64,000 nucleotides of DNA from Cellulomonas sp. KRMCY2 (GTDB taxonomy: Bacteria > Actinomycetota > Actinomycetes > Actinomycetales > Cellulomonadaceae): the NCBI RefSeq assembly GCF_000526515.1, contig NZ_JAGF01000001.1, positions 1,116,001-1,180,000 of the forward strand, in the 5' to 3' direction. Made by a program: the position numbers and the translations under genes. How positions within the stretch are numbered: the first letter of the stretch is position 1; each line of letters starts with the position of its first letter. The notes beneath the pieces are model-generated. The model was given only the letters and a program-made list of their open reading frames with translations. It ran no database searches and was not told where the DNA came from. Shown one piece after another: positions 1-64,000 of the stretch.

Positions 1-41
1 TCGGCGGGGCCGTCGTCGCCATCACCCGCCGCGACGTGTGA
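1..41 (+). CDS. 3' end of an unidentified upstream gene (partial)
   Basis: An open frame enters from the left edge and stops at a TGA at 39-41, giving only 13 residues ending VVAITRRDV. The stop overlaps a GTG that could start the next frame, and a better start lies at 83. Kinase/regulator pairs of this type often sit beside an ABC transporter that they control, so a permease or ATPase is possible, but nothing here identifies it. Confidence 0.3.
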   Translation, partial: GGAVVAITRRDV

Positions 42-82
42 GCGGGTCCGGCGGGGCCCGCCTGGTCCGTAGGGTGACGACC

Positions 83-1297
83 ATGGACCTGGGTCGATCG
101 GTCGTGGAGCCGCTCCGGCGTCGTCCCGCGGTCGCCGACGCGCTCCTCGGGGTGGTGGCCGGCGTGGTCTTCCTGGTGGGTCCCGTGGTGGCGCGGGACG
201 GCCTGCGTGAGCGCGCGCACGTCGACCTGACGCTCACCGCGCCGGGGATCGCCCTGACCGTGCTGGCCGCGATGGCCCTGACCCAGCGGCGGCGGCACCC
301 CGCACTCACGCTCACCGTGCTGGCGACGGTCGCGGCCCTATCGATCGTCGGCGGCTGGCAGGTGCTCCTCGCGACGCCCGCCCTGATCCTGGCGGTCTAC
401 GGCTACTCGGTGCGCGCCCCGCGCGCCCCTGCCCTGGTCGCCGCCGGGGCGACGTCGATCACCGTCGTCCTCGCCGGGCTCGTCGCGGGCCTGTGGCGCG
501 GGCGGTGGGGGCAGCCCGACGACGTCGTCCTGTGGCTGTGGACAGCAACGGCCGTTGCAGTCGCCGTCCAGGGCCGGCGGGCCACGATCGCGGCGCTGGA
601 GGACCGCGCCCGCCGGGCGGAGGAGTCCCGCGAGGAGACCGCACGCCGCCGCGTCGCCGAGGACAGGGTGCGGATCGCCCGTGAGCTGCACGACGTGATC
701 GCCCACCACGTGGCCGTGATCAGCGTCCAGTCCGGCGTCGCCGAGCACCTGGTCGAGCGTGACCCGGCGGCGGCCCGCGAAGCGCTGCACCATGTGCGCA
801 CATCGGCCAAGTCGGTCCTCACCGAGCTTCAGTCGGTGCTCGGCGTTCTGCGCCAGGACGAGAGCGCGCTGCCCACCGCCCCCGCACCCGGGCTGTCCGG
901 GCTGGACAGCCTCGTCCGCTCGGCGCGCTCGATGGGCACCGCGGTCGAGGTCCGCTCCCCGGCGTCGATGCCGTCCCTGAGCCTTGCTGCGGACAGCGCC
1001 GGCTTCCGCCTGGTCCAGGAGGCCCTGACCAACGTCCAGAAGCACGCGGCCGGAGCCCCCACCACGGTCCAGGTCGAGACGACGGGCACGACCGTCGTCC
1101 TGTCGGTGACCAACGCCCCACCTCCCCACACACCCGCCGCGCACGGCCCGCACGACGCACCGACCGGCTCCGGCCTGGGCCTGGTCGGCATGCGCGAACG
1201 CGTCCTGGCGGCCGGCGGCTCGTTGGAGACCGGCCCCACCGCGGACGGCGGGTTCCGCGTCACCGCTCGACTGCCCCTGGCCCAGGAGGACCGATGA
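83..1297 (+). CDS. Sensor histidine kinase, NarL/DesK type
   Basis: Membrane sensor kinase that should phosphorylate the regulator encoded immediately downstream. The N-terminal 165 residues hold several hydrophobic membrane segments with little extracellular loop, so the cue is probably sensed in the membrane. A HisKA_3 dimerisation helix follows, with the phospho-acceptor at about His203 in RELHDVIAHH. An HATPase domain comes next, with an N box (EALTNVQKHA) and a G box (GLGLVGMRERV). I chose ATG 83 over GTG 38: it starts a normal 404-residue protein, whereas GTG 38 overlaps the preceding stop and adds an unconserved-looking tail. The gene overlaps the regulator by ATGA, so translation is coupled. 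The signal is not visible from sequence; stress at the membrane is common for this family. Confidence 0.9.
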   Translation: MDLGRSVVEPLRRRPAVADALLGVVAGVVFLVGPVVARDGLRERAHVDLTLTAPGIALTVLAAMALTQRRRHPALTLTVLATVAALSIVGGWQVLLATPALILAVYGYSVRAPRAPALVAAGATSITVVLAGLVAGLWRGRWGQPDDVVLWLWTATAVAVAVQGRRATIAALEDRARRAEESREETARRRVAEDRVRIARELHDVIAHHVAVISVQSGVAEHLVERDPAAAREALHHVRTSAKSVLTELQSVLGVLRQDESALPTAPAPGLSGLDSLVRSARSMGTAVEVRSPASMPSLSLAADSAGFRLVQEALTNVQKHAAGAPTTVQVETTGTTVVLSVTNAPPPHTPAAHGPHDAPTGSGLGLVGMRERVLAAGGSLETGPTADGGFRVTARLPLAQEDR

Positions 1298-1974
1298 CCA
1301 TCCGTGTGCTGATCGCCGACGACCAGGCACTGATCCGTGCCGGCTTCCGCGTCCTGGTCGACGGCGCCGACGACCTCGTGGTCGTCGCCGAGGCCTCCGA
1401 CGGTGCACAGGCCGTGGCACTGGCCAAGAGCGAACGGGCCGACGTCGTGCTCATGGACATCCGCATGCCCGGCCTCGACGGCCTGCAGGCCACCCGCCGC
1501 ATCAGCGCCGACGAGGACCTCGCCGGCGTCAAGGTGCTGATCCTGACGACATTCGAGCTGGACGAGTACGTCTACCTGGCCCTGCGCGCCGGCGCGAGCG
1601 GCTTCCTCGGCAAGAGCGTCGACCCCGACGACCTGCTCGACGCGATCCGCCTCATCGCGGCCGGCGAGGCCCTCCTGTCGCCCGCCGCCACCCGATCCCT
1701 GATCATGACCTTCCTCGCCCAACCCAGCCGGGTCACGGCCGCGGCCGCTCCCGCCCAGCTCGAGCAGCTCACCGAACGAGAACGCGAGATCGTCGCACTC
1801 GTCGCCGAGGGCCTGACCAACGACCAGATCGCCACCCGGCTGTTCATCTCACCGATGACCGTCAAGACCCACGTCAACCGCTCCATGACCAAGCTCGACC
1901 TACGCGACCGCGCACAGCTGGTCGTCGCCGCCTACCAGTCCGGCCTCGTGCGGATCGGCCCGACCGACGGCTGA
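1294..1974 (+). CDS. Response regulator, NarL/LuxR family
   Basis: DNA-binding partner of the upstream kinase. The N-terminal receiver domain has the acidic pair Asp9/Asp10, the phosphorylation site Asp55 in VVLMDIRMPG and the conserved Lys107. A C-terminal LuxR-type helix-turn-helix spans about residues 157-222 (LTEREREIVALVAEGLTNDQIA). At 226 residues it is full length for the family. It shares the ATGA overlap with the kinase gene, so the pair is one operon. It is followed by a weak hairpin and then the convergent PIN gene, so its targets are not the downstream genes and more likely lie upstream of the window. Confidence 0.93.
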   Translation: MTIRVLIADDQALIRAGFRVLVDGADDLVVVAEASDGAQAVALAKSERADVVLMDIRMPGLDGLQATRRISADEDLAGVKVLILTTFELDEYVYLALRAGASGFLGKSVDPDDLLDAIRLIAAGEALLSPAATRSLIMTFLAQPSRVTAAAAPAQLEQLTEREREIVALVAEGLTNDQIATRLFISPMTVKTHVNRSMTKLDLRDRAQLVVAAYQSGLVRIGPTDG

Positions 1975-1988
1975 CCCGACCGACCAGG

Positions 1989-2014
1989 GCTGCGTCACGT
2001 GCTCGTCACGCAGC
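1989..2014. terminator. Possible hairpin between convergent genes
   Basis: GCTGCGT at 1989-1995 pairs with ACGCAGC at 2008-2014 around a 12-base loop. It lies between the ends of the response regulator and the PIN gene, which converge here. The stem is short and lacks a T run, so it is only a modest candidate for a bidirectional terminator. Confidence 0.35.
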
Positions 2015-2039
2015 TCCGCGAGCCCTCGGGACGAACTCG

Positions 2040-2624
2040 TCAGGACGCCATCCGCTGCAGGTGTGTGAGGACTCGATCCGCAAACTGCGGACACCCGGCC
2101 GTCCGCAACGGCTGCGGGAGGTCCGCCTCACCAGCGCGCCGCACCCAGTACTCGCTCATCGCTGCGGTGACGCGGGCCACGAGCTCAGGACTGCTGTCGT
2201 CGACGAGCACCAGGATGTCGTCGGGATGCATGACCTCGTACGGCGACGTGTTCTCGTCCCACTCGAAGTCGCCGACGTTGCAGGTCACGAGAACATCGGC
2301 GCCACAGGCGACGGCGGCGGCATGAACGTGCGCGTCGCCGGAGTCGTCGCCACGGTATGTGGCGTCGATGGTGAACTCCTCGACACGGCCGGCCTCGAAC
2401 GTCCCCGAGAGGCGGTCACGCAGATCGGTGATCCGCGAACCGGGCCAGTCCGGATGCGTCTTGCGGAGGTGGTGGATCAGCTCAGCGAGGACGTCTTCGG
2501 TCCAGTGGACGACGAACAACGGGCTCTCGGGAGTCGTGCAGAGCATCCCGAACCAGTTCCGCAGGGTACGGGAGAACCACACATCGGCATCCACGAAGAC
2601 GGCGTACGGCCCGGCCCCCTGCAC
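2040..2624 (-). CDS. PIN-domain protein, probable VapC-like toxin
   Basis: Predicted metal-dependent ribonuclease of the PIN superfamily and toxin of a type II toxin-antitoxin pair with the HTH protein upstream. The acidic site is visible: Asp12/Asp14 in VFVDADVW, Glu43/Glu48 in the following helix, Asp97 in DSGDAHV and Asp119 in NVGDFEW. The first is the opening strand of a PIN fold and the last lies where the fourth acidic residue is expected. At 194 residues it is longer than classical VapC (about 130), matching the larger PIN proteins paired with HTH antitoxins in actinobacteria. It starts at a GTG just after an in-frame TAG, so no earlier start is possible. A hairpin fills the 64-base gap to the antitoxin stop. 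The target RNA is unknown. Confidence 0.8.
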   Translation of the reverse strand: MQGAGPYAVFVDADVWFSRTLRNWFGMLCTTPESPLFVVHWTEDVLAELIHHLRKTHPDWPGSRITDLRDRLSGTFEAGRVEEFTIDATYRGDDSGDAHVHAAAVACGADVLVTCNVGDFEWDENTSPYEVMHPDDILVLVDDSSPELVARVTAAMSEYWVRRAGEADLPQPLRTAGCPQFADRVLTHLQRMAS

Positions 2625-2652
2625 GAGTCGACCCTACGGAGGTGGGTGACCG

Positions 2653-2687
2653 CTGAGACGCGCCGACGGAACGCCGGTGCGTCTCAG
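2653..2687 (-). terminator. Hairpin between antitoxin and toxin genes
   Basis: CTGAGACGC (2653-2661) and GCGTCTCAG (2679-2687) form a perfect 9-bp stem, extended inward by three further pairs across one mismatch. It begins one base after the antitoxin stop and ends 28 bases before the toxin GTG. It could act as a partial terminator or attenuator setting the antitoxin:toxin ratio, or as an RNA-processing site. It has no clear U tract. Confidence 0.5.
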
Positions 2688-2688
2688 C

Positions 2689-3123
2689 TCAGGCCTCGTC
2701 GCCCTCGGCCTCGAGGAGCGCGGCGAACGCCGCTCGCTCACGCGCGCGCCGCGCCTTCTTGGCCTCGAGGACATCCTCCGAGAGGAGGCGGGTGTGCGTC
2801 CCGACCTTGTGGGCGGGGAGAGCGCCGTCCTTGACCATCTTCATCAACGTCGGACGCGAGACACCGAGCATCGCCGCGGCCGTGGACGTCGTGACCTCCC
2901 GCGGGGTCGTCATCACGGTGATCGATGAGCCCGACGCCACAGCGTGCAGGACCGTCTGGAGGAGCCTGCCCAGGTCCGGAGGAAGGGGCCGCGGACCGGC
3001 ACTCCCGTGACCGACGGAGAGGTAGCCAAGCGGACCGTCCAGCGACACGAGCACCTCTTGGGCCAGCGCCACCTCAGCATCGCTCGCCAGCACGCGACTC
3101 TGGGCGTCAAGTACCGTCGCCAT
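2689..3123 (-). CDS. Helix-turn-helix (excisionase-like) antitoxin
   Basis: Predicted DNA-binding antitoxin for the downstream PIN toxin. The C-terminal half carries an excisionase/MerR-type winged helix-turn-helix (TSTAAAMLGVSRPTLMKMVKDGAL, followed by VGTHTRLLSEDVL), the form used by small AlpA/Xis-like regulators. It ends in a charged helix (EAKKARRARERAAF) that could contact the toxin. The N-terminal half is not recognised. ATG 3123 is chosen because AAGGAG stands five bases upstream; the frame is open further upstream but there is no ribosome site there. The product is 144 residues. Repeated CAGGTG/CACCTG hexamers just upstream suggest autoregulation. An identical HTH role without toxin pairing is possible, but the HTH-then-PIN order is a recurrent actinobacterial toxin-antitoxin layout. 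Confidence 0.75.
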   Translation of the reverse strand: MATVLDAQSRVLASDAEVALAQEVLVSLDGPLGYLSVGHGSAGPRPLPPDLGRLLQTVLHAVASGSSITVMTTPREVTTSTAAAMLGVSRPTLMKMVKDGALPAHKVGTHTRLLSEDVLEAKKARRARERAAFAALLEAEGDEA

Positions 3124-3155
3124 GACAACTCCTTCAAGGACATCCGCTTCGAGTT

Positions 3156-3207
3156 CACCTGCAAACGTCAGGTGTTCCACCTGTAGATGCAACCCTCCGA
3201 ACAGGTG
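3156..3207 (-). promoter_or_regulatory. CAGGTG/CACCTG operator cluster upstream of the HTH/PIN module
   Basis: Four copies of one hexamer lie 33-84 bases upstream of the antitoxin start: CACCTG 3156-3161, CAGGTG 3169-3174, CACCTG 3178-3183 and CAGGTG 3202-3207. The middle two form a perfect palindrome, CAGGTG-TTC-CACCTG. The position and symmetry fit binding by the HTH antitoxin for autorepression. No conventional -35/-10 pair is obvious. Confidence 0.55.
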
Positions 3208-3326
3208 AGCCGCGGGACTCCCACCCGCCGCACGAGAGGCGCGGTCAGCGGGCGCAGCTCCAACGCCCTGACCGGCCTCGGGGTAGTCGCCGATGGCCGG
3301 GGTGCACCAGTTCACCGACAAGCTCA

Positions 3327-4073
3327 TCAGAGTTCCTCGAGCAGACGTCGCCTGGCGGTCGCGTACTCCTCGCCGGTGACGATCCCGTCGGCGTGCAGGA
3401 GGTGCAGGTCGCGGAGCCGATCAGCCGCACCACCCTGGTCCGCTCTCTCTGCGTCCCGGGCGTTGCTCATGAACCAGGCCGCGACGGTCGCGGTGACCAC
3501 GCCGAGCAGGCTGATGCCGACGACCATGAGCGCCGCGGCCACACCCCGACCGAGGCCACCGACCGGGAACCGGTCGCCGTACCCGACCGTCGTGACCGTC
3601 GTCATGGCCCACCACAGCGCGTCAGGGAAGGTGGTGATGTTCGCACCGGTGACCCCGCGCTCGGCGTCCAGGATGGCCAGGGCACCGATGAGGATCAGGA
3701 CGCCGGCGGCGAGCACGATCGCCTGCCCGGTCTGCACGAGCCCCCGGCCGCGAGTCAGGAGCGCCTGGCCGGCCGCGAAGACCCGCAGGACCCGCAAGGG
3801 TCGGAGCATCGGCAGGGCGACCGCCAGGACGTCGACCGGGTGCCGGGCGATGTAGGACCAGCGGCGCCGAGCCATGGCGATCCGGGCGGCCAGGTCCACG
3901 ACGAAGACGACCCAGATCGCCAGGTTCGCCCACTCACACAGCCGCAGCACCACCGCCGGGAGATCAGGCCAGACGACGGGTGCCCCGTACACGGCGAGGA
4001 ACAGCAGCGCGAGGACCGTCAACGGTCCGGACGTGCGGGCCTCGTAACGCTCGAGCCGCCCCTGATCGGTCAT
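3327..4073 (-). CDS. Voltage-sensor-like potassium channel with SHOCT tail
   Basis: Membrane ion channel. Several hydrophobic helices occur, including an S4-like segment with regularly spaced arginines (PMLRPLRVLRVF), then a pore helix and the K+ selectivity filter TVGYGD at about residues 162-167, then a last membrane helix. The C-terminus is a short SHOCT-type motif (DRLRDLHLLHADGIVTGEEYATARRRLLEEL region), a two-helix element often found on membrane proteins. ATG 4073 has CAGGA at a good distance; an in-frame ATG at 4100 has its AGGA too close. The 248-residue length fits a bacterial six-helix Kv-type subunit. It is a single gene transcribed away from the PadR operon. Confidence 0.85.
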   Translation of the reverse strand: MTDQGRLERYEARTSGPLTVLALLFLAVYGAPVVWPDLPAVVLRLCEWANLAIWVVFVVDLAARIAMARRRWSYIARHPVDVLAVALPMLRPLRVLRVFAAGQALLTRGRGLVQTGQAIVLAAGVLILIGALAILDAERGVTGANITTFPDALWWAMTTVTTVGYGDRFPVGGLGRGVAAALMVVGISLLGVVTATVAAWFMSNARDAERADQGGAADRLRDLHLLHADGIVTGEEYATARRRLLEEL

Positions 4074-4116
4074 GGGCCGATCCTGTCTCGCGCACGACAT
4101 TCCTGCCCGACAGGAC

Positions 4117-4158
4117 TTGCCAACCCACCACTATCTAGCGATACTATCTACTGGTAGT
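4117..4158 (+). promoter_or_regulatory. PadR operon promoter and operator
   Basis: TTGCCA (4117-4122) and GATACT (4140-4145) are 17 bases apart, a good sigma-70-like promoter. Two direct repeats of ACTATCTA (4130-4137 and 4143-4150) straddle the -10. ACTA (4143-4146) and TAGT (4155-4158) are separated by exactly 8 bases, the 4-8-4 spacing known for PadR operators (ATGT-N8-ACAT). A bound PadR dimer would cover the -10, so autorepression is likely. The region is strikingly AT-rich for this genome. Confidence 0.65.
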
Positions 4159-4190
4159 CAGCGGCACTGAGTAGCAGGAGGAGATGTCCC

Positions 4191-4532
4191 GTGGGCAAGC
4201 AGATCACCGAGATGCTCAAGGGGACTCTGGAAGGGCTCGTCCTCGCGATCCTGGCCTTGCGGCCCGCGTACGGCTACGAGATCACGGCGCGGCTGCGGGA
4301 GCAGGGCTTCTCCGACATCGCCGAGGGCACCGTCTACGCGCTCCTCGTCAGGGTCGAGCAGCGCGGCCTCGTCGACGTGGAGAAGGTCCCGTCCGAGAAG
4401 GGTCCGCCGCGCAGGGTCTACTCGCTCAACCCGAGCGGCCAGGAGTACCTCGACGAGTTCTGGCGGACCTGGACGTTCCTCGCCGAACGACTGGAACAGC
4501 TTCACACCGAACCCGCAGAAGGAGAGAGCTGA
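4191..4532 (+). CDS. PadR-family transcriptional repressor
   Basis: Small winged-helix repressor of 113 residues, the short PadR subfamily with a single C-terminal dimer helix. The motif LKGTLEGLVLAILALRPAYGYEI followed by EGTVYALLVRVEQRGLV is the diagnostic PadR winged helix. The GTG start is fixed by a strong AGGAGGAG six bases upstream. It is the first gene of a four-gene operon with a DUF1048 protein and an ABC-2 exporter. PadR repressors of this kind usually repress their own drug-efflux operon and release DNA on binding a small molecule; the ligand here is unknown. Confidence 0.9.
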   Translation: MGKQITEMLKGTLEGLVLAILALRPAYGYEITARLREQGFSDIAEGTVYALLVRVEQRGLVDVEKVPSEKGPPRRVYSLNPSGQEYLDEFWRTWTFLAERLEQLHTEPAEGES

Positions 4533-4533
4533 C

Positions 4534-4902
4534 ATGGCCGCCAGGTGGATCGAGACCCTCACAGGGTCGCTCGAGCAGAAGAAGCAGTACAAGCAGGACA
4601 AGGCCCGCATCGACGCCCTCCCCGAGCCGTACGGAGCCGCGGCGAAGGCAGTGCACCGGTACCTCATGTACTGCGGTGGCATGACCGACGGCGACACCCT
4701 CGTCACGATGTTCGGCGATCTGGCCGACCTGTGGGAGCGCGCCGCCATCGACGGGACGCCGGTGCGCGAGATCGTCGGCGACGACCCGGTCGAGTTCGCC
4801 GAGGCCTTCGCACGGGCCTACGCCGGCAAGCAGTGGATCGACAAGGAGCGCGCCCGCCTCACCAAGGCGATCGAGGACGCCGAGCGAAAGGAAGAGGAAT
4901 GA
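4534..4902 (+). CDS. DUF1048 family protein
   Basis: Small, highly charged, largely helical cytoplasmic protein of 122 residues resembling the DUF1048 family (WIETLTGSLEQKKQYKQDKARIDALPEPYGAA, then a YAGKQWIDKERARL block near the C-terminus). Members are commonly encoded between a PadR regulator and an ABC exporter, exactly as here, but their biochemical role is not established. The gene starts one base after the PadR stop and its own stop overlaps the ATPase start (ATGA), so it is translationally coupled to both neighbours. No membrane segment or catalytic motif is visible. Confidence 0.8.
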   Translation: MAARWIETLTGSLEQKKQYKQDKARIDALPEPYGAAAKAVHRYLMYCGGMTDGDTLVTMFGDLADLWERAAIDGTPVREIVGDDPVEFAEAFARAYAGKQWIDKERARLTKAIEDAERKEEE

Positions 4903-5726
4903 CAACGGAACCGGCGATCCGCGTGCGGGACCTCGAGAAGTCGTTCAAGGACGTGCGCGTGCTGCGGGGTGTCGACTTCGACGTCGAGACCGGCAGCATC
5001 TTCGCCCTCCTCGGCTCCAACGGAGCGGGCAAGACGACGACCATCAGGATCCTGTCCACGCTGCTCAAGCCCGACGCGGGCAGTGCCGGCGTCAACGGCT
5101 TCGACGTCGTCACGCAGGCGGCACAGGTGCGCGAGTCCATCAGCCTCACCGGGCAGTTCGCGGCCGTCGACGAGATCCTCAGCGGGCGGGAGAACCTGGT
5201 GCTCGTCGCCCGGCTGCGGCACCTGTCGGACCCGGGTGCGATCGCGGACGACCTGCTCGACCGCTTCGCGCTGACCGACGCCGGCGGCCGGCGGGTGGCG
5301 ACCTACTCGGGTGGTATGCGGCGCCGCCTCGACATCGCGATGAGCCTCATCGGGAACCCGCCGGTGATCTTCTTCGACGAGCCGACGGCGGGGCTCGACC
5401 CCCAGGCGCGCATCGAGGTGTGGCAGGCCATGAAGACGCTCGCCGCCCGCGGGACGACGGTGCTGCTCACGACGCAGCACCTGGACGAGGCCGAACAGCT
5501 GGCGGACCGGATCGCGATCCTCCACGAGGGCCGGATCATCGTCAACGGCACGCTCGCCGAGCTCAAGCAGCTGCTCCCGCCGACCACCGTCGAGTACGTC
5601 GAGAAGCAGCCGACCCTCGAGGAGGTCTTCCTGGCCCTCGTCGGCGGCGGTGCCACGGGCACCCCGGCTCCCCCTGACCGCAGCGCCGGCACACCCGAGG
5701 CGCACACGAGAGAGGAACAGCGATGA
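4899..5726 (+). CDS. ABC transporter ATP-binding subunit, DrrA-like
   Basis: Energising ATPase of an ABC-2 type exporter. Visible motifs are Walker A (GSNGAGKTTT), the signature YSGGMRRRLDIA, Walker B VIFFDEPTAGLDP and the H-loop QHLDEAEQ. The C-terminal accessory domain (VEYVEKQPTLEEVFLALV) followed by a Pro-rich tail is typical of daunorubicin-resistance DrrA-type ATPases. The ATG at 4899 overlaps the DUF1048 stop; longer frames upstream are read-through in the wrong context. The 3' end overlaps the permease start by ATGA. Drug or lipid export under PadR control is inferred from the operon, not shown. Confidence 0.92.
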   Translation: MTTEPAIRVRDLEKSFKDVRVLRGVDFDVETGSIFALLGSNGAGKTTTIRILSTLLKPDAGSAGVNGFDVVTQAAQVRESISLTGQFAAVDEILSGRENLVLVARLRHLSDPGAIADDLLDRFALTDAGGRRVATYSGGMRRRLDIAMSLIGNPPVIFFDEPTAGLDPQARIEVWQAMKTLAARGTTVLLTTQHLDEAEQLADRIAILHEGRIIVNGTLAELKQLLPPTTVEYVEKQPTLEEVFLALVGGGATGTPAPPDRSAGTPEAHTREEQR

Positions 5727-6484
5727 CCACGCACTTCTACGGCGACACCGCAGTCCTGCTGGGACGATCCCTGCGCCACATCTCCCGCAGCTTCGACACC
5801 ATCGTCACGACCGCCGTCACGCCGATCGCCATGATGCTGCTGTTCGTCTACGTCTTCGGCGGCGCGATCGAGACCGGCTCGGACTCGTACGTGACCTACC
5901 TGCTGCCCGGCATCCTGCTGATCACGATCGCCTCGGGCATCGCCTACACCGCGTTCCGGCTCTTCCTCGACATGAAGAGCGGCATCTTCGAGCGATTCCA
6001 GTCGATGCCCATCGCCCGCTCGTCCGTGCTGTGGGCGCACGTGCTGACCTCGCTCGTCGCGAACCTGATCTCGTTGGTGGTGGTCGTGCTCGTCGCCCTG
6101 CTCATGGGCTTCCGCTCGGGGGCGGGACTGCCCGCGTGGCTCGCGGTCACCGGCATGCTCGTCCTGTTCACCCTGGCGTTGACATGGCTCGCCGTCATCG
6201 CCGGCCTGTCCGCGAAGTCCACCGACGGCGCGAGCGCGTTCTCGTACCCGCTCATCTTCCTGCCGTTCATCAGCTCGGCGTTCGTGCCCACCGAGACCAT
6301 GCCCGGTCCGGTGCGCGCCTTCGCCGAGAACCAGCCCGTGACGTCCATCGTCAACGCGATCCGCGCCCTGTTCGCCGAGCAGCCGGTGGGCACCGACATC
6401 TGGGTCGCCCTCGCCTGGTGCGTCGGCGTCCTCGTGGTCGCGTACGCCTTCGCGATGGTCACCTACCGGCGCAAGATCTCCTAG
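5723..6484 (+). CDS. ABC-2 type exporter permease, DrrB-like
   Basis: Membrane subunit partnering the ATPase before it. The 253 residues contain six hydrophobic segments. An ABC-2 signature region is present near the end (FLPFISSAFVPTETMPGPVRAFAENQPVT), which is very characteristic of DrrB/YadH-type multidrug permeases. It is the last gene of the PadR operon and begins in an ATGA overlap. The substrate cannot be read from sequence. A strong hairpin, shared with the tRNA-flanking duplication, follows about 65 bases downstream and probably ends the transcript. Confidence 0.9.
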   Translation: MTTHFYGDTAVLLGRSLRHISRSFDTIVTTAVTPIAMMLLFVYVFGGAIETGSDSYVTYLLPGILLITIASGIAYTAFRLFLDMKSGIFERFQSMPIARSSVLWAHVLTSLVANLISLVVVVLVALLMGFRSGAGLPAWLAVTGMLVLFTLALTWLAVIAGLSAKSTDGASAFSYPLIFLPFISSAFVPTETMPGPVRAFAENQPVTSIVNAIRALFAEQPVGTDIWVALAWCVGVLVVAYAFAMVTYRRKIS

Positions 6485-6548
6485 CACGCGGCCGGTTCGG
6501 GACACACCGTCTCAGAGGTCGATGCCGGCGCTCCTCACACCCGCGACG

Positions 6549-6637
6549 AAGGCCCCTGAGCAGCGTCTCCGCTGATCAGGGGCCTTCATCACCTGTGCGC
6601 GCGAAGGGATTCGAACCCCCAACCTTCTGATCCGTAG
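6549..6637 (-). repeat. Distal att-like repeat: truncated tRNA-Arg 3' half with terminator
   Basis: Bases 6594-6637 match 9250-9293 at 43 of 44 positions and correspond to the tRNA 3' half from the anticodon loop to the acceptor stem. Homology stops abruptly at 6637, inside the anticodon loop, and the 5' half is absent, so it cannot make a tRNA. The one mismatch (6601) would disrupt the acceptor stem. The adjoining hairpin (6549-6559 with 6576-6586, plus an inner 5-bp stem) is the cognate terminator copy and also ends the exporter operon from the other side. Confidence 0.75.
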
Positions 6638-6863
6638 GTGGACCGAGTGGGGTGCGGGGTGTCGGCGGGCGTCGATCAGCGCCGGTCAGAGCCCTACGCC
6701 CGTCCGCATCCGCCCGCCACAGGTCGGGCGAGTGCGCCCGTCGTGGCTCCCGCTCCGGCTCCCATCGGCGAAGGCCGACGAGGTGCGGCGCCGCGGTGCC
6801 CCTCGGTCCCGTGGCCGGAAGCAGGGCCCGGTCGCGCAACCCGCGCGCGCCACTCCAACCGCG
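6638..6863. other. Non-coding stretch inside the island
   Basis: No convincing coding frame. A segment near 6740-6767 (GTGGCTCCC-rich) resembles one near 9157-9185, on the inner side of the other repeat. The duplication or a recombination region may therefore extend patchily beyond the 89-bp repeat. Confidence 0.4.
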
Positions 6864-7415
6864 CTACAACGCGCCTCCGGCCACCTCGGGTGCGTCCTGT
6901 GAGAGGCCCTGGTCGCCGATCCGTTCGCGCGCGACGTAGTTCTCCAGGTCGAACAGGTTCGCGCCGGTCGCGTCCGCTCGTTCCGCGACGGTGAGCAGCG
7001 TCGTCGCGGCGGCGACCTCCTCGACCTGCTCCTTGAGGAACCACAGCATGAACTGCTCCCCGAGCGCGTCGTCCTGCGCCCGGGCGGCGCGGAAGATCGC
7101 CTCGACCTGCTGGGTCACCTGCTGCTCCTGTTCGAGCGCGAGGGCGATGGGCTCGACGACCCGGGTGAAGTCTTGCCGGACGGCGCTGCCGGGAGGGATC
7201 GCGACGGACAGGTCCCGGTCGAGCATGTACTGCACGATCATCATTGCGTGGTTGCGCTCCTCGAGTGCCTGGCGATAGTAGTGCCGCGCGAGCTGGGGCA
7301 GGTCCTGCGAGTCGAACCAGACGGCGATCGCGACGTACTGCTGGTGCGCATCGAACTCGTGCCCGACCTGCTCGCGCAGGAGGCGGAGGAACTCGGACTC
7401 GGGAGCCATGGTCAT
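6864..7415 (-). CDS. Ferritin (iron storage, bacterial Ftn type)
   Basis: Predicted 24-mer iron-storage protein that oxidises Fe(II) and stores it as ferric mineral. A four-helix bundle of normal length (183 residues) carries ferroxidase ligands in expected places: Glu20, Glu53 and His56 (ALEERNHAMM), the Glu95/Glu97 region and Gln130/Glu133. The LARHYYRQALEERNHA block is diagnostic. There is no haem-binding methionine pattern of bacterioferritin, so Ftn is preferred. An alternative ATG lies two codons in. It is the only metabolic gene within the tRNA-bounded island, which makes it unusual cargo. No Fur- or IdeR-type box was recognised upstream. Confidence 0.9.
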   Translation of the reverse strand: MTMAPESEFLRLLREQVGHEFDAHQQYVAIAVWFDSQDLPQLARHYYRQALEERNHAMMIVQYMLDRDLSVAIPPGSAVRQDFTRVVEPIALALEQEQQVTQQVEAIFRAARAQDDALGEQFMLWFLKEQVEEVAAATTLLTVAERADATGANLFDLENYVARERIGDQGLSQDAPEVAGGAL

Positions 7416-7591
7416 GGGTCCACGGTAGGCCCGAGGTCAGCCGCGCGGTACCGGCCGCCGCTCCAGGCGACCTGGAGTGACTTTCTGGGGTGTCTGGGTG
7501 TCGAACCCATCGACGACGTCACCGGGGCGGGTGCCGGCCGGCTACGCCTGGGACTCTGCGAGTCGGGTGTAGAGCGGGCGGAGCGCGGTGC

Positions 7592-7641
7592 CATCAACCA
7601 TAGTTGATGACTGACCATCTATCGACTGTTGTTGATGGTGC
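7592..7641 (+). promoter_or_regulatory. CATCAAC/GTTGATG inverted repeats at the Fic remnant start
   Basis: CATCAAC (7592-7598) and GTTGATG (7603-7609) form a perfect palindrome around CATA. A further GTTGATGG lies at 7631-7638. The cluster sits over the start of the broken Fic gene and is AT-rich compared with its surroundings. It looks like an operator of the ancestral locus. Confidence 0.4.
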
Positions 7642-7990
7642 TGCCCGGCTGCGGGTGCCGCGTCGGTGGACCGGCCGCCTGCGCCGCACCGCGCTCGCGC
7701 GTGCCATCCAGGGGTCCAACAGCATCGAGGGCTACCACGTCGAGCTCGACGACGCCGACGCCGCCCTGGACGACGAAGAGCCCCAGACCGCCGACGAGCG
7801 CACCTTCGCCGAGATCCGCGGCACCGCCAAGCATGGGGATACGTACTGGCCATGGCCCAGGACGAGCACTTCGCCAGGTGCGCGGCCTGGTGGGACCCTC
7901 GGCCCGGCCGGTCGACCCATACCCGAAGATGCCGGCACACCTCGCCGCCCTGGCCGCCGGCCTGTCGGCGCCCTCGCGAGGAGTCACTGC
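7604..7990 (+). pseudogene. Fic-domain protein remnant (N-terminal part, frameshifted)
   Basis: The first about 70 residues match the N-terminus of Fic adenylyltransferases: AIQGSNSIEGYHVELDDADAAL then TADERTFAEIRG. SNSIEG fits the inhibitory (S/T)xxxE(G/N) helix motif of class II Fic proteins, which blocks the active site. The expected continuation (YVLAMAQDEHFA) appears in a different frame shortly after, so a frameshift broke the gene. The catalytic HxFx(D/E)GN motif is missing, and the sequence then runs into transposase-derived DNA. Probably inactivated by insertion and decay. A short truncated product from ATG 7607 cannot be excluded. Confidence 0.65.
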
Positions 7991-8148
7991 CTCGCCCTAG
8001 GCGTGTTGATCAAGTCGGTCCTGATCCAGATGAGGGTGGCGGCGAGGTGGGTCGCGGCGCGGTGGCTGCGGACGGTCGTGTCGGTGCGCATCGCGATGCC
8101 GCGCCATTGCTTGAGCTCGTTCAGGCGACGCCTCAGGATCGCGGGCCG
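7984..8148 (-). pseudogene. IS5-family transposase, C-terminal remnant
   Basis: The last about 50 codons read RRLNELKQWRGIAMRTD then AATHLAATLIWIRTDLINTP. This matches the closing segment of IS5-group DDE transposases, in which the FNRLKQWRGIATRYDK motif carries the last catalytic glutamate region. Nothing upstream in this frame resembles the catalytic core, and the Doc gene follows directly, so only the tail survives. It supports past insertion activity in the island. No terminal inverted repeat was found. Confidence 0.65.
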
Positions 8149-8210
8149 GCTCGGAGCCTGCTGCGGCCAACGCGGCCGGTTGCGCGCGGCCAGCACCCGC
8201 GACCTCGCGC

Positions 8211-8597
8211 CTACGTCCCGGGCACCTCGCGCCAGGTCCCGAGGATCGCGGCGACGTCGGGTACGTCGGTCACCACACCCTTCGCGATGGCCAGCACCAC
8301 GTCGTAGGCGTCGTCCTCGGGGACCCTCAACCTGGACGCGTTCAGCCCGTAGAAGACGTTCACGGCGACCCAGCCGAGACGCTTGTTGCCGTCGATCAGG
8401 GCGTGGTCGGTGACCAGGGACAAGAGCAGCGCGGCGGCCTTGTCGTCCAGGGTCGGGTAGATCTCCACGCCGTTCCAGGTGGTCACCGGGCGCCCGGCGG
8501 CACCGGTGAGCAGGCCGACATCCCGCACGACGGCCGTCCCGCCGGCGATCCGGTCGGCGATCACGAGCAGGTCGGCGACGTCGAGGTAGTCGGTCAC
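8211..8597 (-). CDS. doc: Doc-type (Fic fold) toxin
   Basis: Predicted toxin of a type II toxin-antitoxin pair. Doc proteins are minimal Fic folds that phosphorylate elongation factor EF-Tu and stop translation. At 128 residues it is the right size. The catalytic loop HALIDGNKR (His65) matches the Doc version HxxxDxNKR. The GTG start overlaps the antitoxin stop (GTGA), so the two are translationally coupled with the antitoxin made first. It lies in the tRNA-bounded island next to transposase debris, a typical setting for addiction modules. The reading frame is intact with no sign of decay. Confidence 0.88.
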   Translation of the reverse strand: MTDYLDVADLLVIADRIAGGTAVVRDVGLLTGAAGRPVTTWNGVEIYPTLDDKAAALLLSLVTDHALIDGNKRLGWVAVNVFYGLNASRLRVPEDDAYDVVLAIAKGVVTDVPDVAAILGTWREVPGT

Positions 8598-8791
8598 TGC
8601 GCCAATCGCGCGAGCAGGCGGGCGTCACGCTCGATGACGGTGTCGATGAGCGCATCCCGGCGACTGGTGCGGTCCGCGGTGTACCGCTGAACGGCGGTGA
8701 CGATGACGTCGTGCTCGGACCGTCCCTCACGGGCGGCGGTCTCCCGCAACGCTTCCTTCACCTCGTCGGGCAGGCGGAGTGTCTGTGCCAT
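8594..8791 (-). CDS. Ribbon-helix-helix (CopG-like) antitoxin of Doc
   Basis: Short protein of 65 residues: MAQTLRLPDEVKEALRETAAREG opens with the beta strand and helix typical of ribbon-helix-helix DNA binders. An acidic/basic C-terminal helix follows that would wrap the toxin. It is not the Phd/YefM fold usually paired with Doc. ATG 8791 is chosen because the sequence before it is not protein-like and an imperfect palindrome with a repressor-site look begins eight bases upstream. It overlaps the Doc start by GTGA. Expected roles are neutralising Doc and autorepression. Confidence 0.8.
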   Translation of the reverse strand: MAQTLRLPDEVKEALRETAAREGRSEHDVIVTAVQRYTADRTSRRDALIDTVIERDARLLARLAQ

Positions 8792-8798
8792 GGCCCAT

Positions 8799-8814
8799 GG
8801 TATCGCTCGGTACC
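8799..8814 (-). promoter_or_regulatory. Putative RHH operator upstream of the antitoxin
   Basis: GGTATCGCTCGGTACC is a 16-base imperfect palindrome (6 of 8 half-site positions match) located 8-23 bases upstream of the antitoxin ATG. It is a plausible autoregulatory site for the ribbon-helix-helix protein. Confidence 0.4.
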
Positions 8815-9204
8815 ACGCCCCGCCGCTGAGGGACGGCGGCTCTCGAGCACCCGGGTGGGTCGACGTACGCCCGGACCGTCTGGGCGACGTGGGTCGCTGG
8901 TAGGACGGCCAGCAGGTTGACCGCCGTCCATCCCCTCGGCCCCGCGGACCCCACCGGCCCGAGTTCGCCTGCCCCCAGGGGCCCGCCATCTGCGTGACAC
9001 GAGGCGTCGCCGCCCCCTCGATGGATTCGAAGCGGCACCTTCTGACTGAGCATCAGGAGGTCAGCGAAGGCTCGTGCGCGTTTGTGCAGGTCACAGGCTT
9101 GTGAGTCTTGACGCCGACTCCACACAGCCGTCCGCCCGCGTTCGGTCATGGAGCCAACGTGGCTCCCACTCTGGCTCCGCGGGCTCGCCGCCCGGCCCAC
9201 AACA
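8815..9204. other. Non-coding island end
   Basis: About 390 bases between the RHH/Doc promoter and the proximal tRNA-linked repeat. Frames here are open only because of GC bias and show no protein family. The segment near 9140-9185, which would read as HGANVAPTLAP, is a place where an integrase 3' end might once have lain, but I cannot support that. It contains a GTGGCTCCC-type stretch resembling 6740-6767. Confidence 0.4.
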
Positions 9205-9293
9205 AGGGCCCCCGATCAGCGTCTCCGCTGATCGGGGGCCTTCGCCATCTGTGCGCCCGAAGGGATTCGAACCCCCAACCTTCTGATCCGTAG
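9205..9293 (-). repeat. Proximal att-like repeat (within the intact tRNA-Arg)
   Basis: Second copy of the 89-bp duplication, covering the 3' half of the intact tRNA-Arg(ACG) and its terminator. The terminator arms 9207-9221 and 9226-9240 are perfect over 15 bp. This copy pairs correctly with the 5' half, so the element appears to have brought a replacement 3' end that restored the tRNA on integration. Confidence 0.75.
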
Positions 9294-9324
9294 TCAGATG
9301 CTCTATCCGTTGAGCTACGGGCGC
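9252..9324 (-). tRNA. tRNA-Arg (anticodon ACG)
   Basis: The minus strand folds as a complete 73-nt tRNA. The acceptor stem is GCGCCCG/CGGGCGC, the D arm contains AGCTCAACGGATAGAGC, the anticodon stem is TCTGA/TCAGA around CTACGGA (anticodon ACG), and the T loop is GGTTCGAATCC. The discriminator is A and CCA is not encoded. It is the insertion target of the neighbouring island. Confidence 0.95.
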
Positions 9325-9427
9325 GTGGTCACTCGGACCGGCCATGAGGATACATGCCCCGCAAGCGATCGACCCAATCGCGATCAGGCGCAGCACGCAA
9401 GATCATCGATCGAACCGGTCGGAGAGC

Positions 9428-9515
9428 GGAGACGGTGGGATTTGAACCCACGGAAGGGTTACCCCTTCACGACCTTAGCAGGGTCGCGCACTAGACCTGA
9501 CTATGCGACGTCTCC
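9428..9515 (-). tRNA. tRNA-Ser (anticodon GCT)
   Basis: An 88-nt minus-strand gene with acceptor stem GGAGACG/CGTCTCC. The anticodon arm CGACC-CTGCTAA-GGTCG gives anticodon GCT. A long variable arm (GAAGGGG...CCCTTC), as required for class II serine tRNAs, is followed by the T loop GGTTCAAATCC. Confidence 0.95.
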
Positions 9516-9593
9516 AAGCGTGCAGGTCAGGGTACCTGCCGGGCGGACCCGCGAGCAAAGCCGCCCGCGCGCCGCGGCCCGCGTGTCCGCCCG

Positions 9594-10865
9594 TCAGCGG
9601 TCGTACGCCCAGGACCGGTCGGTGAGCATACGTGCCGCAGCGAGCCCGATCGCGATCGAGATGGTGACGAAGACCGCCTGCACGCCGGACGTCACGGCCG
9701 CCTCGACGTCGCCGTTGTTCAGCCCGACGACGGCACGGTAAGCGGCAGCGCCGGGAACCATGATCACCACTGCCGGCACCGAGACGGTGATCCGCGGGAT
9801 ACCCATGGTCGGGGCGACGTACGCCGCGAGGAGCCCGACGACGAGGGTCGCGATCATCGTCGCGGCCTGGACCGCGACCCCGACGTCGGCGAGCTCGAGG
9901 CGCAGCACGTTCGCGACCATCCCGATCCCGGCGGCCGCCACCGCCATCCGCAGGGGCGAGTTGAACATCAGGGCGAAGCCGAGGACCCCGACCGCGCTGG
10001 CGACCAGCCGCAGACCCAGCTGGAGCAGGGCCGGGATCTCCGCGGCCACCGCCGGCTCCGCGCTGAGGCCCGTCATCCACGACACCGCCCACACGCTCAG
10101 GGCCGCCGAGATCAGGATCAGCATCGCGTACACGATGCGGGCCACGCCGGCGGAGAAGTCGAGCTTGGCCAGGTCGAGGGATCCGGTCACGAGCGGGAAG
10201 CCGGGCACCAGGAAGAGCACGGCAGAGATGAAGCCCGCCTCGTGACTGTGCCCGACCCCGCCGGCCCAGGTGTCGAGGGCCATGATGAACAGCAGGTACA
10301 CGAGGCATGCGACAGCGGCGGCGACCATCGTCACGCCGAACTGGTTGATCTTGCGATGCAGGAAGAACCTGCGCACGAGCTGGCCGAGGCCCGCAGCGAG
10401 GAAGACGCCGATCACCTCGATCGGGCCACCCTTGTTGAGGTATGCGAACGCCCCGCAGGCCATCGCTGCGAACAGCGCGTTCGCCAGAGCCGGGTAGAGC
10501 GGACCGAGTGCCTCGATCCGATCCACCTCGGTGTTCACCTCGGCGACCGTCGCGCCCGGTCGCAGGCCGTTGACCAGGTTGGTCAGCTCGCCGAGGCGAT
10601 GGGCGTTGACCCCGATCGAGCGGACCTCGGCGACCTCGGTACGGAAGATCGGCCCACGATGGGAGGTCGTGGTGATCTCGGTCAAGGTCACGTGCGCCTC
10701 GTGCCGGTCCAGCCCCAGGGCACGCGCCACCTGCTGCATGGCGGTCTTGACGCGGTACGAGCCCGTACCGGTCGCGAGCATCGCCTTGCCGATCCGCAGG
10801 ACGGTGCTCGACTGGCGGATGAGCTCGACGGGCTCGAGTGCGTCTTCGTCGCTCTGGGTCGACAT
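9594..10865 (-). CDS. Threonine/serine exporter, ThrE family
   Basis: Inner-membrane exporter of small neutral amino acids (ThrE of Corynebacterium is the model). The N-terminal hydrophilic domain (about residues 15-130, with GTGSYRVKTAMQQVARALGL and RGPIFRTEV) resembles the cytoplasmic protease-like domain of PF06738. About ten hydrophobic segments follow, covering both the ThrE and ThrE_2 halves in a single chain. Length (423 from ATG 10865) is normal for fused forms. There is an alternative GTG three codons earlier. It is a stand-alone gene downstream of a divergently irrelevant MFS gene on the same strand; the 70-base gap shows no operon signal. Confidence 0.85.
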   Translation of the reverse strand: MSTQSDEDALEPVELIRQSSTVLRIGKAMLATGTGSYRVKTAMQQVARALGLDRHEAHVTLTEITTTSHRGPIFRTEVAEVRSIGVNAHRLGELTNLVNGLRPGATVAEVNTEVDRIEALGPLYPALANALFAAMACGAFAYLNKGGPIEVIGVFLAAGLGQLVRRFFLHRKINQFGVTMVAAAVACLVYLLFIMALDTWAGGVGHSHEAGFISAVLFLVPGFPLVTGSLDLAKLDFSAGVARIVYAMLILISAALSVWAVSWMTGLSAEPAVAAEIPALLQLGLRLVASAVGVLGFALMFNSPLRMAVAAAGIGMVANVLRLELADVGVAVQAATMIATLVVGLLAAYVAPTMGIPRITVSVPAVVIMVPGAAAYRAVVGLNNGDVEAAVTSGVQAVFVTISIAIGLAAARMLTDRSWAYDR

Positions 10866-10944
10866 GGGCACCATCCTGACGCCTCGCGGGCCGGGACGCG
10901 TAGGACTGCCACGCCCTGGTCACGGCACGGGCCGACGACGCGGG

Positions 10945-12174
10945 CTACGCCTCGTCCTCGTGCGCGATGTGGGCCAGCTGTCGCCAGATCAGGACGACGA
11001 AGACGGCCGAGCCGACGAAGGCGAACCAGAACGGCGCAGTCACGCCCCATCGTTCGGCCAGGAGCCCACCGATGCCGGAGCCGACGACCAGGCCGCCGAA
11101 TACCCCCACGAGGTTCACGCTGCCGACGCGCCCCTGGAGCGCCGAGGGGACGGCCCGCTGACGGACCGTGATCGACGTCGTGCCCCAGACGAACGCGTGC
11201 GCACCGAAGACGAAGAAGATGGCCATCGCGACCCAGGCCTGCCGGGTGAGCGCCAGGCCCAGGTGGGTCAGGGTCTCGACGATCAGCCCGATCCGCATCA
11301 GGTTGCCCAGGCTCACCCGCCGCGTGATCCACCCGTACGACGCGACCCCCACCAGTCCGCCGACGGCGCCGATCGTGGTCAGCAGGCCGAATCCCACGGC
11401 ACCCAGGCCCAGCCGCCGGGTGGCGTAGAGCACCAGCACGGACCACGCCGCGCCGAAGGTGATGTTGAAGGTGAAGATCGTCAGCACCAGCGTGCGGACC
11501 GCCGCGTGGTGCCGCACCCACCGGAAGCCCTCGGCGATGTCCTGGCGGAGGTGGGTGTCGCGGGCCGGGTCCCGTCCGTGCGGCGGCAGGGCGATCCGCG
11601 AGACCAGCACCGCGCCGGCCGCGACGACCAGCGACTGGGTCGCGAACGGCCAGACCGTGCCCAGTGCGAAGAGCGCGGCGCCGAACGGCGGACCGGCCAG
11701 CTGGTTGACCGTGATGAACCCCGTCTGGAGCCGCGAGTTGGCGATCGCCAGGTCGTCGCGCGTCACCAGCATGGGCAGCAGCGTCTGCGAGGTGCTGTCG
11801 GCGAACACCTCGGCGGTGCCGACCAGGAACAACGTCGCGAGGACCACGGCGATCGACACCCGGTCCGTGAGGATGGTCAGTGCCAGCACCGCCAGGAAGC
11901 CGGCCCGCACGAGGTCGACGGTGACCACGATCAGCCGGCGGTCGAGCCGGTCGGCCAGGGCACCGGCGAACAGGCCGAAGAGCAGCGGCGGCAGCCACTG
12001 CAGGGTCGCCGCCAACGCGACGAGGCGCGCATCGGCGGTGAGCGAGGCGACCAGCAGCGGCCCGGCTGCCAGGGCGATGCCGTCGCCGAGGTTGCTGATC
12101 CACGACGAAGCGAGAAGCCACCGGAAGCCGACGCCGAGCCGCGCGGGCACCACTGTCTCGACGAGTCGGCTCAC
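10945..12174 (-). CDS. MFS transporter, EntS-like
   Basis: Twelve-helix major-facilitator exporter of 409 residues. The opening (GFRWLLASSWISNLGDGIALAAGPLLVASLT) and motif-A-like loop (GLFAGALADRLDRRLIVVTVD) match the MFS_3 group, which includes the enterobactin exporter EntS and macrolide efflux proteins. The start is a GTG. The substrate is unknown; siderophore or antibiotic efflux are the usual guesses. tRNA-Ser(TGA) lies upstream on the same strand with a terminator-like hairpin between. Confidence 0.85.
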   Translation of the reverse strand: MSRLVETVVPARLGVGFRWLLASSWISNLGDGIALAAGPLLVASLTADARLVALAATLQWLPPLLFGLFAGALADRLDRRLIVVTVDLVRAGFLAVLALTILTDRVSIAVVLATLFLVGTAEVFADSTSQTLLPMLVTRDDLAIANSRLQTGFITVNQLAGPPFGAALFALGTVWPFATQSLVVAAGAVLVSRIALPPHGRDPARDTHLRQDIAEGFRWVRHHAAVRTLVLTIFTFNITFGAAWSVLVLYATRRLGLGAVGFGLLTTIGAVGGLVGVASYGWITRRVSLGNLMRIGLIVETLTHLGLALTRQAWVAMAIFFVFGAHAFVWGTTSITVRQRAVPSALQGRVGSVNLVGVFGGLVVGSGIGGLLAERWGVTAPFWFAFVGSAVFVVLIWRQLAHIAHEDEA

Positions 12175-12244
12175 AATGGCCCGATGCTAGCGGCGGCGGT
12201 CCCGACGACGACGGGCCGCCCGAACGGCGGACCCCCGAACGACG

Positions 12245-12283
12245 GAGCCCCCGACCTGGGCCTTGGCCGCAGATCAGGGGCTC
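12245..12283 (-). terminator. Hairpin downstream of tRNA-Ser(TGA)
   Basis: GAGCCCC (12245-12251) pairs with GGGGCTC (12277-12283), with imperfect inner pairing. It starts five bases after the tRNA 3' end in the direction of transcription, as expected for a tRNA terminator. Confidence 0.5.
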
Positions 12284-12287
12284 GACG

Positions 12288-12377
12288 CGGAGGGCACGGG
12301 ATTCGAACCCGTGAGAACAGGGTCACCGCTCTAACGGTTTTCAAGACCGTCGCTTTCGGCCGCTCAGCCAGCCCTCC
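12288..12377 (-). tRNA. tRNA-Ser (anticodon TGA)
   Basis: A 90-nt class II tRNA: acceptor GGAGGGC/GCCCTCC with discriminator G, anticodon loop CTTGAAA (anticodon TGA) in a CGGT...ACCG stem, a long variable arm, and T loop GGTTCGAATCC. Confidence 0.95.
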
Positions 12378-12444
12378 CGAACGCCGGTCCGTACGCCGAC
12401 GCGCGCCCATTGTGCCAGCCACGCCCGGACCGCGGCGTCGCGAC

Positions 12445-12855
12445 TCAGGCATTCCACCAGCCGTCGGGCCGACCGGGCGTGACGACGGACAGGCCGTAGA
12501 TCGCCGCGACCCGGGCCAGCAGCGGGTCGTAGGTCGCGACCTGCTCGATCTCGGGGTGCGCCACCGCGATGCCGAGATGGATCGCACCGAACGGTGAGAG
12601 CACCGCGGCGGCCATCGCAGCGGACTTCAGCGACTGGTCGGAGAACCGCAGGATCGCGATCTTCGTGGCGATCTCGTGCGCCTTGCTCCGAGCGACCGAC
12701 CCGAGCGGGGCGGCGGCGTTGCGCAGCTCGGTCAGCCCGAGCGGCGAGGTCACGAGCTCTGCCGCATGCTGATCGGCCCAGCGCAGCCACGACGCCGACT
12801 CGACCCCGGTCGACAACGCCCGGCTCAGCGCCGAGCCGTCGGCGTAGATCAGCAT
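12445..12855 (-). CDS. PIN-domain protein without an adjacent antitoxin
   Basis: A 136-residue protein of VapC size. It begins MLIYADGSALSR, a PIN first strand with the catalytic Asp. A Glu follows at LGLTELRNAA, and there is a later acidic region (GIAVAHPEIEQVATYDPLLARVA) where the closing Asp belongs. All core acidic positions appear present, so it may be an active RNase. The 121 bases upstream do not encode an antitoxin, and the gene lies just downstream of the conservon and beside tRNA-Ser(TGA). It may be a solitary toxin, be neutralised by a remote antitoxin, or have another role. Confidence 0.72.
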   Translation of the reverse strand: MLIYADGSALSRALSTGVESASWLRWADQHAAELVTSPLGLTELRNAAAPLGSVARSKAHEIATKIAILRFSDQSLKSAAMAAAVLSPFGAIHLGIAVAHPEIEQVATYDPLLARVAAIYGLSVVTPGRPDGWWNA

Positions 12856-12976
12856 CCTCGTCCGTCCTGCTCAGGCGCACCGCTCGTGTGGCATGAGCCT
12901 AGTCAGCCGCGGGTGGACGGACACAGGACGGCGGCGGCCCCGTCGTCCTGACCGGGCCGCCGCCGTCGTCCGTGCC

Positions 12977-13585
12977 TCAGCCGCGAAGTCGCTCCATCGC
13001 GAGCTGGACCAGAGAGATCAGCGTCTGCTTGGTCGCTGCACGCGACCGGGCGTCCGTGTACATCAGCGGGACGTGCGCCGGCACCGACAGCGCCTCACGG
13101 ACGTCGTCGAGCTGGTGGCGCGCGACGCCGTCGAAGCAGTTGACCGCCACGACGAAGGGGATGCCGCGGCTCTCGAAGTAGTCGACGGCCGGGAAGCACT
13201 GGTCGAGGCGCTCGGTGTCGACGAGCACGACAGCACCGATCGCGCCGCGGACCAGGTCGTCCCACATGAACAGGAACCGGTCCTGGCCAGGTGTGCCGAA
13301 CAGGTACAGCCACAGCGACCCGGGCAGTGCGATACGACCGAAGTCCATCGCCACCGTCGTGGTGGTCTTGCGGTCCGTGACGCCACCGGCGTCGTCGACG
13401 CCGACCGAGTGCTCGGTCATGGCGGCTTCGGTGTTGAGCGGCTCGATGTCGGAGATCGAGCCGATGAACGTCGTCTTGCCGACAGCGAAGCCACCGGCGA
13501 CGACGATCTTGACAACCGTAGGTGCGACACCCCCGCCGACCGCACGGCGGTCGGTCACAGCGGTGTCAGAGGGCGGATATGCCAT
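12977..13585 (-). CDS. cvnD: Conservon GTP-binding protein CvnD
   Basis: Small Ras/MglA-like GTPase, last gene of the conservon. The P-loop GGFAVGKTT spans about residues 31-39, switch-region Thr residues follow, G3 is FGTPGQDRF and a G4-like NCFD appears later. In Streptomyces, conservon products form a membrane-linked signalling complex with a G-protein-like output. ATG 13585 has GGAG upstream; a GTG three codons earlier is an alternative. The start overlaps the DUF742 gene by about 20 bases. Length 202 is normal. Confidence 0.9.
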   Translation of the reverse strand: MAYPPSDTAVTDRRAVGGGVAPTVVKIVVAGGFAVGKTTFIGSISDIEPLNTEAAMTEHSVGVDDAGGVTDRKTTTTVAMDFGRIALPGSLWLYLFGTPGQDRFLFMWDDLVRGAIGAVVLVDTERLDQCFPAVDYFESRGIPFVVAVNCFDGVARHQLDDVREALSVPAHVPLMYTDARSRAATKQTLISLVQLAMERLRG

Positions 13586-13991
13586 TGAGAACACTCTCCA
13601 GCACGCTCAGGGACAGGGCGGGGGACTGGCCAGTGTGGACACTGACCGGGGTAGATGTGTGGACTCGGATGAATCCGGCTTCGGAGAGATCCGTGACCAG
13701 GACGCGGACGACGCCGAGTGGCAACCGCAGCAGTGCGGAGAGCTCGGCGACGGACACGAACGTGTGCGCCGCATGTTGCAGGATGGCGCGCTTCTCAGGT
13801 GGTAGGCCTTGGCCGCTGACCGCCCCCGGGAGGACCTCGACCAGCGCCTCGAGAGGCAGGTCGGAGTTCGCGGCGCGCACCCGGCCACCGGTCACCGCAT
13901 AGGGCCGGACGGTGCGGGCCTCGTACTCCGAGTCGTCGGCACCCAGGCCATGACGACCCGCGATACCGAAGGTCTCCTCGATGTTGGTCAT
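13566..13991 (-). CDS. cvnC: Conservon DUF742 protein CvnC
   Basis: A 141-residue protein with the DUF742 core (VRPYAVTGGR, then LPPEKRAILQ and LSALLRLPLGVVRVLVTDLSEAGFIRVH), which has a winged-helix-like look. Conservon C proteins are thought to work with the Roadblock protein and GTPase downstream of the kinase-like receptor. ATG 13991 is chosen because the extension to 14045 runs over the Roadblock gene. The seven-base spacing to cvnB and the overlap with cvnD indicate one transcript. Confidence 0.88.
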   Translation of the reverse strand: MTNIEETFGIAGRHGLGADDSEYEARTVRPYAVTGGRVRAANSDLPLEALVEVLPGAVSGQGLPPEKRAILQHAAHTFVSVAELSALLRLPLGVVRVLVTDLSEAGFIRVHTSTPVSVHTGQSPALSLSVLESVLNGISAL

Positions 13992-13998
13992 CTGGCGT

Positions 13999-14448
13999 TC
14001 ACCCGACCGGCGTCCGGACCGCACCGTCGACCGGCAGGTTGCCACGCATCTCCGTGACGAGCTGTGGTGTCAGGGTCGTCTCCGTACGGGACACGAGCAT
14101 GGCCATCTCGTAGCCGATCAGGCCCACGTCACACGTGGCCTCTGCGACCACCGCGAGCACCGAGCCGTTGGAGACGCTCATCAGGAAGACGAAGAGCTCG
14201 TCCATCTCGACGATCGCCTGCCGGACATCACCCGCATGCAGCTGACGCGCCGCACCTCGGGTGAGGCTCGACATCCCGGCCACGATGGCGGCGAGCTGGT
14301 CGCCGCTGGTGCGGTCCAGGTTCTCCGACATCGCCATGAGCAGACCGTCCGCCGAGACGACCAGCGTGTGCTGGGTGCCCGGTACGGTCTTGACGAAGTT
14401 GTCCAGTAGCCAGCCAAAGTTGGCTGCTTCTGAGCTGAGCGCTGTCAC
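13999..14448 (-). CDS. cvnB: Conservon Roadblock/LC7 protein CvnB
   Basis: A 149-residue Roadblock/LC7-fold protein (FGWLLDNFVKTVPGTQHTLVVSADGLLMAMS, later LFVFLMSVSNGSVLAVVAEATCDVGLIGYEM), the presumed GTPase-activating or scaffold partner of CvnD. The GTG at 14448 has GAGGAGG upstream and is preferred to 14493, which adds a Pro/Gly-rich stretch. It follows the kinase-like gene by 49 bases. Confidence 0.9.
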   Translation of the reverse strand: MTALSSEAANFGWLLDNFVKTVPGTQHTLVVSADGLLMAMSENLDRTSGDQLAAIVAGMSSLTRGAARQLHAGDVRQAIVEMDELFVFLMSVSNGSVLAVVAEATCDVGLIGYEMAMLVSRTETTLTPQLVTEMRGNLPVDGAVRTPVG

Positions 14449-14497
14449 GTGTCCTCCTCGAGGTTGCCGGCCTGGCGGCGGCTGGGGGTGCATGCGG

Positions 14498-17400
14498 TCA
14501 CCATGAGGTGCTCCGCTGGGTCAGGTCGGTGTCCGGCGTCGTCACGGGCTGTCCGTGATCGACGTCCGAACCGTCCTCGTTGCCGGCACGGCTCTCGCCG
14601 TTGCTGCCGGTGGCCTGGTGGGGCTGCCCCGCCGGGACCGTGCCGGGCTCGTCTGCGGCCTGCCGGCCACGACTCGTCCCGGACTGGAAGCTCGACAGGA
14701 GCGACCGGACCTGGTTGGCATCCCGCTCGGTGCGCTGCCCGACGGGCCGCCTCTCGATGGCGGGTGCCGCTGGGATGGCGTTCGGCGTACGGCGCACGAG
14801 TGTCGTCTGGCCGTCGCTCGAGGCCGCCTTCGGCCGGTAGGACGACAGCTGACTCAGCTCGGCGAGCGCCTGCTGGGCGATGTCGGCCCGCTGCGCCATC
14901 ATGCTCGTCACCTCGTCGTCGAACGACCCCGAGCTGGACTGCGGGGTGAACGACGTCGGGATCGAGAAGGGCGAGTGGTGCGGTGTCGGCACGACCGCCG
15001 TCGGCTCGGGTCGGCGGACCGGTGCCGGGGCCGACGGCGCTGCCGGGGCCTTGGCCGACCAGGCCGGTGTCGGGGCCCAGCCCGGCGACGGGGCAGGTGC
15101 CACGGGCGCGGCGGGGACGACCGGCGCCTGCGCCGGCGGCGCTGTCCACGCGGTCTGCGGCGTCCACACCGGCTCGGCCTGGACAGGTGCCTGAGCTGCC
15201 GGTTCGACCGGGGCCTGCCACGTGGGGACCTCGGCGACGCGAGGCTCGTCGGCCGGGGCGACCGGGACGGGCAGCGCGTGGACTCCGATGTCGGTGTTGT
15301 TCCACGCCGACTGACGCACCGGCGCGACGGACGGGAACCCGAGCGGCGGCGCGACGAACGGCTGCTGGATCGGCGCGGCGACCGGAGCCGCCTCGGCGGC
15401 GCGCTCGACGTCCCGCTTGGCGCGCTTGCGACCGAACAGACCCCGCCGCGGCTTGGCCGGCGCAGACGCTGACTGGTTGCTGCCCTGGACGAGCTCGGAG
15501 AAGGCGGGCGCCGCAGCGGGTGCGGGATCGGCGAGCCAGGCGGCTCCCGGCAGGACGGAGTCGGCCGGAGCGGCCGGGGCGACCTCGGCAGGCACGGCGA
15601 CCGGAGCCGGCGGCCATACGGCCTCGGGCTCGGGTGCGACCGGCGCGCGGGAGTCGGGAGCCCAGGGGGCCACCTCCTGGGGCGCCTGAACGGTCCACGG
15701 CTGTGCGTCGTCGACGTCCCAGGCGAGCGGCTGGACCGCCTGGCTGGGCTCGGCGGCCCAGTCGGGCTCGAGCACGGGGGTCGGCTGCGGGGTGCTCCAC
15801 GCCTCGACCTGCGGGGCCTGGACCGGCTCCGACGGCGCGTTCGGGTCGGCACCGGCCGGGGCGGCCGGCGGCCAGGCCGCGGCGTGTGCCGGCGCTGCGG
15901 GCATCCACGGGCCGTGGACCTCCGACTCGTCGAGCGGAAGAGCGTGCCGCGGGCTGCGCCGGGGCGCCGGGGCCACGACGGGCTCGGCGAACGCCGGGGC
16001 GGCCGCCTCGGCGACGCGCTCCACCGGCTGAGCTGCGACCGGTGGCGTTGCGAGCGGCTGCGTGGCGAAGGGCTGCGTTGCGAAGAGCCGCGGCGCGACC
16101 GGCTCGAAGGGCGCCGGCTCGGACGGAGCCGGCACGAAGGGCTGCCGCGCGGTGATCTGCGGAACGAACGGCTCGGCGGCGTCGTCGACCTGGGCGACCG
16201 GAGCCTGCGGGGCGAAGGCCGGGTCGCCGTACTCGGCGTCGTCGTCCACGAGGCTCGGGATCGCCATCGGCCCCGGGGCCGCCGGCTCGGCAGGCGTGTC
16301 GTGGTGGGCGTCCGGGTCGTGGCCGGTGCCCGTGTCGTGGCCTGCGCCCCGGCCGAAGAAGGCCGCTGCACCGGCGGCGGCGGCGGCGAGGCGCTCTGCC
16401 CCGTCGGACCCGTCGGCTCCGGTCGGGACGTCCGACCACGAGTCGCCGGTCTCGACGTGGACGGCTGCCGCGGCAAGCTCGGCACGGCGGGACCGGAAGC
16501 CGGAGAACATCGCGGCGCGACCCTCGGGCTCGGCGACCGGCGTCGACGTCGGTGCGGCGGCGGCCGCGACGGGCCCGGCGGGCTGGCGGGTCGGCAGCGA
16601 GCTGGCAGCGGGCGACCGCGACGGCAGCTCCGCTCCACCACGGCTCGGCAGAGGCGGCGCCTCGGCGTCGCCACCGCGCCGGGCCGACAGCGGTGCGGAC
16701 TGGACCACCTGCGGAGCCCATGCCTCGTCGGACGGGCTGGCGACCCCGGCGGCGCTGGCGAGGGCGTCGGCACTCGGCGCCAAGGGGATGGACGGTGCCG
16801 CAGCGGCATCGTCCTCCTCGCGCTGGAGCATGCTGGGCGCCGGTGCGTCGGCGTCGGCGCCACGCGAACGGCGGCGGGGCAGACCGCGGCCGGTCGCACC
16901 GTCGGTCAGCGCATCGAGGTCGACGGCCTCGGCCGGGTTCTCCGCCGAGCCCAGAGCGCCGGCAGCGACGTCCTGGACACCGGCCGGGGCCGGGGCGAAG
17001 GCGGTGTCGTGCACGACCTCGGCTGCCTCCTCGGGCAGCACGAAGGTCTCGACCCGCGCCGCCGGAGCGGTCGGCGGGGTCAGCGGGATGGAGCGCGGGT
17101 CGACGAACAGGACCCGCGGCATCCGGATGGTCACGAGCGTGCCTCGGCCGTCGGGCCCGGCGGTGAGGTCCGCTGAGGCACCGAGGCGGGCGGCGATCCG
17201 GCCGACCACGAACATGCCCAGGCGCTGGGAGCCGAGCACGTCGCCGGCGGACGTCTTGCGGATCTTGAGGTTGACCTCGACGAGCTCGTCCGGCGTCATG
17301 CCCAGACCCTGGTCGAGGATCGTGATGATCACGCTGTCCTCGTCGATGCCGGTCGAGACGTGCACGGGGGTGCCGGGCTCGGAGAACACCGTCGCGTTCT

Positions 17401-19018
17401 CCAGCAGCTCGGCCATCATGTGCGCGGCCGGCAGGGCCGTGTGCCCGAGCATCATCGGGTCGACCGGCAGGTCCAGCTGGACGCGCTCGTAGTGCTCGAT
17501 CTCGGACGAGGCGGTACGGATCACGTCGGAGAGCGGGAGCGTCTCGCGCAGCCGCCGGCCGGTGTCGATGCCGGCGAGCACGAGGAGGGACTCCGCGTTG
17601 CGGCGCATCCGGGTGGCGAGGTGGTCGAGGCGGAACAGGTCGGCGAGGGTCCTGGGGTCCTCTTCCGAGCGCTCCAGCGCATCGATGAAGGACAGCTGCC
17701 GGTTGAGCAGGACCTGGTCGCGACGGGCCACGTTGACGAACATCTCGGCGATGGACCCACGCAGGGCTGCCTGCTCCTGGGCCACCTGGATGGTCGTCGA
17801 GTTCACCTCGTTGAAGGCCGCGGCGAGCTGGCCGATCTCGTCCCTGCTGACCACCGGGATGTGCGTCAGGGTCAGGTCGGGGCCCTGGCCGGGGATGGCC
17901 ACCTGGTCGACCAGTCGTGGCAGCTCGTCGCGGACCATGGCGGCGGCCTCGGTCAGGCGCCGCAGCGGGTTGATGATCTGACGCGCGATGGCGAGGGCCG
18001 CCATGACGGACAGGATGAGCGCGGCGGTGGCACCACCGATGGTCACGACACTGGTCCGCAGGGCGGCAGCCGCGACGGCGCTCGCTCGGGTGGCCGCAGC
18101 CTGGCGGAGCTCGGCCGCCACGGGCTCGAAGGCCTCGATCTCAGCGGTGGCGGCGACGGTCCATGCGGCGGAGTCGATGAAGTCGAAGTTCTGGGTGTCA
18201 CCGGTGGACATCAGGGTCCGGTAGCTGTCGTACGACTGGAAGCCGTTGAACGAGGCACCCAGCGGCGGCAGCAGCACGCTGTCGCCCAGGTCGAGGGCTC
18301 GGATCGTGGTGTCGGTCTGCGAGTGCGAGATCTTGGAGGCCGGGAACAGCTGCGCGAGGGAGAGGAACTGCGCGGGCTCACGGGCTCCGTCGAGGATCTC
18401 GACACCCAGCGCCTGCTCCTGGTTGTAGTCCTCGACCAGCGACGTCAGCTCGGCGTTGGCGGAGATCACTGTCGCGAGACGCCGGTCGTCGAGCTGGTCG
18501 GCGACCTGCTTGGGGAAGGAGACGACGTCGTCGATCACGCCGGTGTAGTTGGCGTTGATCGCGCTCATCGGGACGTTCTGGGCGTCGATCCGCCCGCGCA
18601 CACCCTCAAGGCCCTGCAGCGCGCTGCGCATGTCGCGAACGGCGTTGGCGATCAGGATGTCGAGGGAGTCGAAGTCGACGTTCGAGACGGCCTGGCTGAA
18701 CTGGACGATCGAGTCGGTGGTGACCTGCCGGGACGAGTCGACCTCGGGCCGCAGGTCGGATGCGCTGGGCAGACCGGCGGGGCGGTTCTCGTCCGTGCTC
18801 GCGCTCGTGTACGGCAGCGCGGCCCGACGCTCGGCCTGGAGCGCGGTGACGACCTCACGCGACTCCTGCAGAACATTGAGCAGGGTGGTGACCGTCCGCG
18901 CCGTCTGCGCCTCCTGGATGGACTGCCACGAGACGAGGCCGGCCAAGAGGGTCAGGACGAGCACAGGCACGGAGAGGGCTGCGAGAACCTTCCCGCGAAT
19001 GCCCAACCTGCGAAGCAT
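14498..19018 (-). CDS. cvnA: Conservon sensor histidine kinase-like protein CvnA with a very long Ala/Pro-rich tail
   Basis: Membrane receptor of the conservon. ATG 19018 has GAAGGAGAG upstream. Order: membrane helix at 10-31, a nitrate/nitrite-sensing-type helical ectodomain to about 320, second membrane helix about 321-345, HAMP linker, then an HATPase domain about 525-650 (MMAELLENATVFSEPG, DQGLGM, RLGMFVVGRIAARLGA). No classical phospho-acceptor HisKA helix is evident, as usual for conservon receptors. From about 655 to 1506 the chain is low-complexity Ala/Pro/Val with short charged islands (RRGLFGRKRAKRD) and ends in a conserved-looking motif RDANQVRSLLSSFQSGTSRGR. The protein is roughly twice the usual length because of this tail, which is presumably disordered. 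Confidence 0.9.
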   Translation of the reverse strand: MLRRLGIRGKVLAALSVPVLVLTLLAGLVSWQSIQEAQTARTVTTLLNVLQESREVVTALQAERRAALPYTSASTDENRPAGLPSASDLRPEVDSSRQVTTDSIVQFSQAVSNVDFDSLDILIANAVRDMRSALQGLEGVRGRIDAQNVPMSAINANYTGVIDDVVSFPKQVADQLDDRRLATVISANAELTSLVEDYNQEQALGVEILDGAREPAQFLSLAQLFPASKISHSQTDTTIRALDLGDSVLLPPLGASFNGFQSYDSYRTLMSTGDTQNFDFIDSAAWTVAATAEIEAFEPVAAELRQAAATRASAVAAAALRTSVVTIGGATAALILSVMAALAIARQIINPLRRLTEAAAMVRDELPRLVDQVAIPGQGPDLTLTHIPVVSRDEIGQLAAAFNEVNSTTIQVAQEQAALRGSIAEMFVNVARRDQVLLNRQLSFIDALERSEEDPRTLADLFRLDHLATRMRRNAESLLVLAGIDTGRRLRETLPLSDVIRTASSEIEHYERVQLDLPVDPMMLGHTALPAAHMMAELLENATVFSEPGTPVHVSTGIDEDSVIITILDQGLGMTPDELVEVNLKIRKTSAGDVLGSQRLGMFVVGRIAARLGASADLTAGPDGRGTLVTIRMPRVLFVDPRSIPLTPPTAPAARVETFVLPEEAAEVVHDTAFAPAPAGVQDVAAGALGSAENPAEAVDLDALTDGATGRGLPRRRSRGADADAPAPSMLQREEDDAAAAPSIPLAPSADALASAAGVASPSDEAWAPQVVQSAPLSARRGGDAEAPPLPSRGGAELPSRSPAASSLPTRQPAGPVAAAAAPTSTPVAEPEGRAAMFSGFRSRRAELAAAAVHVETGDSWSDVPTGADGSDGAERLAAAAAGAAAFFGRGAGHDTGTGHDPDAHHDTPAEPAAPGPMAIPSLVDDDAEYGDPAFAPQAPVAQVDDAAEPFVPQITARQPFVPAPSEPAPFEPVAPRLFATQPFATQPLATPPVAAQPVERVAEAAAPAFAEPVVAPAPRRSPRHALPLDESEVHGPWMPAAPAHAAAWPPAAPAGADPNAPSEPVQAPQVEAWSTPQPTPVLEPDWAAEPSQAVQPLAWDVDDAQPWTVQAPQEVAPWAPDSRAPVAPEPEAVWPPAPVAVPAEVAPAAPADSVLPGAAWLADPAPAAAPAFSELVQGSNQSASAPAKPRRGLFGRKRAKRDVERAAEAAPVAAPIQQPFVAPPLGFPSVAPVRQSAWNNTDIGVHALPVPVAPADEPRVAEVPTWQAPVEPAAQAPVQAEPVWTPQTAWTAPPAQAPVVPAAPVAPAPSPGWAPTPAWSAKAPAAPSAPAPVRRPEPTAVVPTPHHSPFSIPTSFTPQSSSGSFDDEVTSMMAQRADIAQQALAELSQLSSYRPKAASSDGQTTLVRRTPNAIPAAPAIERRPVGQRTERDANQVRSLLSSFQSGTSRGRQAADEPGTVPAGQPHQATGSNGESRAGNEDGSDVDHGQPVTTPDTDLTQRSTSW

Positions 19019-19170
19019 GGTCTCTCCTTCACTGTGCAGCAGTGCGCACCACCGCACGAGGTGCTGGACGACGACCTGGGACCGGGGTGGTCTCCTGCCG
19101 TCGAACTCACATCGGCTCGGAGCCCGTCCGGCATTAGGCCGTTCGGGCAGCCATGTGAGTCCCGGCACAC

Positions 19171-19199
19171 GATATCGGGCGTTTTTCACCCGCCTGCAA
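19171..19199 (-). promoter_or_regulatory. Candidate conservon promoter
   Basis: Reading on the minus strand, TTGCAG (19199-19194) and GATATC (19176-19171) are 17 bases apart, about 150 bases upstream of the cvnA start. The spacer holds a small inverted repeat (GGGTG-AAAAA-CGCCC). This is a pattern match only. Confidence 0.35.
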
Positions 19200-19210
19200 C
19201 AATCTGGTGC

Positions 19211-20194
19211 ATGCAGGTTGTGAAGATTGCGGTCCCCGGCGGGCCGGACGTGCTCTCGATGGCCGACGCCGCCGAGCCGATCCCGGGTCCCGGCGAGGTG
19301 CTGATCGAGGTCGTCGGCGCCGGCGTCAACAACGCGGACCTGCTGCAGCGGGCCGGCCGCTACCCCCCGCCGGCCGGCGCCCCGGCGTGGCCCGGACTCG
19401 AGGTGTCGGGGCGCGTCGCCGCCGTCGGGCCGTCCGCGCACGCGGCGCTGCCGGCGAGCGGCTCCCCCGTCGTCGCGCTGCTGGACGGCGGTGGGTACGC
19501 CGAGCGCGTCGTGGTCCCGGCCGGGCAGGTGCTGCCCGCGCCGCACGGCGTCGACCTCGTCGACGCGGCCGCGCTCCCGGAGGCCGCCTGCACCGTCTGG
19601 TCGACGCTGGTCACGGCGGCCGGGCTGCGCAGCGGCGAGTGGCTGCTCGTGCACGGCGGATCGGGCGGCATCGGCACCCTCGCCGTGCAGATCGGCGTGG
19701 CACTCGGCGCCCGGGTCGCCACGACCGCGGGCGGCCCGGAGCGTGCGGAGCGGTGCCGGGCCCTGGGGGCGCAGGTCGTCGTCGACCACCGGAGCGAGGA
19801 CTTCGTCGCACGCCTGCGGGAAGCCACCGACGGCCACGGGGCCGACGTCGTGCTCGACGTGATCGGTGGCGCCTACCTCCAGCGCAACGTCGACGTGCTG
19901 GCCACGGGCGGACGGCTGGCCGTCATCGGCCTGCAGCAGGGCCGCCGGGGCGAGCTGGACCTCGGAGCGCTGCTCACCAAGCGCGCCACGGTCCTGGCCA
20001 CGACGCTCCGGTCGCGGCCCGCGCACGAGAAGGCAGCGATCGTCGCGGCCGTCGGCGACCACGTCTGGCCGATGGTGGCCGACGGCCGGGTCCGCCCTGT
20101 CGTGCAGGACCGGCTGCCACTGGCCGAGGCGGCCCGCGCGCACGAGCTCATGGCCGCGGGCGCGGTCTTCGGCAAGCTGGTCCTGGTGCCCTGA
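19211..20194 (+). CDS. Quinone oxidoreductase-like MDR enzyme (zinc-free)
   Basis: NAD(P)H-dependent reductase of the medium-chain dehydrogenase/reductase superfamily, QOR/PIG3 type. GroES-like N-terminal half (GPGEVLIEVVGAGVNNADLLQRAGRYPPPAG, GLEVSGRVAAVG), then a Rossmann NADPH site (LLVHGGSGGIGTLAVQIGVALGARV). The Cys/His zinc ligands of alcohol dehydrogenases are absent. The 327-residue length matches PIG3-type proteins. The ATG at 19211 lies soon after the divergent conservon promoter region; no clear Shine-Dalgarno is present, so it may be near-leaderless. The physiological electron acceptor is unknown. Confidence 0.9.
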   Translation: MQVVKIAVPGGPDVLSMADAAEPIPGPGEVLIEVVGAGVNNADLLQRAGRYPPPAGAPAWPGLEVSGRVAAVGPSAHAALPASGSPVVALLDGGGYAERVVVPAGQVLPAPHGVDLVDAAALPEAACTVWSTLVTAAGLRSGEWLLVHGGSGGIGTLAVQIGVALGARVATTAGGPERAERCRALGAQVVVDHRSEDFVARLREATDGHGADVVLDVIGGAYLQRNVDVLATGGRLAVIGLQQGRRGELDLGALLTKRATVLATTLRSRPAHEKAAIVAAVGDHVWPMVADGRVRPVVQDRLPLAEAARAHELMAAGAVFGKLVLVP

Positions 20195-20202
20195 CGGCGA
20201 GC

Positions 20203-20228
20203 GGCCGGTCGGTGCGACCCGACCGGCC
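20203..20228. terminator. Convergent terminator hairpin
   Basis: GGCCGGTCGGT (20203-20213) pairs with ACCCGACCGGCC (20217-20228) with one bulge, nine bases after the oxidoreductase stop and before the convergent AGE-family gene. Confidence 0.55.
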
Positions 20229-20266
20229 GGTCGGTGCGAGCCGGCAGGCCGGCCGCCTCGAGCGGG

Positions 20267-21499
20267 TCAGGCCAGGAGGCCGCGAGCCAGCCCCGGGGCG
20301 AGCACCGGGGCGAGCGGGAGCCTGGGGATGAGCGTCGCCTGGACCGTGTGGTAGAGGTCGGCCTTGCCGGCCCAGACCGTCCGTGAGACCTCGTTGTCCG
20401 TGCCGAGCTCGTGCCACCACGAGCCGCCGTCGAGGTCGATCAGGTGCTCGGCCGCGTAGTCCCACCAGGTCCGGTACCAGACGTCGAACCGCCCGTCCCC
20501 GGTGACCGCGAACAGCGCTGCAGCGGCGCCCAGCGCCTCGCACAGCACCCAGTGCATGCGCTCACGCACGACCGGCCGGCCCGACCAGTCGACGGTGTAG
20601 ACGAAGCCGGGCGCGCCGTCGACGTCCCAGCCCTGGGCGACGGCCGCGTCGAACAGGCCGACGGCGTCCTCGACCATCCACGCGGGGACGTCCGCACCGG
20701 TCGCCTGGAGCGCGGCCCGCACGTGCAGCGCGAGCCGAGCCCACTCGAGCCAGTGCCCGATCGTCGCGCCGTACGGGCGGAACGGATGAGCCGGGGCATC
20801 GGCGTTGTACTCGAGCAACGGCCGCCACTCGGCGTCGAAGTGCTCGGGGATCCGCCACGCGTTACCCCGGGCGAGCTCGTGCACGACGCGCTCGGTGATC
20901 CGGGCCGCGCGGTGGAGCCATGCGGCGTCCCCGGTGACGTCCGCTGCCGCGAGGTACGCCTCGACCGTGTGCATGTTGGCGTTGACGCCGCGGTAGTCCT
21001 CGGTCGTGGTGAACGTGCGGTCCCAGGACTCGACGACCATGCCTGCGTCCTCGTCCCAGAAGTGACCCAGCGACACGTCGAGCGCCTCGTCGAGGAGGGC
21101 ACGCGCCCCGGGGCGACCGGCTGCGGCCGCACTGGCGGTCGCCAGGATCACGAAGGCGTGCGGGTAGGCGCCCTTGTCCACCTCGGTCGGTCCGTCCGGG
21201 CCGACGGCGGCGAACCACCCGCCGTGCTCGGTGTCGCGGAACCGGCCGGCCAGGGCCGCGAGCCCGTGGTCGGCGAGCGCGCCACAGCCGGGGCGGCCGA
21301 GCAGCGCGCCGAGGGCGAACACGTAGGTCATCCGGCAGGTGATCCACAGCTCGGTCGGCCGGTCCGCCTCGAGGGCACCGTGCTCGTCGAGCCAGCCGAA
21401 GCCACCGGCCGGGACACGCGCCGCACGGCCGAAGCCCAGCAGCCGGTCGGTCTCCGCCTCGAGCCAGCGGTGGTGGGCGGCGGACGCGAGCCAGGTCAT
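20267..21499 (-). CDS. AGE-family sugar epimerase/isomerase
   Basis: Cytoplasmic (alpha/alpha)6-barrel enzyme of the N-acylglucosamine 2-epimerase superfamily. Many such members interconvert mannose/fructose/glucose rather than N-acyl sugars. Signature blocks are LWITCRMTYVFALGAL, DKGAYPHAFVILA, GVNANMHTVEAYLAA (catalytic-type His), PYGATIGHWLEWARLAL (second His) and NEVSRTVWAGKADLYHTVQA. The last two are typical of the D-mannose isomerase / mannose 2-epimerase branch. ATG 21499 has GGAGA upstream; 410 residues is the usual length. It stands alone, divergent from bpa. The exact substrate needs assay. Confidence 0.88.
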   Translation of the reverse strand: MTWLASAAHHRWLEAETDRLLGFGRAARVPAGGFGWLDEHGALEADRPTELWITCRMTYVFALGALLGRPGCGALADHGLAALAGRFRDTEHGGWFAAVGPDGPTEVDKGAYPHAFVILATASAAAAGRPGARALLDEALDVSLGHFWDEDAGMVVESWDRTFTTTEDYRGVNANMHTVEAYLAAADVTGDAAWLHRAARITERVVHELARGNAWRIPEHFDAEWRPLLEYNADAPAHPFRPYGATIGHWLEWARLALHVRAALQATGADVPAWMVEDAVGLFDAAVAQGWDVDGAPGFVYTVDWSGRPVVRERMHWVLCEALGAAAALFAVTGDGRFDVWYRTWWDYAAEHLIDLDGGSWWHELGTDNEVSRTVWAGKADLYHTVQATLIPRLPLAPVLAPGLARGLLA

Positions 21500-21607
21500 C
21501 GGTTCTCCAGGGAACGAGCGCGACGCCGTGCGCCGCAGAGGTGGTCCAGCGAGGCTGTGCCACACCGTACCCGGCGGCGAGTGCACCGTGCGGGGACAAT
21601 GGTTCCC

Positions 21608-22126
21608 ATGAGCACCGACAGCGACCGCGACCGCGCCCCGCAGGACCCGACGCCGCACGACCAGGACCAGGCGGAGACGGCGCCCGACGCCACCTTCGTC
21701 GGGCAGCCGGCCAAGGTGATGCGGATCGGCACGATGGTCAAGCAGCTGCTCGAGGAGGTACGCAGCGCGCCGCTGGACGAGGCCGCCCGAGGCCGGCTCG
21801 CCGAAGTCCACGACCGGTCGCTGCGCGAGCTCGAGGACGGCCTGTCACCCGACCTGGTCGCCGAGCTGCGTCGGATCACGCTGCCGTTCCCCGACGACAC
21901 GAGCCCGAGCGAGGCCGAGCTCCGCGTCGCACAGGCCCAGCTCGTCGGCTGGCTCGAAGGCCTGTTCCACGGGCTGCAGACCGCCCTGGTCGCCCAGCAG
22001 ATGGCGACCCAGGCCCAGCTGGCCCAGATGCGCCGCGCGCTGCCGCCAGGGGTCACGGTCCAGCTCGGGCAGCCCGGCGCGGAGCCCGACCAGGACCAGC
22101 GCCGCGCCCCCGGCCAGTACCTCTGA
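21608..22126 (+). CDS. bpa: Bacterial proteasome activator Bpa (DUF2587)
   Basis: ATP-independent ring activator of the 20S proteasome. The family core is visible (PAKVMRIGTMVKQLLEEVRSAPLDEAARGRLAEVHDRSLREL, then SEAELRVAQAQLVGWLEGLFHGLQ). The protein ends in GQYL, the C-terminal motif that docks into the proteasome alpha-ring. At 172 residues it matches the family. The N-terminal 35 residues are acidic and probably disordered. An in-frame ATG at 21599 is an alternative start. Its presence predicts 20S proteasome genes elsewhere in the genome; none are in this window. Confidence 0.9.
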   Translation: MSTDSDRDRAPQDPTPHDQDQAETAPDATFVGQPAKVMRIGTMVKQLLEEVRSAPLDEAARGRLAEVHDRSLRELEDGLSPDLVAELRRITLPFPDDTSPSEAELRVAQAQLVGWLEGLFHGLQTALVAQQMATQAQLAQMRRALPPGVTVQLGQPGAEPDQDQRRAPGQYL

Positions 22127-22199
22127 CGTCTGCCGGGTCGGTCACGCGGGCGGGCGGGCCCGGGCAGGCGGGCGGGCCACGGTCCGGCGGACCCGCCGG

Positions 22200-23090
22200 T
22201 CATGCGGGAGCGATGGCCTCGACGCGCGGACGGCGACGGACGGAGGTCAGGGCGATCGCCCCTGAGACGAGCAGCAGGCCGACGACGTCCAGACCGTGCG
22301 GCCACTGACGCAGCACGACCGCGCCGACCACCGCCGCCGTCGCGGGAAGCATCGCGAGGAGCACTGCGAACGTCGCGGCGCTGACCCGTCGGAGCACGAT
22401 CTGCTCGAGGCCGTACGGGATCACCGAGGACAGCACCGCCACGCCGACGACTGCCCCGACCAGACCCCAGGAGCCGAGCACCGGCGCGCTGCGCGCGGCG
22501 AGCAGGGGCGCGAAGAAGAGCGCTCCGGCGGCCATCGCGACCGACAGCGACGTCACGCCGTCCGGCCCGATCGCAACTTTGCGGCCGAGCAGGATGTAGC
22601 CGGCCCAGCACACCGCTGCGACCAGGATCCAGGCCAGCCCGACGACGGCGCCGGGCGATCCGAGACTCAGGGTCACGCCGGCGAGCAGCACGACCCCGAC
22701 CGCTGCGAGCCCGATGCCGGCACGCTCCCGCCAGCCCGACCCGGTGATCGCCGCGACGGTGACCGGGCCGACGAACTCGATCGCGACCGCCGTCCCGAGC
22801 GGCAGGTGCTCGATGGCGAGGTAGAAGCTGATGTTCATCGCGGCGAGGGTCGCGCCGAACAGCGCGACGACCGAGAGGTCCCGTCGGGTCCAGCGCAGCC
22901 GCCACGGCCGGCGCCAGACCAGGAGCACGGCCGCTGCGACGACCAGCCGCAGCCAGGCGACGCCCGGCGCGGGGATCTGCACGAACAGACCGATCGCGAG
23001 CGCGGCGCCCAGGTACTGGGTCAGACCGGAGGCGACGAACAGGGCGGGTGCGGGCACGCCGGCGACCCCCGACCCACGCCCTGTGCCCAC
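22200..23090 (-). CDS. EamA/RhtA-family transporter
   Basis: Ten-helix drug/metabolite-transporter superfamily permease of 296 residues with two EamA repeats (each about 130 residues, second starting near VVGLAWILVAAVCWAGYILLGRKVA). RhtA-like members export threonine and homoserine. Details such as IEFVGPVTVAAITGSGWRERAG are close to that branch, but the substrate is inferred. GTG start. A strong hairpin lies between it and the upstream ABC permease gene, so it is a separate unit. Confidence 0.85.
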   Translation of the reverse strand: MGTGRGSGVAGVPAPALFVASGLTQYLGAALAIGLFVQIPAPGVAWLRLVVAAAVLLVWRRPWRLRWTRRDLSVVALFGATLAAMNISFYLAIEHLPLGTAVAIEFVGPVTVAAITGSGWRERAGIGLAAVGVVLLAGVTLSLGSPGAVVGLAWILVAAVCWAGYILLGRKVAIGPDGVTSLSVAMAAGALFFAPLLAARSAPVLGSWGLVGAVVGVAVLSSVIPYGLEQIVLRRVSAATFAVLLAMLPATAAVVGAVVLRQWPHGLDVVGLLLVSGAIALTSVRRRPRVEAIAPA

Positions 23091-23115
23091 CGGGCAACCC
23101 TAGGACCCCACGCCT

Positions 23116-23152
23116 CAGACCTGTGGCCCCCGCACAGGGGGCCACAGGTCTG
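23116..23152 (-). terminator. Strong terminator after the alpha-glucoside ABC operon
   Basis: Perfect 16-bp stem: arms 23116-23131 and 23137-23152 around GCACA. It sits 31 bases past the stop of the last ABC permease on the minus strand and before the EamA start. Confidence 0.85.
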
Positions 23153-23183
23153 ACGTATGCGGCGCGACGTGGTGCGGTGCGGG

Positions 23184-24119
23184 TCAGCCCTTGACGGAGC
23201 CGGCCAGGAGGCCGCGGACGAAGTAGCGCTGCAGGGACAGGAACACGATGACCGGGACGACCATCGAGATGAACGCGCCCGCGGAGAGCAGGTACCAGTC
23301 GGACCCACGGCTGCCGACCATCTCGGCGATGCGCACCGTCAGCGGGGCGACGTTCGGAGCCCCGCCGGCGAAGGTGAGGGCGACGAGCAGGTCGTTCCAC
23401 ACCCACAGGAACTGGAAGATCGCGAAGGACGCGATCGCCGGGACCAGGAGCGGCATGAGCACGCGGAAGAAGATCTGCACGTGCCCGGCGCCGTCCACCC
23501 GGGCCGCCTCGATGAGCGACGGCGGGATGTCCTTCATGAAGTTGTGCAGCAGGAAGATCGCCAACGGCAGGGCGAACATCGTGTGCGAGAGCCACACCGT
23601 CCAGTACGACCCGTTGATGCCCCAGTCCACGTACTGCGAGAGGAGCGGGATGAGGGTGACCTGGATCGGCACGATCTGCAGGGCGAAGACCGCGACGAAC
23701 AGCAGGCTGCGACCCTTGAAGTCGATCCACGCGAACGCGTAGGCCGCGAGCAGGGCGATCGAGATCGGGATCACGACAGCCGGCAGCGTGATGACCAGCG
23801 AGTTGACGAAGTACCCGATGAAGTTCGTCTGGTTCCCGAACATCGCCTGCTGGTAGTTGTCCATCGTGAACGTCGGGTGGGCCAGGGCGTTCCACCAGCC
23901 GTCGCTGCGGATGTCGGCCTCCGGCCGGAACGACGTGACCAGCAGGCCGACCGTCGGCGTCGTCCACACCAACGCGATGATGATCGCGGCGAGGGACGCC
24001 CACGGCGAGCTGAGCTTGGTGCCGGCGAGGCTCGCCCGCTTGGCGACCTTGCCCCCCGGTGTGGTGGCGGCCACGACGGCCGCTGCGACGGTGCCGGACT
24101 TGGCGGTCTCGGCGCTCAT
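23184..24119 (-). CDS. Sugar ABC importer permease, MalG/AglG type
   Basis: Second membrane subunit of a CUT1 carbohydrate importer (311 residues, six core helices). The EAA loop is [29 protein letters not shown] and the C-terminus FLSLQRYFVRGLLAGSVKG is typical of MalG-like proteins. A 30-residue charged N-terminal extension precedes the first helix. It begins in an ATGA overlap with the preceding permease. No ATPase gene is present, so an unlinked shared ATPase (MsiK-type in actinobacteria) is expected to drive import. Confidence 0.92.
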   Translation of the reverse strand: MSAETAKSGTVAAAVVAATTPGGKVAKRASLAGTKLSSPWASLAAIIIALVWTTPTVGLLVTSFRPEADIRSDGWWNALAHPTFTMDNYQQAMFGNQTNFIGYFVNSLVITLPAVVIPISIALLAAYAFAWIDFKGRSLLFVAVFALQIVPIQVTLIPLLSQYVDWGINGSYWTVWLSHTMFALPLAIFLLHNFMKDIPPSLIEAARVDGAGHVQIFFRVLMPLLVPAIASFAIFQFLWVWNDLLVALTFAGGAPNVAPLTVRIAEMVGSRGSDWYLLSAGAFISMVVPVIVFLSLQRYFVRGLLAGSVKG

Positions 24120-25135
24120 CGGATCTCCTCCACCATGCGCATCTGACGGATGTTGTAGACCACCAGCGGGATCACCAGGACGAACAGCACGACCGCGAGC
24201 GCGGCGCCGAGGCCCTTGTCGTTCTGCCCGAAGCTCTGCTTGTAGAACTCGTTGGCGACCACCGACGTGGAGAAGTTGCCCCCGGTCATCGTTCGGACGA
24301 TGTCGAAAACCTTCATCGTGCCCATCGCGATCGTGGTGAGCACCACGACCAGGGCGGGTCGGATGCTCGGCACCGTGATGTGCCGGAACATGCCGATGCC
24401 GGACAGGCCGTCGAGGCGGGCAGCCTCGATGATGTCGTCCGGGATCGCCTTGATCGACGCCGAGAGCACCGTCATGGCGAAGCCGGTCTGGATCCACACC
24501 ATGACGACGATGAGGAACAGCGTGTTCACCGGCTGGTTGAGCAGGAACTGCCGGGAGTCCATACCGAGCCACACCAGGATCTGGTTGAGCAGGCCGGTCT
24601 GCGGGCGGTCGGTCGGCCGGTACTCGTAGACGAACTTCCAGATCACCGAGGCGCCGACCATGGAGATCGCCATCGGCAGGAAGACCAGCGTCTTGGCGAT
24701 CTTCTCGAACCTGGTCCGGTCCACCAGGACGGCGTAGACCAGACCGATCACGGTGGCCAGGATCGGGACCAGGAGCACCCAGACGGCCGTGTTGCGCAGC
24801 ACGATCTGGAACTGCGACTCGGTGAAGGCTCGCGCGTAGTTGTCGAAGCCGACGTACTCGGAGCCGTTGCGGTTGAACAGCGACGAGTAGATGGTGCGCA
24901 GCCCGGGGTAGACCAGGCCGAACGCCAGGGCCAGCACAGCCGGGCCGAGGAAGCCGGTGATCACGACCCACCGGGGAACCCGCTTGGGCCTGTCGACCAG
25001 GAACAGGATCGCACCCATGACCACGATGAAGAGCACGATGACGACGAGCATGAGCACGAGCTTGTGCCCCGTAGTCTCGGCATTCAGCAAGAACTCCCGA
25101 ATCGCGCCGAACAGCCAGCTGAAGTAGTCGCTCAC
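24116..25135 (-). CDS. Sugar ABC importer permease, MalF/AglF type
   Basis: First membrane subunit of the importer (339 residues). The EAA loop IPDDIIEAARLDGLSGIGMFRHITVPSI is clear, and at least seven hydrophobic segments are present, the extra N-terminal ones being typical of AglF-like subunits. I chose GTG 25135 because GGGAGG stands five bases upstream; the frame is open to 25198 but without a ribosome site. The gene begins about 85 bases after a strong hairpin separating it from the binding-protein gene. Confidence 0.9.
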   Translation of the reverse strand: MSDYFSWLFGAIREFLLNAETTGHKLVLMLVVIVLFIVVMGAILFLVDRPKRVPRWVVITGFLGPAVLALAFGLVYPGLRTIYSSLFNRNGSEYVGFDNYARAFTESQFQIVLRNTAVWVLLVPILATVIGLVYAVLVDRTRFEKIAKTLVFLPMAISMVGASVIWKFVYEYRPTDRPQTGLLNQILVWLGMDSRQFLLNQPVNTLFLIVVMVWIQTGFAMTVLSASIKAIPDDIIEAARLDGLSGIGMFRHITVPSIRPALVVVLTTIAMGTMKVFDIVRTMTGGNFSTSVVANEFYKQSFGQNDKGLGAALAVVLFVLVIPLVVYNIRQMRMVEEIR

Positions 25136-25220
25136 ATTGACCTCCCGTGCCACGCTGCAGGGAACCGCCCACCCGGGCGGTTTGCCATTGATCGTCACCG
25201 TAGACCAGCGCGGCCCGACA

Positions 25221-25255
25221 CAGCAGGGGCCCGCCGAAGGAGCGGGCCCCTGCTG
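25221..25255 (-). terminator. Hairpin between binding-protein and permease genes
   Basis: Perfect 14-bp stem: 25221-25234 with 25242-25255, loop CGAAGGA. It lies between the solute-binding gene and the two permeases, all on the minus strand. Likely a partial terminator or mRNA-stabilising structure giving more binding protein than permease, as known for malE-type operons. Confidence 0.8.
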
Positions 25256-25287
25256 GTGCTAGAGCGTGCAGGCCTGACGGCTCACCG

Positions 25288-26655
25288 TCACGGCCAGGAC
25301 GCCTCGATCGCGTCCGCGACCTCGATGTCGCTCTTGTCGAGGGCGAACCAGTTCGTCATCTCGGTCCAGAACGTCCCGGCACCCACGGCGCCCGGCATGA
25401 GGTCCGAGGCGTCGAAGCGGATCACGGAGGTCGGGTCACCGAGGACCGTCGACGCCAGCTTGTCGAAGTCGGTCGCCAGGTTCTCGACGTCGAGGCCGTT
25501 GTTGGCGGAGACCCAGCCACCACCCTCGGTCACGCGGGCCTTCTCGTTGGCCCAGGTGTCGGAGGAGAGGAAGGTCTGGAACGCCGCGACCTCGGGACGG
25601 TCGTCGAATGCTGCGACGAACTCGCCGCCACCGAGAACCGGCTTGGACTCGCCATCCATCGACGGCAGGTAGAACGCGAACACGTCGCCGTCCTCGGCAA
25701 CGGTCGTGCCCTCCGGCCAGCTGTTCTGGTAGAAGTTCGCCGCACGGTGCATCCAGCACTGGCCGTCGAGGATCGGCAGGCCGCCGTCGCCCCACGGGGT
25801 GGTGGCGATGGTCTTGAAGTCGCCGTAGCCACCGTTGACGTACGCCGGGTTCTTCAGGATGCCGCCGACGACACCGATCGCCTCGACGATCTGCGGGTCG
25901 TTGAACGGGATCTCGTGCGCGACCCACTGGTCGTAGACGTCCGGACCGGCGGAGCGCAGGACGACGTCCTCGATCCAGTCGGTTGCCGGCCAGCCGGTGG
26001 CGTCACCGGACTCGATGCCCGCGCACCACGGCTTGGTGTCCGGGCTGTCGGCGACGATCTGGTCGGACAGGGCGATCATGTCGTCCCAGGTCTCGGGGAC
26101 CTCGTAGCCGGCGTCCGCGAACATGGCGGGCGAGTACCAGACGAACGACTTCATGTTGGCGCCGAGCGGGGCCGCGTAGAAGGTGCCGTCGACGGTGCCG
26201 TAGCCCTTCCAGGACTCGGAGAAGAACGAGTCGACGTTCGCTGCGGTGCCCTCGGGGGCCGGGACGATGGCGTCGGGGTAGTCCGCGACGATCGTCTTCA
26301 GCAGGCCGGGCTGGGGCAGGTAGGCGATGTCCGGCGCGTTGCCGGCCTCGATCCGGACGAGCAGCTGGGCCTCGAACTCACGCGAGCCCTCGTACTTGAT
26401 GTCCGCGCCGGTGCACCGCTCGAACTCGACGTACGAGTCCTCCTGGTCCGTCTGCTCCTGCTCGACGATCGAGGTGTAGACCGTGACCTCCGTGCCGGCC
26501 AGGTCGCCGTAGGCCGCGTAGTCCTCGCAGCCCTCCGCGGCGGTTGTCTCGCCGTCACCTGCGGTGTCGTCTGCGGGCTGACAGGCTGCCAGCGCAAGCG
26601 CCAGACCGAGCCCTCCCGCGATCGCCGCGTAGCGGCGCCTCGTGTTGATCTGCAT
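25288..26655 (-). CDS. Alpha-glucoside-type solute-binding lipoprotein
   Basis: Extracellular receptor of the importer. The signal peptide has lipobox LALAAC (Cys at about residue 25), so it is membrane-anchored by lipid. The mature part has the cluster B periplasmic-binding fold; segments such as EFEAQLLVRIEAGNAPDIAYLPQPGLL and the WGDGGLPILDGQCWMHRAANFYQNSWP region resemble AglE (alpha-glucoside) receptors. 455 residues. The start has GGAGGA upstream. LacI-type operators sit 80-115 bases upstream. Specificity for maltose, sucrose or trehalose cannot be separated by eye. Confidence 0.88.
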   Translation of the reverse strand: MQINTRRRYAAIAGGLGLALALAACQPADDTAGDGETTAAEGCEDYAAYGDLAGTEVTVYTSIVEQEQTDQEDSYVEFERCTGADIKYEGSREFEAQLLVRIEAGNAPDIAYLPQPGLLKTIVADYPDAIVPAPEGTAANVDSFFSESWKGYGTVDGTFYAAPLGANMKSFVWYSPAMFADAGYEVPETWDDMIALSDQIVADSPDTKPWCAGIESGDATGWPATDWIEDVVLRSAGPDVYDQWVAHEIPFNDPQIVEAIGVVGGILKNPAYVNGGYGDFKTIATTPWGDGGLPILDGQCWMHRAANFYQNSWPEGTTVAEDGDVFAFYLPSMDGESKPVLGGGEFVAAFDDRPEVAAFQTFLSSDTWANEKARVTEGGGWVSANNGLDVENLATDFDKLASTVLGDPTSVIRFDASDLMPGAVGAGTFWTEMTNWFALDKSDIEVADAIEASWP

Positions 26656-26736
26656 GGACCGTCCTCCACATCCTCGTGGTGTTCTTCCCCCACTGACCGG
26701 CCACGACGGATGCCGCGCCGGCGCGATCGCCTCCTA

Positions 26737-26772
26737 TGCAAGCGCTTACAGCCGCGCACCGCAAGCGTTACA
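26737..26772 (-). promoter_or_regulatory. LacI-family operators upstream of the binding-protein gene
   Basis: TGCAAGCGCTTACA (26737-26750) is a 12/14 palindrome centred on the CG step typical of LacI-family sites. A second, one-base-shorter relative GCAAGCGTTACA lies at 26761-26772. They lie between the LacI gene and the gene it probably controls. Confidence 0.7.
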
Positions 26773-26807
26773 AGGCACATCCGGGTGACGGTCTGATCAC
26801 GATTTCG

Positions 26808-27815
26808 TCACGACCGCGGCGGGCCGGTCGACGTCCGCTCCACCAGGACCGTCGGGTAGACGACCTCGCGCGGCGGGGTGAGCCCGGCGGCCATGTCGAG
26901 CACCAGCTGGGCGGCGGCGGCACCCTGCTCGTCCGCAGCCTGCGCCATCGTCGTCAGGCCGACGAGCTCCCCCATGTCGTGACCGTCGACACCCATCACG
27001 GAGACGTCGCCGGGCACCTCGAGCCCGGCGTCGCGCAGGGCCAGGATCGCCCCCATCGCCATCTCGTCCGATGCCGCGAACACCGCTGTCACGTCGGGCG
27101 CCTGCGCGAGCAGCGTGCGCATCGACTCCCGCCCACCGGCCAGGTCGAAGTGCCCGTGCACCTCGAGCGCCGCCTCCGGCTCGATCCCCGCCTCGAGGAG
27201 CGCGTCGCGCCAGCCGGCGGCCCGGCCGACCGGCGGCGACCACGGGGTGATGTCGTCCGGGGCCCCGGTGATGTGCGCGATCCGCCGATGGCCGAGGCCG
27301 ATCAGGTACCTGGTCGCCTCGCGCGCGGTCGCGCGGTCGTCCAGCCGCACGGTGACCTGCCCGAAGCCGCCCCAGCCGATGCAGACCAGGGGGTGGCCCA
27401 GGGTCAGCAGGGCGTCGACCTCGTCCTGCTCGAGCGGCAGGCCGACGACGAGGATGCCGTCCACGCGGCGACGCAGCACGTCGAGGTCGACCCGGGGGCG
27501 GGCGCTGTCCCGGCGGACGTCGAACGTGTAGAGCAGCACGTCGAAGCCCTGGGCGCGCAGCGTGCGCTCCGCGCCCTCGATCACGTTGGCGAAGTACCAC
27601 CGGTTGATCCACGGGCTGATCAGCCCGACCGTGCGGGTGCGACCCGACGCGAGGCTCACGGCCGACGGCGACGCGACGTAGCCGAGCTGGGCTGCGACGA
27701 CCCTGACCCGGTCGCGCGTGGCGCGGTTCACGTTGGGCAGATCACGCAGCGCTCGGGACACCGTCGCCGTCGAGACGCCGGCGGCGCGGGCCACATCATC
27801 GATACCTGCCGCCAT
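26808..27815 (-). CDS. LacI-family sugar repressor
   Basis: Dimeric repressor of 335 residues. The N-terminal HTH with hinge is textbook (GIDDVARAAGVSTATVSRALRDLPNVNRATRDRVRVVAAQLGYVASPSAVSLASGRT), followed by a periplasmic-binding-like effector domain (VFAASDEMAMGAILALRDAGLEVPGDVSVMGVDG). It is directly upstream of, and in line with, the alpha-glucoside binding-protein gene, with LacI operators in between. It is therefore predicted to repress the importer until a sugar binds. ATG 27815 precedes the HTH by a few residues; longer frames upstream are repetitive non-protein-like sequence. Confidence 0.92.
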   Translation of the reverse strand: MAAGIDDVARAAGVSTATVSRALRDLPNVNRATRDRVRVVAAQLGYVASPSAVSLASGRTRTVGLISPWINRWYFANVIEGAERTLRAQGFDVLLYTFDVRRDSARPRVDLDVLRRRVDGILVVGLPLEQDEVDALLTLGHPLVCIGWGGFGQVTVRLDDRATAREATRYLIGLGHRRIAHITGAPDDITPWSPPVGRAAGWRDALLEAGIEPEAALEVHGHFDLAGGRESMRTLLAQAPDVTAVFAASDEMAMGAILALRDAGLEVPGDVSVMGVDGHDMGELVGLTTMAQAADEQGAAAAQLVLDMAAGLTPPREVVYPTVLVERTSTGPPRS

Positions 27816-27867
27816 GGGCGGTGATTGTGCTCCTGTGTGGGCGCCCGGTCCACCGCACGGCGCGCCG

Positions 27868-27917
27868 TTCCCACCGATTCCCACGGTTGCGGCGCCCGTT
27901 CCCACGCCGGTTCCCAT
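27868..27917. repeat. TTCCCAC repeats upstream of the LacI gene
   Basis: Four copies of TTCCCAC/T with similar flanks begin at 27868, 27878, 27899 and 27911, at spacings of 10, 21 and 12 bases. They lie 53-102 bases upstream of the LacI start. They could be a regulator-binding array or simple sequence drift. Confidence 0.4.
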
Positions 27918-27963
27918 CGGTGGCCCCCAGGGAGGGCCCCAGGCAGACCCCCCAGGGGGAACC

Positions 27964-28818
27964 TCAGCCCTGGGCCGGCCGCACCCCGGCCAGCGAGCGC
28001 AGGACGGGGATGGACCCGGCCTCGTCGACGCTGGCGGTGACCTCGTCCGCCGCCGCCCGGACGTGCTCGGGTGCGTGCCCCATCGCGACCCCACGGGCCG
28101 CCCAGCGCAGCATCTCGACGTCGTTGTTGCCGTCGCCGACCGCGACCGTCGAGTCCCCGTCGACGCCGAGGATCCGGCGCAGGCGCTCCAGCGCGCTGGC
28201 CTTGGTCACGCCGGCCGGGGCGACGTCCATCCAGGCCGTCCAGCCGATCGCGTACGTGACGTCCGCCATGCCGGCCCGGGCCACCAGGGCGTGGAACTCC
28301 TCGCTGGTGTGCCCCGGGCTGCGCACGATCAGCCGCGTCACGTCCTGCGCGGCGAGGTCGGCGATGCCGACGATCTCGTGGTGCCCGCTGAGCTCGCCCT
28401 CGGGGAAGGCCTTGTTCATCCGGAAGCCCGCGCCGATCACCTCGACCGCGAAGTAGGCGTCCGGGACCTCCGCGTACATCAGCCGCAGTGCCGGCCCGGG
28501 GTCGAACGTGATCATCTCGTCGACCTCGTAGCCGCCCGGCAGCGCCGGGTCGATCCGGATGGTCACCGAACCGTTCGAGCACACCGCCCACCCCCGGTCG
28601 ATGCCGAGCTCGAGCGCGATCGGCACCGTGGCGTGCAGCGAGCGCCCGGTGGCGAGCACGACGTGATGGCCGGCGTCGTGCACGGCGGCCACCGCGGAGC
28701 GCACGCCGGGCAGCAGCTCACCGGAGTAGGTGAGCAACGTCCCGTCGACGTCGAGGGCGACCAGCAGGCGGTCGCCCTCGGGCCCCTGCGTGGCAGGGGT
28801 CGTGGTCGGTCCGGTCAC
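27964..28818 (-). CDS. Cof-type HAD-superfamily phosphatase
   Basis: Cytoplasmic phosphatase of the Cof/YbiV (IIB) HAD group, 284 residues. Motif I is ALDVDGTLL, motif II VLATGRS, motif III includes the Lys in VTKASAL and motif IV is [10 protein letters not shown]. The cap domain lies between II and III. Members dephosphorylate sugar phosphates or pyridoxal phosphate; the specificity is not evident. The GTG start overlaps the serS stop by GTGA, so it is co-translated with seryl-tRNA synthetase, a linkage I infer to be transcriptional convenience. Confidence 0.88.
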
Positions 28819-30101
28819 CGGCCCGGCGTCCCGACCGGCTCGAGCACCTCGAGCCCGCCCAGGTAGGGGCGCAGACCTTCGGGTACCCGGACCGAGCCGT
28901 CGGCCTGCTGGTGGTTCTCCAGGATGGCCACGATCCACCGGGTGGTGCCGAGCGTCCCGTTGATCGTCGCGACCGTGCGCGTCTGGCCCGAGTCCGTCCG
29001 CTCCCGGACCCCCAGGCGTCGGGCCTGGTACGTGGTGCAGTTCGAGGTCGAGGTGAGCTCGAGGTGCCGCTGCTGGCTGGGCAGCCACGCCTCGCAGTCG
29101 AACTTGCGCGCAGCGCTCGAGCCGAGGTCGCCGGCAGCGGTGTCGATCACCCGGTAGGGCAGGTCGACGAGGGCGAGCATCTCCTCCTGCATCGCGAGCA
29201 TGCGGGCGTGCTCGGCCTCGGCCTGCTCGACCGGCGCGAAGCTGAACATCTCGACCTTGTGGAACTGGTGCACCCGGATGATGCCGCGGGTGTCCTTGCC
29301 GTAGGACCCGGCCTCACGCCGGTAGCAGGCCGACCAGCCCGCGTACCGGCGGGGTCCGCCGGCCAGGTCGAGGATCTCGTCGGCGTGGTAGCCGGCGAGG
29401 GCGACCTCCGAGGTGCCGACCAGGTACAGGTCGTCGGCCTCGAGCCGGTACACCTCGTCCGCGTGCGCGCCGAGGAACCCGGTGCCGCGCATGATCTCCG
29501 GCTTGACCAGGGTCGGGGTGATCATCGGCGTGAGCCCGGCCGCCAACGCCTTGTCCATCGCGGCCGTGAGCAGGGCGAGCTCGAGGCGGGCCCCGATCCC
29601 GGTCAGGTAGTAGAAGCGCGCGCCGGAGACCTTGGCACCGCGCTCGGTGTCGATCGCGGCCAGGCGCTCACCGAGGTCGAGGTGGTCACGCGGCACGAAG
29701 CCCTCCGCCTCGAAGTCCCGGCGCACGCCGTGCTCGCGCAGCACGACGTAGTCGTTCTCGCCGCCGGCCGGCACGCCCTCGAGCACGACGTTGCCGATCC
29801 GGCCGGCGACCTCGTCGAGCTCGACGGCCGCGTCGTCGGCGTCGGACTGCGCTGCCTTGACCTGCTCGGCCAGCGTCCTGGCGTGGGCGAGCAGTGCGGC
29901 CTTGGCCTCCCCGGACGCCGTGGCCACCTGGCGACCCAGGTCCTTCTGCTCGGCACGCAGCCGTTCGAAGTCGGTCAGGGCCGCGCGGCGCCGCGCGTCC
30001 AGGTCCAGGACGGCGTCGACGAGGGACGGGTCGTCGCCACGAAGGCTCTGGCTCGCACGGACGGCGTCGGGGGTGTCCCTCAGGATGCGCAGGTCGATCA
30101 C
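28815..30101 (-). CDS. serS: Seryl-tRNA synthetase
   Basis: Class II aminoacyl-tRNA synthetase charging tRNA-Ser; two tRNA-Ser genes lie elsewhere in the window. The N-terminal coiled-coil arm (residues about 30-105) contacts the long variable arm. Motif 2 is [25 protein letters not shown] and motif 3 includes [17 protein letters not shown]. The GTG at 30101 gives the standard start [17 protein letters not shown] and 428 residues; the ribosome site is weak. It is divergent from the diacylglycerol-kinase gene. Confidence 0.96.
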
Positions 30102-30164
30102 CTGACGAGGGTATCGACCCCGATCGGGGTGTGGCGGCACCGCCCGGGCCGTACGGTGTGCTCC

Positions 30165-31292
30165 ATGACGTGGGAGCAGTGGCTGAGTGTCCTCGCGCTC
30201 GCCACGTCGATGGTCGCGGTGCTCCTTGCCCTGGGCGCCCGGCGCGCCGTCGGGACCCGACCGGGTGCGACGCGACCGACGCGCCCCTGGGGCACCTTCG
30301 GGCCCGCGCTCGACGCGCCCGGACGCGGCACGGGCGCCGATCGCGACACCTCCCAGCTCGTCGCCTTCGTCGCCAACCCGACCAAGTCCGGCGTGCCGGA
30401 GTTCCGTGAGGCCGCCTTCCACGCCTGCGCGACGCGCTACCTGCCCGAGCCGCTGTGGCTCGAGACGACCGAGACGGACCCCGGCGTCGGACAGGCCAAG
30501 GAGGCGATCGAGAAGGGCGCCCAGATCATCGTCGCCGTCGGCGGTGACGGGACGGTGCGGGCCGTCGCCGAGGGTCTGGTCGGCACCGGCATCCCGATGG
30601 CGCTCATCCCGATGGGCACCGGCAACCTGCTCGCGCGCAACCTCGACCTGCCGCTGAGCGACCAGGAGGACCTGCTGCGCATCGCGCTGACCGGCCATGA
30701 CGAGACGATCGACGTCGGCTGGCTCACCGTCGAACGCCCGGACGGGTCGACCGACGACGGCGAGCACCTGTTCCTGGTGATCGCCGGCCTCGGTTTCGAC
30801 GCGCAGATGGTCGCCGGCGCCGACGAACAGCTCAAGAAGCGGCTCGGCTGGCTCGCGTACTTCCTCGCGAGCGTCAAGCACCTGCACGACCGCCGGCTGC
30901 GCGTGCGGGTGACCGCCGACGGCGGCCCGCCGGAGTCCATGCGGCTGCGGACGGTGCTGATCGGCAACTGCGGACGGCTGCCCGGCGGCATCACGCTGCT
31001 GCCCGACGCCGTGCTCGACGACGGGTGGCTGGACCTCGCGGCGATCGACACCCGCGGCGGCCTGGTCGGCTGGGGGCAGCTGCTGGCCGACGTGCTGCTC
31101 CAGGGCATCGGCGTGCGCGCCAAGCTCCCCGCCCGGATCGGCCGGATCGACCACTCCCGCGTCCGGGCGGTCGAGATCCAGGCCCTGCAGGGCGAGGAGT
31201 TCCAGATCGACGGCGAGGGCTTCGGGCAGGCCACGGCGGTCACGGCCCGCGTCGACCCGGGCGTCCTGGTCGTCCGCGTCGCTCCCCGGTAG
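30165..31292 (+). CDS. Diacylglycerol kinase catalytic-domain protein
   Basis: Lipid kinase of the DagK/YegS/BmrU family, 375 residues. The ATP site motif is [13 protein letters not shown] at about 125-137, preceded by VANPTKSG and followed by [12 protein letters not shown]. The C-terminal beta-sandwich ends [19 protein letters not shown] single N-terminal hydrophobic helix ([18 protein letters not shown]) probably anchors it to the membrane, unlike soluble DgkB. It likely phosphorylates diacylglycerol or a related lipid (ceramide or sphingoid base cannot be excluded). Confidence 0.88.
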
Positions 31293-31329
31293 GCACGCCG
31301 GCGTCGCCCGGTGGGCACGCCGGCGTCGG
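31286..31329. repeat. 22-bp tandem repeat with convergent hairpin
   Basis: Two copies of a 22-base unit (31286-31307 and 31308-31329, CCGGTRGGCACGCCGGCGTC core) span the kinase stop codon and the gap to pheA. CGCCGGCGT (31296-31304) pairs with ACGCCGGCG (31317-31325), so the duplication itself builds a hairpin that may end both convergent transcripts. Confidence 0.6.
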
Positions 31330-31330
31330 C

Positions 31331-32272
31331 TCAGTGGCCCCGGCCCTCGCGCAGGGCGGCCACCCAGGCCCGCGCCGCGACGAAGTCGGCGTCGAAGGTG
31401 CCCGGACGCACGGCGCCGTGCGGGGCGTCGACCCTGGGGTAGGAGCCGAGGAACCGGACGTGCGGACAGACCCGGTGCAGACCCATCAGGGCCTCGGCCA
31501 TCCGCTCGTCCTGGACATGGCCTTCGGCGTCGATCGAGAACGAGTACCGGCCGAGCGAGTCGCCGATCGGCCGCGACTCGATGCGGGACAGGTTGACCCC
31601 GCGGGCGGAGAACTGCTCGAGCATCTCGAGCAGCGCACCGGCCTGGTTGCTCGGCAGGTGGACGACGAGCGTCGTCTTGTCGGCACCGGTGGGCTCCGGC
31701 ACCCGACCCGGGTGCCCGACCAGGACGAACCGCGTGACGGCGTGCTCGTTGTCCGCGACGTGGTGCGCGATCGGCTCCAGGCCGTAGTGCTCCAACGCGG
31801 GTGGCGGGACGAGGGCCGCGTCGAAGCCGAGGTCCTGGGTCGATCCGGCGAGCAGTGCGGCCGGCGCGGTGTTGGAGGTCGCCGGGACGTGCACGACACC
31901 CGGCAGGTTCGTCCGGAGCCAACGACGGCACTGCGCCCACGCGTGCGGGTGGGCCGAGATCCGCCGGATGTCGGCGAGTCTCGTCCCGGCACGCGCGGCG
32001 AGGACGAAGGTGACCGGGACGAGCATCTCGCGGAGCAGGACGAGCGGATCGCCCGTCGCCAGGGTGTCGAGCACCGCCGTGACGCCGCCCTCGACCGAGT
32101 TCTCGATCGCCACCACGGCGTAGTCGGCCTCACCGGTGCGGACCGCCTCGATCGCGGAGACCACGTCGACCTGCGGCAGGTACGTGGCCTCCTGCGGCGT
32201 CGCGACCTGGCGCAGAGCGGCCTCGGTGAAGGTGCCGGCCGGACCGAGGTAGGCGTACCGCGGTGCTGACAT
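31331..32272 (-). CDS. pheA: Prephenate dehydratase
   Basis: Converts prephenate to phenylpyruvate in phenylalanine synthesis. The catalytic domain has [13 protein letters not shown] at the start, ENSVEGGV and the essential TRF motif in AVTRFVLVG. An ACT regulatory domain follows ([26 protein letters not shown]), which binds phenylalanine for feedback control. Monofunctional, with no chorismate mutase fusion, 313 residues. ATG 32272 has GGAGG just upstream. Confidence 0.95.
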
Positions 32273-32354
32273 GGGCCCTCCAGGCCGTGGAGTGATGGTC
32301 GGCGGGTACGAGCGGCCCGCCCGCACCGAGGGTAGTGCGCCCTAGTCTTGACCG

Positions 32355-34757
32355 GTGCCGACCACCGCCCCGCGTTGTCCCGGGCCTGCCGAGACTGCCG
32401 GGTGCAGCGCCCGGACCGGCCGACGGCGCAGCGGTCGGCACAGCGCCGCGCCGCTGGTCGTCCTGCTGATGACCGCCCTCGGGCTCCTCCTCGCGGCTCC
32501 CGCGGCCGTCGCCCGCACCTCGACCGACACCTCCACCTCCACCGACACCGCGACCGACACCCCGGCCTCGACCCCGGTGATCCTCATCGGCACCTCGGGC
32601 CTGCGCTGGGACGACGTGTCGGCCCTGGCGACACCGGCGCTGTGGGAGCTGTCCCGCGAGGGTGCCGTCGGGCTCGTCGCAGCCCGCGGGGCGACGTCGA
32701 CCGGCTGCCCGGCAGACGGCTGGCTCACCGTCTCGACCGGGACCCGCTCGGCCGACCTCGAGGTCGCCGACGGCACCTGCCGCGCGGTGCAGGAGCCCGG
32801 TGCGGACGGGCGCGTGCCCGGCTGGTCGGACTACCTCTCCGCGGCGGACAGCCAGTCGTGGAGCGCCCGGCCCGGTCTCCTCGGCCAGGTCCTCGCCGAG
32901 GCCGGCACCGTCGCGACCGGGATCGGCCCCGGTGCCGCCGTCGCCCTCGCCCAGCCGGACGGGTCCGTCGTCGGCACGCACGTGCGACGGCCTGCGACGT
33001 CGTCCGGGCTCGACCAGGCCGTCCGCGACGCGGTCCTGGGTGGTTCGCAGCTGGTCGTGGTGGATGCCGGCACGGTGCGGGACCCCGGCTGGGCCACCCG
33101 CGCACGGCCGTCGAGCGAGCCCGGGACCGAGCCCGCCGTGGACGACCCGCTCGTGACCGAGGATGATCCGTCGGTCACGGAGGTCGTCCTCGAGCCCACC
33201 CGGGCCCAGCAGGTCGCCAGGGTCGACGGGCGGATCGCGTCCGTGCTGCAGGCGGCCCGGGCGAGCGACGCCACCGTCCTGGTCGTGTCCCTCGCCGGCT
33301 CCGGACGCTCGGCGCTCCAGCTCGTCGCCGCGATCGGCCCGACGCCCGACGGCGGCCGCTACGAGACGGCGCTGCTGACCTCGGGCTCGACCCGGCAGGT
33401 CGGGCTCGCGCAGTCGACCGACGTCACGCCGACCCTGCTCGCCGCGCTCGGCCTCGGCACGTCCGAGCCGGCGCTGACCGGCGCCAGGATCGTGCCCGTC
33501 GCCGGTCCCGAGACCGCGAACGCGCGCGTCGACACCCTGCTGAGCATCGCCCGGGAAGCCCTCCAGGTGACCCGGGTCAGCGGCGTCTACACGACCCGGC
33601 TCGTCCTGGCGCAGGCGATCCTGTTCGTCGTCGCGGCAGTGATCCTGACCCGCACCGGGCGTGCGAGCGGCACGCCGCTGCGGCCGGCGCTGCGCGGGCT
33701 GCAGGTCGTCTCGCTCGCCCTGGCCGCCGCTCCGGTGTCGTCGTTCCTGACCGGCCTGGTGCCGTGGTGGCTGTCCGACTCACCCGGTACCGCGTTCTGG
33801 CTCGTCCTGGCCGGCTGGGTCGTCGTGATCACCGCCGCCGCACTCCTCGGTCCATGGCGAGGGCACCTGCTCGGGCCGGCCGGTGCGGTGGCGGCGGTCA
33901 CCGTGCTCACCCTCGTGCTCGACATGCTCACCGGGTCGAACCTCGTGGTCGACTCTCCGATGGGCGCGCACCGCATCCTGGCGGCCCGGTTCTACGGGAT
34001 GAGCAACCAGGCCTTCGCGCTGCTCGCGGGTGCCGGTCTGCTGCTCGCCGCCGTCGTGGCGCAGGTCCTGGTGGAACGCGGCCGGCGTGCCCTCGCGACG
34101 GCCGCGGTGGCCGCGATCGGCGTGCTGGTCGTCGTGGTCGACGGCACCCCGGGGCTGGGCAGCGACCTCGGCGGCCCGCCGGCACTCATCCTGGCGTTCA
34201 CCGTCCTGACGCTCGCCGTGAGCGGTCGGCGCGTCCGGTGGCAGACCCTGCTCGTCGTGGCCGTCGTCGCCGCGGTCCTGGTGGGCGGTGTGACGGTCGC
34301 CGACTGGATGCGCCCGCCGGGCGACCGCACGCACCTCGGCCGGTTCCTCGCCACGGCGCTCGACGGCGGCCTGTGGGACGTGGTCTACCGCAAGCTCTCG
34401 GTGAACCTGCGGGTCCTGACCTCGTGGCGCTACCTGCTGCTGGCGATCGGCGGCATCCTGCTCACCGCGCTGGTCCTGGCCGGACCGCGGCCCCGCCGAG
34501 GGGGGCTGCTCGGCTCCGGCAGCCCGCTCGCGGGACTGCAGGAGGCTGTGCCGCTGCTCCGGCCGACTGTCGCAGCGATCGGGGTCGCACTGACGATCGG
34601 CTTCCTGATCAACGACTCCGGGATCGTCGTCCCGGCCACCGGGATCGCTGTCGCGGTGCCCTGCCTCGTCGCTGCCTCGGCGCGCTGGCGGCTGGCCGCC
34701 GAGCTCAGTCCTGGGCCGGCTCTGCCGGACGCCGCGGCGAGCGGCGGCTCGGCATGA
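32355..34757 (+). CDS. Large membrane protein with alkaline-phosphatase-like ectodomain
   Basis: 800-residue protein of unknown function. After a basic, signal-like N-terminus (hydrophobic stretch about 33-52) and a Thr/Ser-rich linker comes an extracytoplasmic domain reminiscent of the alkaline-phosphatase superfamily. It opens TPVILIGTSGLRWDDVSALATPALWELSREGAVG and near residue 350 has STDVTPTLLAALGLG, the kind of closing segment seen in sulfatase/phosphodiesterase folds. The metal-binding residues are not clearly conserved, so enzymatic activity is uncertain. From about 415 onward there are ten or so membrane helices. The GTG start is 82 bases from divergent pheA. The 3' end overlaps the convergent GT2 gene by 53 bases. 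Confidence 0.75.
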   Translation: MPTTAPRCPGPAETAGCSARTGRRRSGRHSAAPLVVLLMTALGLLLAAPAAVARTSTDTSTSTDTATDTPASTPVILIGTSGLRWDDVSALATPALWELSREGAVGLVAARGATSTGCPADGWLTVSTGTRSADLEVADGTCRAVQEPGADGRVPGWSDYLSAADSQSWSARPGLLGQVLAEAGTVATGIGPGAAVALAQPDGSVVGTHVRRPATSSGLDQAVRDAVLGGSQLVVVDAGTVRDPGWATRARPSSEPGTEPAVDDPLVTEDDPSVTEVVLEPTRAQQVARVDGRIASVLQAARASDATVLVVSLAGSGRSALQLVAAIGPTPDGGRYETALLTSGSTRQVGLAQSTDVTPTLLAALGLGTSEPALTGARIVPVAGPETANARVDTLLSIAREALQVTRVSGVYTTRLVLAQAILFVVAAVILTRTGRASGTPLRPALRGLQVVSLALAAAPVSSFLTGLVPWWLSDSPGTAFWLVLAGWVVVITAAALLGPWRGHLLGPAGAVAAVTVLTLVLDMLTGSNLVVDSPMGAHRILAARFYGMSNQAFALLAGAGLLLAAVVAQVLVERGRRALATAAVAAIGVLVVVVDGTPGLGSDLGGPPALILAFTVLTLAVSGRRVRWQTLLVVAVVAAVLVGGVTVADWMRPPGDRTHLGRFLATALDGGLWDVVYRKLSVNLRVLTSWRYLLLAIGGILLTALVLAGPRPRRGGLLGSGSPLAGLQEAVPLLRPTVAAIGVALTIGFLINDSGIVVPATGIAVAVPCLVAASARWRLAAELSPGPALPDAAASGGSA

Positions 34758-35532
34758 GCGTGCGGCGGACCGTGCCGGCGATGCCGCGCACCTTGCGGGC
34801 GTTGATCGCGAGCAGCACGTCGCGGTACTGAGCCGCACGGTGCAGCTGACCGCGCAGGTCCGAGCCCGAGGCCCGGTGCCGCAGGTCGCACGGGACCTCC
34901 ACCGCGACGAAGCCCTTGCGGACGAGGTCGATCGTCATCCCGGTCTCGACACCCCAGCCGTGCGCGAGCGGCGTCGCCGCCTCGAACGCCTCGCGGGTCA
35001 GGCAGCGCATCCCGGACAGCGGCTGGGTGGGCGTCCAGCCGGTCATCGACTGGATCGAGCGCCGGGCGAGACCGACGACGATCCCGCGCCCACCCGCACC
35101 CGCCTGCGGAGGCAGCAGGGCGATGGACACGTCGGCCGAGCCGCCGAGCACGGGCCCGACCAGGGGTGCGGCGTTGACCGCCGACTCGGCGAGGTCCCCG
35201 TCGATGAACAGCAGGAGCCGTGGCGGACGGTCGTCGGTGTCCCGCATCGCGACGACCGCGGCTCCGGTCTCCATCGCGGACGCCTTGCCGCGGTTGTGCG
35301 AGTGGCGTACGACGACGGCACCGGCGTCCCGGGCGACGTGCTGGGTGGCGTCCTCGCTCCCGTCGTCGACGACCAGGACGAGGTCGACGAGCGGGATGGC
35401 CCGGGCAGCCCGGACGGTCGCCGCGATCCGGCGCGACTCGTCCTTCGCCGGGATGATGACGGCCACCCGCTGGGCGGGAACGGGAGAGGACGTACTCGCG
35501 TCGGTGGAACGGCGACGACGTTCGGGGGACAC
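34705..35532 (-). CDS. Glycosyltransferase family 2
   Basis: GT-A fold glycosyltransferase of 275 residues. AVIIPAKDESRRIAATVRAARAI and VLVVDDGSEDATQHVARDAGAVVVRH form the nucleotide-sugar site, FIDGDLAES carries the metal-binding DxD, and GWGVETGMTIDLVRKGF is the acceptor-side motif. This last segment and the overall length resemble glucosyl-3-phosphoglycerate synthase and polyprenyl-phosphate glycosyltransferases. No membrane helix is present, so it is cytosolic or peripheral. GTG start. It converges with and overlaps the membrane-protein gene; a functional link between them is possible but unproven. Confidence 0.85.
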   Translation of the reverse strand: MSPERRRRSTDASTSSPVPAQRVAVIIPAKDESRRIAATVRAARAIPLVDLVLVVDDGSEDATQHVARDAGAVVVRHSHNRGKASAMETGAAVVAMRDTDDRPPRLLLFIDGDLAESAVNAAPLVGPVLGGSADVSIALLPPQAGAGGRGIVVGLARRSIQSMTGWTPTQPLSGMRCLTREAFEAATPLAHGWGVETGMTIDLVRKGFVAVEVPCDLRHRASGSDLRGQLHRAAQYRDVLLAINARKVRGIAGTVRRTLMPSRRSPRRPAEPAQD

Positions 35533-35614
35533 AGCACCAGCCTAACGACCTTGGGGCGTCACGCCATAGCGACGCCAGGTGCCGGTCAACATCCGGTCAT
35601 CTGTGCGGGTGAGA

Positions 35615-35631
35615 GGCCGTTCGCGACGGCC
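35615..35631 (-). terminator. Short hairpin after the DUF5926 gene
   Basis: GGCCGT (35615-35620) pairs with ACGGCC (35626-35631) around TCGCG, six bases after the DUF5926 stop. Small but well placed. Confidence 0.45.
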
Positions 35632-35636
35632 CCGGC

Positions 35637-36476
35637 TCAGCGCAGGGTGAGCTGGCGCGCGACCAGTCCGGCCCGCGCCCGGCGCTCGTTCGCGTCGAGC
35701 GGCGCGTCGACGGCCAAGGCGCCGTCGAGGCGTGCCGCGAGCTCCGCCACCGGCGTCTCGATCTCCTGCGCCTCGGTCCCCGGGGCCAGGTCCCACACCG
35801 GCACGAGGATCCCGCAGGAACGGAAGGCGCCGATGAACTTGCCGATCGAGCCGGCGTCGCCGAGACCCGACTCGCGCCGGGCGTGCAGCCGGGCGAGGGC
35901 GTCGAGGAAGAGCTGCTCGTCGTGCGGCATGGCCCACCGCAGGTACTCACGCTCGCCCATGCGCGCCCAGTAGGCGGCCTCGACCGAGGTGAGGCGTCGG
36001 GTCGGCACGATCGTCTCGTTCATCTGCTCGAGCGATGCCGCGACGTCGGGAGCGACCTCGACGCCGGCGGCGGTCCAGAAGTCGAAGCCGTCGTGCACCG
36101 TCACCTCGAACGGGACCGACAGGTCGAGCACGTCCTGCAGGCGCGGACCCGGCTCGGGCAGGGCTGTCGACGTGATCGGCGTGCCGACCGGCAGCTCCAG
36201 GACGCGCAGCAGCAGGTCCGCCAGGTCACGCGAGGCGTCGCCCGATCCGGCGTGCTGCTGGAGGGCGATCATGATCGCGCCGTCGCCGCGGTGCAGGGCG
36301 GGCCAGGCGGCCGGCAGGACGGTGGCGACGACGACGTCGCGCGCCCCGTACTCCTTCGTCGTGCGTGCCGTCGCGGTCGCAGCCGGCACCACCTCGCGCA
36401 TCGCGACCCAGTCGGGCTCTCCCGGAAGGCCCTCGAAGGGGCGCAGCACGAACTCGACGGTCGCTCTCTTGGCCAT
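35637..36476 (-). CDS. DUF5926 family protein
   Basis: A 279-residue cytoplasmic protein beginning [37 protein letters not shown], the pattern of the actinobacterial DUF5926 family, whose function is not known. No membrane segments or catalytic motifs are visible; the chain is acidic and mixed alpha/beta. Full-length homologues usually have a lysine-rich N-terminal tail that is nearly absent here. The ATG at 36476 lacks a strong ribosome site and lies 52 bases from the divergent phosphoglucomutase start. Confidence 0.8.
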
Positions 36477-36528
36477 GGTGACCGAGGGTACCGTGCGCAG
36501 CAGCGGCATCGGGTGCGAGGATCGACAC

Positions 36529-38226
36529 ATGCACGCACGCGCCGGAACACCCGCCCTGCCCGAGGACCTCATCGACGTCGACGCCCTGGTGGGCGCGTAC
36601 TACGACCGGACCCCCGACGTCAGCGACCCCGGCCAGCAGGTTGCCTTCGGCACCTCCGGCCACCGCGGCTCGAGCCTCGACACCGCCTTCAACGAGGCGC
36701 ACATCGTCGCGATCACCGCGGCGATCGTCGAGTACCGGCGCAGCCAGGGCACGGACGGTCCGCTCTTCATCGGCCGCGACACCCACGCCCTCTCGCTGCC
36801 CGCATGGCAGACAGCCCTCGAGGTCCTGGCCGCTGCCGAGGTCGAGGTGCACATCGACGCCCGGGACCGGTTCACGCCCACGCCTGCGGTGTCCCACGCG
36901 ATCCTCCTGCACAACGGCGCGGCGACCGCCGAGGGCGTGCGCACCACGAGCTCGGGCTCGGGCTCGGGCCTCGCCGACGGCATCGTGGTGACCCCGTCGC
37001 ACAACCCGCCGCGGGACGGCGGGTTCAAGTACAACCCGCCGCACGGCGGACCGGCCGGGTCGGACGCCACCGGCTGGATCGCCGACCGGGCGAACGAGCT
37101 GCTGCGCACCGGCATCGGCAGCATCCGCCGGGTCGGCGTGGCGACGGCTCTCGCAGCACCGACCACCCGGCGCCACGACTTCATGTCCGCCTACATCGCC
37201 GACCTGCCCAACGTGCTGGACCTGGACCTCGTCCGCGCCAGCGGTGTGCGGATCGGCGCGGACCCGCTCGGTGGTGCGTCCGTCGACTACTGGGGCGAGA
37301 TCGCCGAGCGGCACGGCCTCGACCTGACGGTGGTCAACCCGACAGTCGACCCGCGCTGGTCCTTCATGACCCTGGACTGGGACGGCAAGATCCGGATGGA
37401 CTGCTCCTCGCCCTCCGCGATGGCCTCCCTGGTCGACGCGATGGCCGCCGGCACCGGCGGGGCCGCTCCGTTCGACATCGCGACCGGCAACGACGCCGAC
37501 GCCGACCGGCACGGCATCGTCACCCCGGACGCCGGCCTGATGAACCCCAACCACTACCTCGCGGTCGCGATCAGCTACCTGTACGGCGGGGCTCGCCCGG
37601 ACTGGCCGGCCGGTGCTGCGATCGGCAAGACCCTCGTCTCGTCCGCGCTGATCGACCGGGTCGCCGCGCACCTGGGCCGGCCCCTGCTCGAGGTCCCGGT
37701 CGGCTTCAAGTGGTTCGTCCCGGGCCTGCTGGACGGCTCCGTCGGGTTCGGTGGCGAGGAGTCGGCCGGCGCATCCTTCCTGCGCCACGACGGGACGGTC
37801 TGGACGACCGACAAGGACGGCATCCTGCTCGCGCTGCTCGGCGCCGAGATCACGGCGCGCACCGGGTCCTCGCCGTCCCAGCTGCACGCGGCGCTCGTCG
37901 AGCGCCACGGACAGTCCTGGTACGCCCGGGTCGATGCGCCCGCCACCCGGGAGCAGAAGGCGGCGCTGGGCTCGCTGCGGCCCGAGCAGGTCACCGCGTC
38001 GGTGCTCGCCGGCGAGCCGATCACTGCGCGCCTGGTCGAGGCGCCGGGCAACGGGGCGGCGATCGGCGGCCTCAAGGTCACGACCCCCAACGCGTGGTTC
38101 GCCGCACGGCCGTCCGGGACCGAGGACGTCTACAAGGTCTACGCGGAGTCCTTCGTGTCGGCCGAGCACCTCGTGCAGGTCCAGCTGGCAGCGCAGGAGC
38201 TGGTCACCCAGACACTGGCCGGCTGA
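36529..38226 (+). CDS. pgm: Phosphoglucomutase (alpha-D-glucose specific)
   Basis: Interconverts glucose-1-phosphate and glucose-6-phosphate. The active-site serine loop is [24 protein letters not shown] (Ser about 157), the Mg2+ loop [12 protein letters not shown], the sugar-binding loop [14 protein letters not shown], and the phosphate-binding end [18 protein letters not shown]. At 565 residues it is slightly long. An insertion of about 12 residues rich in Thr/Ser/Gly (ending TTSSGSGSG) precedes the serine loop, where the E. coli type enzyme has a short turn. It is coded partly by a GGGCTC microrepeat. ATG 36529 has GAGG upstream. Confidence 0.95.
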
Positions 38227-40960
38227 GCCGCGGCTCGACGAGCGCAGCAGCGACCAGCCGCGCCTGGAAGACGTCGGCCGGCACCGGGCGCGACCAGAGG
38301 TAGCCCTGTCCGGCGACGCAGCCCAGCAGCCGCAGGGCATCGGCCTGCGCCTCGGTCTCGACGCCCTCGGCGACCAGCGCGAGGCCGAGCGACTCGCTCA
38401 GTCGCACCATGGTGGTCACGATCGCCTGGCTGCGCACGTCGTCGAGCATCGCCGAGACGAACCGGCGGTCGACCTTGATCATCGAGATCGGCAGCTCGAT
38501 GATCCTGGTCAGCGGGCTGTACCCGGTGCCGTAGTCGTCCGCGGCCAGCCCGATGCCGGTCCGGCGCAGGGCCACGAGGTCGTTCAGCAGGAGCTCGGTG
38601 ATGTCGTCCAGGTGCGTCTCGGTGAACTCGAGCACGAGACGCTCCGGCGGCAGACCGGTCCGCGCGAGCACGTCCCGCACGATGTCGGTGAACCCGGGCA
38701 CGTCGAGCTGACGGGCCGAGACGTTGACGTGCACGGCCGGCACCACGCCGTCCGGACCGGCCGGCCACTGCTGCGCGAGCTCGCAGGACCGCTCGAGGAC
38801 CCAGGTGCCGATCTCCGGCATCATCCCGGAGGTCTCGGCGACGTCCAGCCACTCGACCGGCGCGAGCACCCCACGCTCGGGGTGCCGCCAGCGGATCAGG
38901 GCCTCGGCCGCGATCGCCGTGCCGTCGCGCAGGTCGACGACGGGCTGCAGGTACATCTCGAGCTCACCCTGCGCGACCGCCCGGCGCAGCTCCTTCTCGA
39001 TCCGCACGGCCCGCATCGCGCGTGCCCGGTGCTCGTCGGAGAAGACGACGGCGCGCCGCTTGCCGTCGGCCTTGGCGGCATACATCGCCGAGTCGGCGTC
39101 CCGCAGCAGGTCGTCGGCCGTCGCACCCGCGGTGCCCCAGGCGATGCCGATGCTGACGCCCAGCGAGTACGGCTGGCCGCCGATGACGAGCGGCGCGGCA
39201 AGCGTCTCGATCACCTCGGTGGCCAGGTCCTCGGCCTGCTCGGTGGTCCGGGTCCGCGGTCGCAGGACGACGAACTCGTCCCCGCCGAGCCGCGCCGCGA
39301 CGTCCGAGGGCTGCAGCAGGCTGCGCAACCTGGCCGCGACCTCCACGAGCGCGTGGTCGCCGCTGGTGTGACCGGCCGAGTCGTTGACGAGCTTGAAGTC
39401 GTCGAGGTCGCAGAAGAGCACCGCGACCCCGCTGCCGTCGTCGGGCAGGGTGCGCAGCGCGAGCTCGATCCGGTCGCGGAGCAGGGCCCGGTTGCCCAGG
39501 CCGGTCAGGTTGTCCTGGAGCGCCTGCACGGTGAGCCGCTCCTCGGCCTCCCGCCGTGCCGTGACGTCGATCATCTGGGCGACGAACATGCCCTCGCCGG
39601 CCTCGGCCGACAACGGGGAGAGCGCCACCTCGACCCAGCGCATGCCGTCCCAGGACTGCACAGCGATCTCGCCGTGCCACCCCGGCATGGTCCCGGCAGC
39701 CATCGCCTCCACCGCGTCGGCGAGCATCGCCCGGTCGCCGGTCTCCAGCCGCGCCGTCCACGACGCCCCGACCAGCTCGTCCGGCATGCCGGTCAGGATG
39801 CGGGCCGCGACCTCGTTGAGCTCGACCACGTCGAGGCCGCCGCCGGCATGGTCGGGCGCGTCGGGCACCTCGGCGCGCGCGTGGCCCTGCGGACCGCCGT
39901 CGTGCCCGGGCACGCAGCGGCGCAGCAGGAGCATGCCGAGCAGCGCCTCGCTGAAGCCCTGCCGGAAGAGCCGCTCACTGGCCGCGACCCGGGCGAGGGC
40001 GGCCCGCCGCTGGGACACCGAGACGACGAGCGGAAGCATGATCAGTGAACAGACCAGCAGGTAGCCCTGGACGAGGGACGCCGTGGTCGTGGTCGACGAG
40101 CCCAGCTCGGCGGCGAACGGACCGCCGCCGTACCGGCTGGCCCACACGATCACCACCGCGAGCGCGACGAGCTGCGCAGCCACCGTGCGCATGCCGAGCC
40201 GCAGCGCACCCCAGACCAGGAACGGCATCGGGATGAAGGTCAGGGGCAGCGCCTGGCCGGGGCTGAACACAGCGGCGGTCACCGTGAGGGTGATCGCCCA
40301 CTGCGCGACCGCCTCGGGGCCGCGACCCGGGGCCTGCGGAGCAGACGCACGCAGCCCGAGTGGCGCGATCACCATGATCGCGGCGCCGTGGCTGGCCATC
40401 ACCGTGCGGGCGGCCGTCAGGGCGTCGCCGTGCTCGAGCAGCCCGACCGTGAGCCCGGCCCCGAGGCCCATGACCAGGACCCCGAGGAAGGTCGCGGCGA
40501 GCAGCCGGAACATGTCCTCGAGGGTGGCCATGCTCGGGGTGACCCGGCCCCTGACCAGCCACCACGCCACGACCGTCGCCTCGAGGGCGTTGGTGATGCC
40601 GAAACCGGCGGCCGCGTCCCAGGGTCGGCCGGCCACGGCGTTGGCGATCCCGCTCGAGATCGCGATGGTCAGTCCCACCGCGAGCACCCACCGTCGAGGC
40701 GCCCACACCATGGCGAGGACCGAGACGCCCGCGGCGGGCCACCAGGCCGCGACCCGGTGGTCGACCGGCGCGAGCGCGACCGCGAAATAGGCGAGCACGA
40801 AGACGGCGACCGCGAGCACGACCAGGCCGACCGGGCTGCTGGACAGGCGCCGCAGGACGCGGCTGTGCGTCGGGTACTCGAGACGGGCCTCGGGGCGGGA
40901 GCCGGGGCGCACGACGGCGACGTCGTCCTGCGGACGCACGCCCACGGCCGTCGGCCTCAC
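38204..40960 (-). CDS. MASE1-PAS-GGDEF-EAL cyclic-di-GMP enzyme
   Basis: Membrane-bound c-di-GMP turnover protein. An eight-helix MASE1-type sensor occupies about residues 30-330, a PAS domain about 350-460, then GGDEF (motif intact near 557) and EAL (near 685). The EAL site is complete by eye: [36 protein letters not shown] and GQGYLW, so phosphodiesterase activity is plausible. The GGDEF domain lacks the RxxD inhibitory site (QPSD instead). GTG 40960 has GGGAGG ten bases upstream; ATG 40996 is an alternative without one. The stop lies inside the 3' end of pgm (23-base convergent overlap). Confidence 0.88.
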
Positions 40961-41122
40961 GATCGGCGTGCCTCCCTCGCGATGCGGGGCACGCATGCGG
41001 CGTTGCACCCTGCCCCGTGCTGATCCTCGCACGCACACGCACGGAAGCACGGGGTGAAACCGCGCCCGGGCCGCACCGGGTGCGCGGCAGGGCAGGCGGG
41101 CGGCGACTGCGAGAATGCACGC

Positions 41123-42358
41123 ATGCTCCAGCCGTACCGCCAGATCCTCGCGCGCCCGGGTGCGCTGGCGTTCTCCAGCGCCGGTGTCCTCGCGCGGATG
41201 CCGATGTCGATGGTCGGCATCGGCATCGTCCTGATGGTCTCGGACCTCTACGGCTCCTACGGACTGGCCGGCCGGATCTCGGCCGTCTACGTGATCACCC
41301 ACGCGATCTGCTCACCGCCGCTCGCGCGGCTGGTCGACCAGCGCGGCCAGGCCAGGGTCATGCGCCCCGCGATCGGCGTGACCGTCCTCGGGCTCGCCGG
41401 CCTGATCGGGGCCGCGCTGGTCCACGCCTCACCGTGGCTGCTCTACGCGGCAGCCGTCGTGATCGGTGCCAGCATCGGCTCGGTCGGGGCACTGGTGCGC
41501 GCGCGCTGGTCACATGCGCTGCGCGACCCGCGGGACATCCACACGGCGTACTCGCTCGAGTCCGCGCTCGACGAGCTCGTCTTCATCGTCGGGCCGGTCC
41601 TCGCGACGGTCCTGGCCACGAGCGTGCAGCCGACCGCCGGGCTCGTCGTGCCGATGGTCGCCGTCACCGTCGGTGGCCTGCTGCTGTTCGCCCAGCGCGG
41701 CACCGAGCCGCCGAGCACCCGGCGGGAGCCCGGCGTCCGTCGGCGGCACGTGATGCGCTCGGGCGGCATGATCGTGCTCGCCGTGGTGTTCGTCTGCATG
41801 GGCGCGATCTTCGGTGCGACAGACGTCGCGACAGTCGCCTTCGCCGAGGAGCAGGGCCACAAGGGTGCGGCGGGCGCCATCCTCGCGGTCTTCGCGGCCG
41901 GCTCGATGCTCTCCGGCATCGGCTACGGGGCCCGGCACTGGGTCAGCCCGCTGTGGCGCAGGTTCGCGCTCGGCATGGTGGCCCTGGCCGTCGGCGCCTC
42001 GCTGTTCTTCCTCGTCACGAGCCTGGCGGCGCTGGCCGGGGTGATGTTCGTCGCCGGGTTCGCCATCGCGCCGACCCTGATCAACGGCAACGGCCTGGTG
42101 CAGGACCTCGTCCCCAAGGACCAGCTTACCGAGGGTCTGACCTGGGTGGGCACCTCGCTCGGCTTCGGGGTGTCCTTCGGCTCGTCGATCTCCGGCGCCC
42201 TGATCGACCGGGACGGCTCGCACAGCGGCTTCCTCGTGGTCGTCGTCGCGGCCGTCCTGGCCGTCCTGGCCACCGTCGCCTCATTGCGGACGCTGCGCGC
42301 GGGCGCCGAGCCGGTGCCACCGGCACCGCGGGCCGCACCGACGACCCAGGCGGACCCG

Positions 42359-42370
<12 letters not shown>
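41123..42370 (+). CDS. MFS transporter
   Basis: Twelve-helix major-facilitator protein of 415 residues starting MLQPYRQILARPGALAFSSAGVLARMPMSMVGIGIVLMVSD. It has a weak motif-A loop (SPPLARLVDQRGQARVMRP) and a second-half counterpart. The opening resembles actinobacterial efflux-type MFS proteins, but no substrate can be proposed. It is convergent with the following GGDEF-EAL gene, overlapping by 12 bases. The frame is open further upstream to 41054 without a ribosome site. Confidence 0.85.
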
Positions 42371-44515
<2,145 letters not shown>

Positions 44516-44629
44516 CGTTGTGCCCGTCGGACGAGGGTGATGCGGCCGAGGCTACGGTACGGCGCCCGACCGCCGGTGGGACCTGGGCCCGGAGTCCCGC
44601 CGCGCCCGCGTGCCGGACACCGACCCCGG

Positions 44630-45712
44630 TCAGCCGATCGTCGCGCCGAAGACCGCACCGAGCCCGTAGGTCACGGCGGCCGCACCGGCGCCGATCGCGA
44701 GCTGACGCACGGCCCGTCGCACCGGCGGACCACCCGAGATGACCCCGACGCTCGCACCCGTGACCAGCAGGGCGAACCCCACGGCCGCCATGGCGACGAC
44801 CAGCGCGGACCCACCCTCGAGACCCAGCAGGAACGGCAGCACCGGGACGGCCGCCCCGGAGGCGAAGAAGCAGAAGCTGGACAGGGCTGCACCGACGTCG
44901 GTGCCCACCAGGTCGTGGTGCTCGGTCGACGGGTCGTCGGCGTGGTACTCCCGGCTCTCCGATCCGAGCACTGCGATGTCCGCCATGACCTCGTCCGCAC
45001 GCCGCTCGGCCTCGTCGACAGTCATCCCGCGGGCCCGGTAGACCAGGGCCAGCTCGTTGGCGTCGACGTCCAGGTGCGGCAGCGCGTCGCCCGCGGACAG
45101 GCTCGGGTTCGACGCGGCGAGCAGCTCGCGCTGGGAGCGGACCGAGATGAACTCACCGGCACCCATCGACAGGGCGCCACTGAGCAGACCGGCCAGGCCG
45201 GTGATCAGGACGAGGTGGGTCGGCGTGCCGGCCGCCGCGACGCCGATGACCAGCGCCAGGTTGGACACCAGCCCGTCGTTGGCCCCGAAGACGGCGGCCC
45301 GGAACGTCCCCGACAGCTGGTTGCGGCCCCGGGCCGCCAGCGCACGAACGACCTCACCGTGGATCCGCTCGTCGGCGGCCATCGCGGCGGTCGCGTCGAC
45401 GTCCGCGTCGTAGGTGGCCCGGGCCTCGGCACGCTGGGCCAGCGCCAGCACGAACACCGAACCGAACCGTCGGGCCAGCCAGGCGAGCAGCCGGAAGCGG
45501 GGGTCGCCCCGGTGCGGTGGGCCCACCTGGTCGCCGAGCAGGTGCTCCCAGTGGGCCGCGTGCCGCCCCTCGGCGTCGGCCAGGGCGAGCAGGATCTCGC
45601 GCTCCTCGCCGTGCCGGTGGCCGGCCAGGTCGCGGTAGACGGCCGCCTCGGCCCGCTCGTCGGCGAGGTGCCGCCGCCACCGGCGCAGGTCAGCAGGTGT
45701 CGGGGAGGTCAC
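44630..45712 (-). CDS. VIT1/CCC1-family iron/manganese transporter with ferritin-like domain
   Basis: Membrane metal exporter of 360 residues. The first about 130 residues are a ferritin/rubrerythrin-like helical domain with ExxxH-type ligands (ERAEAAVYRDLAG, ADAEGRHAAHWEHLL, QRAEARATYDADVD). The C-terminal VIT1 domain carries FGANDGLVSNLALVIGVAAAG and GALSMGAGEFISVRSQRELL, then a hydrophilic loop and three helices. This fusion is that of MbfA-type proteins that export iron (or Mn). The GTG start lies 79 bases from the upstream c-di-GMP gene. The neighbouring GGDEF-EAL paralogues suggest, but do not prove, a regulatory link. Confidence 0.88.
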   Translation of the reverse strand: MTSPTPADLRRWRRHLADERAEAAVYRDLAGHRHGEEREILLALADAEGRHAAHWEHLLGDQVGPPHRGDPRFRLLAWLARRFGSVFVLALAQRAEARATYDADVDATAAMAADERIHGEVVRALAARGRNQLSGTFRAAVFGANDGLVSNLALVIGVAAAGTPTHLVLITGLAGLLSGALSMGAGEFISVRSQRELLAASNPSLSAGDALPHLDVDANELALVYRARGMTVDEAERRADEVMADIAVLGSESREYHADDPSTEHHDLVGTDVGAALSSFCFFASGAAVPVLPFLLGLEGGSALVVAMAAVGFALLVTGASVGVISGGPPVRRAVRQLAIGAGAAAVTYGLGAVFGATIG

Positions 45713-45791
45713 CGGGCGAGCCTGTCACGCCGCTGACGGACCGGGTCGGGACGGCGCGACGCCGGGGACCGCAGGATCGGGCCCCGACAGG

Positions 45792-47993
45792 TCACGCGCC
45801 GCCCAGGTGGTGCGAGGCGGACGCGGCACGCATGGTCGCGGCATCGGCCGCGATCACCCGGGCCACGTCCACGATCGACAACGGGCGGCCGAGCAGGAAG
45901 CCCTGGCCGTCGTCGCAGGCGAGCTCGACGAGGTCCTTGAGCTGCGCGACCGTCTCGATGCCCCCACCGACGACGCTCATGCCCAGCCCGTGCGCCATCG
46001 CGATGACCGCCGCGACGACCTCGCGGTCCTGCGCGGCCACGGCGAGCTGCTCGAGCTTCACGACGCCGACCGGGAACTGCGGCAGCCGCGCGAGCGAGGT
46101 GTAGGTCGCGCCGAAGTCGTCGACGGCGAGCTGGACGCCGAGGGACGTGAGCGCCTCCAGGGCCTCGTGCGCGTCCGGACCGTCATGGACCAGTGCCCGT
46201 TCGGAGATCTCCAGGCACAGCTGGGCCGGCGCCATCCCGTGCCGGTCGAGCGTCGCGGCGACCAGCTCGACGAAGTGACGTTCGCGCAGCTGGCGACCGG
46301 ACACGTTCACGGCCATCGTCAGCGGGGGGATCGCCGGGTCACGCTCGGTCGTCCACGCTGCGAGCTGCGCGCACGCGGTGTCGAGCACCCAGGCGCCGAT
46401 CGGGACGATCAGGCCCCGGGACTCGGCCGTGCCGAGGAAGTCCTTGGGGCGCAGCGTGCCGCGCTCGGGGTGCTCCCAGCGGATCAGTGCCTCGAACCCC
46501 AGCACCCGCTGGTCGCTGAGCGACAGCCGCGGCTGGTAGACGAGCGCGAACTCGTCGTTCTCCAGGGCACGTCGCAGCTCGACCTCGAGCTCGGCACCGC
46601 CGAGCGCGTCGGACGGCGCCTGCGGGTCGAAGATCTCGAACCGGTTCCGGCCGCTCTCCTTGGCCCGGTACATCGCGGCGTCCGCGCTGCGCAGCAGGGT
46701 CGACGAGCCGGCCTGGGGGTCGCTCGTGACCACCGCGCCGACGCTCGCCGACAGGCGCAGCGTCACGGTGCCGGCGTCGAACGGTTCGGCGAGGGCGTGC
46801 ACGATGCGCTCGGCGATCGCCTCGACGTCGTCGTCCGTCGGCACCCGGCCGCACAGCACGATGAACTCGTCACCGCCCAGGCGGGCGACCGTGTCCTGCC
46901 GCCGTCCGGCGCGCTCCAGGCGACGGGCGGTCTCGACGAGCACGCGGTCGCCGATCTCGTGACCGTAGCTGTCGTTGACGTCCTTGAAGTGGTCGAGGTC
47001 CACGAAGAAGAGCGCGAGCCGGTTCGGCGAGCGCTCCATCCGCACCAGGGCCTGGCCGAGCCGGTCGGTCAGCAGGTACCGGTTCGCCAGACCCGTCAGC
47101 GAGTCGTGCGTGGCCTGGTGGGCGAGGGCCTGCTCGGCGCGCTTGATCTCGGTGATGTCGCGCATCGAGGTCAGGACGCCGACGACGGCGCCGGTCGCGT
47201 CGCGGTCCGGCGAGAGGGTCGTGTGGAACCACTCCTCCTCGCCGTCCGGGCTGCTGTGCACCGAGAACTCGATGTCGTCCGGCTCGCCGGTCTCCAGCAC
47301 GCGGTGCAGGGCCGGCTCCCAGACCTCCAGCGAGCTCGCCGCCATCCCGGTCTCGCGGTCCGTCTTGCCGATCAGCTGGTCGAGCGTCATCCCGCGGGAC
47401 CGCTCGCCGGCGGGGTTGACGTACTGGTACCGGAGGTTGCTGTCGTACTTGACGATCGCATCCGTCGAGCCGTTCAGGACGTCGCGGAGCTGGGCCTCGA
47501 CCAGCATCACCTGGGCGTGGGCGTCCGATGACGCCTTCGCCATGCGGCCGATCTTCTTCTCGGCGCGCGCCCACCGGGTGACGTCCACCGAGTAGCCGAA
47601 GGTCCCGATGATCGTGCCGTCGACGTCGCGCAGGGGGAACTTGCTGGTCTCCACCCAGGTGCCGGGCCGGTCGGCCAGACGGTCGACCTCCGCCTTCTCG
47701 GTCACCGGCTCACCGGTGGCGATGATGCGCTGCTCGTCCGCGAACAGCTCGCGGGCATGGGCGTGGTCGGTCAGGTCGAAGTCCGTGAGCCCGATCATCT
47801 CCTCCGGGGTACGGCCGTTCACCTGGGCGCAGGCCGGGCTCACCCGGATGAACCTGCCGTCCAGGTCCTTGAAGAAGATGATCACGCCGGGCGCGTTGAG
47901 GAGGTTCGTCGCCCAGAACTCGTCCGGGAACGACTGCGCCACGATGTCGGCCGCGATCTCCGGCGCGGTGTCCGCGTGGGATCTGTTGCTCAT
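45792..47993 (-). CDS. PAS-PAS-GGDEF-EAL protein B with degenerate EAL site
   Basis: Paralogue of the protein at 42359-44515 with the same order: PAS (FFKDLDGRF), second PAS, GGDEF near 371 with I-site RRQD, EAL near 501. The same EAL changes recur: DDFGATYTSL, KLEQ and GGGIE. The loss therefore predates the duplication and is probably functional rather than recent decay. 733 residues from ATG 47993; the frame extends upstream to 48107 without support. It may be a diguanylate cyclase with an effector-like EAL, its activity set by the tandem PAS sensors. Confidence 0.85.
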   Translation of the reverse strand: MSNRSHADTAPEIAADIVAQSFPDEFWATNLLNAPGVIIFFKDLDGRFIRVSPACAQVNGRTPEEMIGLTDFDLTDHAHARELFADEQRIIATGEPVTEKAEVDRLADRPGTWVETSKFPLRDVDGTIIGTFGYSVDVTRWARAEKKIGRMAKASSDAHAQVMLVEAQLRDVLNGSTDAIVKYDSNLRYQYVNPAGERSRGMTLDQLIGKTDRETGMAASSLEVWEPALHRVLETGEPDDIEFSVHSSPDGEEEWFHTTLSPDRDATGAVVGVLTSMRDITEIKRAEQALAHQATHDSLTGLANRYLLTDRLGQALVRMERSPNRLALFFVDLDHFKDVNDSYGHEIGDRVLVETARRLERAGRRQDTVARLGGDEFIVLCGRVPTDDDVEAIAERIVHALAEPFDAGTVTLRLSASVGAVVTSDPQAGSSTLLRSADAAMYRAKESGRNRFEIFDPQAPSDALGGAELEVELRRALENDEFALVYQPRLSLSDQRVLGFEALIRWEHPERGTLRPKDFLGTAESRGLIVPIGAWVLDTACAQLAAWTTERDPAIPPLTMAVNVSGRQLRERHFVELVAATLDRHGMAPAQLCLEISERALVHDGPDAHEALEALTSLGVQLAVDDFGATYTSLARLPQFPVGVVKLEQLAVAAQDREVVAAVIAMAHGLGMSVVGGGIETVAQLKDLVELACDDGQGFLLGRPLSIVDVARVIAADAATMRAASASHHLGGA

Positions 47994-48133
47994 CGTCGCA
48001 CCAATCACCGGGTCCCGGGATGCCGTGAGGTCGCTCGACCGGTCGTGCACCTGGTCGGACCCACGTGCACGGAGCGGCCGGTCGGCACTCCGGAGCGCAG
48101 GTGGCACGATCCTACCGCCGGTCAGCAGCTCGG

Positions 48134-49135
48134 TCAGGTCAGGGCTGCGCTGACCGACGATCCGGCCAGATCGGCGTCCGTCCGCGGGGCGCGGCTCCGC
48201 GCGTCGAGGTGCGCACCGGCGAGCAGCTCGAGCGCGGCGCGGTGCTGGTTGAACGTGTACACGTGCAGACCCGGGGCCCCGGCCTGCAGCACGGCCTCAG
48301 CGAGCTCGACGCCCATCGCCGTTCCCGCGGCCCGCCGCCGCAGCTCATCGGTCTCGGCGTCGAGCCGGGCGAGGATCGACGCCGGGACGGGCACACCGCT
48401 GATCTCCTGCAGGCGCCTCAGGCGGGCCGGGTCGTTCAGCGGGACGATGCCCGGCAGCAGCGGGATCGTGACACCGGCGGCGCGCGCGACGCCGGTGTAC
48501 CGCGTGTAGTCCTCGGGATCGAAGAAGACCTGCGTGATCGCGTAGTCGGCGCCTCCCGCCTGCTTGGCGAGCAGCGCCTGCAGGTCGCCGCACAGCTCGT
48601 CGCCGGGAAGCGTCCCGGGCGGGACCGCTGCCGGCGTCGCGGCGACACCGATGCTCAGCGCCGCGCCCTCGGACGCCGGCTCGATCTCACGCAGCAGGCT
48701 GACGAGCTCGCTCGCCCGCTCCAGGCCGTCCGGGTGGGGCTGCCAGTCGGTGGCGCCCGCCGGGGGGTCGCCGCGCAGCGCGAGGAAGTCCCGGACGCCG
48801 TCGGCGAGCAGCCCGGCTGCGATGCCCTGCACCTCGGGCCGCGGTGCGCCGATGCAGGTCAGGTGCGCCACGGCAGGTGCTGACGTGTGGGCGAGGATCC
48901 ACTGCACGACGGCACGCGAGGTCTCCCGGGACGAGCCGGAGGCACCGTAGGTGACCGAGAAGAAGTCCGGCGTCGCCTCGGCGAGCCGCGCGATGGTCGA
49001 CCACAGGGTCTCGTTCGCGGCCGGTGTGCGCGGCGGATAGAGCTCGAAGGAGACCGTCGGACCGAGCGCGACGGCGTCCTGCAGCCGCGCGGCGACACCC
49101 GACGGGCGTCGGGCGGGGGCTGGCACGTCGTTCAT
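48134..49135 (-). CDS. metF: Methylenetetrahydrofolate reductase
   Basis: FAD enzyme reducing 5,10-methylene-THF to 5-methyl-THF for methionine synthesis. Landmarks: FELYPPRTP (the Glu that protonates the flavin substrate), FFSVTYGASGSSR, AVAHLTCIG, FLALRGDPP, and QVFFDPEDYTRY for FAD/folate binding. 333 residues. The start ATG 49135 lies four bases after a GGAG that is part of the riboswitch closing region, so S-adenosylmethionine should repress translation. Confidence 0.95.
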   Translation of the reverse strand: MNDVPAPARRPSGVAARLQDAVALGPTVSFELYPPRTPAANETLWSTIARLAEATPDFFSVTYGASGSSRETSRAVVQWILAHTSAPAVAHLTCIGAPRPEVQGIAAGLLADGVRDFLALRGDPPAGATDWQPHPDGLERASELVSLLREIEPASEGAALSIGVAATPAAVPPGTLPGDELCGDLQALLAKQAGGADYAITQVFFDPEDYTRYTGVARAAGVTIPLLPGIVPLNDPARLRRLQEISGVPVPASILARLDAETDELRRRAAGTAMGVELAEAVLQAGAPGLHVYTFNQHRAALELLAGAHLDARSRAPRTDADLAGSSVSAALT

Positions 49136-49141
49136 CGGGCT

Positions 49142-49230
49142 CCATCGGCTCTGGCGTGAGCACCCGCACCCTGCGACCGGGGGGTTGCTGCGGCGTCGTC
49201 GAGCCAGATCTCTCGGCCGCTCGTGATGGG
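49142..49230 (-). ncRNA. SAM riboswitch (S-box type) in the metF leader
   Basis: The minus-strand leader shows the S-box core: GCGGC (49220-49216) pairs with GCCGC (49194-49190) to form P2. P2 encloses the kink-turn-like GAGAGATCTGGCTCGACGAC, followed by GCAACC (49188-49183), the conserved pseudoknot/junction segment, and a GGGTGCGGGTGCTC region. CCATC (49229-49225) closes with GATGG (49146-49142) as P1. The metF ribosome site GGAG (49143-49140) overlaps P1, and the ATG follows four bases later, so ligand-stabilised P1 would mask it: a translational off switch. Confidence 0.8.
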
Positions 49231-49339
49231 TCGCCTCACTGTAGAGCCTCGCGCGGCGAGATCCCAAGACGATCATCCCCAGGGGCGGGACATCTCGTCT
49301 CGCAGGTCGGGCGACCGGCGCCTCGCACCGCCCGACCCG

Positions 49340-51655
49340 TCAACCGGTGAAGACCGCCCGCAGGTCCGGCCAGCGCTCGGCGCGGCAGTAGACCGGCACG
49401 ACGTCGCGCGGGACGTCGCGCTCGACCGTCCGGCCGCCGTCGTGCACGTCACCGGTCCACACGTCGACCCAGCTCCCCGCGGGCAGGTAGGTGCTCCAGG
49501 TCGTCGCGGCCGGCTGCGTCACCGGGTGCACGAGCAGGTCGTCGCCGAGGAGGAACTCGCCCGGCCGGTCCCACCCGGCCGGGTCGTCCGGCCAGTCGAA
49601 GAACAGCGCACGCATCAGCGGGCGATCGGTCGCGATGGTCGCTCGCGCCTGCTCGGCCAGGTACGGCACGAGCCGCTCGCGAAGCTCGGCGTACCGACGG
49701 AAGACCTCGACGACGTCGGGGTCGTCGTTGACCTCGGCGACGAACCACGGCGTCCGGTCCCGCAGCGGCCGGCGGTGGTGGTTGAACTCCGAGTGGTACT
49801 GCATGACCGGCATGAAGGTCGCCGCCGCGGCCGCGCGCAGGTAGAGCTCGGCGTCGGGCACCGGCCCGGAGAACCCGGCGAGGTCCCAGCCCCAGTACAC
49901 GATCCCGCACGCCGACGCCGTGATGCCCGCGGTCACCGAGTGCCCGAAGGCCTCCCAGGTCGAGTCCTCGTCGCCGGCCCAGAACAGCCCGTGCGCCTGG
50001 GAGCCCGTGAAGCCGGCGCGCGAGAACGTCACCGGGGCCTTGCCGGCCGAGCGCAGGAGGTCCCCGAACGCCCGTGCGTAGTGGACGGGGTAGCGGTTGT
50101 TGCCGTCGTCGCCGCGGGAGCCGTCGCCGTGGCGCAGGTCGTGGCCCCAGGCGTGCTCACCGCCGTCGGTCTTGAAGCCGTCGACGTCGAGGTCCTCGAC
50201 GAGGTAGCGCCGCTTGGCCGTCCACCAGTCCCGGCTCCGCTGGGTCGACAGGTCGGCCATCAGCGCCTGCGGGAACCACCAGCCGCGGTTGTGGTACGGC
50301 GAGCCGTCGGCCTCGAGCACCGCGTGGCCACCGGTCACCATGGCCCGCGCGTCGACGAGCACCTGGCTGTCGGCGACGACGTCCGGGCCCAGGTCGAACT
50401 CCGTCTTCTGCAGCGGGATCTGCCAGAGGATCACCTTGATCCCTCGGCGGTGCAGCTCGTCGATCATCGCCCTCGGGTCCGGCCAGGCGCCGTCGGGCGG
50501 GTAGGTGAAGTCCGCCGCCTGGTGCGCGGCACCGTCGGGTGTCACCGCATAGCGCGCATCGCGGAAGACGGTGATCCCGTGCTCGTCGCTCCATGCCTCG
50601 ATCACGACGGCGCCGACCGGGATCCCCAGGTCGCGGTGGCTGTCCATCTGCTCGGTCACGATCGACTGCGTGTTCCACTCGTTGCCCGAGGCCCACAGCC
50701 GGAAGACCCACGCGGGCAGCTCCTCGGCCCGCCCGACCTCGTCGCCGAAGGCCCGCAGGACCTCGTGCGGGGCGCCCCGGTAGAGGCCGACGTCCAGGGC
50801 CTCGTCCGGCGCGCCGCCGAGCTCGGCCTCGACGACGAGCCGGTCCGGCTGCGACGCGCCGACGTCGAACCAGGTCCGCCGCGCGGTCCGCACGTGCAGC
50901 CCCCAGCCCCGGCCGCCGACGACGTGCGCGAACGGCATCGGCAGGTACGTGCGGCCGTGCTCGCCCTGGGACTTGTACTGCTCGAACACGACCGCGTCGA
51001 GGCGCCGTCCGCGCTGGTCGACGGCGTCGAAGCGCTCGCCGAACCCGACGACGTGCTCCCGCGGTGCCAGGCGCAGCGCGAAGCGCACCCGTGCGACGCC
51101 GTCGGGCGTCCGCAGCCACTGCACGCTGCCCGGGACGAGGAGCTCGTGCGCCGGCTCGCCGTCGACGGTCAGCCGCCCACCCTCGGTGCCCCAGGTGCCC
51201 GCGGCCACGTCGTACCAGGGCGTGGTGTGCTCCGCACCGGCCGCCGTCCGTGCGACGAACCGGTAGCTGTAGGTCACGTCGGCCGTCAGCGGCGGGCTCG
51301 TCACCGACCAGGCACCGTCGGCCGCGAGCTGCGCCGCCTGCGCCTCGGCCAGGTGGCCCTCGCCACCGGCGAGCGCTGCGGCGTCGGTGGCCGAGGTGGT
51401 CGCCGGGCGCATCGGCAGCGACGTCGCCGCGCCCGCCGGGTCCTGCCACTGGCAGGTCACCTCGGTGACGTCCGGTGCGGCCACGACACCGAGCCGGACG
51501 GATCGGCCCGCCTCGGGCAGCACCGGGACCCGCTGGTCCGCGGACGTCGCGTAGGGGTGCTCGATGCCGTACGGGCGGTGCCGCACGACCGGGCCGGACG
51601 GGCCGGACGGGCCGGACGGGCCGGACGGCTCGGGTGCGGCGGGGGTGGCGGTCAT
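49340..51655 (-). CDS. Glycoside hydrolase family 31 (alpha-glucosidase/alpha-xylosidase type)
   Basis: Intracellular (no signal peptide) GH31 enzyme of 771 residues, last gene of the ROK-ABC-GH15-GH31 operon. The N-terminal beta-domain is followed by a TIM barrel. The catalytic nucleophile is Asp497 in DVDGFKTDGGEHAWG; other landmarks are WASGNEWNT, the acid/base region FWAGDEDSTWEAF and YWGWDLAGFSG. The N-terminus has a GPSGPSGPSG run from a 9-bp tandem repeat. It starts in an ATGA overlap with GH15. Partnered with GH15 and an importer it probably cleaves alpha-linked oligosaccharides taken into the cell. Alpha-1,3, alpha-1,6 or cyclic substrates are all possible. Confidence 0.9.
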   Translation of the reverse strand: MTATPAAPEPSGPSGPSGPSGPVVRHRPYGIEHPYATSADQRVPVLPEAGRSVRLGVVAAPDVTEVTCQWQDPAGAATSLPMRPATTSATDAAALAGGEGHLAEAQAAQLAADGAWSVTSPPLTADVTYSYRFVARTAAGAEHTTPWYDVAAGTWGTEGGRLTVDGEPAHELLVPGSVQWLRTPDGVARVRFALRLAPREHVVGFGERFDAVDQRGRRLDAVVFEQYKSQGEHGRTYLPMPFAHVVGGRGWGLHVRTARRTWFDVGASQPDRLVVEAELGGAPDEALDVGLYRGAPHEVLRAFGDEVGRAEELPAWVFRLWASGNEWNTQSIVTEQMDSHRDLGIPVGAVVIEAWSDEHGITVFRDARYAVTPDGAAHQAADFTYPPDGAWPDPRAMIDELHRRGIKVILWQIPLQKTEFDLGPDVVADSQVLVDARAMVTGGHAVLEADGSPYHNRGWWFPQALMADLSTQRSRDWWTAKRRYLVEDLDVDGFKTDGGEHAWGHDLRHGDGSRGDDGNNRYPVHYARAFGDLLRSAGKAPVTFSRAGFTGSQAHGLFWAGDEDSTWEAFGHSVTAGITASACGIVYWGWDLAGFSGPVPDAELYLRAAAAATFMPVMQYHSEFNHHRRPLRDRTPWFVAEVNDDPDVVEVFRRYAELRERLVPYLAEQARATIATDRPLMRALFFDWPDDPAGWDRPGEFLLGDDLLVHPVTQPAATTWSTYLPAGSWVDVWTGDVHDGGRTVERDVPRDVVPVYCRAERWPDLRAVFTG

Positions 51656-52815
51656 CGGTCGGAGCCTTCCGGGAGGAGGCCGAGCTCGTCGGCGAGGATC
51701 AGGAACATGCCGTGCGACCACAGCAGGGGCGAGGCGACCTCACCCCAGCGCTCGATCCACTCGGCGCGGTGCTCGGGGTGCAGCAGGTGGTCGGCGACCT
51801 GCTCGGGCAGGTACCCCTCGGCATCGGCCCGGTCGGCGACCCACAGCAGGTTCCGCAGGGCGGCCTCGCGGTCCCCCGCGACGGCGCGGTTCCAGCCGAG
51901 CAGGCAGGCGAGGAGCAACCACTGGCCGCCACCGTAGAAGACGTCGGCGCGGAACCGGTGCACCCCGCCGTCGACCTCCAGGTCCCGCGCGACGGCGTCG
52001 ACTGTCGCCTCGGCCAGGGCCGAGCCCGGGTCGAGCACGCCGAACGGGACGACGCAGGCGAGGAGCGACGCGTCGACCGCGTCGGACCCGAGCCACTTGG
52101 CCAGGTGCCGGGCACCGCGGTCACCGGCGCGCCCGCTGGTCGTGCCCGTCAGCAGGATCCGGTCCCGGGCTGCGTGCGCAGCACCCGTCGCGGCGATGGT
52201 CCGTGCGTCGTCGAGGACCTGCGCGTCGACGACGGCCATCAGGCCCGCGTGGATCGCACCGAGGGTCGAGACGTGCTGCTCCTCGACGTGCTCCTCCCAC
52301 CAGTCGTAGCAGGGCAGGTCCCAGAAGGTCACCAGGTAGTCGACCGCGACGGTGATGCCGGCGAGCCACCGGGTCAGCGGCACACCGTGCCGACGGGCGT
52401 GGGCCACGACGGCCCACAACCACAGGCCGTACCCGTCGGTCTGGAAGTCCCACCAGGGATCCGAGCCGTTGGCACCGTCGAAGGTGAAGCGCGTCGGCAG
52501 CATCGCGGCCAGCGGCACGTCGCGCCCGTCGGCCGTTGCGGTGCGCAGCGCCGCGACCTCCGCCGCACGTGCGCCCAGGACCCGGGCGACCCAGTCGTGG
52601 AAGCGGTCGGCCGAGTCGACGTCGCGGTAGCGGGAGATGCCCTCTGCCGTGAAGGCACCGTCCCGCAGCCACGCGTAGCCGCGGTAGGCGGAGAAGGTCG
52701 GCGAGGCGGGGTAGGCGCCGCCCGGGTCCTGGAGCCCGGTGATCACGGCGTGGCTGCGCCGGGCGAGGTCGGCCAGCCGTGCGACGTCGACGGTGGTCAG
52801 GGAGGTGTCGGTCAT
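51652..52815 (-). CDS. GH15-family glucoside hydrolase (isomaltose glucohydrolase-like)
   Basis: Cytoplasmic (alpha/alpha)6-barrel enzyme of 387 residues. Motifs typical of GH15 and its isomaltose/dextran-glucosidase relatives: YRGYAWLRDGAFTAEGISRY, DPWWDFQTDGYGLWLWAV, LPCYDWWEEHVEEQHVSTLGAIHAGL (general-acid region) and RWGEVASPLLWSHGMFLI (general-base region). It lacks a starch-binding domain and a signal peptide, which suits small imported oligosaccharides rather than starch. Translationally coupled to GH31 (ATGA). A hairpin separates it from the binding-protein gene. A close relative in Kribbella, as I recall, is an isomaltose glucohydrolase paired with a GH31; this should be verified. 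Confidence 0.82.
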   Translation of the reverse strand: MTDTSLTTVDVARLADLARRSHAVITGLQDPGGAYPASPTFSAYRGYAWLRDGAFTAEGISRYRDVDSADRFHDWVARVLGARAAEVAALRTATADGRDVPLAAMLPTRFTFDGANGSDPWWDFQTDGYGLWLWAVVAHARRHGVPLTRWLAGITVAVDYLVTFWDLPCYDWWEEHVEEQHVSTLGAIHAGLMAVVDAQVLDDARTIAATGAAHAARDRILLTGTTSGRAGDRGARHLAKWLGSDAVDASLLACVVPFGVLDPGSALAEATVDAVARDLEVDGGVHRFRADVFYGGGQWLLLACLLGWNRAVAGDREAALRNLLWVADRADAEGYLPEQVADHLLHPEHRAEWIERWGEVASPLLWSHGMFLILADELGLLPEGSDR

Positions 52816-52910
52816 GGCTCGCAGTCCTGGCAGGCGCAGGGCGCCGGTGGTGGTGCACGGGTGGGACGGGGCGGACGAGCGGCAGGGCGCTGCAGGGTGC
52901 GGCAGGGCGC

Positions 52911-52952
52911 GGCGGGCGGGACGGTCGATCGGGGTCGGCCGTCCCACCCGCC
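52911..52952 (-). terminator. Hairpin between the binding-protein and GH15 genes
   Basis: GGCGGGCGGGACGG (52911-52924) pairs with CCGTCCCACCCGCC (52939-52952) at 13 of 14 positions, seven bases past the binding-protein stop. Likely partial termination or a 3'-stabilising structure that boosts binding-protein mRNA over the hydrolase genes. Confidence 0.65.
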
Positions 52953-52958
52953 GTCGGG

Positions 52959-54260
52959 TCAGCCGAGGAGGGCGTTGACCCGGTCCTGCGCGTCGTTCAG
53001 CGCCTGCTCGACCGGCTTGCGACCGGCAGCAGCGTTGCCGAGCTCTTCGCTCACGATGTCCTGCATCTCCTGCTGGGACTCGATCACCGGCGGCAGCACG
53101 ACGGCGTCCAGGGAGTCGAACACGGCCTGGCGGTTGGCCGGCGGCGTGACGTCGAGGTAGGCCGCGACCTTGGACTCGTCGGCGACCGGCGGGAGCTCCC
53201 ACGAGGTGTCGAGGCGGGTCTGGACCATCTCGTCGGACGAGGTCAGGAACTCGACCCACTGCTGGGCTGCGTCCTTCACCTCGCTCGTCGCGGAGACGAC
53301 GACACCGTTGGTGAACATCGCCGACGCCTTGGTCGTGCTGCCCGGCTCGACGGCGATGTCCCAGTCCAGACCCTCGACGGCGCCGACGCCGCCGAACATC
53401 CAGATGCCGGTGTGCCACATGGCGAGCTTGCCGTCCATGAACAGGGTCGAGTCGAAGTCCGGGCTGCCCGCACCGTCGGCCTCGGTCGGCATCGTGGTGC
53501 CGGACTTGCCGACCAGCCAGGTCGCCGCCGCCACACCCTCCGGCCCGGCGAAGGTCGCCTCGGTCTTGTCCGCGTTGAAGAACTCACCGCCGGCCTGGGC
53601 CAGGGTCTTGTAGAACTCGTGGAAGGAGATCGGCTGGTAGTCGCCCCAGACACCGGCGGCGGTGTCGGTCAGCGCCTCGGCCGCGGCCTTCTCCTCGGCC
53701 CAGGTCCAGTCGGCGGTGGGGGCCTCGACCCCGGCGGCCTCGAAGAGTCCGGCGTTGTAGAAGAGCACCACGTTGGAGAAGGACTCGGGCAGCCCGAACT
53801 GCGTGCCGTCGAGGGTGAACGCGTCGAGCAGCGACTCCTTGTACGCCGCGCCGTCCACGCCCTCGAGCTCGGCGAGCGCACCGTTGGTCGCGTAGGTCAC
53901 GAAGTTCTCGTAGTTGAGCTCGAAGGCGTCCGCGACGGTCCCGCCGGCGACGGCCGTCTGCAGCGCCGTGAAGTAGTCGGCGTACGGCAGGGTCTCGACC
54001 TCGACGACGACGTCCGGGTTGGCGTCCTGGAAGGCCGTGACCAGCGCGTCGAGATCAGCCTCGTGACCGTCGTTGGCCGAGAAGTTCAGGTACCGGACGG
54101 TGACCGGCTCCTGCGCCCCGTCGGTCGCACCGGCCGCGGGTGCCGGGTCGCTGTTGGTCGCGGAGCCCTGGGTGCACGCGGTGAGCGTCAGCGCGAGCGC
54201 AGCCGCCGTGGCGAGGGTGGCGACCGCCCGCGAGCGGCGATGGGTCATGCTGCGGTGCAT
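52959..54260 (-). CDS. Sugar-binding lipoprotein of ABC importer
   Basis: Extracellular receptor for the oligosaccharide importer. The signal peptide has lipobox LTLTAC, with Cys at about residue 29. The mature domain (VTVRYLNFSANDGHEADLDALVTAFQDANPDVVVEVETLPYADYFTALQTAVAGG) is a cluster B / family 1 solute-binding protein, with aromatic-rich ligand loops (TADWTWAEEKAA, LAMWHTGIWMFGG). 433 residues. The ATG has AAAGGAAG upstream, stronger than the other genes of the operon. It is preceded by the two permeases and followed by GH15/GH31. Confidence 0.9.
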   Translation of the reverse strand: MHRSMTHRRSRAVATLATAAALALTLTACTQGSATNSDPAPAAGATDGAQEPVTVRYLNFSANDGHEADLDALVTAFQDANPDVVVEVETLPYADYFTALQTAVAGGTVADAFELNYENFVTYATNGALAELEGVDGAAYKESLLDAFTLDGTQFGLPESFSNVVLFYNAGLFEAAGVEAPTADWTWAEEKAAAEALTDTAAGVWGDYQPISFHEFYKTLAQAGGEFFNADKTEATFAGPEGVAAATWLVGKSGTTMPTEADGAGSPDFDSTLFMDGKLAMWHTGIWMFGGVGAVEGLDWDIAVEPGSTTKASAMFTNGVVVSATSEVKDAAQQWVEFLTSSDEMVQTRLDTSWELPPVADESKVAAYLDVTPPANRQAVFDSLDAVVLPPVIESQQEMQDIVSEELGNAAAGRKPVEQALNDAQDRVNALLG

Positions 54261-54380
54261 GGTGTCTTCCTTTCGTGGCGGACGGCATCGGTGCCGGCCG
54301 GTCGGGGGACTGCGGGTCCGGGGTCGCCGGAGCGGCCCGTCGGCGTGCGGGTGGTGCGGTCGGAGGGTTCGGGTGCCGGG

Positions 54381-55196
54381 CTACTTGATCCCGGTGTGTG
54401 CCATGCCGGCGATGATGTGGCGTTGGGCGACGAGATAGACGAGGGCGATCGGCACGATCGAGACGACCGAGCCGGCCATCACGACGTTCCACTCGGTGGT
54501 GAACTGACCCTGGAGCGTCGCGAGCCCGAGCGGCAGGGTCATCAGCTCCGACGAGCGGATCGCGACGAGCGGCCACAGGAAGCTGTTCCAGCTGCCCATG
54601 AAGGCGAACACCGCGAGGGTCGCCAGTGCGGGTCGCACGAGCGGCAGCACGATCAGGCCGAAGATCCGCAGGTGACCTGCGCCGTCGATCGTCGCGGCCT
54701 CGTCGAGCTCTACCGGGACACCCTCGACCGCCTGCTTGAGCAGGAAGATCCCGAACGCCGAGGCGATCGACGGTGCCAGCAGGGCGAAGTACGTGTCGTG
54801 CAGGTCGAAGATCGTCATCTCGATGAACAACGGGACGACCAGCACCTGCAGCGGGATCATCAGGGTCGCCAGGTAGAGACCGAAGATCACGTTCTTGCCC
54901 CGGAAGCGCATCCGGCCGAAGGCATAGGCCGCCGTGGCGCCGGTGACGAGCTGGAACAGGGTCGAGGCGATCGCCACACCGAACGAGTTCACGACGATCC
55001 GCCACATCGGCATCGCGTCGAACAGCGTGCGGTAGGCGTCCAGGGTCGGGTTCTCGACGACGAGCGTGGGGCCGCCGGCGAGCGACCCGCCCGGCGTGAT
55101 CGAGGTGATCACCGTCCACAGGAACGGGAAGAGCATCGCGACAGCGCCGAGGACGACGCCTGCGTACAACGCCGTGCGGCGCAGGGTCCTAGGCAT
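54381..55196 (-). CDS. Sugar ABC importer permease, MalG type
   Basis: Second membrane subunit (271 residues, six helices). EAA loop PVELDEAATIDGAGHLRIFGLIVLPLVRPALAT and C-terminal LVAQRHIIAGMAHTGIK. ATG 55196 has GGAGG nine bases upstream and overlaps the end of the previous permease by 8 bases. As with the other importer in the window, no ATPase is encoded nearby. Confidence 0.92.
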   Translation of the reverse strand: MPRTLRRTALYAGVVLGAVAMLFPFLWTVITSITPGGSLAGGPTLVVENPTLDAYRTLFDAMPMWRIVVNSFGVAIASTLFQLVTGATAAYAFGRMRFRGKNVIFGLYLATLMIPLQVLVVPLFIEMTIFDLHDTYFALLAPSIASAFGIFLLKQAVEGVPVELDEAATIDGAGHLRIFGLIVLPLVRPALATLAVFAFMGSWNSFLWPLVAIRSSELMTLPLGLATLQGQFTTEWNVVMAGSVVSIVPIALVYLVAQRHIIAGMAHTGIK

Positions 55197-56154
55197 GGGT
55201 GACCCACCTCCGCTGCCCGCGCAGCTGCACGGCGGTGATCGCAAGGATGACGGCGAACAGCAGCCAGGACAGTGCCGACGCCTGACCGGCCCGGCCGTAC
55301 CGGAAGGTCAGGTCGTAGATCTGCCCGACGACGACCTGGCTCGAACCGGCCGGCCCTCCCCCGGTCATCACGTAGACCTGGTCGAAGACCTGGAAGCCGT
55401 TGACGAGCGAGATGACCAGGACGAAGAAGGTCGACGGCGAGAGCAGCGGGAGCGTGATCAGCCGGAACCGCTGCCACGCGTTGGCCCCGTCGACCCGGGC
55501 GGCCTCCTGGATCTCGGCCGGGATCGACTGCAGACCGGCGAGCAGGATCACCATGACGAAGCCGAGGTCCTTCCAGGCCGAGGCGAGGATGACGGACGGC
55601 ATCGCCCAGGTCGGGTCGGTCCACCATCCGGGCTGGGGCAGGTGCAGGACGCCGAGGACCTCGTTGACCAGGCCGTTGCGCGGGTTGAGCAGCCACTGCC
55701 AGACCAGGGCGACCACGACCCAGCTCGTGACGACCGGCAGGAAGTAGGCGGCGCGGAACAGGCTGCGACCGCGCAACGCCTGGTTGAGCACCATCGCGAG
55801 CGCGAGGCCACCGACGTACACCAGGGGCAGGTAGCCCACGATGTACAGCAGCGTGTGGCCGAAGACGCGCCGGGTGGCCGGGTCCGCGATCAGCGTCGTG
55901 TAGTTGTCGAGCCCGACCCACTCCATCGCGGAGATCAGGTTCCAGCGGTGCAGGCTGACCCACAGCGAGCCGATCATCGGGGCGAGGGTGAAGGCGACCA
56001 GCGGGATCGCGCTGGGCAGCAGGAACGCGGTGACCCAGGCGGCGTTCTTCCGGCCGCGCCGGCGAGCCACGCCGGCTCTCGGCGTCCGACGGGCGAGGTC
56101 GGTCGACGCACGCATCGGGAGGCTCACGACGGCAGGTGGCTGGGTCATGGTCAT
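55189..56154 (-). CDS. Sugar ABC importer permease, MalF type
   Basis: First membrane subunit of the importer (321 residues). A basic cytosolic N-terminus ([17 protein letters not shown]) precedes six helices; the EAA loop is [31 protein letters not shown]. It starts in an ATGA overlap with the ROK repressor stop, so the repressor gene is the first of the operon and is translationally coupled to transport. Confidence 0.92.
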
Positions 56155-57380
56155 CGCCCGGGTCCGTTCGACGTCCGGCCCGCTCCGGCATGCAGCCGCT
56201 CACGGACCAGACGTCCTTGGTCACCGGCCGTGTCGGTGGCGTCGAACGGCGTGGCGAGCACCAGCGCGGCGGCACCGAGGGCCCACTTGTCCTCGGCCCA
56301 CGGCTCGATCACGAACGGGATGCCACGCCGGGCCGGCAGGAGGTGGCCGCGGAAGGACGGCTCGAAACCCGGCTCCCAGTGCTGCCACGCGTCGATGCCC
56401 TCACCGAGCAGGACGATCACCTCGGGGTCGACGGTGTGCACGATCCCGGCCAGGGCGCGGCCGAGCAGCGCACCGGCCTCGCGGTAGATCTCGAGCGCGA
56501 CGGCGTCGCCGCGGTCGGCGGCCTGGCGCAACCCGGCCGACGTGCCGCGCGGTCCGACGACCCCGCGCTCGAGGGCCGCGTGCAGCAGGGCGTCCTCGCC
56601 GACGTGCGCCTCGAGGCACCCGCGCGAGCCGCAGCCGCACAGCGGCCCGTCGAGGGTCATCGGCACGTGGCCGATCTCCCCTGCGCCGCCCGAGGCACCG
56701 CGGTAGACGGCACCGTCGACCACGATCCCGCAGCCGATGCCGCGGCCGATCGTCACCACGAGGTAGGAGCCGTGCTCGCGCCCCGTGCCGTAGAGCCGCT
56801 CGGCGACCGCGAGGGTGTTGACGTCGTTCTCGACCAGCACCGGGACGCCGAGCGCGGCGCGCAGGACTGCTCCGACGTGGGCGTCGGACCAGCCGAGGGT
56901 GGGTGCCTCGACGATGCCTGAGGCCTGCGAGTCGACCGACCCGGGGATGCCGACCCCGATGCCGAGCAGGTGACCGGCGTGGTCGTCCACCGCCGAGCCG
57001 AGGATGTGCCCGAGGGCGTCGAGGGCATCGGGTGCGCTCGGGTTGAACGGGTGGGAGGTCGAGCTCCGGACGGTGCCGTCGAGGTCGACGTCGACGATCG
57101 CGACGTGGTCGGCCGTGACCTTGGCGCCGAGCACCCCGCCGGCCGAGCGGACCAGGCCGAGCAGCCGGCCGGGGCGGCCACCCTGCGACGGGGCGTGCTC
57201 GAGCTCCATCACCAGGCCGCGGGCGATGAGGTCCCTGGTGAGCTGGGTGACCGTCGCCGGGCTGACGTCGAGGGCGCGGGCCACGTCGGCCCGGGAGGTC
57301 GGGCCACGCGTGCCGAGCAGCCCGAGGATCGCCGACGGGACGAGGTCGCCGCGGGCTGCTGGGCGGGGTGCGCCAGACAT
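56151..57380 (-). CDS. ROK-family transcriptional repressor
   Basis: Sugar-responsive repressor of 409 residues. The N-terminal winged helix ([35 protein letters not shown]) is fused to an ROK kinase-like fold ([39 protein letters not shown]). The zinc-binding [10 protein letters not shown] motif is intact. It heads the ABC-GH15-GH31 operon and probably represses it at the AT-rich site just upstream. The ATG has AAAGGAG four bases upstream. The DNA-binding domain makes a repressor far more likely than a sugar kinase. Confidence 0.92.
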
Positions 57381-57387
57381 CGAACTC

Positions 57388-57428
57388 CTTTGTTCAGCAC
57401 TTTATTTAGTCCCAAAGTAACTGCAAGG
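57388..57428 (-). promoter_or_regulatory. ROK operon promoter/operator
   Basis: An AT-rich island directly upstream of the ROK gene contains ACTTT (57399-57403) facing AAAGT (57414-57418), and a wider CTTTG (57388-57392) facing CAAAG (57413-57417). On the minus strand TTGCAG (57428-57423) could serve as a -35 with TAAAGT as -10. The symmetry and position fit autorepression by ROK. Confidence 0.5.
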
Positions 57429-57630
57429 TCCGACGACGTCAAGCCCCCACGGCCCAGCTGTCGGACCGGTGACTCCTGGCCGGCAAGCACGGATCTGACG
57501 GCGGGCAGGGGGCGGGCTCCCAGGTGACTCCCAGGCGGAGCACGTAGAGTCTGCTGCGGTCCGCCCTCGCGGACGGGTCGCCGGTGCGCCGAGCGCATGA
57601 CGGTGACGACCGACGATGAAGGACTGACAC

Positions 57631-58569
57631 GTGCGCCGACTGGCTGCTGCACTTCTCGCTACGACGCTGCTGCTCACCGGGTGCAGTGGCGGCTCCGACA
57701 CCCCCGATGCGCCGGACGCCTCGCAGGCCCCGGCGACGAACGCCTTCGACGGCGTCACTGTCGAGGGCGACCTCGGCGCCGCGCCCACCGTCACGTTCGA
57801 CCAGCCGTTCAGCGTGGACGAGGCGGTCGCCCAGGTCGAGACCGAGGGGACCGGCGAGACGCTCGCCGCCGGCCAGCAGCTCAAGATCGACTACATCGCC
57901 CTCTCGGGCGACGACGGGACCCCGCTCGGCTCGACCTGGGAGCTCGGCGCGCCCGACACGCTGTCCCTGGGCGACGAGACGATCCTGCCGGCCCTGACCG
58001 ACGTCCTGCTCGGCCAGAAGATCGGCGTCCGCGTGCTCTTCGCCGCACCCGGCGGCGAGGCCGTGGCGGCCACCGACACCGCGCCCGCGACCGAGGCCTA
58101 CCCCGCGACGCTCATGGTCATCGAGGTCGTCGGCGTCGCCCCCGGGCGTGCGGAGGGTGCGGCGGTCGAGCCGCCCGCCGGCCTGCCGACGGTGACGCTC
58201 GCCGAGAACGGCGAGCCCGAGATCGAGGTCCCGGCCGACGCCGTGGAGCCCACCGAGCTCGTCGTCCAGCCGCTCATCAAGGGCGACGGGGCTGCGATCG
58301 CCACGGGCGACGCCGTCACCGTCCACTACAAGGGCTGGCTGTGGGACGGCACGCTCTTCGACTCCTCATGGAACGGACAGCCGTTCCCGACCCCCATCGG
58401 CTCCGGCCAGCTCATCGCCGGCTGGGACGAAGGACTCGTCGGCCAGACCGTCGGCAGCCAGGTGCTGCTCGTGGTCCCGGCCGACAAGGGCTACGGCGCG
58501 GAGGGGAACGACACGATCCCGCCGAACGCGACCCTCATCTTCGTGATCGACATCCTCGAGGCCGGCTGA
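57631..58569 (+). CDS. FKBP-type peptidyl-prolyl isomerase lipoprotein
   Basis: Exported folding catalyst of 312 residues, lipid-anchored at Cys18 (lipobox LLTGC). The C-terminal about 100 residues are a recognisable FKBP domain (VTVHYKGWLWDGTLFDSSWNGQP, IAGWDEGLVGQTVGSQVLLVVPADKGYG, DTIPPNATLIFVIDILEAG). The N-terminal half is a second, weaker FKBP-like unit (QLKIDYIALSGDDGTPLGSTW, VLLGQKIGVRVLFAAPG) that lacks several active-site aromatics and may serve as chaperone or spacer. The GTG start has GAAGGA upstream. Divergent from the ROK operon and convergent with the RDD gene. Confidence 0.9.
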   Translation: MRRLAAALLATTLLLTGCSGGSDTPDAPDASQAPATNAFDGVTVEGDLGAAPTVTFDQPFSVDEAVAQVETEGTGETLAAGQQLKIDYIALSGDDGTPLGSTWELGAPDTLSLGDETILPALTDVLLGQKIGVRVLFAAPGGEAVAATDTAPATEAYPATLMVIEVVGVAPGRAEGAAVEPPAGLPTVTLAENGEPEIEVPADAVEPTELVVQPLIKGDGAAIATGDAVTVHYKGWLWDGTLFDSSWNGQPFPTPIGSGQLIAGWDEGLVGQTVGSQVLLVVPADKGYGAEGNDTIPPNATLIFVIDILEAG

Positions 58570-58610
58570 GCCCTCCAGGGCAGCTGAGCCCTTCCAGGGC
58601 AGATCGACGC

Positions 58611-58645
58611 CGGCCGGGCGACCACCATCGTGTGGTCCCCGGCCG
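58611..58645. terminator. Convergent terminator hairpin
   Basis: CGGCCGGGCGACCAC (58611-58625) pairs with GTGGTCCCCGGCCG (58632-58645) with one bulged base, between the FKBP and RDD genes. Confidence 0.65.
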
Positions 58646-58650
58646 CGTCG

Positions 58651-59847
58651 TCACCGGTCGGGCATGCAGACGGACGACGTCGTGCCGCCGACGGTGGTCG
58701 TGAGGGACCACGTCCAGTCGTCGCCGAGGCCGGCGAGCGTGTCCAGGGGCAGCAGGACTCCGGTCGGGCCGCCGGTCAGCGGCGTACCGCGACCGGGCTG
58801 CACCTGGCCGTCGCGCATCACGTGGTCGATCAGGACGGCACCGGTGCCGTCCCGCCGCACGAAGGATGCGTGCAGGCCGACGTCCTGCGTGGGCAGCGTG
58901 CCGCTCCAGTCCCAGGTGACGCGGACGCCGGGTTCACCGATGCGGTACTGACGCTCCACACCGAGCCGACTCTCGGTCGCGGTGCCCGGGTTCACCTCGA
59001 GCCCGCCGGCCTGGAGGGTGAAGTCACCGCCGGTGGCCTGGGCGGAGGTGGCGCACGACGCGGTGATCGACACGTCGTCGACGGCGATCGACGAGCCTGC
59101 GGCGAACAGCACACCGATCAGGCACGAACCCGCGGCCAGGACGGTGGCCACCCGGCGCCACCCGGGGACGACCGGCGCCTCCCAGACCGGCAGCACGCCG
59201 CCGGCGGTCCGCGTGCGGAGGGTGTAGGTCAGCGGTCGGCGCGTCGCGAGAACGACGGTCCTGGCCAGGCTGTCCGCGACGGTCTGGCGTCGCGGGTGCC
59301 ACAGGGGCCGCAGGTAGCCGAGGTAGAAGATCCCGTCGACGACGTGCGCGAGCAGGCGCCCGAGGGTGCGCAGCAGCCCGACCGGCCGCCGGTCGACCTC
59401 GCGCACCACGGCGATGCCGACGACGAGCTTGCCGGGGCTCGAGCCCAGGTAGGCCTGCATGAGGATGACGGCGGCAACCGTGGCGACGACCCAGCCGCTC
59501 TGCGTCCAGGTCGCTGCGCCCGGCCCGGCCGTCGGCGCGACGGCCGTGGGCACCAGGAGCGGCAGGGAGGTGGGCGCGGCGACGGGCTGGACGACGAAGG
59601 CCAGGTAGGTGACGCCGATCAACAGGGCCTGGTCGAGCAGCGCCGCGACGACCCGCAGCAGCCACGCGGCCTCGTGCCGCGCCGGGGGCAGCAGGTCCTG
59701 ACCGGCGAGGACCACGGGAGCGCGGTCCACGGGAACGCGGACCACGGGAGCGCGGTCCAGGCGATCGTCTGCCGTCGATCCGCCCCCGTCGATCGTCACG
59801 CGGCCATCGTGTCGGAGAAGCGGTCGCCGCACCAGAGCCGCCCGCAT
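58651..59847 (-). CDS. RDD-family membrane protein
   Basis: Membrane protein of about 398 residues. The middle part is an RDD domain: helix AAWLLRVVAALLDQALLIGVTYLAF, helix VVATVAAVILMQAYLGSSPGKLVVGIAVV, then LLRTLGRLLAHVVDGIFYLGYLRPLWHPRRQTVADSLART. A fourth helix follows, then an extracytoplasmic C-terminal domain of about 130 residues not recognised. RDD proteins are implicated in transport or antiport, but the role is unknown. ATG 59847 has GGGAGG very close; GTG 59799 is a plausible shorter start. A 15-bp tandem repeat (59712-59756) encodes the DRAPVV repeats near the N-terminus. Confidence 0.78.
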   Translation of the reverse strand: MRAALVRRPLLRHDGRVTIDGGGSTADDRLDRAPVVRVPVDRAPVVLAGQDLLPPARHEAAWLLRVVAALLDQALLIGVTYLAFVVQPVAAPTSLPLLVPTAVAPTAGPGAATWTQSGWVVATVAAVILMQAYLGSSPGKLVVGIAVVREVDRRPVGLLRTLGRLLAHVVDGIFYLGYLRPLWHPRRQTVADSLARTVVLATRRPLTYTLRTRTAGGVLPVWEAPVVPGWRRVATVLAAGSCLIGVLFAAGSSIAVDDVSITASCATSAQATGGDFTLQAGGLEVNPGTATESRLGVERQYRIGEPGVRVTWDWSGTLPTQDVGLHASFVRRDGTGAVLIDHVMRDGQVQPGRGTPLTGGPTGVLLPLDTLAGLGDDWTWSLTTTVGGTTSSVCMPDR

Positions 59848-60164
59848 GCCTCCCACCTGCCTCCCGCATGCCTCGTGGGGGCCCCGCACGCCTCTCGCGA
59901 GCCTCGCGTGAGGGCCCGAACGCCGGTCGCGGGACAACGCCGGTCCGTGGTTCTGTCCCCTGTGTCCCGTTGCGTCCGGGCCCGGCCTTCTCTTGACGGT
60001 CACATGATGAGACCGGTCCCATTCTTCCGTTGCCATGACTGTTTCTTGGTACGTACCGTCAGGTAGGGCACCGTTCACAGTCCGACCAGAGGGGGCGGAC
60101 GGGCCGGCGACCGACGGCACCGCAACGACGCGGGTGCCGTGACCACGAGCCGGGGGACACGTCA
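59848..60164. other. Divergent intergenic region upstream of GH81
   Basis: 317 bases without a supported gene. It contains TTGACG (59993-59998) as a possible -35 without a good -10, and a perfect palindrome GGTACGTACC (60048-60057) that could be an operator for the glucanase gene. A 20-codon frame (60004-60066) with a CHDC motif is present but has no ribosome site. Confidence 0.4.
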
Positions 60165-60194
60165 GTGGCCCGCCCGCCTCGGAGGGCCCCTGCC

Positions 60195-63100
60195 ATGCGC
60201 ACCCACCTGTTCGACCCCGTCCGCTCGGCACTCTCCCGTCTGCGTCGCCCGTCGGCGCCTGATCGCCGACCCGCCGCACCCGACCCGGCGGCGCCCGTCG
60301 GCCCGGCCCGTTCCCTGCGGCGCCGACGCCGACGCCGCGCCGTCGCCGTGCTGGCCGCAGGCGCCCTGACCGCCGCAGGCCTCGCGGGCTCCGCCGCCCA
60401 GGCCGAGAACCGACAGGTCGGTGCGGGCAGCTACACCACCGACGTCGTCGGCCCGGCGCCGGAGGGCTGCGCCGCCCTGGCCACCGACCCACGGGCCTTC
60501 CTGACCGACGACGCACCGCTGGGCCCGGTCCCGACCAACGACTGGTGGTCGTCCCTGGTCCTCAAGAAGTGGAACTGCGCCACGAGCGAGCCGCTGCACG
60601 CCCACCCGGTGTCCTACCTGCCGAGCGCCGACGGCCTCGGGCTCGGCTACACGCGCGAGCCGACGATGTCCGGGACGCCCGGCGGGGTCGGCGAGTTCCA
60701 CCACGCGTACGCCCGCGACCTGCTGGTCGGTGTCGACGGCCTGGATGCACCGGTCGTCGAGGTCGCCGACTGGAGCGACTGGACCGTCACGCCGTCCTGG
60801 AGCGACGGCACCCGCACCCTCGAGGCCACCATCGGCCACGGTCTGCCGTTCAGCTGGTACCGGATGACCGGCGGGGACGCCGTCCTGACCGGCGCCGCCG
60901 ACCTGAGCGTCTGGCTCGACGACGGCGCCCGCATCGGCTTCACGTCGGGCGGCGCGGACTACGTCGCCTTCGCCCCCGCCGGTGCCGCCTGGACGACGTC
61001 GGGCACGACGCTCCGTTCCGACCTGGCCGGCGCCGGGTACCTGTCCGTGGCCGTCCTGCCGACCACGCCGCAGGACGACGACGCCGACCGCCGCGACCTG
61101 GCCGACGCGTACACGCCGTACGCGCACAACGAGGTGACCGGGACGCGCGCGGACTACGTCTACGACCAGTCGGCCGGCGTCGTGCGCACGACCTACTCGG
61201 TGCAGACCGAGGCACGCGGCGGCAGCGGCGGGGCCGGCGGGACCGTCGTGTCGCTCTACCCGCACCAGAGCCAGCACCTCGGCGACGTCGAGGGCGACAT
61301 CGGGACCTCCGACCGGAGCTTCGCCTCACCGCGCGGTGCCATGACGACCCTGGTGGGCGCGACCTCGTTCACCACGGTGACCCCGTTCACCGGCGTCCTG
61401 CCGGAGATCCCGGCCGTCGCGACCGGCGTCGGTGCCGCCGAGGCCCGCCTGGACGCCCTGCTCGACGAGGTGGCACAGGACCCGATGGGCCCGCCGGGGA
61501 GCGACACGTACTGGACCGGCAAGGCCCTGGGTCGCGCGGCCCGGATCGCCGAGATCGCCGACCAGGTCGGCCGCGACGACGTCCGCGACACCGCGCTCAC
61601 GCAGATCCGCAGCACCCTGACGGACTGGCTGACCGCCGACCCGGGTGAGACCGGACAGCTCTTCGCCTACAACGAGGCCTGGGGGACGCTGGTCGGCTTC
61701 CCCGCGTCCTACGGATCGGACAAGGAGCTCAACGACCACCACTTCCACTACGGCTACTTCATCACCGCGGCAGCGACCCTCGCCCGCTTCGACCCGGCGT
61801 GGGCCCAGTCCTACGGCGGCATGGTCGACCTGCTCATCCGGGACGCCAACGGCTACGACCGCGACGAGACCCGGTTCCCGTACCTGCGGGACTTCGACAT
61901 CTACGCCGGCCACGACTGGGCCTCCGGGCACGGGGCGTTCGCGGCGGGCAACAACCAGGAGTCCAGCTCGGAAGGCATGAACTTCGCCGCCGCGCTCGTC
62001 CTGTGGGGCGAGGCGACCGGTGATCGCGATGTCCGGGACGCGGGCGCCTACCTGTACGCGACCCAGGCGGCCGCGATCCAGGCCTACTGGTTCGACGGCT
62101 CCGGGGCGATCCCGGACGGCTTCGGGCACTCGACCGTCGGCATGATCTGGGGCGACGGCGGCGCCTATGCCACCTGGTTCAGCGCCGAGCCGGAGATGAT
62201 CCAGGGCATCAACACCCTGCCGATCACCGGCGGGCACCTGTACCTCGGGATCCGGCCGGACGACGTCCGCGCCAACTACGCCGAGCTGGTCACGGCCAAC
62301 CACGGCAACCCGACGGTCTGGCAGGACATCGCGTGGTCGTACCTGGCCCTCGGCGACGGACCGGCGGCGCTCGCCGCTCTCGACGCCCAGCCGGGCTACC
62401 CGGTCGAGGAGGGCGAGTCCCGGGCGCACACGTACCACTGGGTGGCCAACCTCGCGGCCCTCGGCACCCTCGACACCACCGTCACGGCCGACCACCCGCT
62501 GGCCGCGGTGCTCACCCGCGACGGCGGACGCACCTACGTCGCCGCGAACGTCACGGCCGAGCCGCTCACGGTGACCTACTCGGACGGGACGACCCTGTCC
62601 GTGGCACCGGGGCAGACCGCGACCACCGGCGCGCACACCTGGAGCGGCGGATCAGGCACCGGGGGGCCGGGCGAGCCGACACCGACGCCGACGTCCACAC
62701 CGACTCCGACCCCGACACCCGACCCGACGACCCCACCGACCGACGCGGCCTCCCCGCTGTACCTGAGCGCGGACGGCCTGTCGTCGGCGCCCGGCTCCGG
62801 GGTCGCGACCCTGCGGCCGACCAGCGGGCCGGACGCCGTCGGGGACCCGGCGACGGGCCGCTCGTTCGAGGTCGCCGACCTGGACGGGGCCTTCACCGGC
62901 GGGAAGACCGGCGTGGCGATCGGCCTGGACGCCGGGACGTCGGTCGGCAACGCGACCCGGCTGCGGGTCTCGTACGACCTGACCGGCGACGGCACGTGGG
63001 ACCGGGTGGAGACCTACCGGTACTTCCCGACCGACCCCGTCGTGGGGTGGGAGGCGTACCGCGAGACCCAGGGTCTGACCTCGGCCGACGGCCTCCTGGC

Positions 63101-63206
63101 CGACCTCGACGGCGGGACCGTTCGGGTCGAGCTGTGGAACGTGATCGGCGCCGGCACCACCGACGTCGACCTGACCGGATCGGTGCTGCTGCTGCCCTAC
63201 CGGTGA
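60195..63206 (+). CDS. Secreted GH81 endo-beta-1,3-glucanase with C-terminal CBM
   Basis: Exported laminarinase-type enzyme of about 1,003 residues, attacking beta-1,3-glucan of fungal or algal walls. The N-terminus is a long basic stretch with seven consecutive Arg before a hydrophobic core and AQA cleavage site. The GH81 domain covers about residues 60-740 (GPVPTNDWWSSL, LNDHHFHYGYFITAAA, DWASGHGAFAAGNNQESSSEGMNF with the catalytic Glu pair, then HSTVGMIWGDGGAYATWF). A Thr/Pro linker (PTPTPTSTPT) leads to a C-terminal about 145-residue module resembling beta-glucan-binding CBM56. ATG 60195 has GGAGG upstream; GTG 60165 is an alternative. Confidence 0.9.
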   Translation: MRTHLFDPVRSALSRLRRPSAPDRRPAAPDPAAPVGPARSLRRRRRRRAVAVLAAGALTAAGLAGSAAQAENRQVGAGSYTTDVVGPAPEGCAALATDPRAFLTDDAPLGPVPTNDWWSSLVLKKWNCATSEPLHAHPVSYLPSADGLGLGYTREPTMSGTPGGVGEFHHAYARDLLVGVDGLDAPVVEVADWSDWTVTPSWSDGTRTLEATIGHGLPFSWYRMTGGDAVLTGAADLSVWLDDGARIGFTSGGADYVAFAPAGAAWTTSGTTLRSDLAGAGYLSVAVLPTTPQDDDADRRDLADAYTPYAHNEVTGTRADYVYDQSAGVVRTTYSVQTEARGGSGGAGGTVVSLYPHQSQHLGDVEGDIGTSDRSFASPRGAMTTLVGATSFTTVTPFTGVLPEIPAVATGVGAAEARLDALLDEVAQDPMGPPGSDTYWTGKALGRAARIAEIADQVGRDDVRDTALTQIRSTLTDWLTADPGETGQLFAYNEAWGTLVGFPASYGSDKELNDHHFHYGYFITAAATLARFDPAWAQSYGGMVDLLIRDANGYDRDETRFPYLRDFDIYAGHDWASGHGAFAAGNNQESSSEGMNFAAALVLWGEATGDRDVRDAGAYLYATQAAAIQAYWFDGSGAIPDGFGHSTVGMIWGDGGAYATWFSAEPEMIQGINTLPITGGHLYLGIRPDDVRANYAELVTANHGNPTVWQDIAWSYLALGDGPAALAALDAQPGYPVEEGESRAHTYHWVANLAALGTLDTTVTADHPLAAVLTRDGGRTYVAANVTAEPLTVTYSDGTTLSVAPGQTATTGAHTWSGGSGTGGPGEPTPTPTSTPTPTPTPDPTTPPTDAASPLYLSADGLSSAPGSGVATLRPTSGPDAVGDPATGRSFEVADLDGAFTGGKTGVAIGLDAGTSVGNATRLRVSYDLTGDGTWDRVETYRYFPTDPVVGWEAYRETQGLTSADGLLADLDGGTVRVELWNVIGAGTTDVDLTGSVLLLPYR

Positions 63207-63218
63207 CATCGCGCGGCC

Positions 63219-63253
63219 CCGCCGGCCGGTGAGGAGGAGTCACCGGCCGGCGG
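63219..63253. terminator. Convergent terminator hairpin
   Basis: CCGCCGGCCGGTGA (63219-63232) pairs perfectly with TCACCGGCCGGCGG (63240-63253), between the GH81 gene and the epimerase gene. Confidence 0.8.
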
Positions 63254-63295
63254 ACCGTGCCTGCCCACGCACCCGCGCCGAGAGGCAGGGGCAGG

Positions 63296-64000
63296 TCAGG
63301 CGTTCTCGAGCACCTCGACGTCGAGGTGGAACTCGCCGCTGCGGGACTCCCCCGGGCTGAGCACGAAGACGCCGTGCCCGTCCACCCCTGCCGCCATCAG
63401 GTTGAAGCCGTCGTTCGCATGGGTCACGGGCTCGACGGCGAAGTACCGCTTGCGCCGCGGCACGTAGAAGACCGTGTGCGAGAACACGTCGTCGGCCCGG
63501 AGCGAGACCGCGACGCCCGACGCCGGCCACGTCAGCCGCACCGGCCGATCACCAAGCCGCCCGGTCAGGCAGACGTCGACGAACGGGCGGTCGAGCGGTC
63601 GCAGCCGGCGGTAGTCCGCGTGCGCGGGGAGCGGTCCCGGTGCCCCGACGGCCATCGCACGTTCGAGCGGGTAGCTCAGCTCGCACGGGACCTCGACCTG
63701 CACCTCGGAGACCTCGGGGTCGCGCACACCGCGCTGGAAGTACGGGTGGTGACCGAACCCGGCCGGGAACGCCTCGGTCGAGCTGTTGGCGAGCTCGGTG
63801 CGCACCGTGAAGCGCGCACCGTCCAGTGCGTAGGTGACCCGCGCGCTGAAGCCCCACGGGAAGTTGGCGCCGACCACGTCGGCCGAGCAGAAGACCAGGG
63901 TCACCGCGGTGTCGGACTGCTCGACGACCTGCCACGGGAACTCGTGCGCCGCGCCGTGCATCGCGGTGCCGTCCCCGGCGTTGCGGCGCAGCTGCCAGGT
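63296..64000 (-). CDS. Aldose 1-epimerase family protein (partial, 5' end outside window)
   Basis: The frame is open to the right edge and the sequence there (WQLRRNAGDGTAMHGAAHEFPWQV) is mid-protein for galactose mutarotases, so the internal ATG 63961 is not the start. Catalytic-type residues are visible: His in MHGAAHE, His in FGHHPYFQ and the Glu in LSPGESRSG, with DVCLTG for substrate contact. 235 codons are present of roughly 290-310 expected. It catalyses alpha/beta interconversion of free aldoses. The stop is 43 bases from the shared convergent hairpin. Confidence 0.88.
   Translation of the reverse strand, partial: TWQLRRNAGDGTAMHGAAHEFPWQVVEQSDTAVTLVFCSADVVGANFPWGFSARVTYALDGARFTVRTELANSSTEAFPAGFGHHPYFQRGVRDPEVSEVQVEVPCELSYPLERAMAVGAPGPLPAHADYRRLRPLDRPFVDVCLTGRLGDRPVRLTWPASGVAVSLRADDVFSHTVFYVPRRKRYFAVEPVTHANDGFNLMAAGVDGHGVFVLSPGESRSGEFHLDVEVLENA

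Follow-up and report, generated by a model that had tools for sequence, protein, structure and literature searches.

The locus considered here raises the question of what a membrane sensor kinase does with a C-terminal tail that accounts for more than half of its length, and whether that tail connects the kinase to the small GTPase encoded a few genes further on. The locus lies in a stretch of 64,000 nucleotides from Cellulomonas sp. KRMCY2, the whole of which we call the window. One membrane protein encoded there combines a sensor part (NIT), a HAMP domain and an HATPase domain, and the genes behind its own encode, in turn, a roadblock protein, a DUF742 protein and a small GTPase, the order of a conservon. 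The protein is a conservon kinase, CvnA. The operon is composed of four genes:

14501..19018, minus strand: cvnA, 1506 aa, with two apparent membrane segments around an NIT sensor domain, then HAMP, HATPase and a long tail.
13999..14493, minus strand: cvnB, a roadblock/LC7 protein (PF03259, E 5.8e-22), the proposed docking partner of the module described below.
13566..14045, minus strand: cvnC, a DUF742 protein (PF05331, E 5.2e-26).
12977..13594, minus strand: cvnD, a small GTPase (PF03029, E 6.2e-28).

The cvnA reading frame, on the minus strand, has its likely start at an ATG at 19018, with a good ribosome site (GAAGGAGAGACC) upstream, and its stop codon at 14498-14500. Pfam places NIT at aa 55-306 (2.8e-18), HAMP at 344-404 (1e-9) and HATPase_c at 531-635 (6.5e-10), and finds no domain beyond aa 635; the membrane segments were judged from the sequence. 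For cvnD there are also weaker Pfam matches to GTP_EFTU and Ras and an NCBIfam match to TIGR00231, all below their cut-offs. A second DUF742 match is present elsewhere in the genome (L002, 27.2 bits).

The remainder of CvnA is a single extended region:

14501..17101, minus strand: low-complexity, probably disordered C-terminal tail, aa 640-1506, defined by composition and by the lack of any Pfam domain past aa 635.

The initial annotation had described a low-complexity tail of about 850 residues making up over half of CvnA, and this description is borne out, except that the tail starts some 40 bases before the annotated 17060, at 17101. It comprises 867 aa, or 58% of the protein (869 aa when the count begins at aa 638), and follows the HATPase domain. 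Its composition is 22% Ala and 16% Pro, in a region of 75-81% GC, and 85% of it is of low complexity by a SEG-like entropy measure, versus 29% of aa 1-640. It is also among the longest of its kind, with only 9 of 158 homologues exceeding its length. Disorder prediction, which had been proposed as a check, gave a divided answer. The tail has a TOP-IDP mean of 0.23, versus 0.08 in the core, yet its charge-hydropathy value of the FoldIndex type is slightly positive (0.09; core 0.22), so that this measure does not call the tail unfolded. Because the two measures differ, disorder of the tail is likely yet not unanimous.

The tail is not uniform throughout. An alignment of 16 tails from the window's clade (the window's own and those of 15 relatives) contains conserved islands, which we list together with other motif-bearing stretches in the order in which they are encoded:

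16850..16936, minus strand: island 1, aa 695-723, VDLxALTDGxTxxGLPRRR in the clade, with the first LPRR motif; mean column conservation 0.76.
16583..16657, minus strand: a stretch with LPSR, LPSR and LPTR, aa 788-812, seen in the sequence.
16472..16522, minus strand: island 2, aa 833-849, MFSGFRSRRAEL, box-like; mean column conservation 0.73.
15422..15451, minus strand: island 3, a basic RRGLFGRK within aa 1190-1199, from the clade alignment.
14825..14917, minus strand: helix island, aa 1368-1398, DDEVTSMMAQRADIAQQALAELSQLSSYRP; mean conservation 0.81.
14768..14800, minus strand: LxRR half of the C-terminal module, LVRRTPNAIP, aa 1407-1417, from alignments.
14663..14725, minus strand: helix-box half of the C-terminal module, RDANQVRSLLSSFQSGTSRGR, aa 1432-1452, from alignments and a scoring matrix.

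Two short and weaker conserved blocks lie at aa 743-752, and the spacer between the islands is mostly poorly conserved. The last two islands, LxRR and box, form what we call the C-terminal module. In the clade alignment the first, at aa 1408-1417, has the consensus LxRRTPxAIPAAPE and the second spans aa 1431-1454. In the window's clade they are preceded by the helix island, or YRP helix (DDEV...LAQRADIAQQALAELSQLSSYRP), which is modelled as a helix with pLDDT of about 80-91 in same-genus relatives. The box is the motif that had been taken for the end of the protein; it is indeed conserved, but 54 residues follow it. Of the 10 nearest relatives, 5 retain the extreme end, TTPDTDLTQRSTSW, and a sixth retains part of it.

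How widely is the module distributed? CvnA relatives were drawn from 59 related genomes, from named genome contigs and from phylum and class samples. The named genome set consists of the best 79 loci of a larger scan and leans to close relatives, while the phylum and class regions were hand-picked among the matches listed, some being chosen as short frames in a search for genes without partners. A position-specific matrix for the box was seeded with 16 boxes of relatives, iterated and applied at a threshold of 7.09 bits, which none of 776 shuffled or reversed tails exceeded. Among CvnA-like ORFs with a stop codon, 177 of 195 pass, a redundant set on which the matrix had itself been iterated; after reduction at 80% identity the count is 158 of 175. 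With the addition of 47 later genes, which lay outside matrix training and from which only repeats with identical last 60 residues were removed, the box is found in 186 of 222 CvnA-like genes. The 21-residue consensus is R-(D/S)-(P/A)-(E/D)-x-V-R-x-R-L-S-x-(F/L)-(Q/R)-x-G-x-x-(R/Q)-G-R, with conservation of 92% at R7, 83% at L10, 84% at G16, 85% at G20 and 89% at R21, and its carriers include Streptomyces, Nonomuraea, Pseudonocardia, Lentzea and Dactylosporangium. Conservation of the motif across CvnA proteins, which the initial annotation had put forward for checking, thus holds in tails of very different length, and judging from these alignments it is wider than that annotation could tell.

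The LxRR half lies 20-39 residues upstream of the box in 142 of 158 homologues, only 5 of the 158 being without any LxRR, and its L and last R are invariant in all 37 rows of the module alignment. LPxR motifs in general are abundant before the box, with 427 in the 158 tails versus a mean of 29 in shuffles. Box-bearing tails range from about 100 aa (L062, 99 aa, with a box of 40 bits; L202, 105 aa) to 970 aa, and there is one weak case on a tail of just 40 aa (L168).

The module appears to be specific to CvnA, as far as 18 searched genomes go, several of which had donated rows to the search profile. Sixteen of the 18 have a match at 0.01. At E of 3.8e-5 or below there are 42 matches, 41 of which fall by position in CvnA ORFs (two of them in one gene of genome G130), and the remaining one is in a contig-edge ORF of 163 aa. 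A further nine matches are weaker (1.6e-4 to 0.009), in a range where matches by chance are to be expected; CvnA ORFs contain two of these, and the other seven fall outside them. The module is absent from Pfam: searches with each of the 37 rows up to E 1 returned no family for the window's row and five families with one row apiece overall (best E 0.0094), and NCBIfam gave only matches below cut-offs. A description of the module was not found in searches of open-licence literature.

An Arg-rich helix, as the sequence and the models indicate, with an amphipathic character discerned by eye, might suggest that LxRR and box together constitute a basic membrane-binding helix that pins the tail to the inner leaflet. 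The positional conservation of G16, G20 and R21, the near-fixed spacing of the two halves and the link between box and cvnB described next would all be unexpected for a simple lipid anchor, and we regard this explanation as highly improbable.

An indication of what the module is for comes from its co-occurrence with cvnB. Partner genes were sought on the strand of cvnA within 3.5 kb downstream, and CvnA genes were divided into those with a strong kinase core (above 280 bits) and divergent paralogues (60-280 bits); three contig-end genes (L096, L215, L216) are left out of the tabulation. In strong-core genes the box is present in 162 of 165 with cvnB and in 4 of 15 without (Fisher 3.9e-12, ignoring kinship). 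The three exceptions with cvnB are L262, whose box is degenerate, and L083 and L139, whose tails look frameshifted and which are counted here as box-less but left out of the tree discussed below. Among strong-core genes outside matrix training, the box is present in 22 of 23 that have cvnB and in 2 of 9 that do not. The four box-bearing genes that have no adjacent cvnB are L131, L197 and L213, each above 44 bits, and L253, at 35.5 bits; in L131 a cvnB is present elsewhere in the locus.

Tail length differs in the same direction, with a median of 475 aa in strong-core genes with cvnB and 85 aa in those without. This bears on the possibility that the tail is a functionless by-product of high GC content, which would expand Ala and Pro codons. 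The poor conservation of most of the spacer and the base composition of the region agree with such an origin, which nevertheless is contradicted for the islands by their conservation and by the phylum-wide box, and which sits poorly with the short tails found where cvnB is absent. A neutral origin holds at most for the spacer, and as an account of the tail it is scarcely credible.

The same comparison bears on whether the box acts within CvnA itself, folding back on the DHp/HATPase region to restrain the kinase until CvnB displaces it. A tethered helix beside the kinase could do so, and a dozen box-bearing CvnA proteins have tails of just 99-138 aa. Against this, 11 of the 15 strong-core CvnA genes without cvnB are also without the box while retaining the kinase core, and we consider a fold-back role very unlikely.

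Two considerations affect how the association is read. First, it is not seen in divergent CvnA paralogues, where the box is present in 16 of 34 genes with cvnB and in 3 of 5 without; several of the divergent paralogues that fail the threshold keep a fragment, e.g., RFAAFRQAGGRGR. The initial annotation had held that its proposal would be refuted if the motif were not conserved, or if homologues of normal length functioned identically without it. Among strong-core homologues, 11 of the 14 that are box-less also have no cvnB, but in 18 of the 34 divergent paralogues that do have cvnB a box could not be recognised, and therefore systems without the box remain conceivable. Second, the genes are related by descent. 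On a quick kinase-core tree, for which 88 of 178 rows were kept, we count 9 changes in the presence of cvnB and 7 in that of the box, and the group without both cvnB and box involves at least six changes, at least four of which are forced by well-supported branches. Five independent pairs can be drawn, in which the box follows cvnB in three or four, opposes it in none for most pairings (in one for a few pairings) and is otherwise equal; the corresponding sign test (median p 0.125) is unable to reach 0.05 because there are so few pairs.

We therefore turn to which partner the module might contact. The gene counts favour CvnB: among strong-core genes with cvnC, the box is present in 156 of 159 with cvnB versus 4 of 11 without it, and it is present in 8 of 9 strong-core genes that have cvnB without cvnD. 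Since all 15 strong-core genes without cvnB are also without a downstream cvnD, CvnD is confounded with CvnB in the main comparison.

Structure prediction gives a similar indication. The module of a same-genus relative (L050) was joined to its CvnB in one AlphaFold2 chain, with in-frame stop codons read as glycine and an alignment of 104 rows, and the model has a mean pLDDT of 80.9 and a pTM of 0.62. In this model the YRP helix occupies residues 11-37, the box forms a helix over residues 78-99 (blocks of 92 and 87), and CvnB scores about 96. If CvnB alone were placed (136-146 of the 307 residues), we estimate a pTM of 0.43-0.51, a range that we worked out ourselves from the TM-score formula by taking errors of 1-2.5 Å within the domain and at least 20 Å beyond it. 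As the modelled value is above this estimate, about 35-60 residues that are not part of CvnB seem to be positioned against it. In a control that joins the corresponding module to CvnC (L059, 33 rows) the pTM is 0.35, versus a CvnC-only estimate of 0.30-0.33. Residues 41-80, from LxRR to the box, have block pLDDT values of 66, 67, 72 and 81 with CvnB and 51, 46, 46 and 68 with CvnC; the first module helix scores equally with both, and the box helix slightly lower with CvnC (89, 76). Read from pTM and pLDDT alone, and between different loci whose alignments had 104 rows in one case and 33 in the other, the contrast suggests packing of the module against CvnB but not against CvnC. In fold searches the CvnB model best matched a Streptomyces avermitilis structure (3kye, Z 17.4, 119 residues aligned, rmsd 1.4) and also matched the roadblock structures of MglB and Ragulator chains; only the CvnB part was matched, and the searches are therefore silent on the module's own fold.

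The module might instead dock on CvnC, or on a surface that CvnB and CvnC form together, and not on CvnB itself. When module distances are regressed on those of core, CvnB, CvnC and CvnD across 127 operons, the result points to CvnC as the partner (weight 0.66, versus -0.19 for CvnB), and the four genes that keep the box without an adjacent cvnB are all adjacent to cvnC. Two-hybrid contacts have also been reported between CvnA9 and both CvnB9 and CvnC9 (PMC8510531), in a paper that reports ATPase activity for CvnA9 as well and whose main text makes no mention of C-terminal, tail or disordered. The low proportion of boxes in genes that have cvnC without cvnB weighs on the other side, as do the control model, whose pTM is little above the CvnC-only estimate, and the low pLDDT between LxRR and box. 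Mutual information proved unusable, being dominated by kinship at an effective number of 34 sequences, and neither coevolution test decides the partner. Taking these together, we find docking on CvnC or on a joint surface unlikely.

The explanation that we favour, and consider moderately probable, is that the CvnA tail is a flexible, membrane-anchored tether ending in a module that docks the roadblock protein CvnB. A signal would be sensed by the NIT domain of CvnA, which is fixed in the membrane. The module, consisting of LxRR and, 20-39 residues later, the helical box, would fold onto CvnB and hold it at the sensor on the flexible tether, and through CvnB would hold CvnD and possibly CvnC too. 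The action of CvnB on CvnD would thus take place at the sensor, with the spacer mainly setting the reach of the tether. GAP activity has been reported for MfpD, a CvnB relative, and MfpC is described as a likely GEF (PMC13343842); the same paper mentions unstructured terminal regions of CvnA8. The scaffold interpretation of the initial annotation is partly supported, and narrowed. A long tether with a sticky end is supported by the conservation of the motif across the phylum and by its association with cvnB in strong-core genes, but of the recruitment proposed for CvnB, CvnC and CvnD it is CvnB that is favoured. Recruitment of CvnC or CvnD by the motif itself finds less support, in that only 4 of 11 strong-core genes with cvnC but no cvnB keep the box and the CvnC control shows little packing, although the regression is on the side of CvnC.

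The initial annotation also raised the possibility of a condensate-forming tail, and the spacer of the window's clade has a property that allows a clustering role. Trp makes up 2.15% of the tail before the box in the window, 4.03% in L074, 3.78% in L053 and, at the lowest, 1.11% in L051, whereas the whole tails of 142 other homologues have a median of 0.7%. These residues sit in changing repeats, e.g., QPWAP, PAWEA and QSWDE, and within the genus Trp is retained in 0.67 of comparisons, a higher value than most residues reach; Leu stands at 0.77, Pro at 0.72 and Ser at 0.35. The tail could accordingly be pictured as a condensate-forming scaffold whose Trp-rich spacers act as stickers gathering CvnA-D complexes at the membrane, an idea that is compatible with CvnB docking. 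Regularly spaced Trp stickers were rejected as a basis for it: in none of the 16 clade tails is the spacing significantly more regular than random, and the tails are therefore described simply as Trp-rich. In other homologues the tails are shorter (median 398 versus 894 aa) and Trp-poor by median yet bear the same box, so that a condensate role would be an addition in one lineage. We judge it quite unlikely as the function of the tail.

Docking of CvnB, if correct, would speak to a gap in the understanding of conservons, since signalling from sensor to GTPase in these systems is called poorly understood (PMC13343842, 2026). The connection so far missing between sensor and GTPase switch is probably this tail. 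What is new here is a conserved module, within a known protein family, that is not described in the literature examined. A short, alignable and phylum-wide element of CvnA that is tied to the roadblock gene offers a direct and testable site for the sensor-GTPase link, and the module may apply to the mycobacterial mfp operon too.

Finally, we consider how this organization relates to known systems. The closest are the actinobacterial conservons themselves, i.e., Cvn1-13 of S. coelicolor and the mycobacterial system of MfpE, which share the domain order and the operon cvnA-cvnB-cvnC-cvnD; the published accounts of conservon CvnA proteins, in the portions consulted, do not describe the module. 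Outside this family, in the RomR protein of Myxococcus xanthus, a disordered region rich in proline precedes a C-terminal helix, and this helix is reported to bind the roadblock dimer MglC at 2.6 nM (PMC12719032; PMC10329633). Like CvnA, it is a signalling protein in which a proline-rich region is followed by a C-terminal helix, docking having been measured for RomR and being proposed by us for CvnA. The linker of CvnA is proline-rich and of low complexity but has a positive FoldIndex-type value, and the box is helical in the models. The two nevertheless differ: RomR has a receiver domain, which is absent from the CvnA Pfam matches, rather than a membrane kinase, and by description its helix is Glu-rich, whereas the box of CvnA is rich in Arg, the one in the window containing 4 Arg and a single Asp but lacking Glu. 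A second parallel is p18/LAMTOR1, a membrane-anchored chain reported to wrap roadblock dimers and bring small GTPases to the membrane (PMC5680233), alongside which the dynein intermediate chain with LC7 roadblock (PDB 3l9k) is cited as comparable. p18 is eukaryotic and has an N-terminal lipid anchor and no kinase, whereas CvnA has two apparent membrane helices, and we liken the two without implying a sequence relation. A more elaborate version would make CvnA a bacterial counterpart of p18, in which motifs along the tail wrap several roadblock dimers in a multivalent, Trp-rich membrane cluster and sensing alters the meeting of roadblock and GTPase; this is possible but doubtful. Such a counterpart would employ LPRR segments at the two ends of the tail, an FSGFR element in its interior, the YRP helix and the terminal box. 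If docking of CvnB by the module is true, CvnA would join RomR and p18 as another instance of a roadblock dimer held by a flexible chain. By analogy, the best reading is that the CvnA module works like RomR and p18 but belongs to neither family.

Shortened conservons, in which cvnA is followed by cvnC without an adjacent cvnB or cvnD, were found at loci L131, L196, L197, L200, L213, L214, L224, L225, L226, L230 and L253, and the CvnA tails encoded there are 41-196 aa long. For the CvnA-like kinases L157, L209, L212, L223, L210 and L220, no conservon partner was found in the retrieved stretch around the gene; their partners may be sited elsewhere. The helix-box near the tail end is absent from L157, L209, L212 and L223, and a strong box is retained in L210 and L220.

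Other features on either side of the cvn operon in the window include:

12287-12377, tRNA-Ser (tga), past the PIN-domain gene as seen from cvnD
12448-12855, minus strand, gene for a PIN-domain protein, directly after cvnD
20411-22123, plus strand, open frame for a bacterial proteasome activator (BPA; Pfam 2.1e-73), with the match in the C-terminal part of this long frame

The true start of the BPA gene is probably downstream of the start of the open frame. A second DUF742 match in the same genome, L002 (G000:C1:4077437-4077670), sits within a 285-aa frame and is marginal (27.2 bits versus a cut-off of 27); the genome search gave a single NIT match.

Degenerate Trp-rich repeats are present in window 15400-16500 and in the tails of L053, L059 and L074; forms seen in relatives include QPWAP, PAWEA and QSWDE, and the repeats vary among close relatives. 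The CvnA tails of L083 and L139 finish in Arg-rich, seemingly out-of-frame sequence, which probably reflects frameshifts or sequencing errors. Separate from the box, the final residues of CvnA, TTPDTDLTQRSTSW (window 14501-14542), are kept in five of the ten nearest relatives.

Follow-up and report, generated by a model that had tools for sequence, protein, structure and literature searches.

On the minus strand of the Cellulomonas sp. KRMCY2 genome, six closely spaced genes for a ROK-family regulator, two ABC permeases, a lipoprotein and two glycoside hydrolases raise the question of which sugar the cell imports and degrades with them. The initial annotation of the 64,000-nucleotide stretch of DNA analysed here (the window) had read these genes as a ROK-ABC-GH15-GH31 operon for an unusual alpha-glucan oligosaccharide. 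It pointed to a similar GH31/GH15 pair from Kribbella that acts on a cyclic nigerosyl tetrasaccharide, here termed cyclobis-(1->6)-alpha-nigerosyl (CNN, also called cyclic nigerosyl-nigerose or cycloalternan), and named isomaltose, nigerose or panose-type sugars as alternatives.

Organization of the operon

All six genes of the tight operon (49340-57380) are present on the minus strand as annotated, and each family was confirmed with Pfam. In order they encode a ROK-family transcriptional repressor with an N-terminal winged helix (56151..57380; Pfam ROK, 1.1e-50), ABC sugar permeases of the MalF/UgpA type (55189..56154) and of the MalG/UgpE type (54381..55196; both Pfam BPD_transp_1), a lipoprotein solute-binding protein with the lipobox LTAC (52959..54260), a GH15 protein of 387 residues (51652..52815) and a GH31 protein of 771 residues (49340..51655). 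The ROK gene and the first permease gene overlap as ATGA, as do the GH15 and GH31 genes, and the two permease genes share 8 bases, so that translational coupling seems likely for most of the genes; the binding-protein gene is set apart by 120 bases on its upstream side and 143 bases on its downstream side. The longest open reading frame for GH31 (793 residues, from a GTG at 51721) is too long, and the ATG at 51655 is preferred, where the start overlaps the GH15 stop and the protein begins near the start of its homologues. Measured as the best 12-residue Kyte-Doolittle mean within approximately the first 40 residues, hydrophobicity reached 2.1 in the binding protein but only 0.9 in GH15 and -0.1 in GH31, which agrees with the annotated lack of a signal peptide in either hydrolase and makes both predicted cytoplasmic enzymes. 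NCBIfam models matched the operon genes below their cut-offs only, as alpha-xylosidase-, amylase- or trehalase-like; the comparisons below give these genes a well-supported predicted function.

The flanking genes are unrelated to the operon: upstream, on the opposite strand, lies a gene for an FKBP-type isomerase, and the downstream neighbour encodes a methylenetetrahydrofolate reductase. Further upstream, the plus strand carries a large and apparently secreted protein of GH81, an endo-beta-1,3-glucanase family (60165-63206), which is not evidently linked to the operon. On the minus strand, a gene for a VIT1-like membrane protein (44630-45712) separates two genes for similar large proteins (42359-44515 and 45792-48107) that by eye resemble PAS-GGDEF-EAL cyclic-di-GMP enzymes.

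The hydrolases are closest to enzymes of CNN breakdown

The GH31 protein aligned over nearly its full length with Kfla1895 (PDB 5X3I; 1112 bits, 70.5% identity) and also strongly with a second GH31 structure (PDB 5F7S; 967 bits, 60.4% identity), whereas matches to the cycloalternan-forming enzyme Lmo2446 (433 bits) and to YicI (142 bits or less) were much weaker. The structure entries read 'Glycoside hydrolase family 31', and we take their organisms to be Kribbella flavida and Trueperella, respectively. The Pfam model AIMA-like_N ('1,3-alpha-isomaltosidase-like') matched the N-terminus (1.8e-36). Residue D497 lies at the position of the aspartate that is changed to alanine in the 5X3I chain and is taken as the nucleophile, and from the GH31 motif D562 is presumably the acid/base. 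By these measures the protein falls within the CNN-hydrolase (1,3-alpha-isomaltosidase) group and is predicted to be cytoplasmic. A cycloalternan-forming transferase would come from the same GH31 branch and could account for the 433 bits to Lmo2446, but the match to the hydrolase Kfla1895 reaches 1112 bits and the N-terminus has no signal peptide, which makes such an assignment barely credible.

For the GH15 protein the closest solved homologue was the isomaltose glucohydrolase 5Z3A (530 bits, 68.5% identity), the only other solved match being dextran dextrinase at 22 bits. Both catalytic glutamates are kept, the general acid as E174 and the general base as E338, located through the two glutamates that the 5Z3C and 5Z3E chains replace with alanine. 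According to PMC12446779, 5Z3A is the Kribbella flavida enzyme and isomaltose glucohydrolase belongs to the inverting enzymes of GH15 (EC 3.2.1.205); for CNN catabolism the same article cites Tagami et al (2016, J Biol Chem 291:16438), and GH31 enzymes that form and degrade cycloalternan are described in PMC9061262. The likeness to the Kribbella pair is thus borne out for both hydrolases, and the closest characterised homologues act on the same sugar rather than on unrelated substrates.

Import and sugar binding

The best PDB match of the lipoprotein was Listeria Lmo0181 (5F7V; 335 bits, 45.6% identity), with the next best at 83 bits, and 5F7V is a complex with CNN (PMC7676653). Among 73 orthologues of the binding protein, conservation is at least 97% at 75 residues that also occur in Lmo0181; 17 of these are aromatic or histidine. 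By sequence, the protein is therefore assigned to the Lmo0181 type and not to the maltose binders, and it is a predicted CNN binder; because it is only 46% identical to Lmo0181, relatives of CNN such as linear isomaltosyl-nigerose or alternan fragments could be further ligands. The six-gene operon contains no ATPase gene. An ATPase of the MsiK/UgpC type, above its family cut-off, is encoded elsewhere in the genome (G000:C1:677913-679034), and we infer that the importer uses a shared ATPase of this kind.

Conservation of the arrangement in actinomycetes

A contig scan of genomes recovered orthologous loci, 80 in all, spread over many genera of actinomycetes, the closest being that of Cellulomonas timonensis (GH31, 77% identity). 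The same six genes occur in the same order and orientation at 66 of them, which indicates that the arrangement is not due to chance; four loci end at a contig edge yet keep the GH15-GH31 pair, and three begin inside GH31. GH15 is absent from seven (L014, L034, L054, L060, L066, L073 and L077), showing that the isomaltose step is not fixed. In two of the seven, a GH13 gene resembling oligo-1,6-glucosidase directly follows GH31 (L014:12280-14004 and L077:12197-13903). When GH13 was sought beside GH31 by tblastn with one clear GH13 as the query, these were the only loci in which it adjoined GH31; for the remaining five, GH13 enzymes are encoded at other places in the genome. The adjoining GH13 is likely a non-homologous replacement for the isomaltose step, an arrangement that was not found in the literature searched. 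At four of the GH15-less loci (L054, L060, L066 and L077) the ROK gene faces away from the permease genes. Of 200 genomes sampled within this family, 23 contained the GH15, a patchy accessory trait; among actinomycetes the CNN pathway occurs widely but unevenly.

Homologues of the cycloalternan-forming enzyme adjoin related operons

At 21 of the 80 loci, mostly from Nonomuraea and its relatives, a second GH31 gene (38-41% identity) lies near the operon, and 17 of these 21 also have a third, more distant GH31. The second GH31 was checked against Lmo2446 at one locus, that of Nonomuraea thailandensis (L057, 12318-15590), where it matched with 1124 bits over approximately 1060 residues and has a signal-peptide-like N-terminus. 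The third GH31 of this locus (approximately 15587-18412) is secreted and ends in a starch-binding-type domain resembling the one of maltotetraohydrolase; such a domain would be expected of the 6-alpha-glucosyltransferase partner, which this protein may be. The presence of ring-forming-enzyme homologues near the operon provides evidence, independent of the operon's own genes, that its sugar is CNN and not isomaltose, nigerose or panose.

Two other kinds of substrate were weighed. Isomaltose, nigerose, panose or general isomalto-oligosaccharides draw on the activity of the Kribbella GH15 homologue on isomaltose, but the nearest relatives of the GH31 and of the binding protein are CNN-specific, and the other GH31s of known grouping in the genome are of different kinds; with an Lmo0181-type binding protein and cycloalternan-forming-enzyme homologues beside approximately a quarter of the related loci, these alternatives of the initial annotation have lost ground and are now very improbable. 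It is also improbable, if slightly less so, that the operon serves linear gluco-oligosaccharides with alternating alpha-1,3 and alpha-1,6 links (from alternan or opened CNN), with CNN as a minor or shared substrate. The two enzymes would be suited to these links as well, and homology cannot separate the ring from the opened ring; however, the closest solved binding protein is in complex with CNN itself, and it is ring-forming-enzyme homologues that adjoin related operons.

We conclude that the six genes very probably form an inducible catabolic operon for CNN. This ring of four glucoses is made from starch by other microbes and is almost certainly what the soil actinomycete imports. According to the model, the lipoprotein would bind CNN outside the cell and the two permeases would import it, powered by the ATPase encoded elsewhere; in the cytoplasm, GH31 would cut the alpha-1,3 links of the ring to yield isomaltose, which GH15 would cut to glucose.

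A conserved palindrome upstream of the ROK gene

The best PDB match of the ROK protein was Listeria Lmo0178 at 161 bits, not much above its matches to NagC/Mlc-type proteins. In most related loci the palindrome ACTAAATTTAGT precedes the ROK start by some tens of bases, and in the window the putative ROK operator ACTAAATAAAGT (57399..57410, minus strand) agrees with this consensus at 10 of 12 positions. Matches of at least 10/12 to a consensus derived from the very loci in which it was counted occurred in 51 of 74 upstream regions, compared with 8 of 1480 further stretches drawn from those loci, the true site perhaps lying within some of them, and with 2 of 1480 shuffled sequences. An extended form of ACTAAATAAAGT had a single match in the 4.5-Mb genome when up to two mismatches were allowed. 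Conservation upstream of ROK together with a single genomic copy suggests self-repression and a regulon of one operon; no such palindrome upstream of ROK turned up in the literature searched. The ROK protein would repress its own operon from this site, near the transcription start, until a pathway sugar is present. Just before the operator-like site, a possible weak promoter, TTGACG-17-TACTTT (57414..57442, minus strand), was noted by eye; it fails the consensus scan, which on the operon strand returned neither a promoter nor a terminator.

A probable user, but not maker, of CNN

The genome contains four full GH31 genes, the catabolic one and three others, of which one is alpha-glucosidase II-like and two are YicI-like, one of this pair being judged by similarity only. 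Searching the whole genome with a cycloalternan-forming enzyme returned only the catabolic GH31 (40% identity) and other GH31 groups; a secreted cycloalternan-forming enzyme was not found among the GH31s of the genome, and a search of the genome for an alternansucrase-type GH70 found none. As no CNN-making enzyme was found in the genome, the strain is probably able to use CNN but unable to make it, and probably scavenges it. The chances are about even that it is a dedicated scavenger, with importer, hydrolases and a private one-site regulon and without ring synthesis, living on a 'private' sugar produced from starch by neighbours, Nonomuraea for example. If so, the strain would be cross-feeding on a carbohydrate open to few other organisms, or stealing it. 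The split between maker-and-user genomes and user-only genomes makes a test of cross-feeding possible. A short GH31-like stretch elsewhere (G000:C1:2547791-2547952; 118-residue open frame, 40 bits) is perhaps what is left of a gene, or else belongs to a larger, unrelated frame.

Comparison with known systems

The Kribbella flavida CNN pathway combines the same families, a GH31 and a small cytoplasmic GH15 (70.5% and 68.5% identical to the proteins described here), and as far as tested the two systems differ in organism only. The K. flavida locus is outside the set of 80, where other Kribbella species show the same gene order. The cycloalternan pathway of Listeria monocytogenes provides the nearest solved regulator, Lmo0178 (ROK), and the nearest solved binding protein, Lmo0181. 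In addition, Listeria produces cycloalternan itself, using Lmo2446, whereas a search of the Cellulomonas genome found only its catabolic GH31 and other GH31 groups. Listeria finishes cycloalternan breakdown with other glucosidases instead of GH15. The pathway of Arthrobacter globiformis for cyclic maltosyl-maltose (CMM; cmmA-G, PMC7676653) follows the same logic, from extracellular starch to a cyclic tetrasaccharide, ABC import and cytoplasmic cleavage, but its ring is maltosyl-maltose, its enzymes are GH13 and its binding protein is only approximately 20% identical to Lmo0181. The pathway is already known from Kribbella and Listeria, and the operon is a well-supported new example rather than a new system; what is added is small, namely a conserved palindrome resembling an operator, the likely GH13 replacement and the probable split between makers and users.
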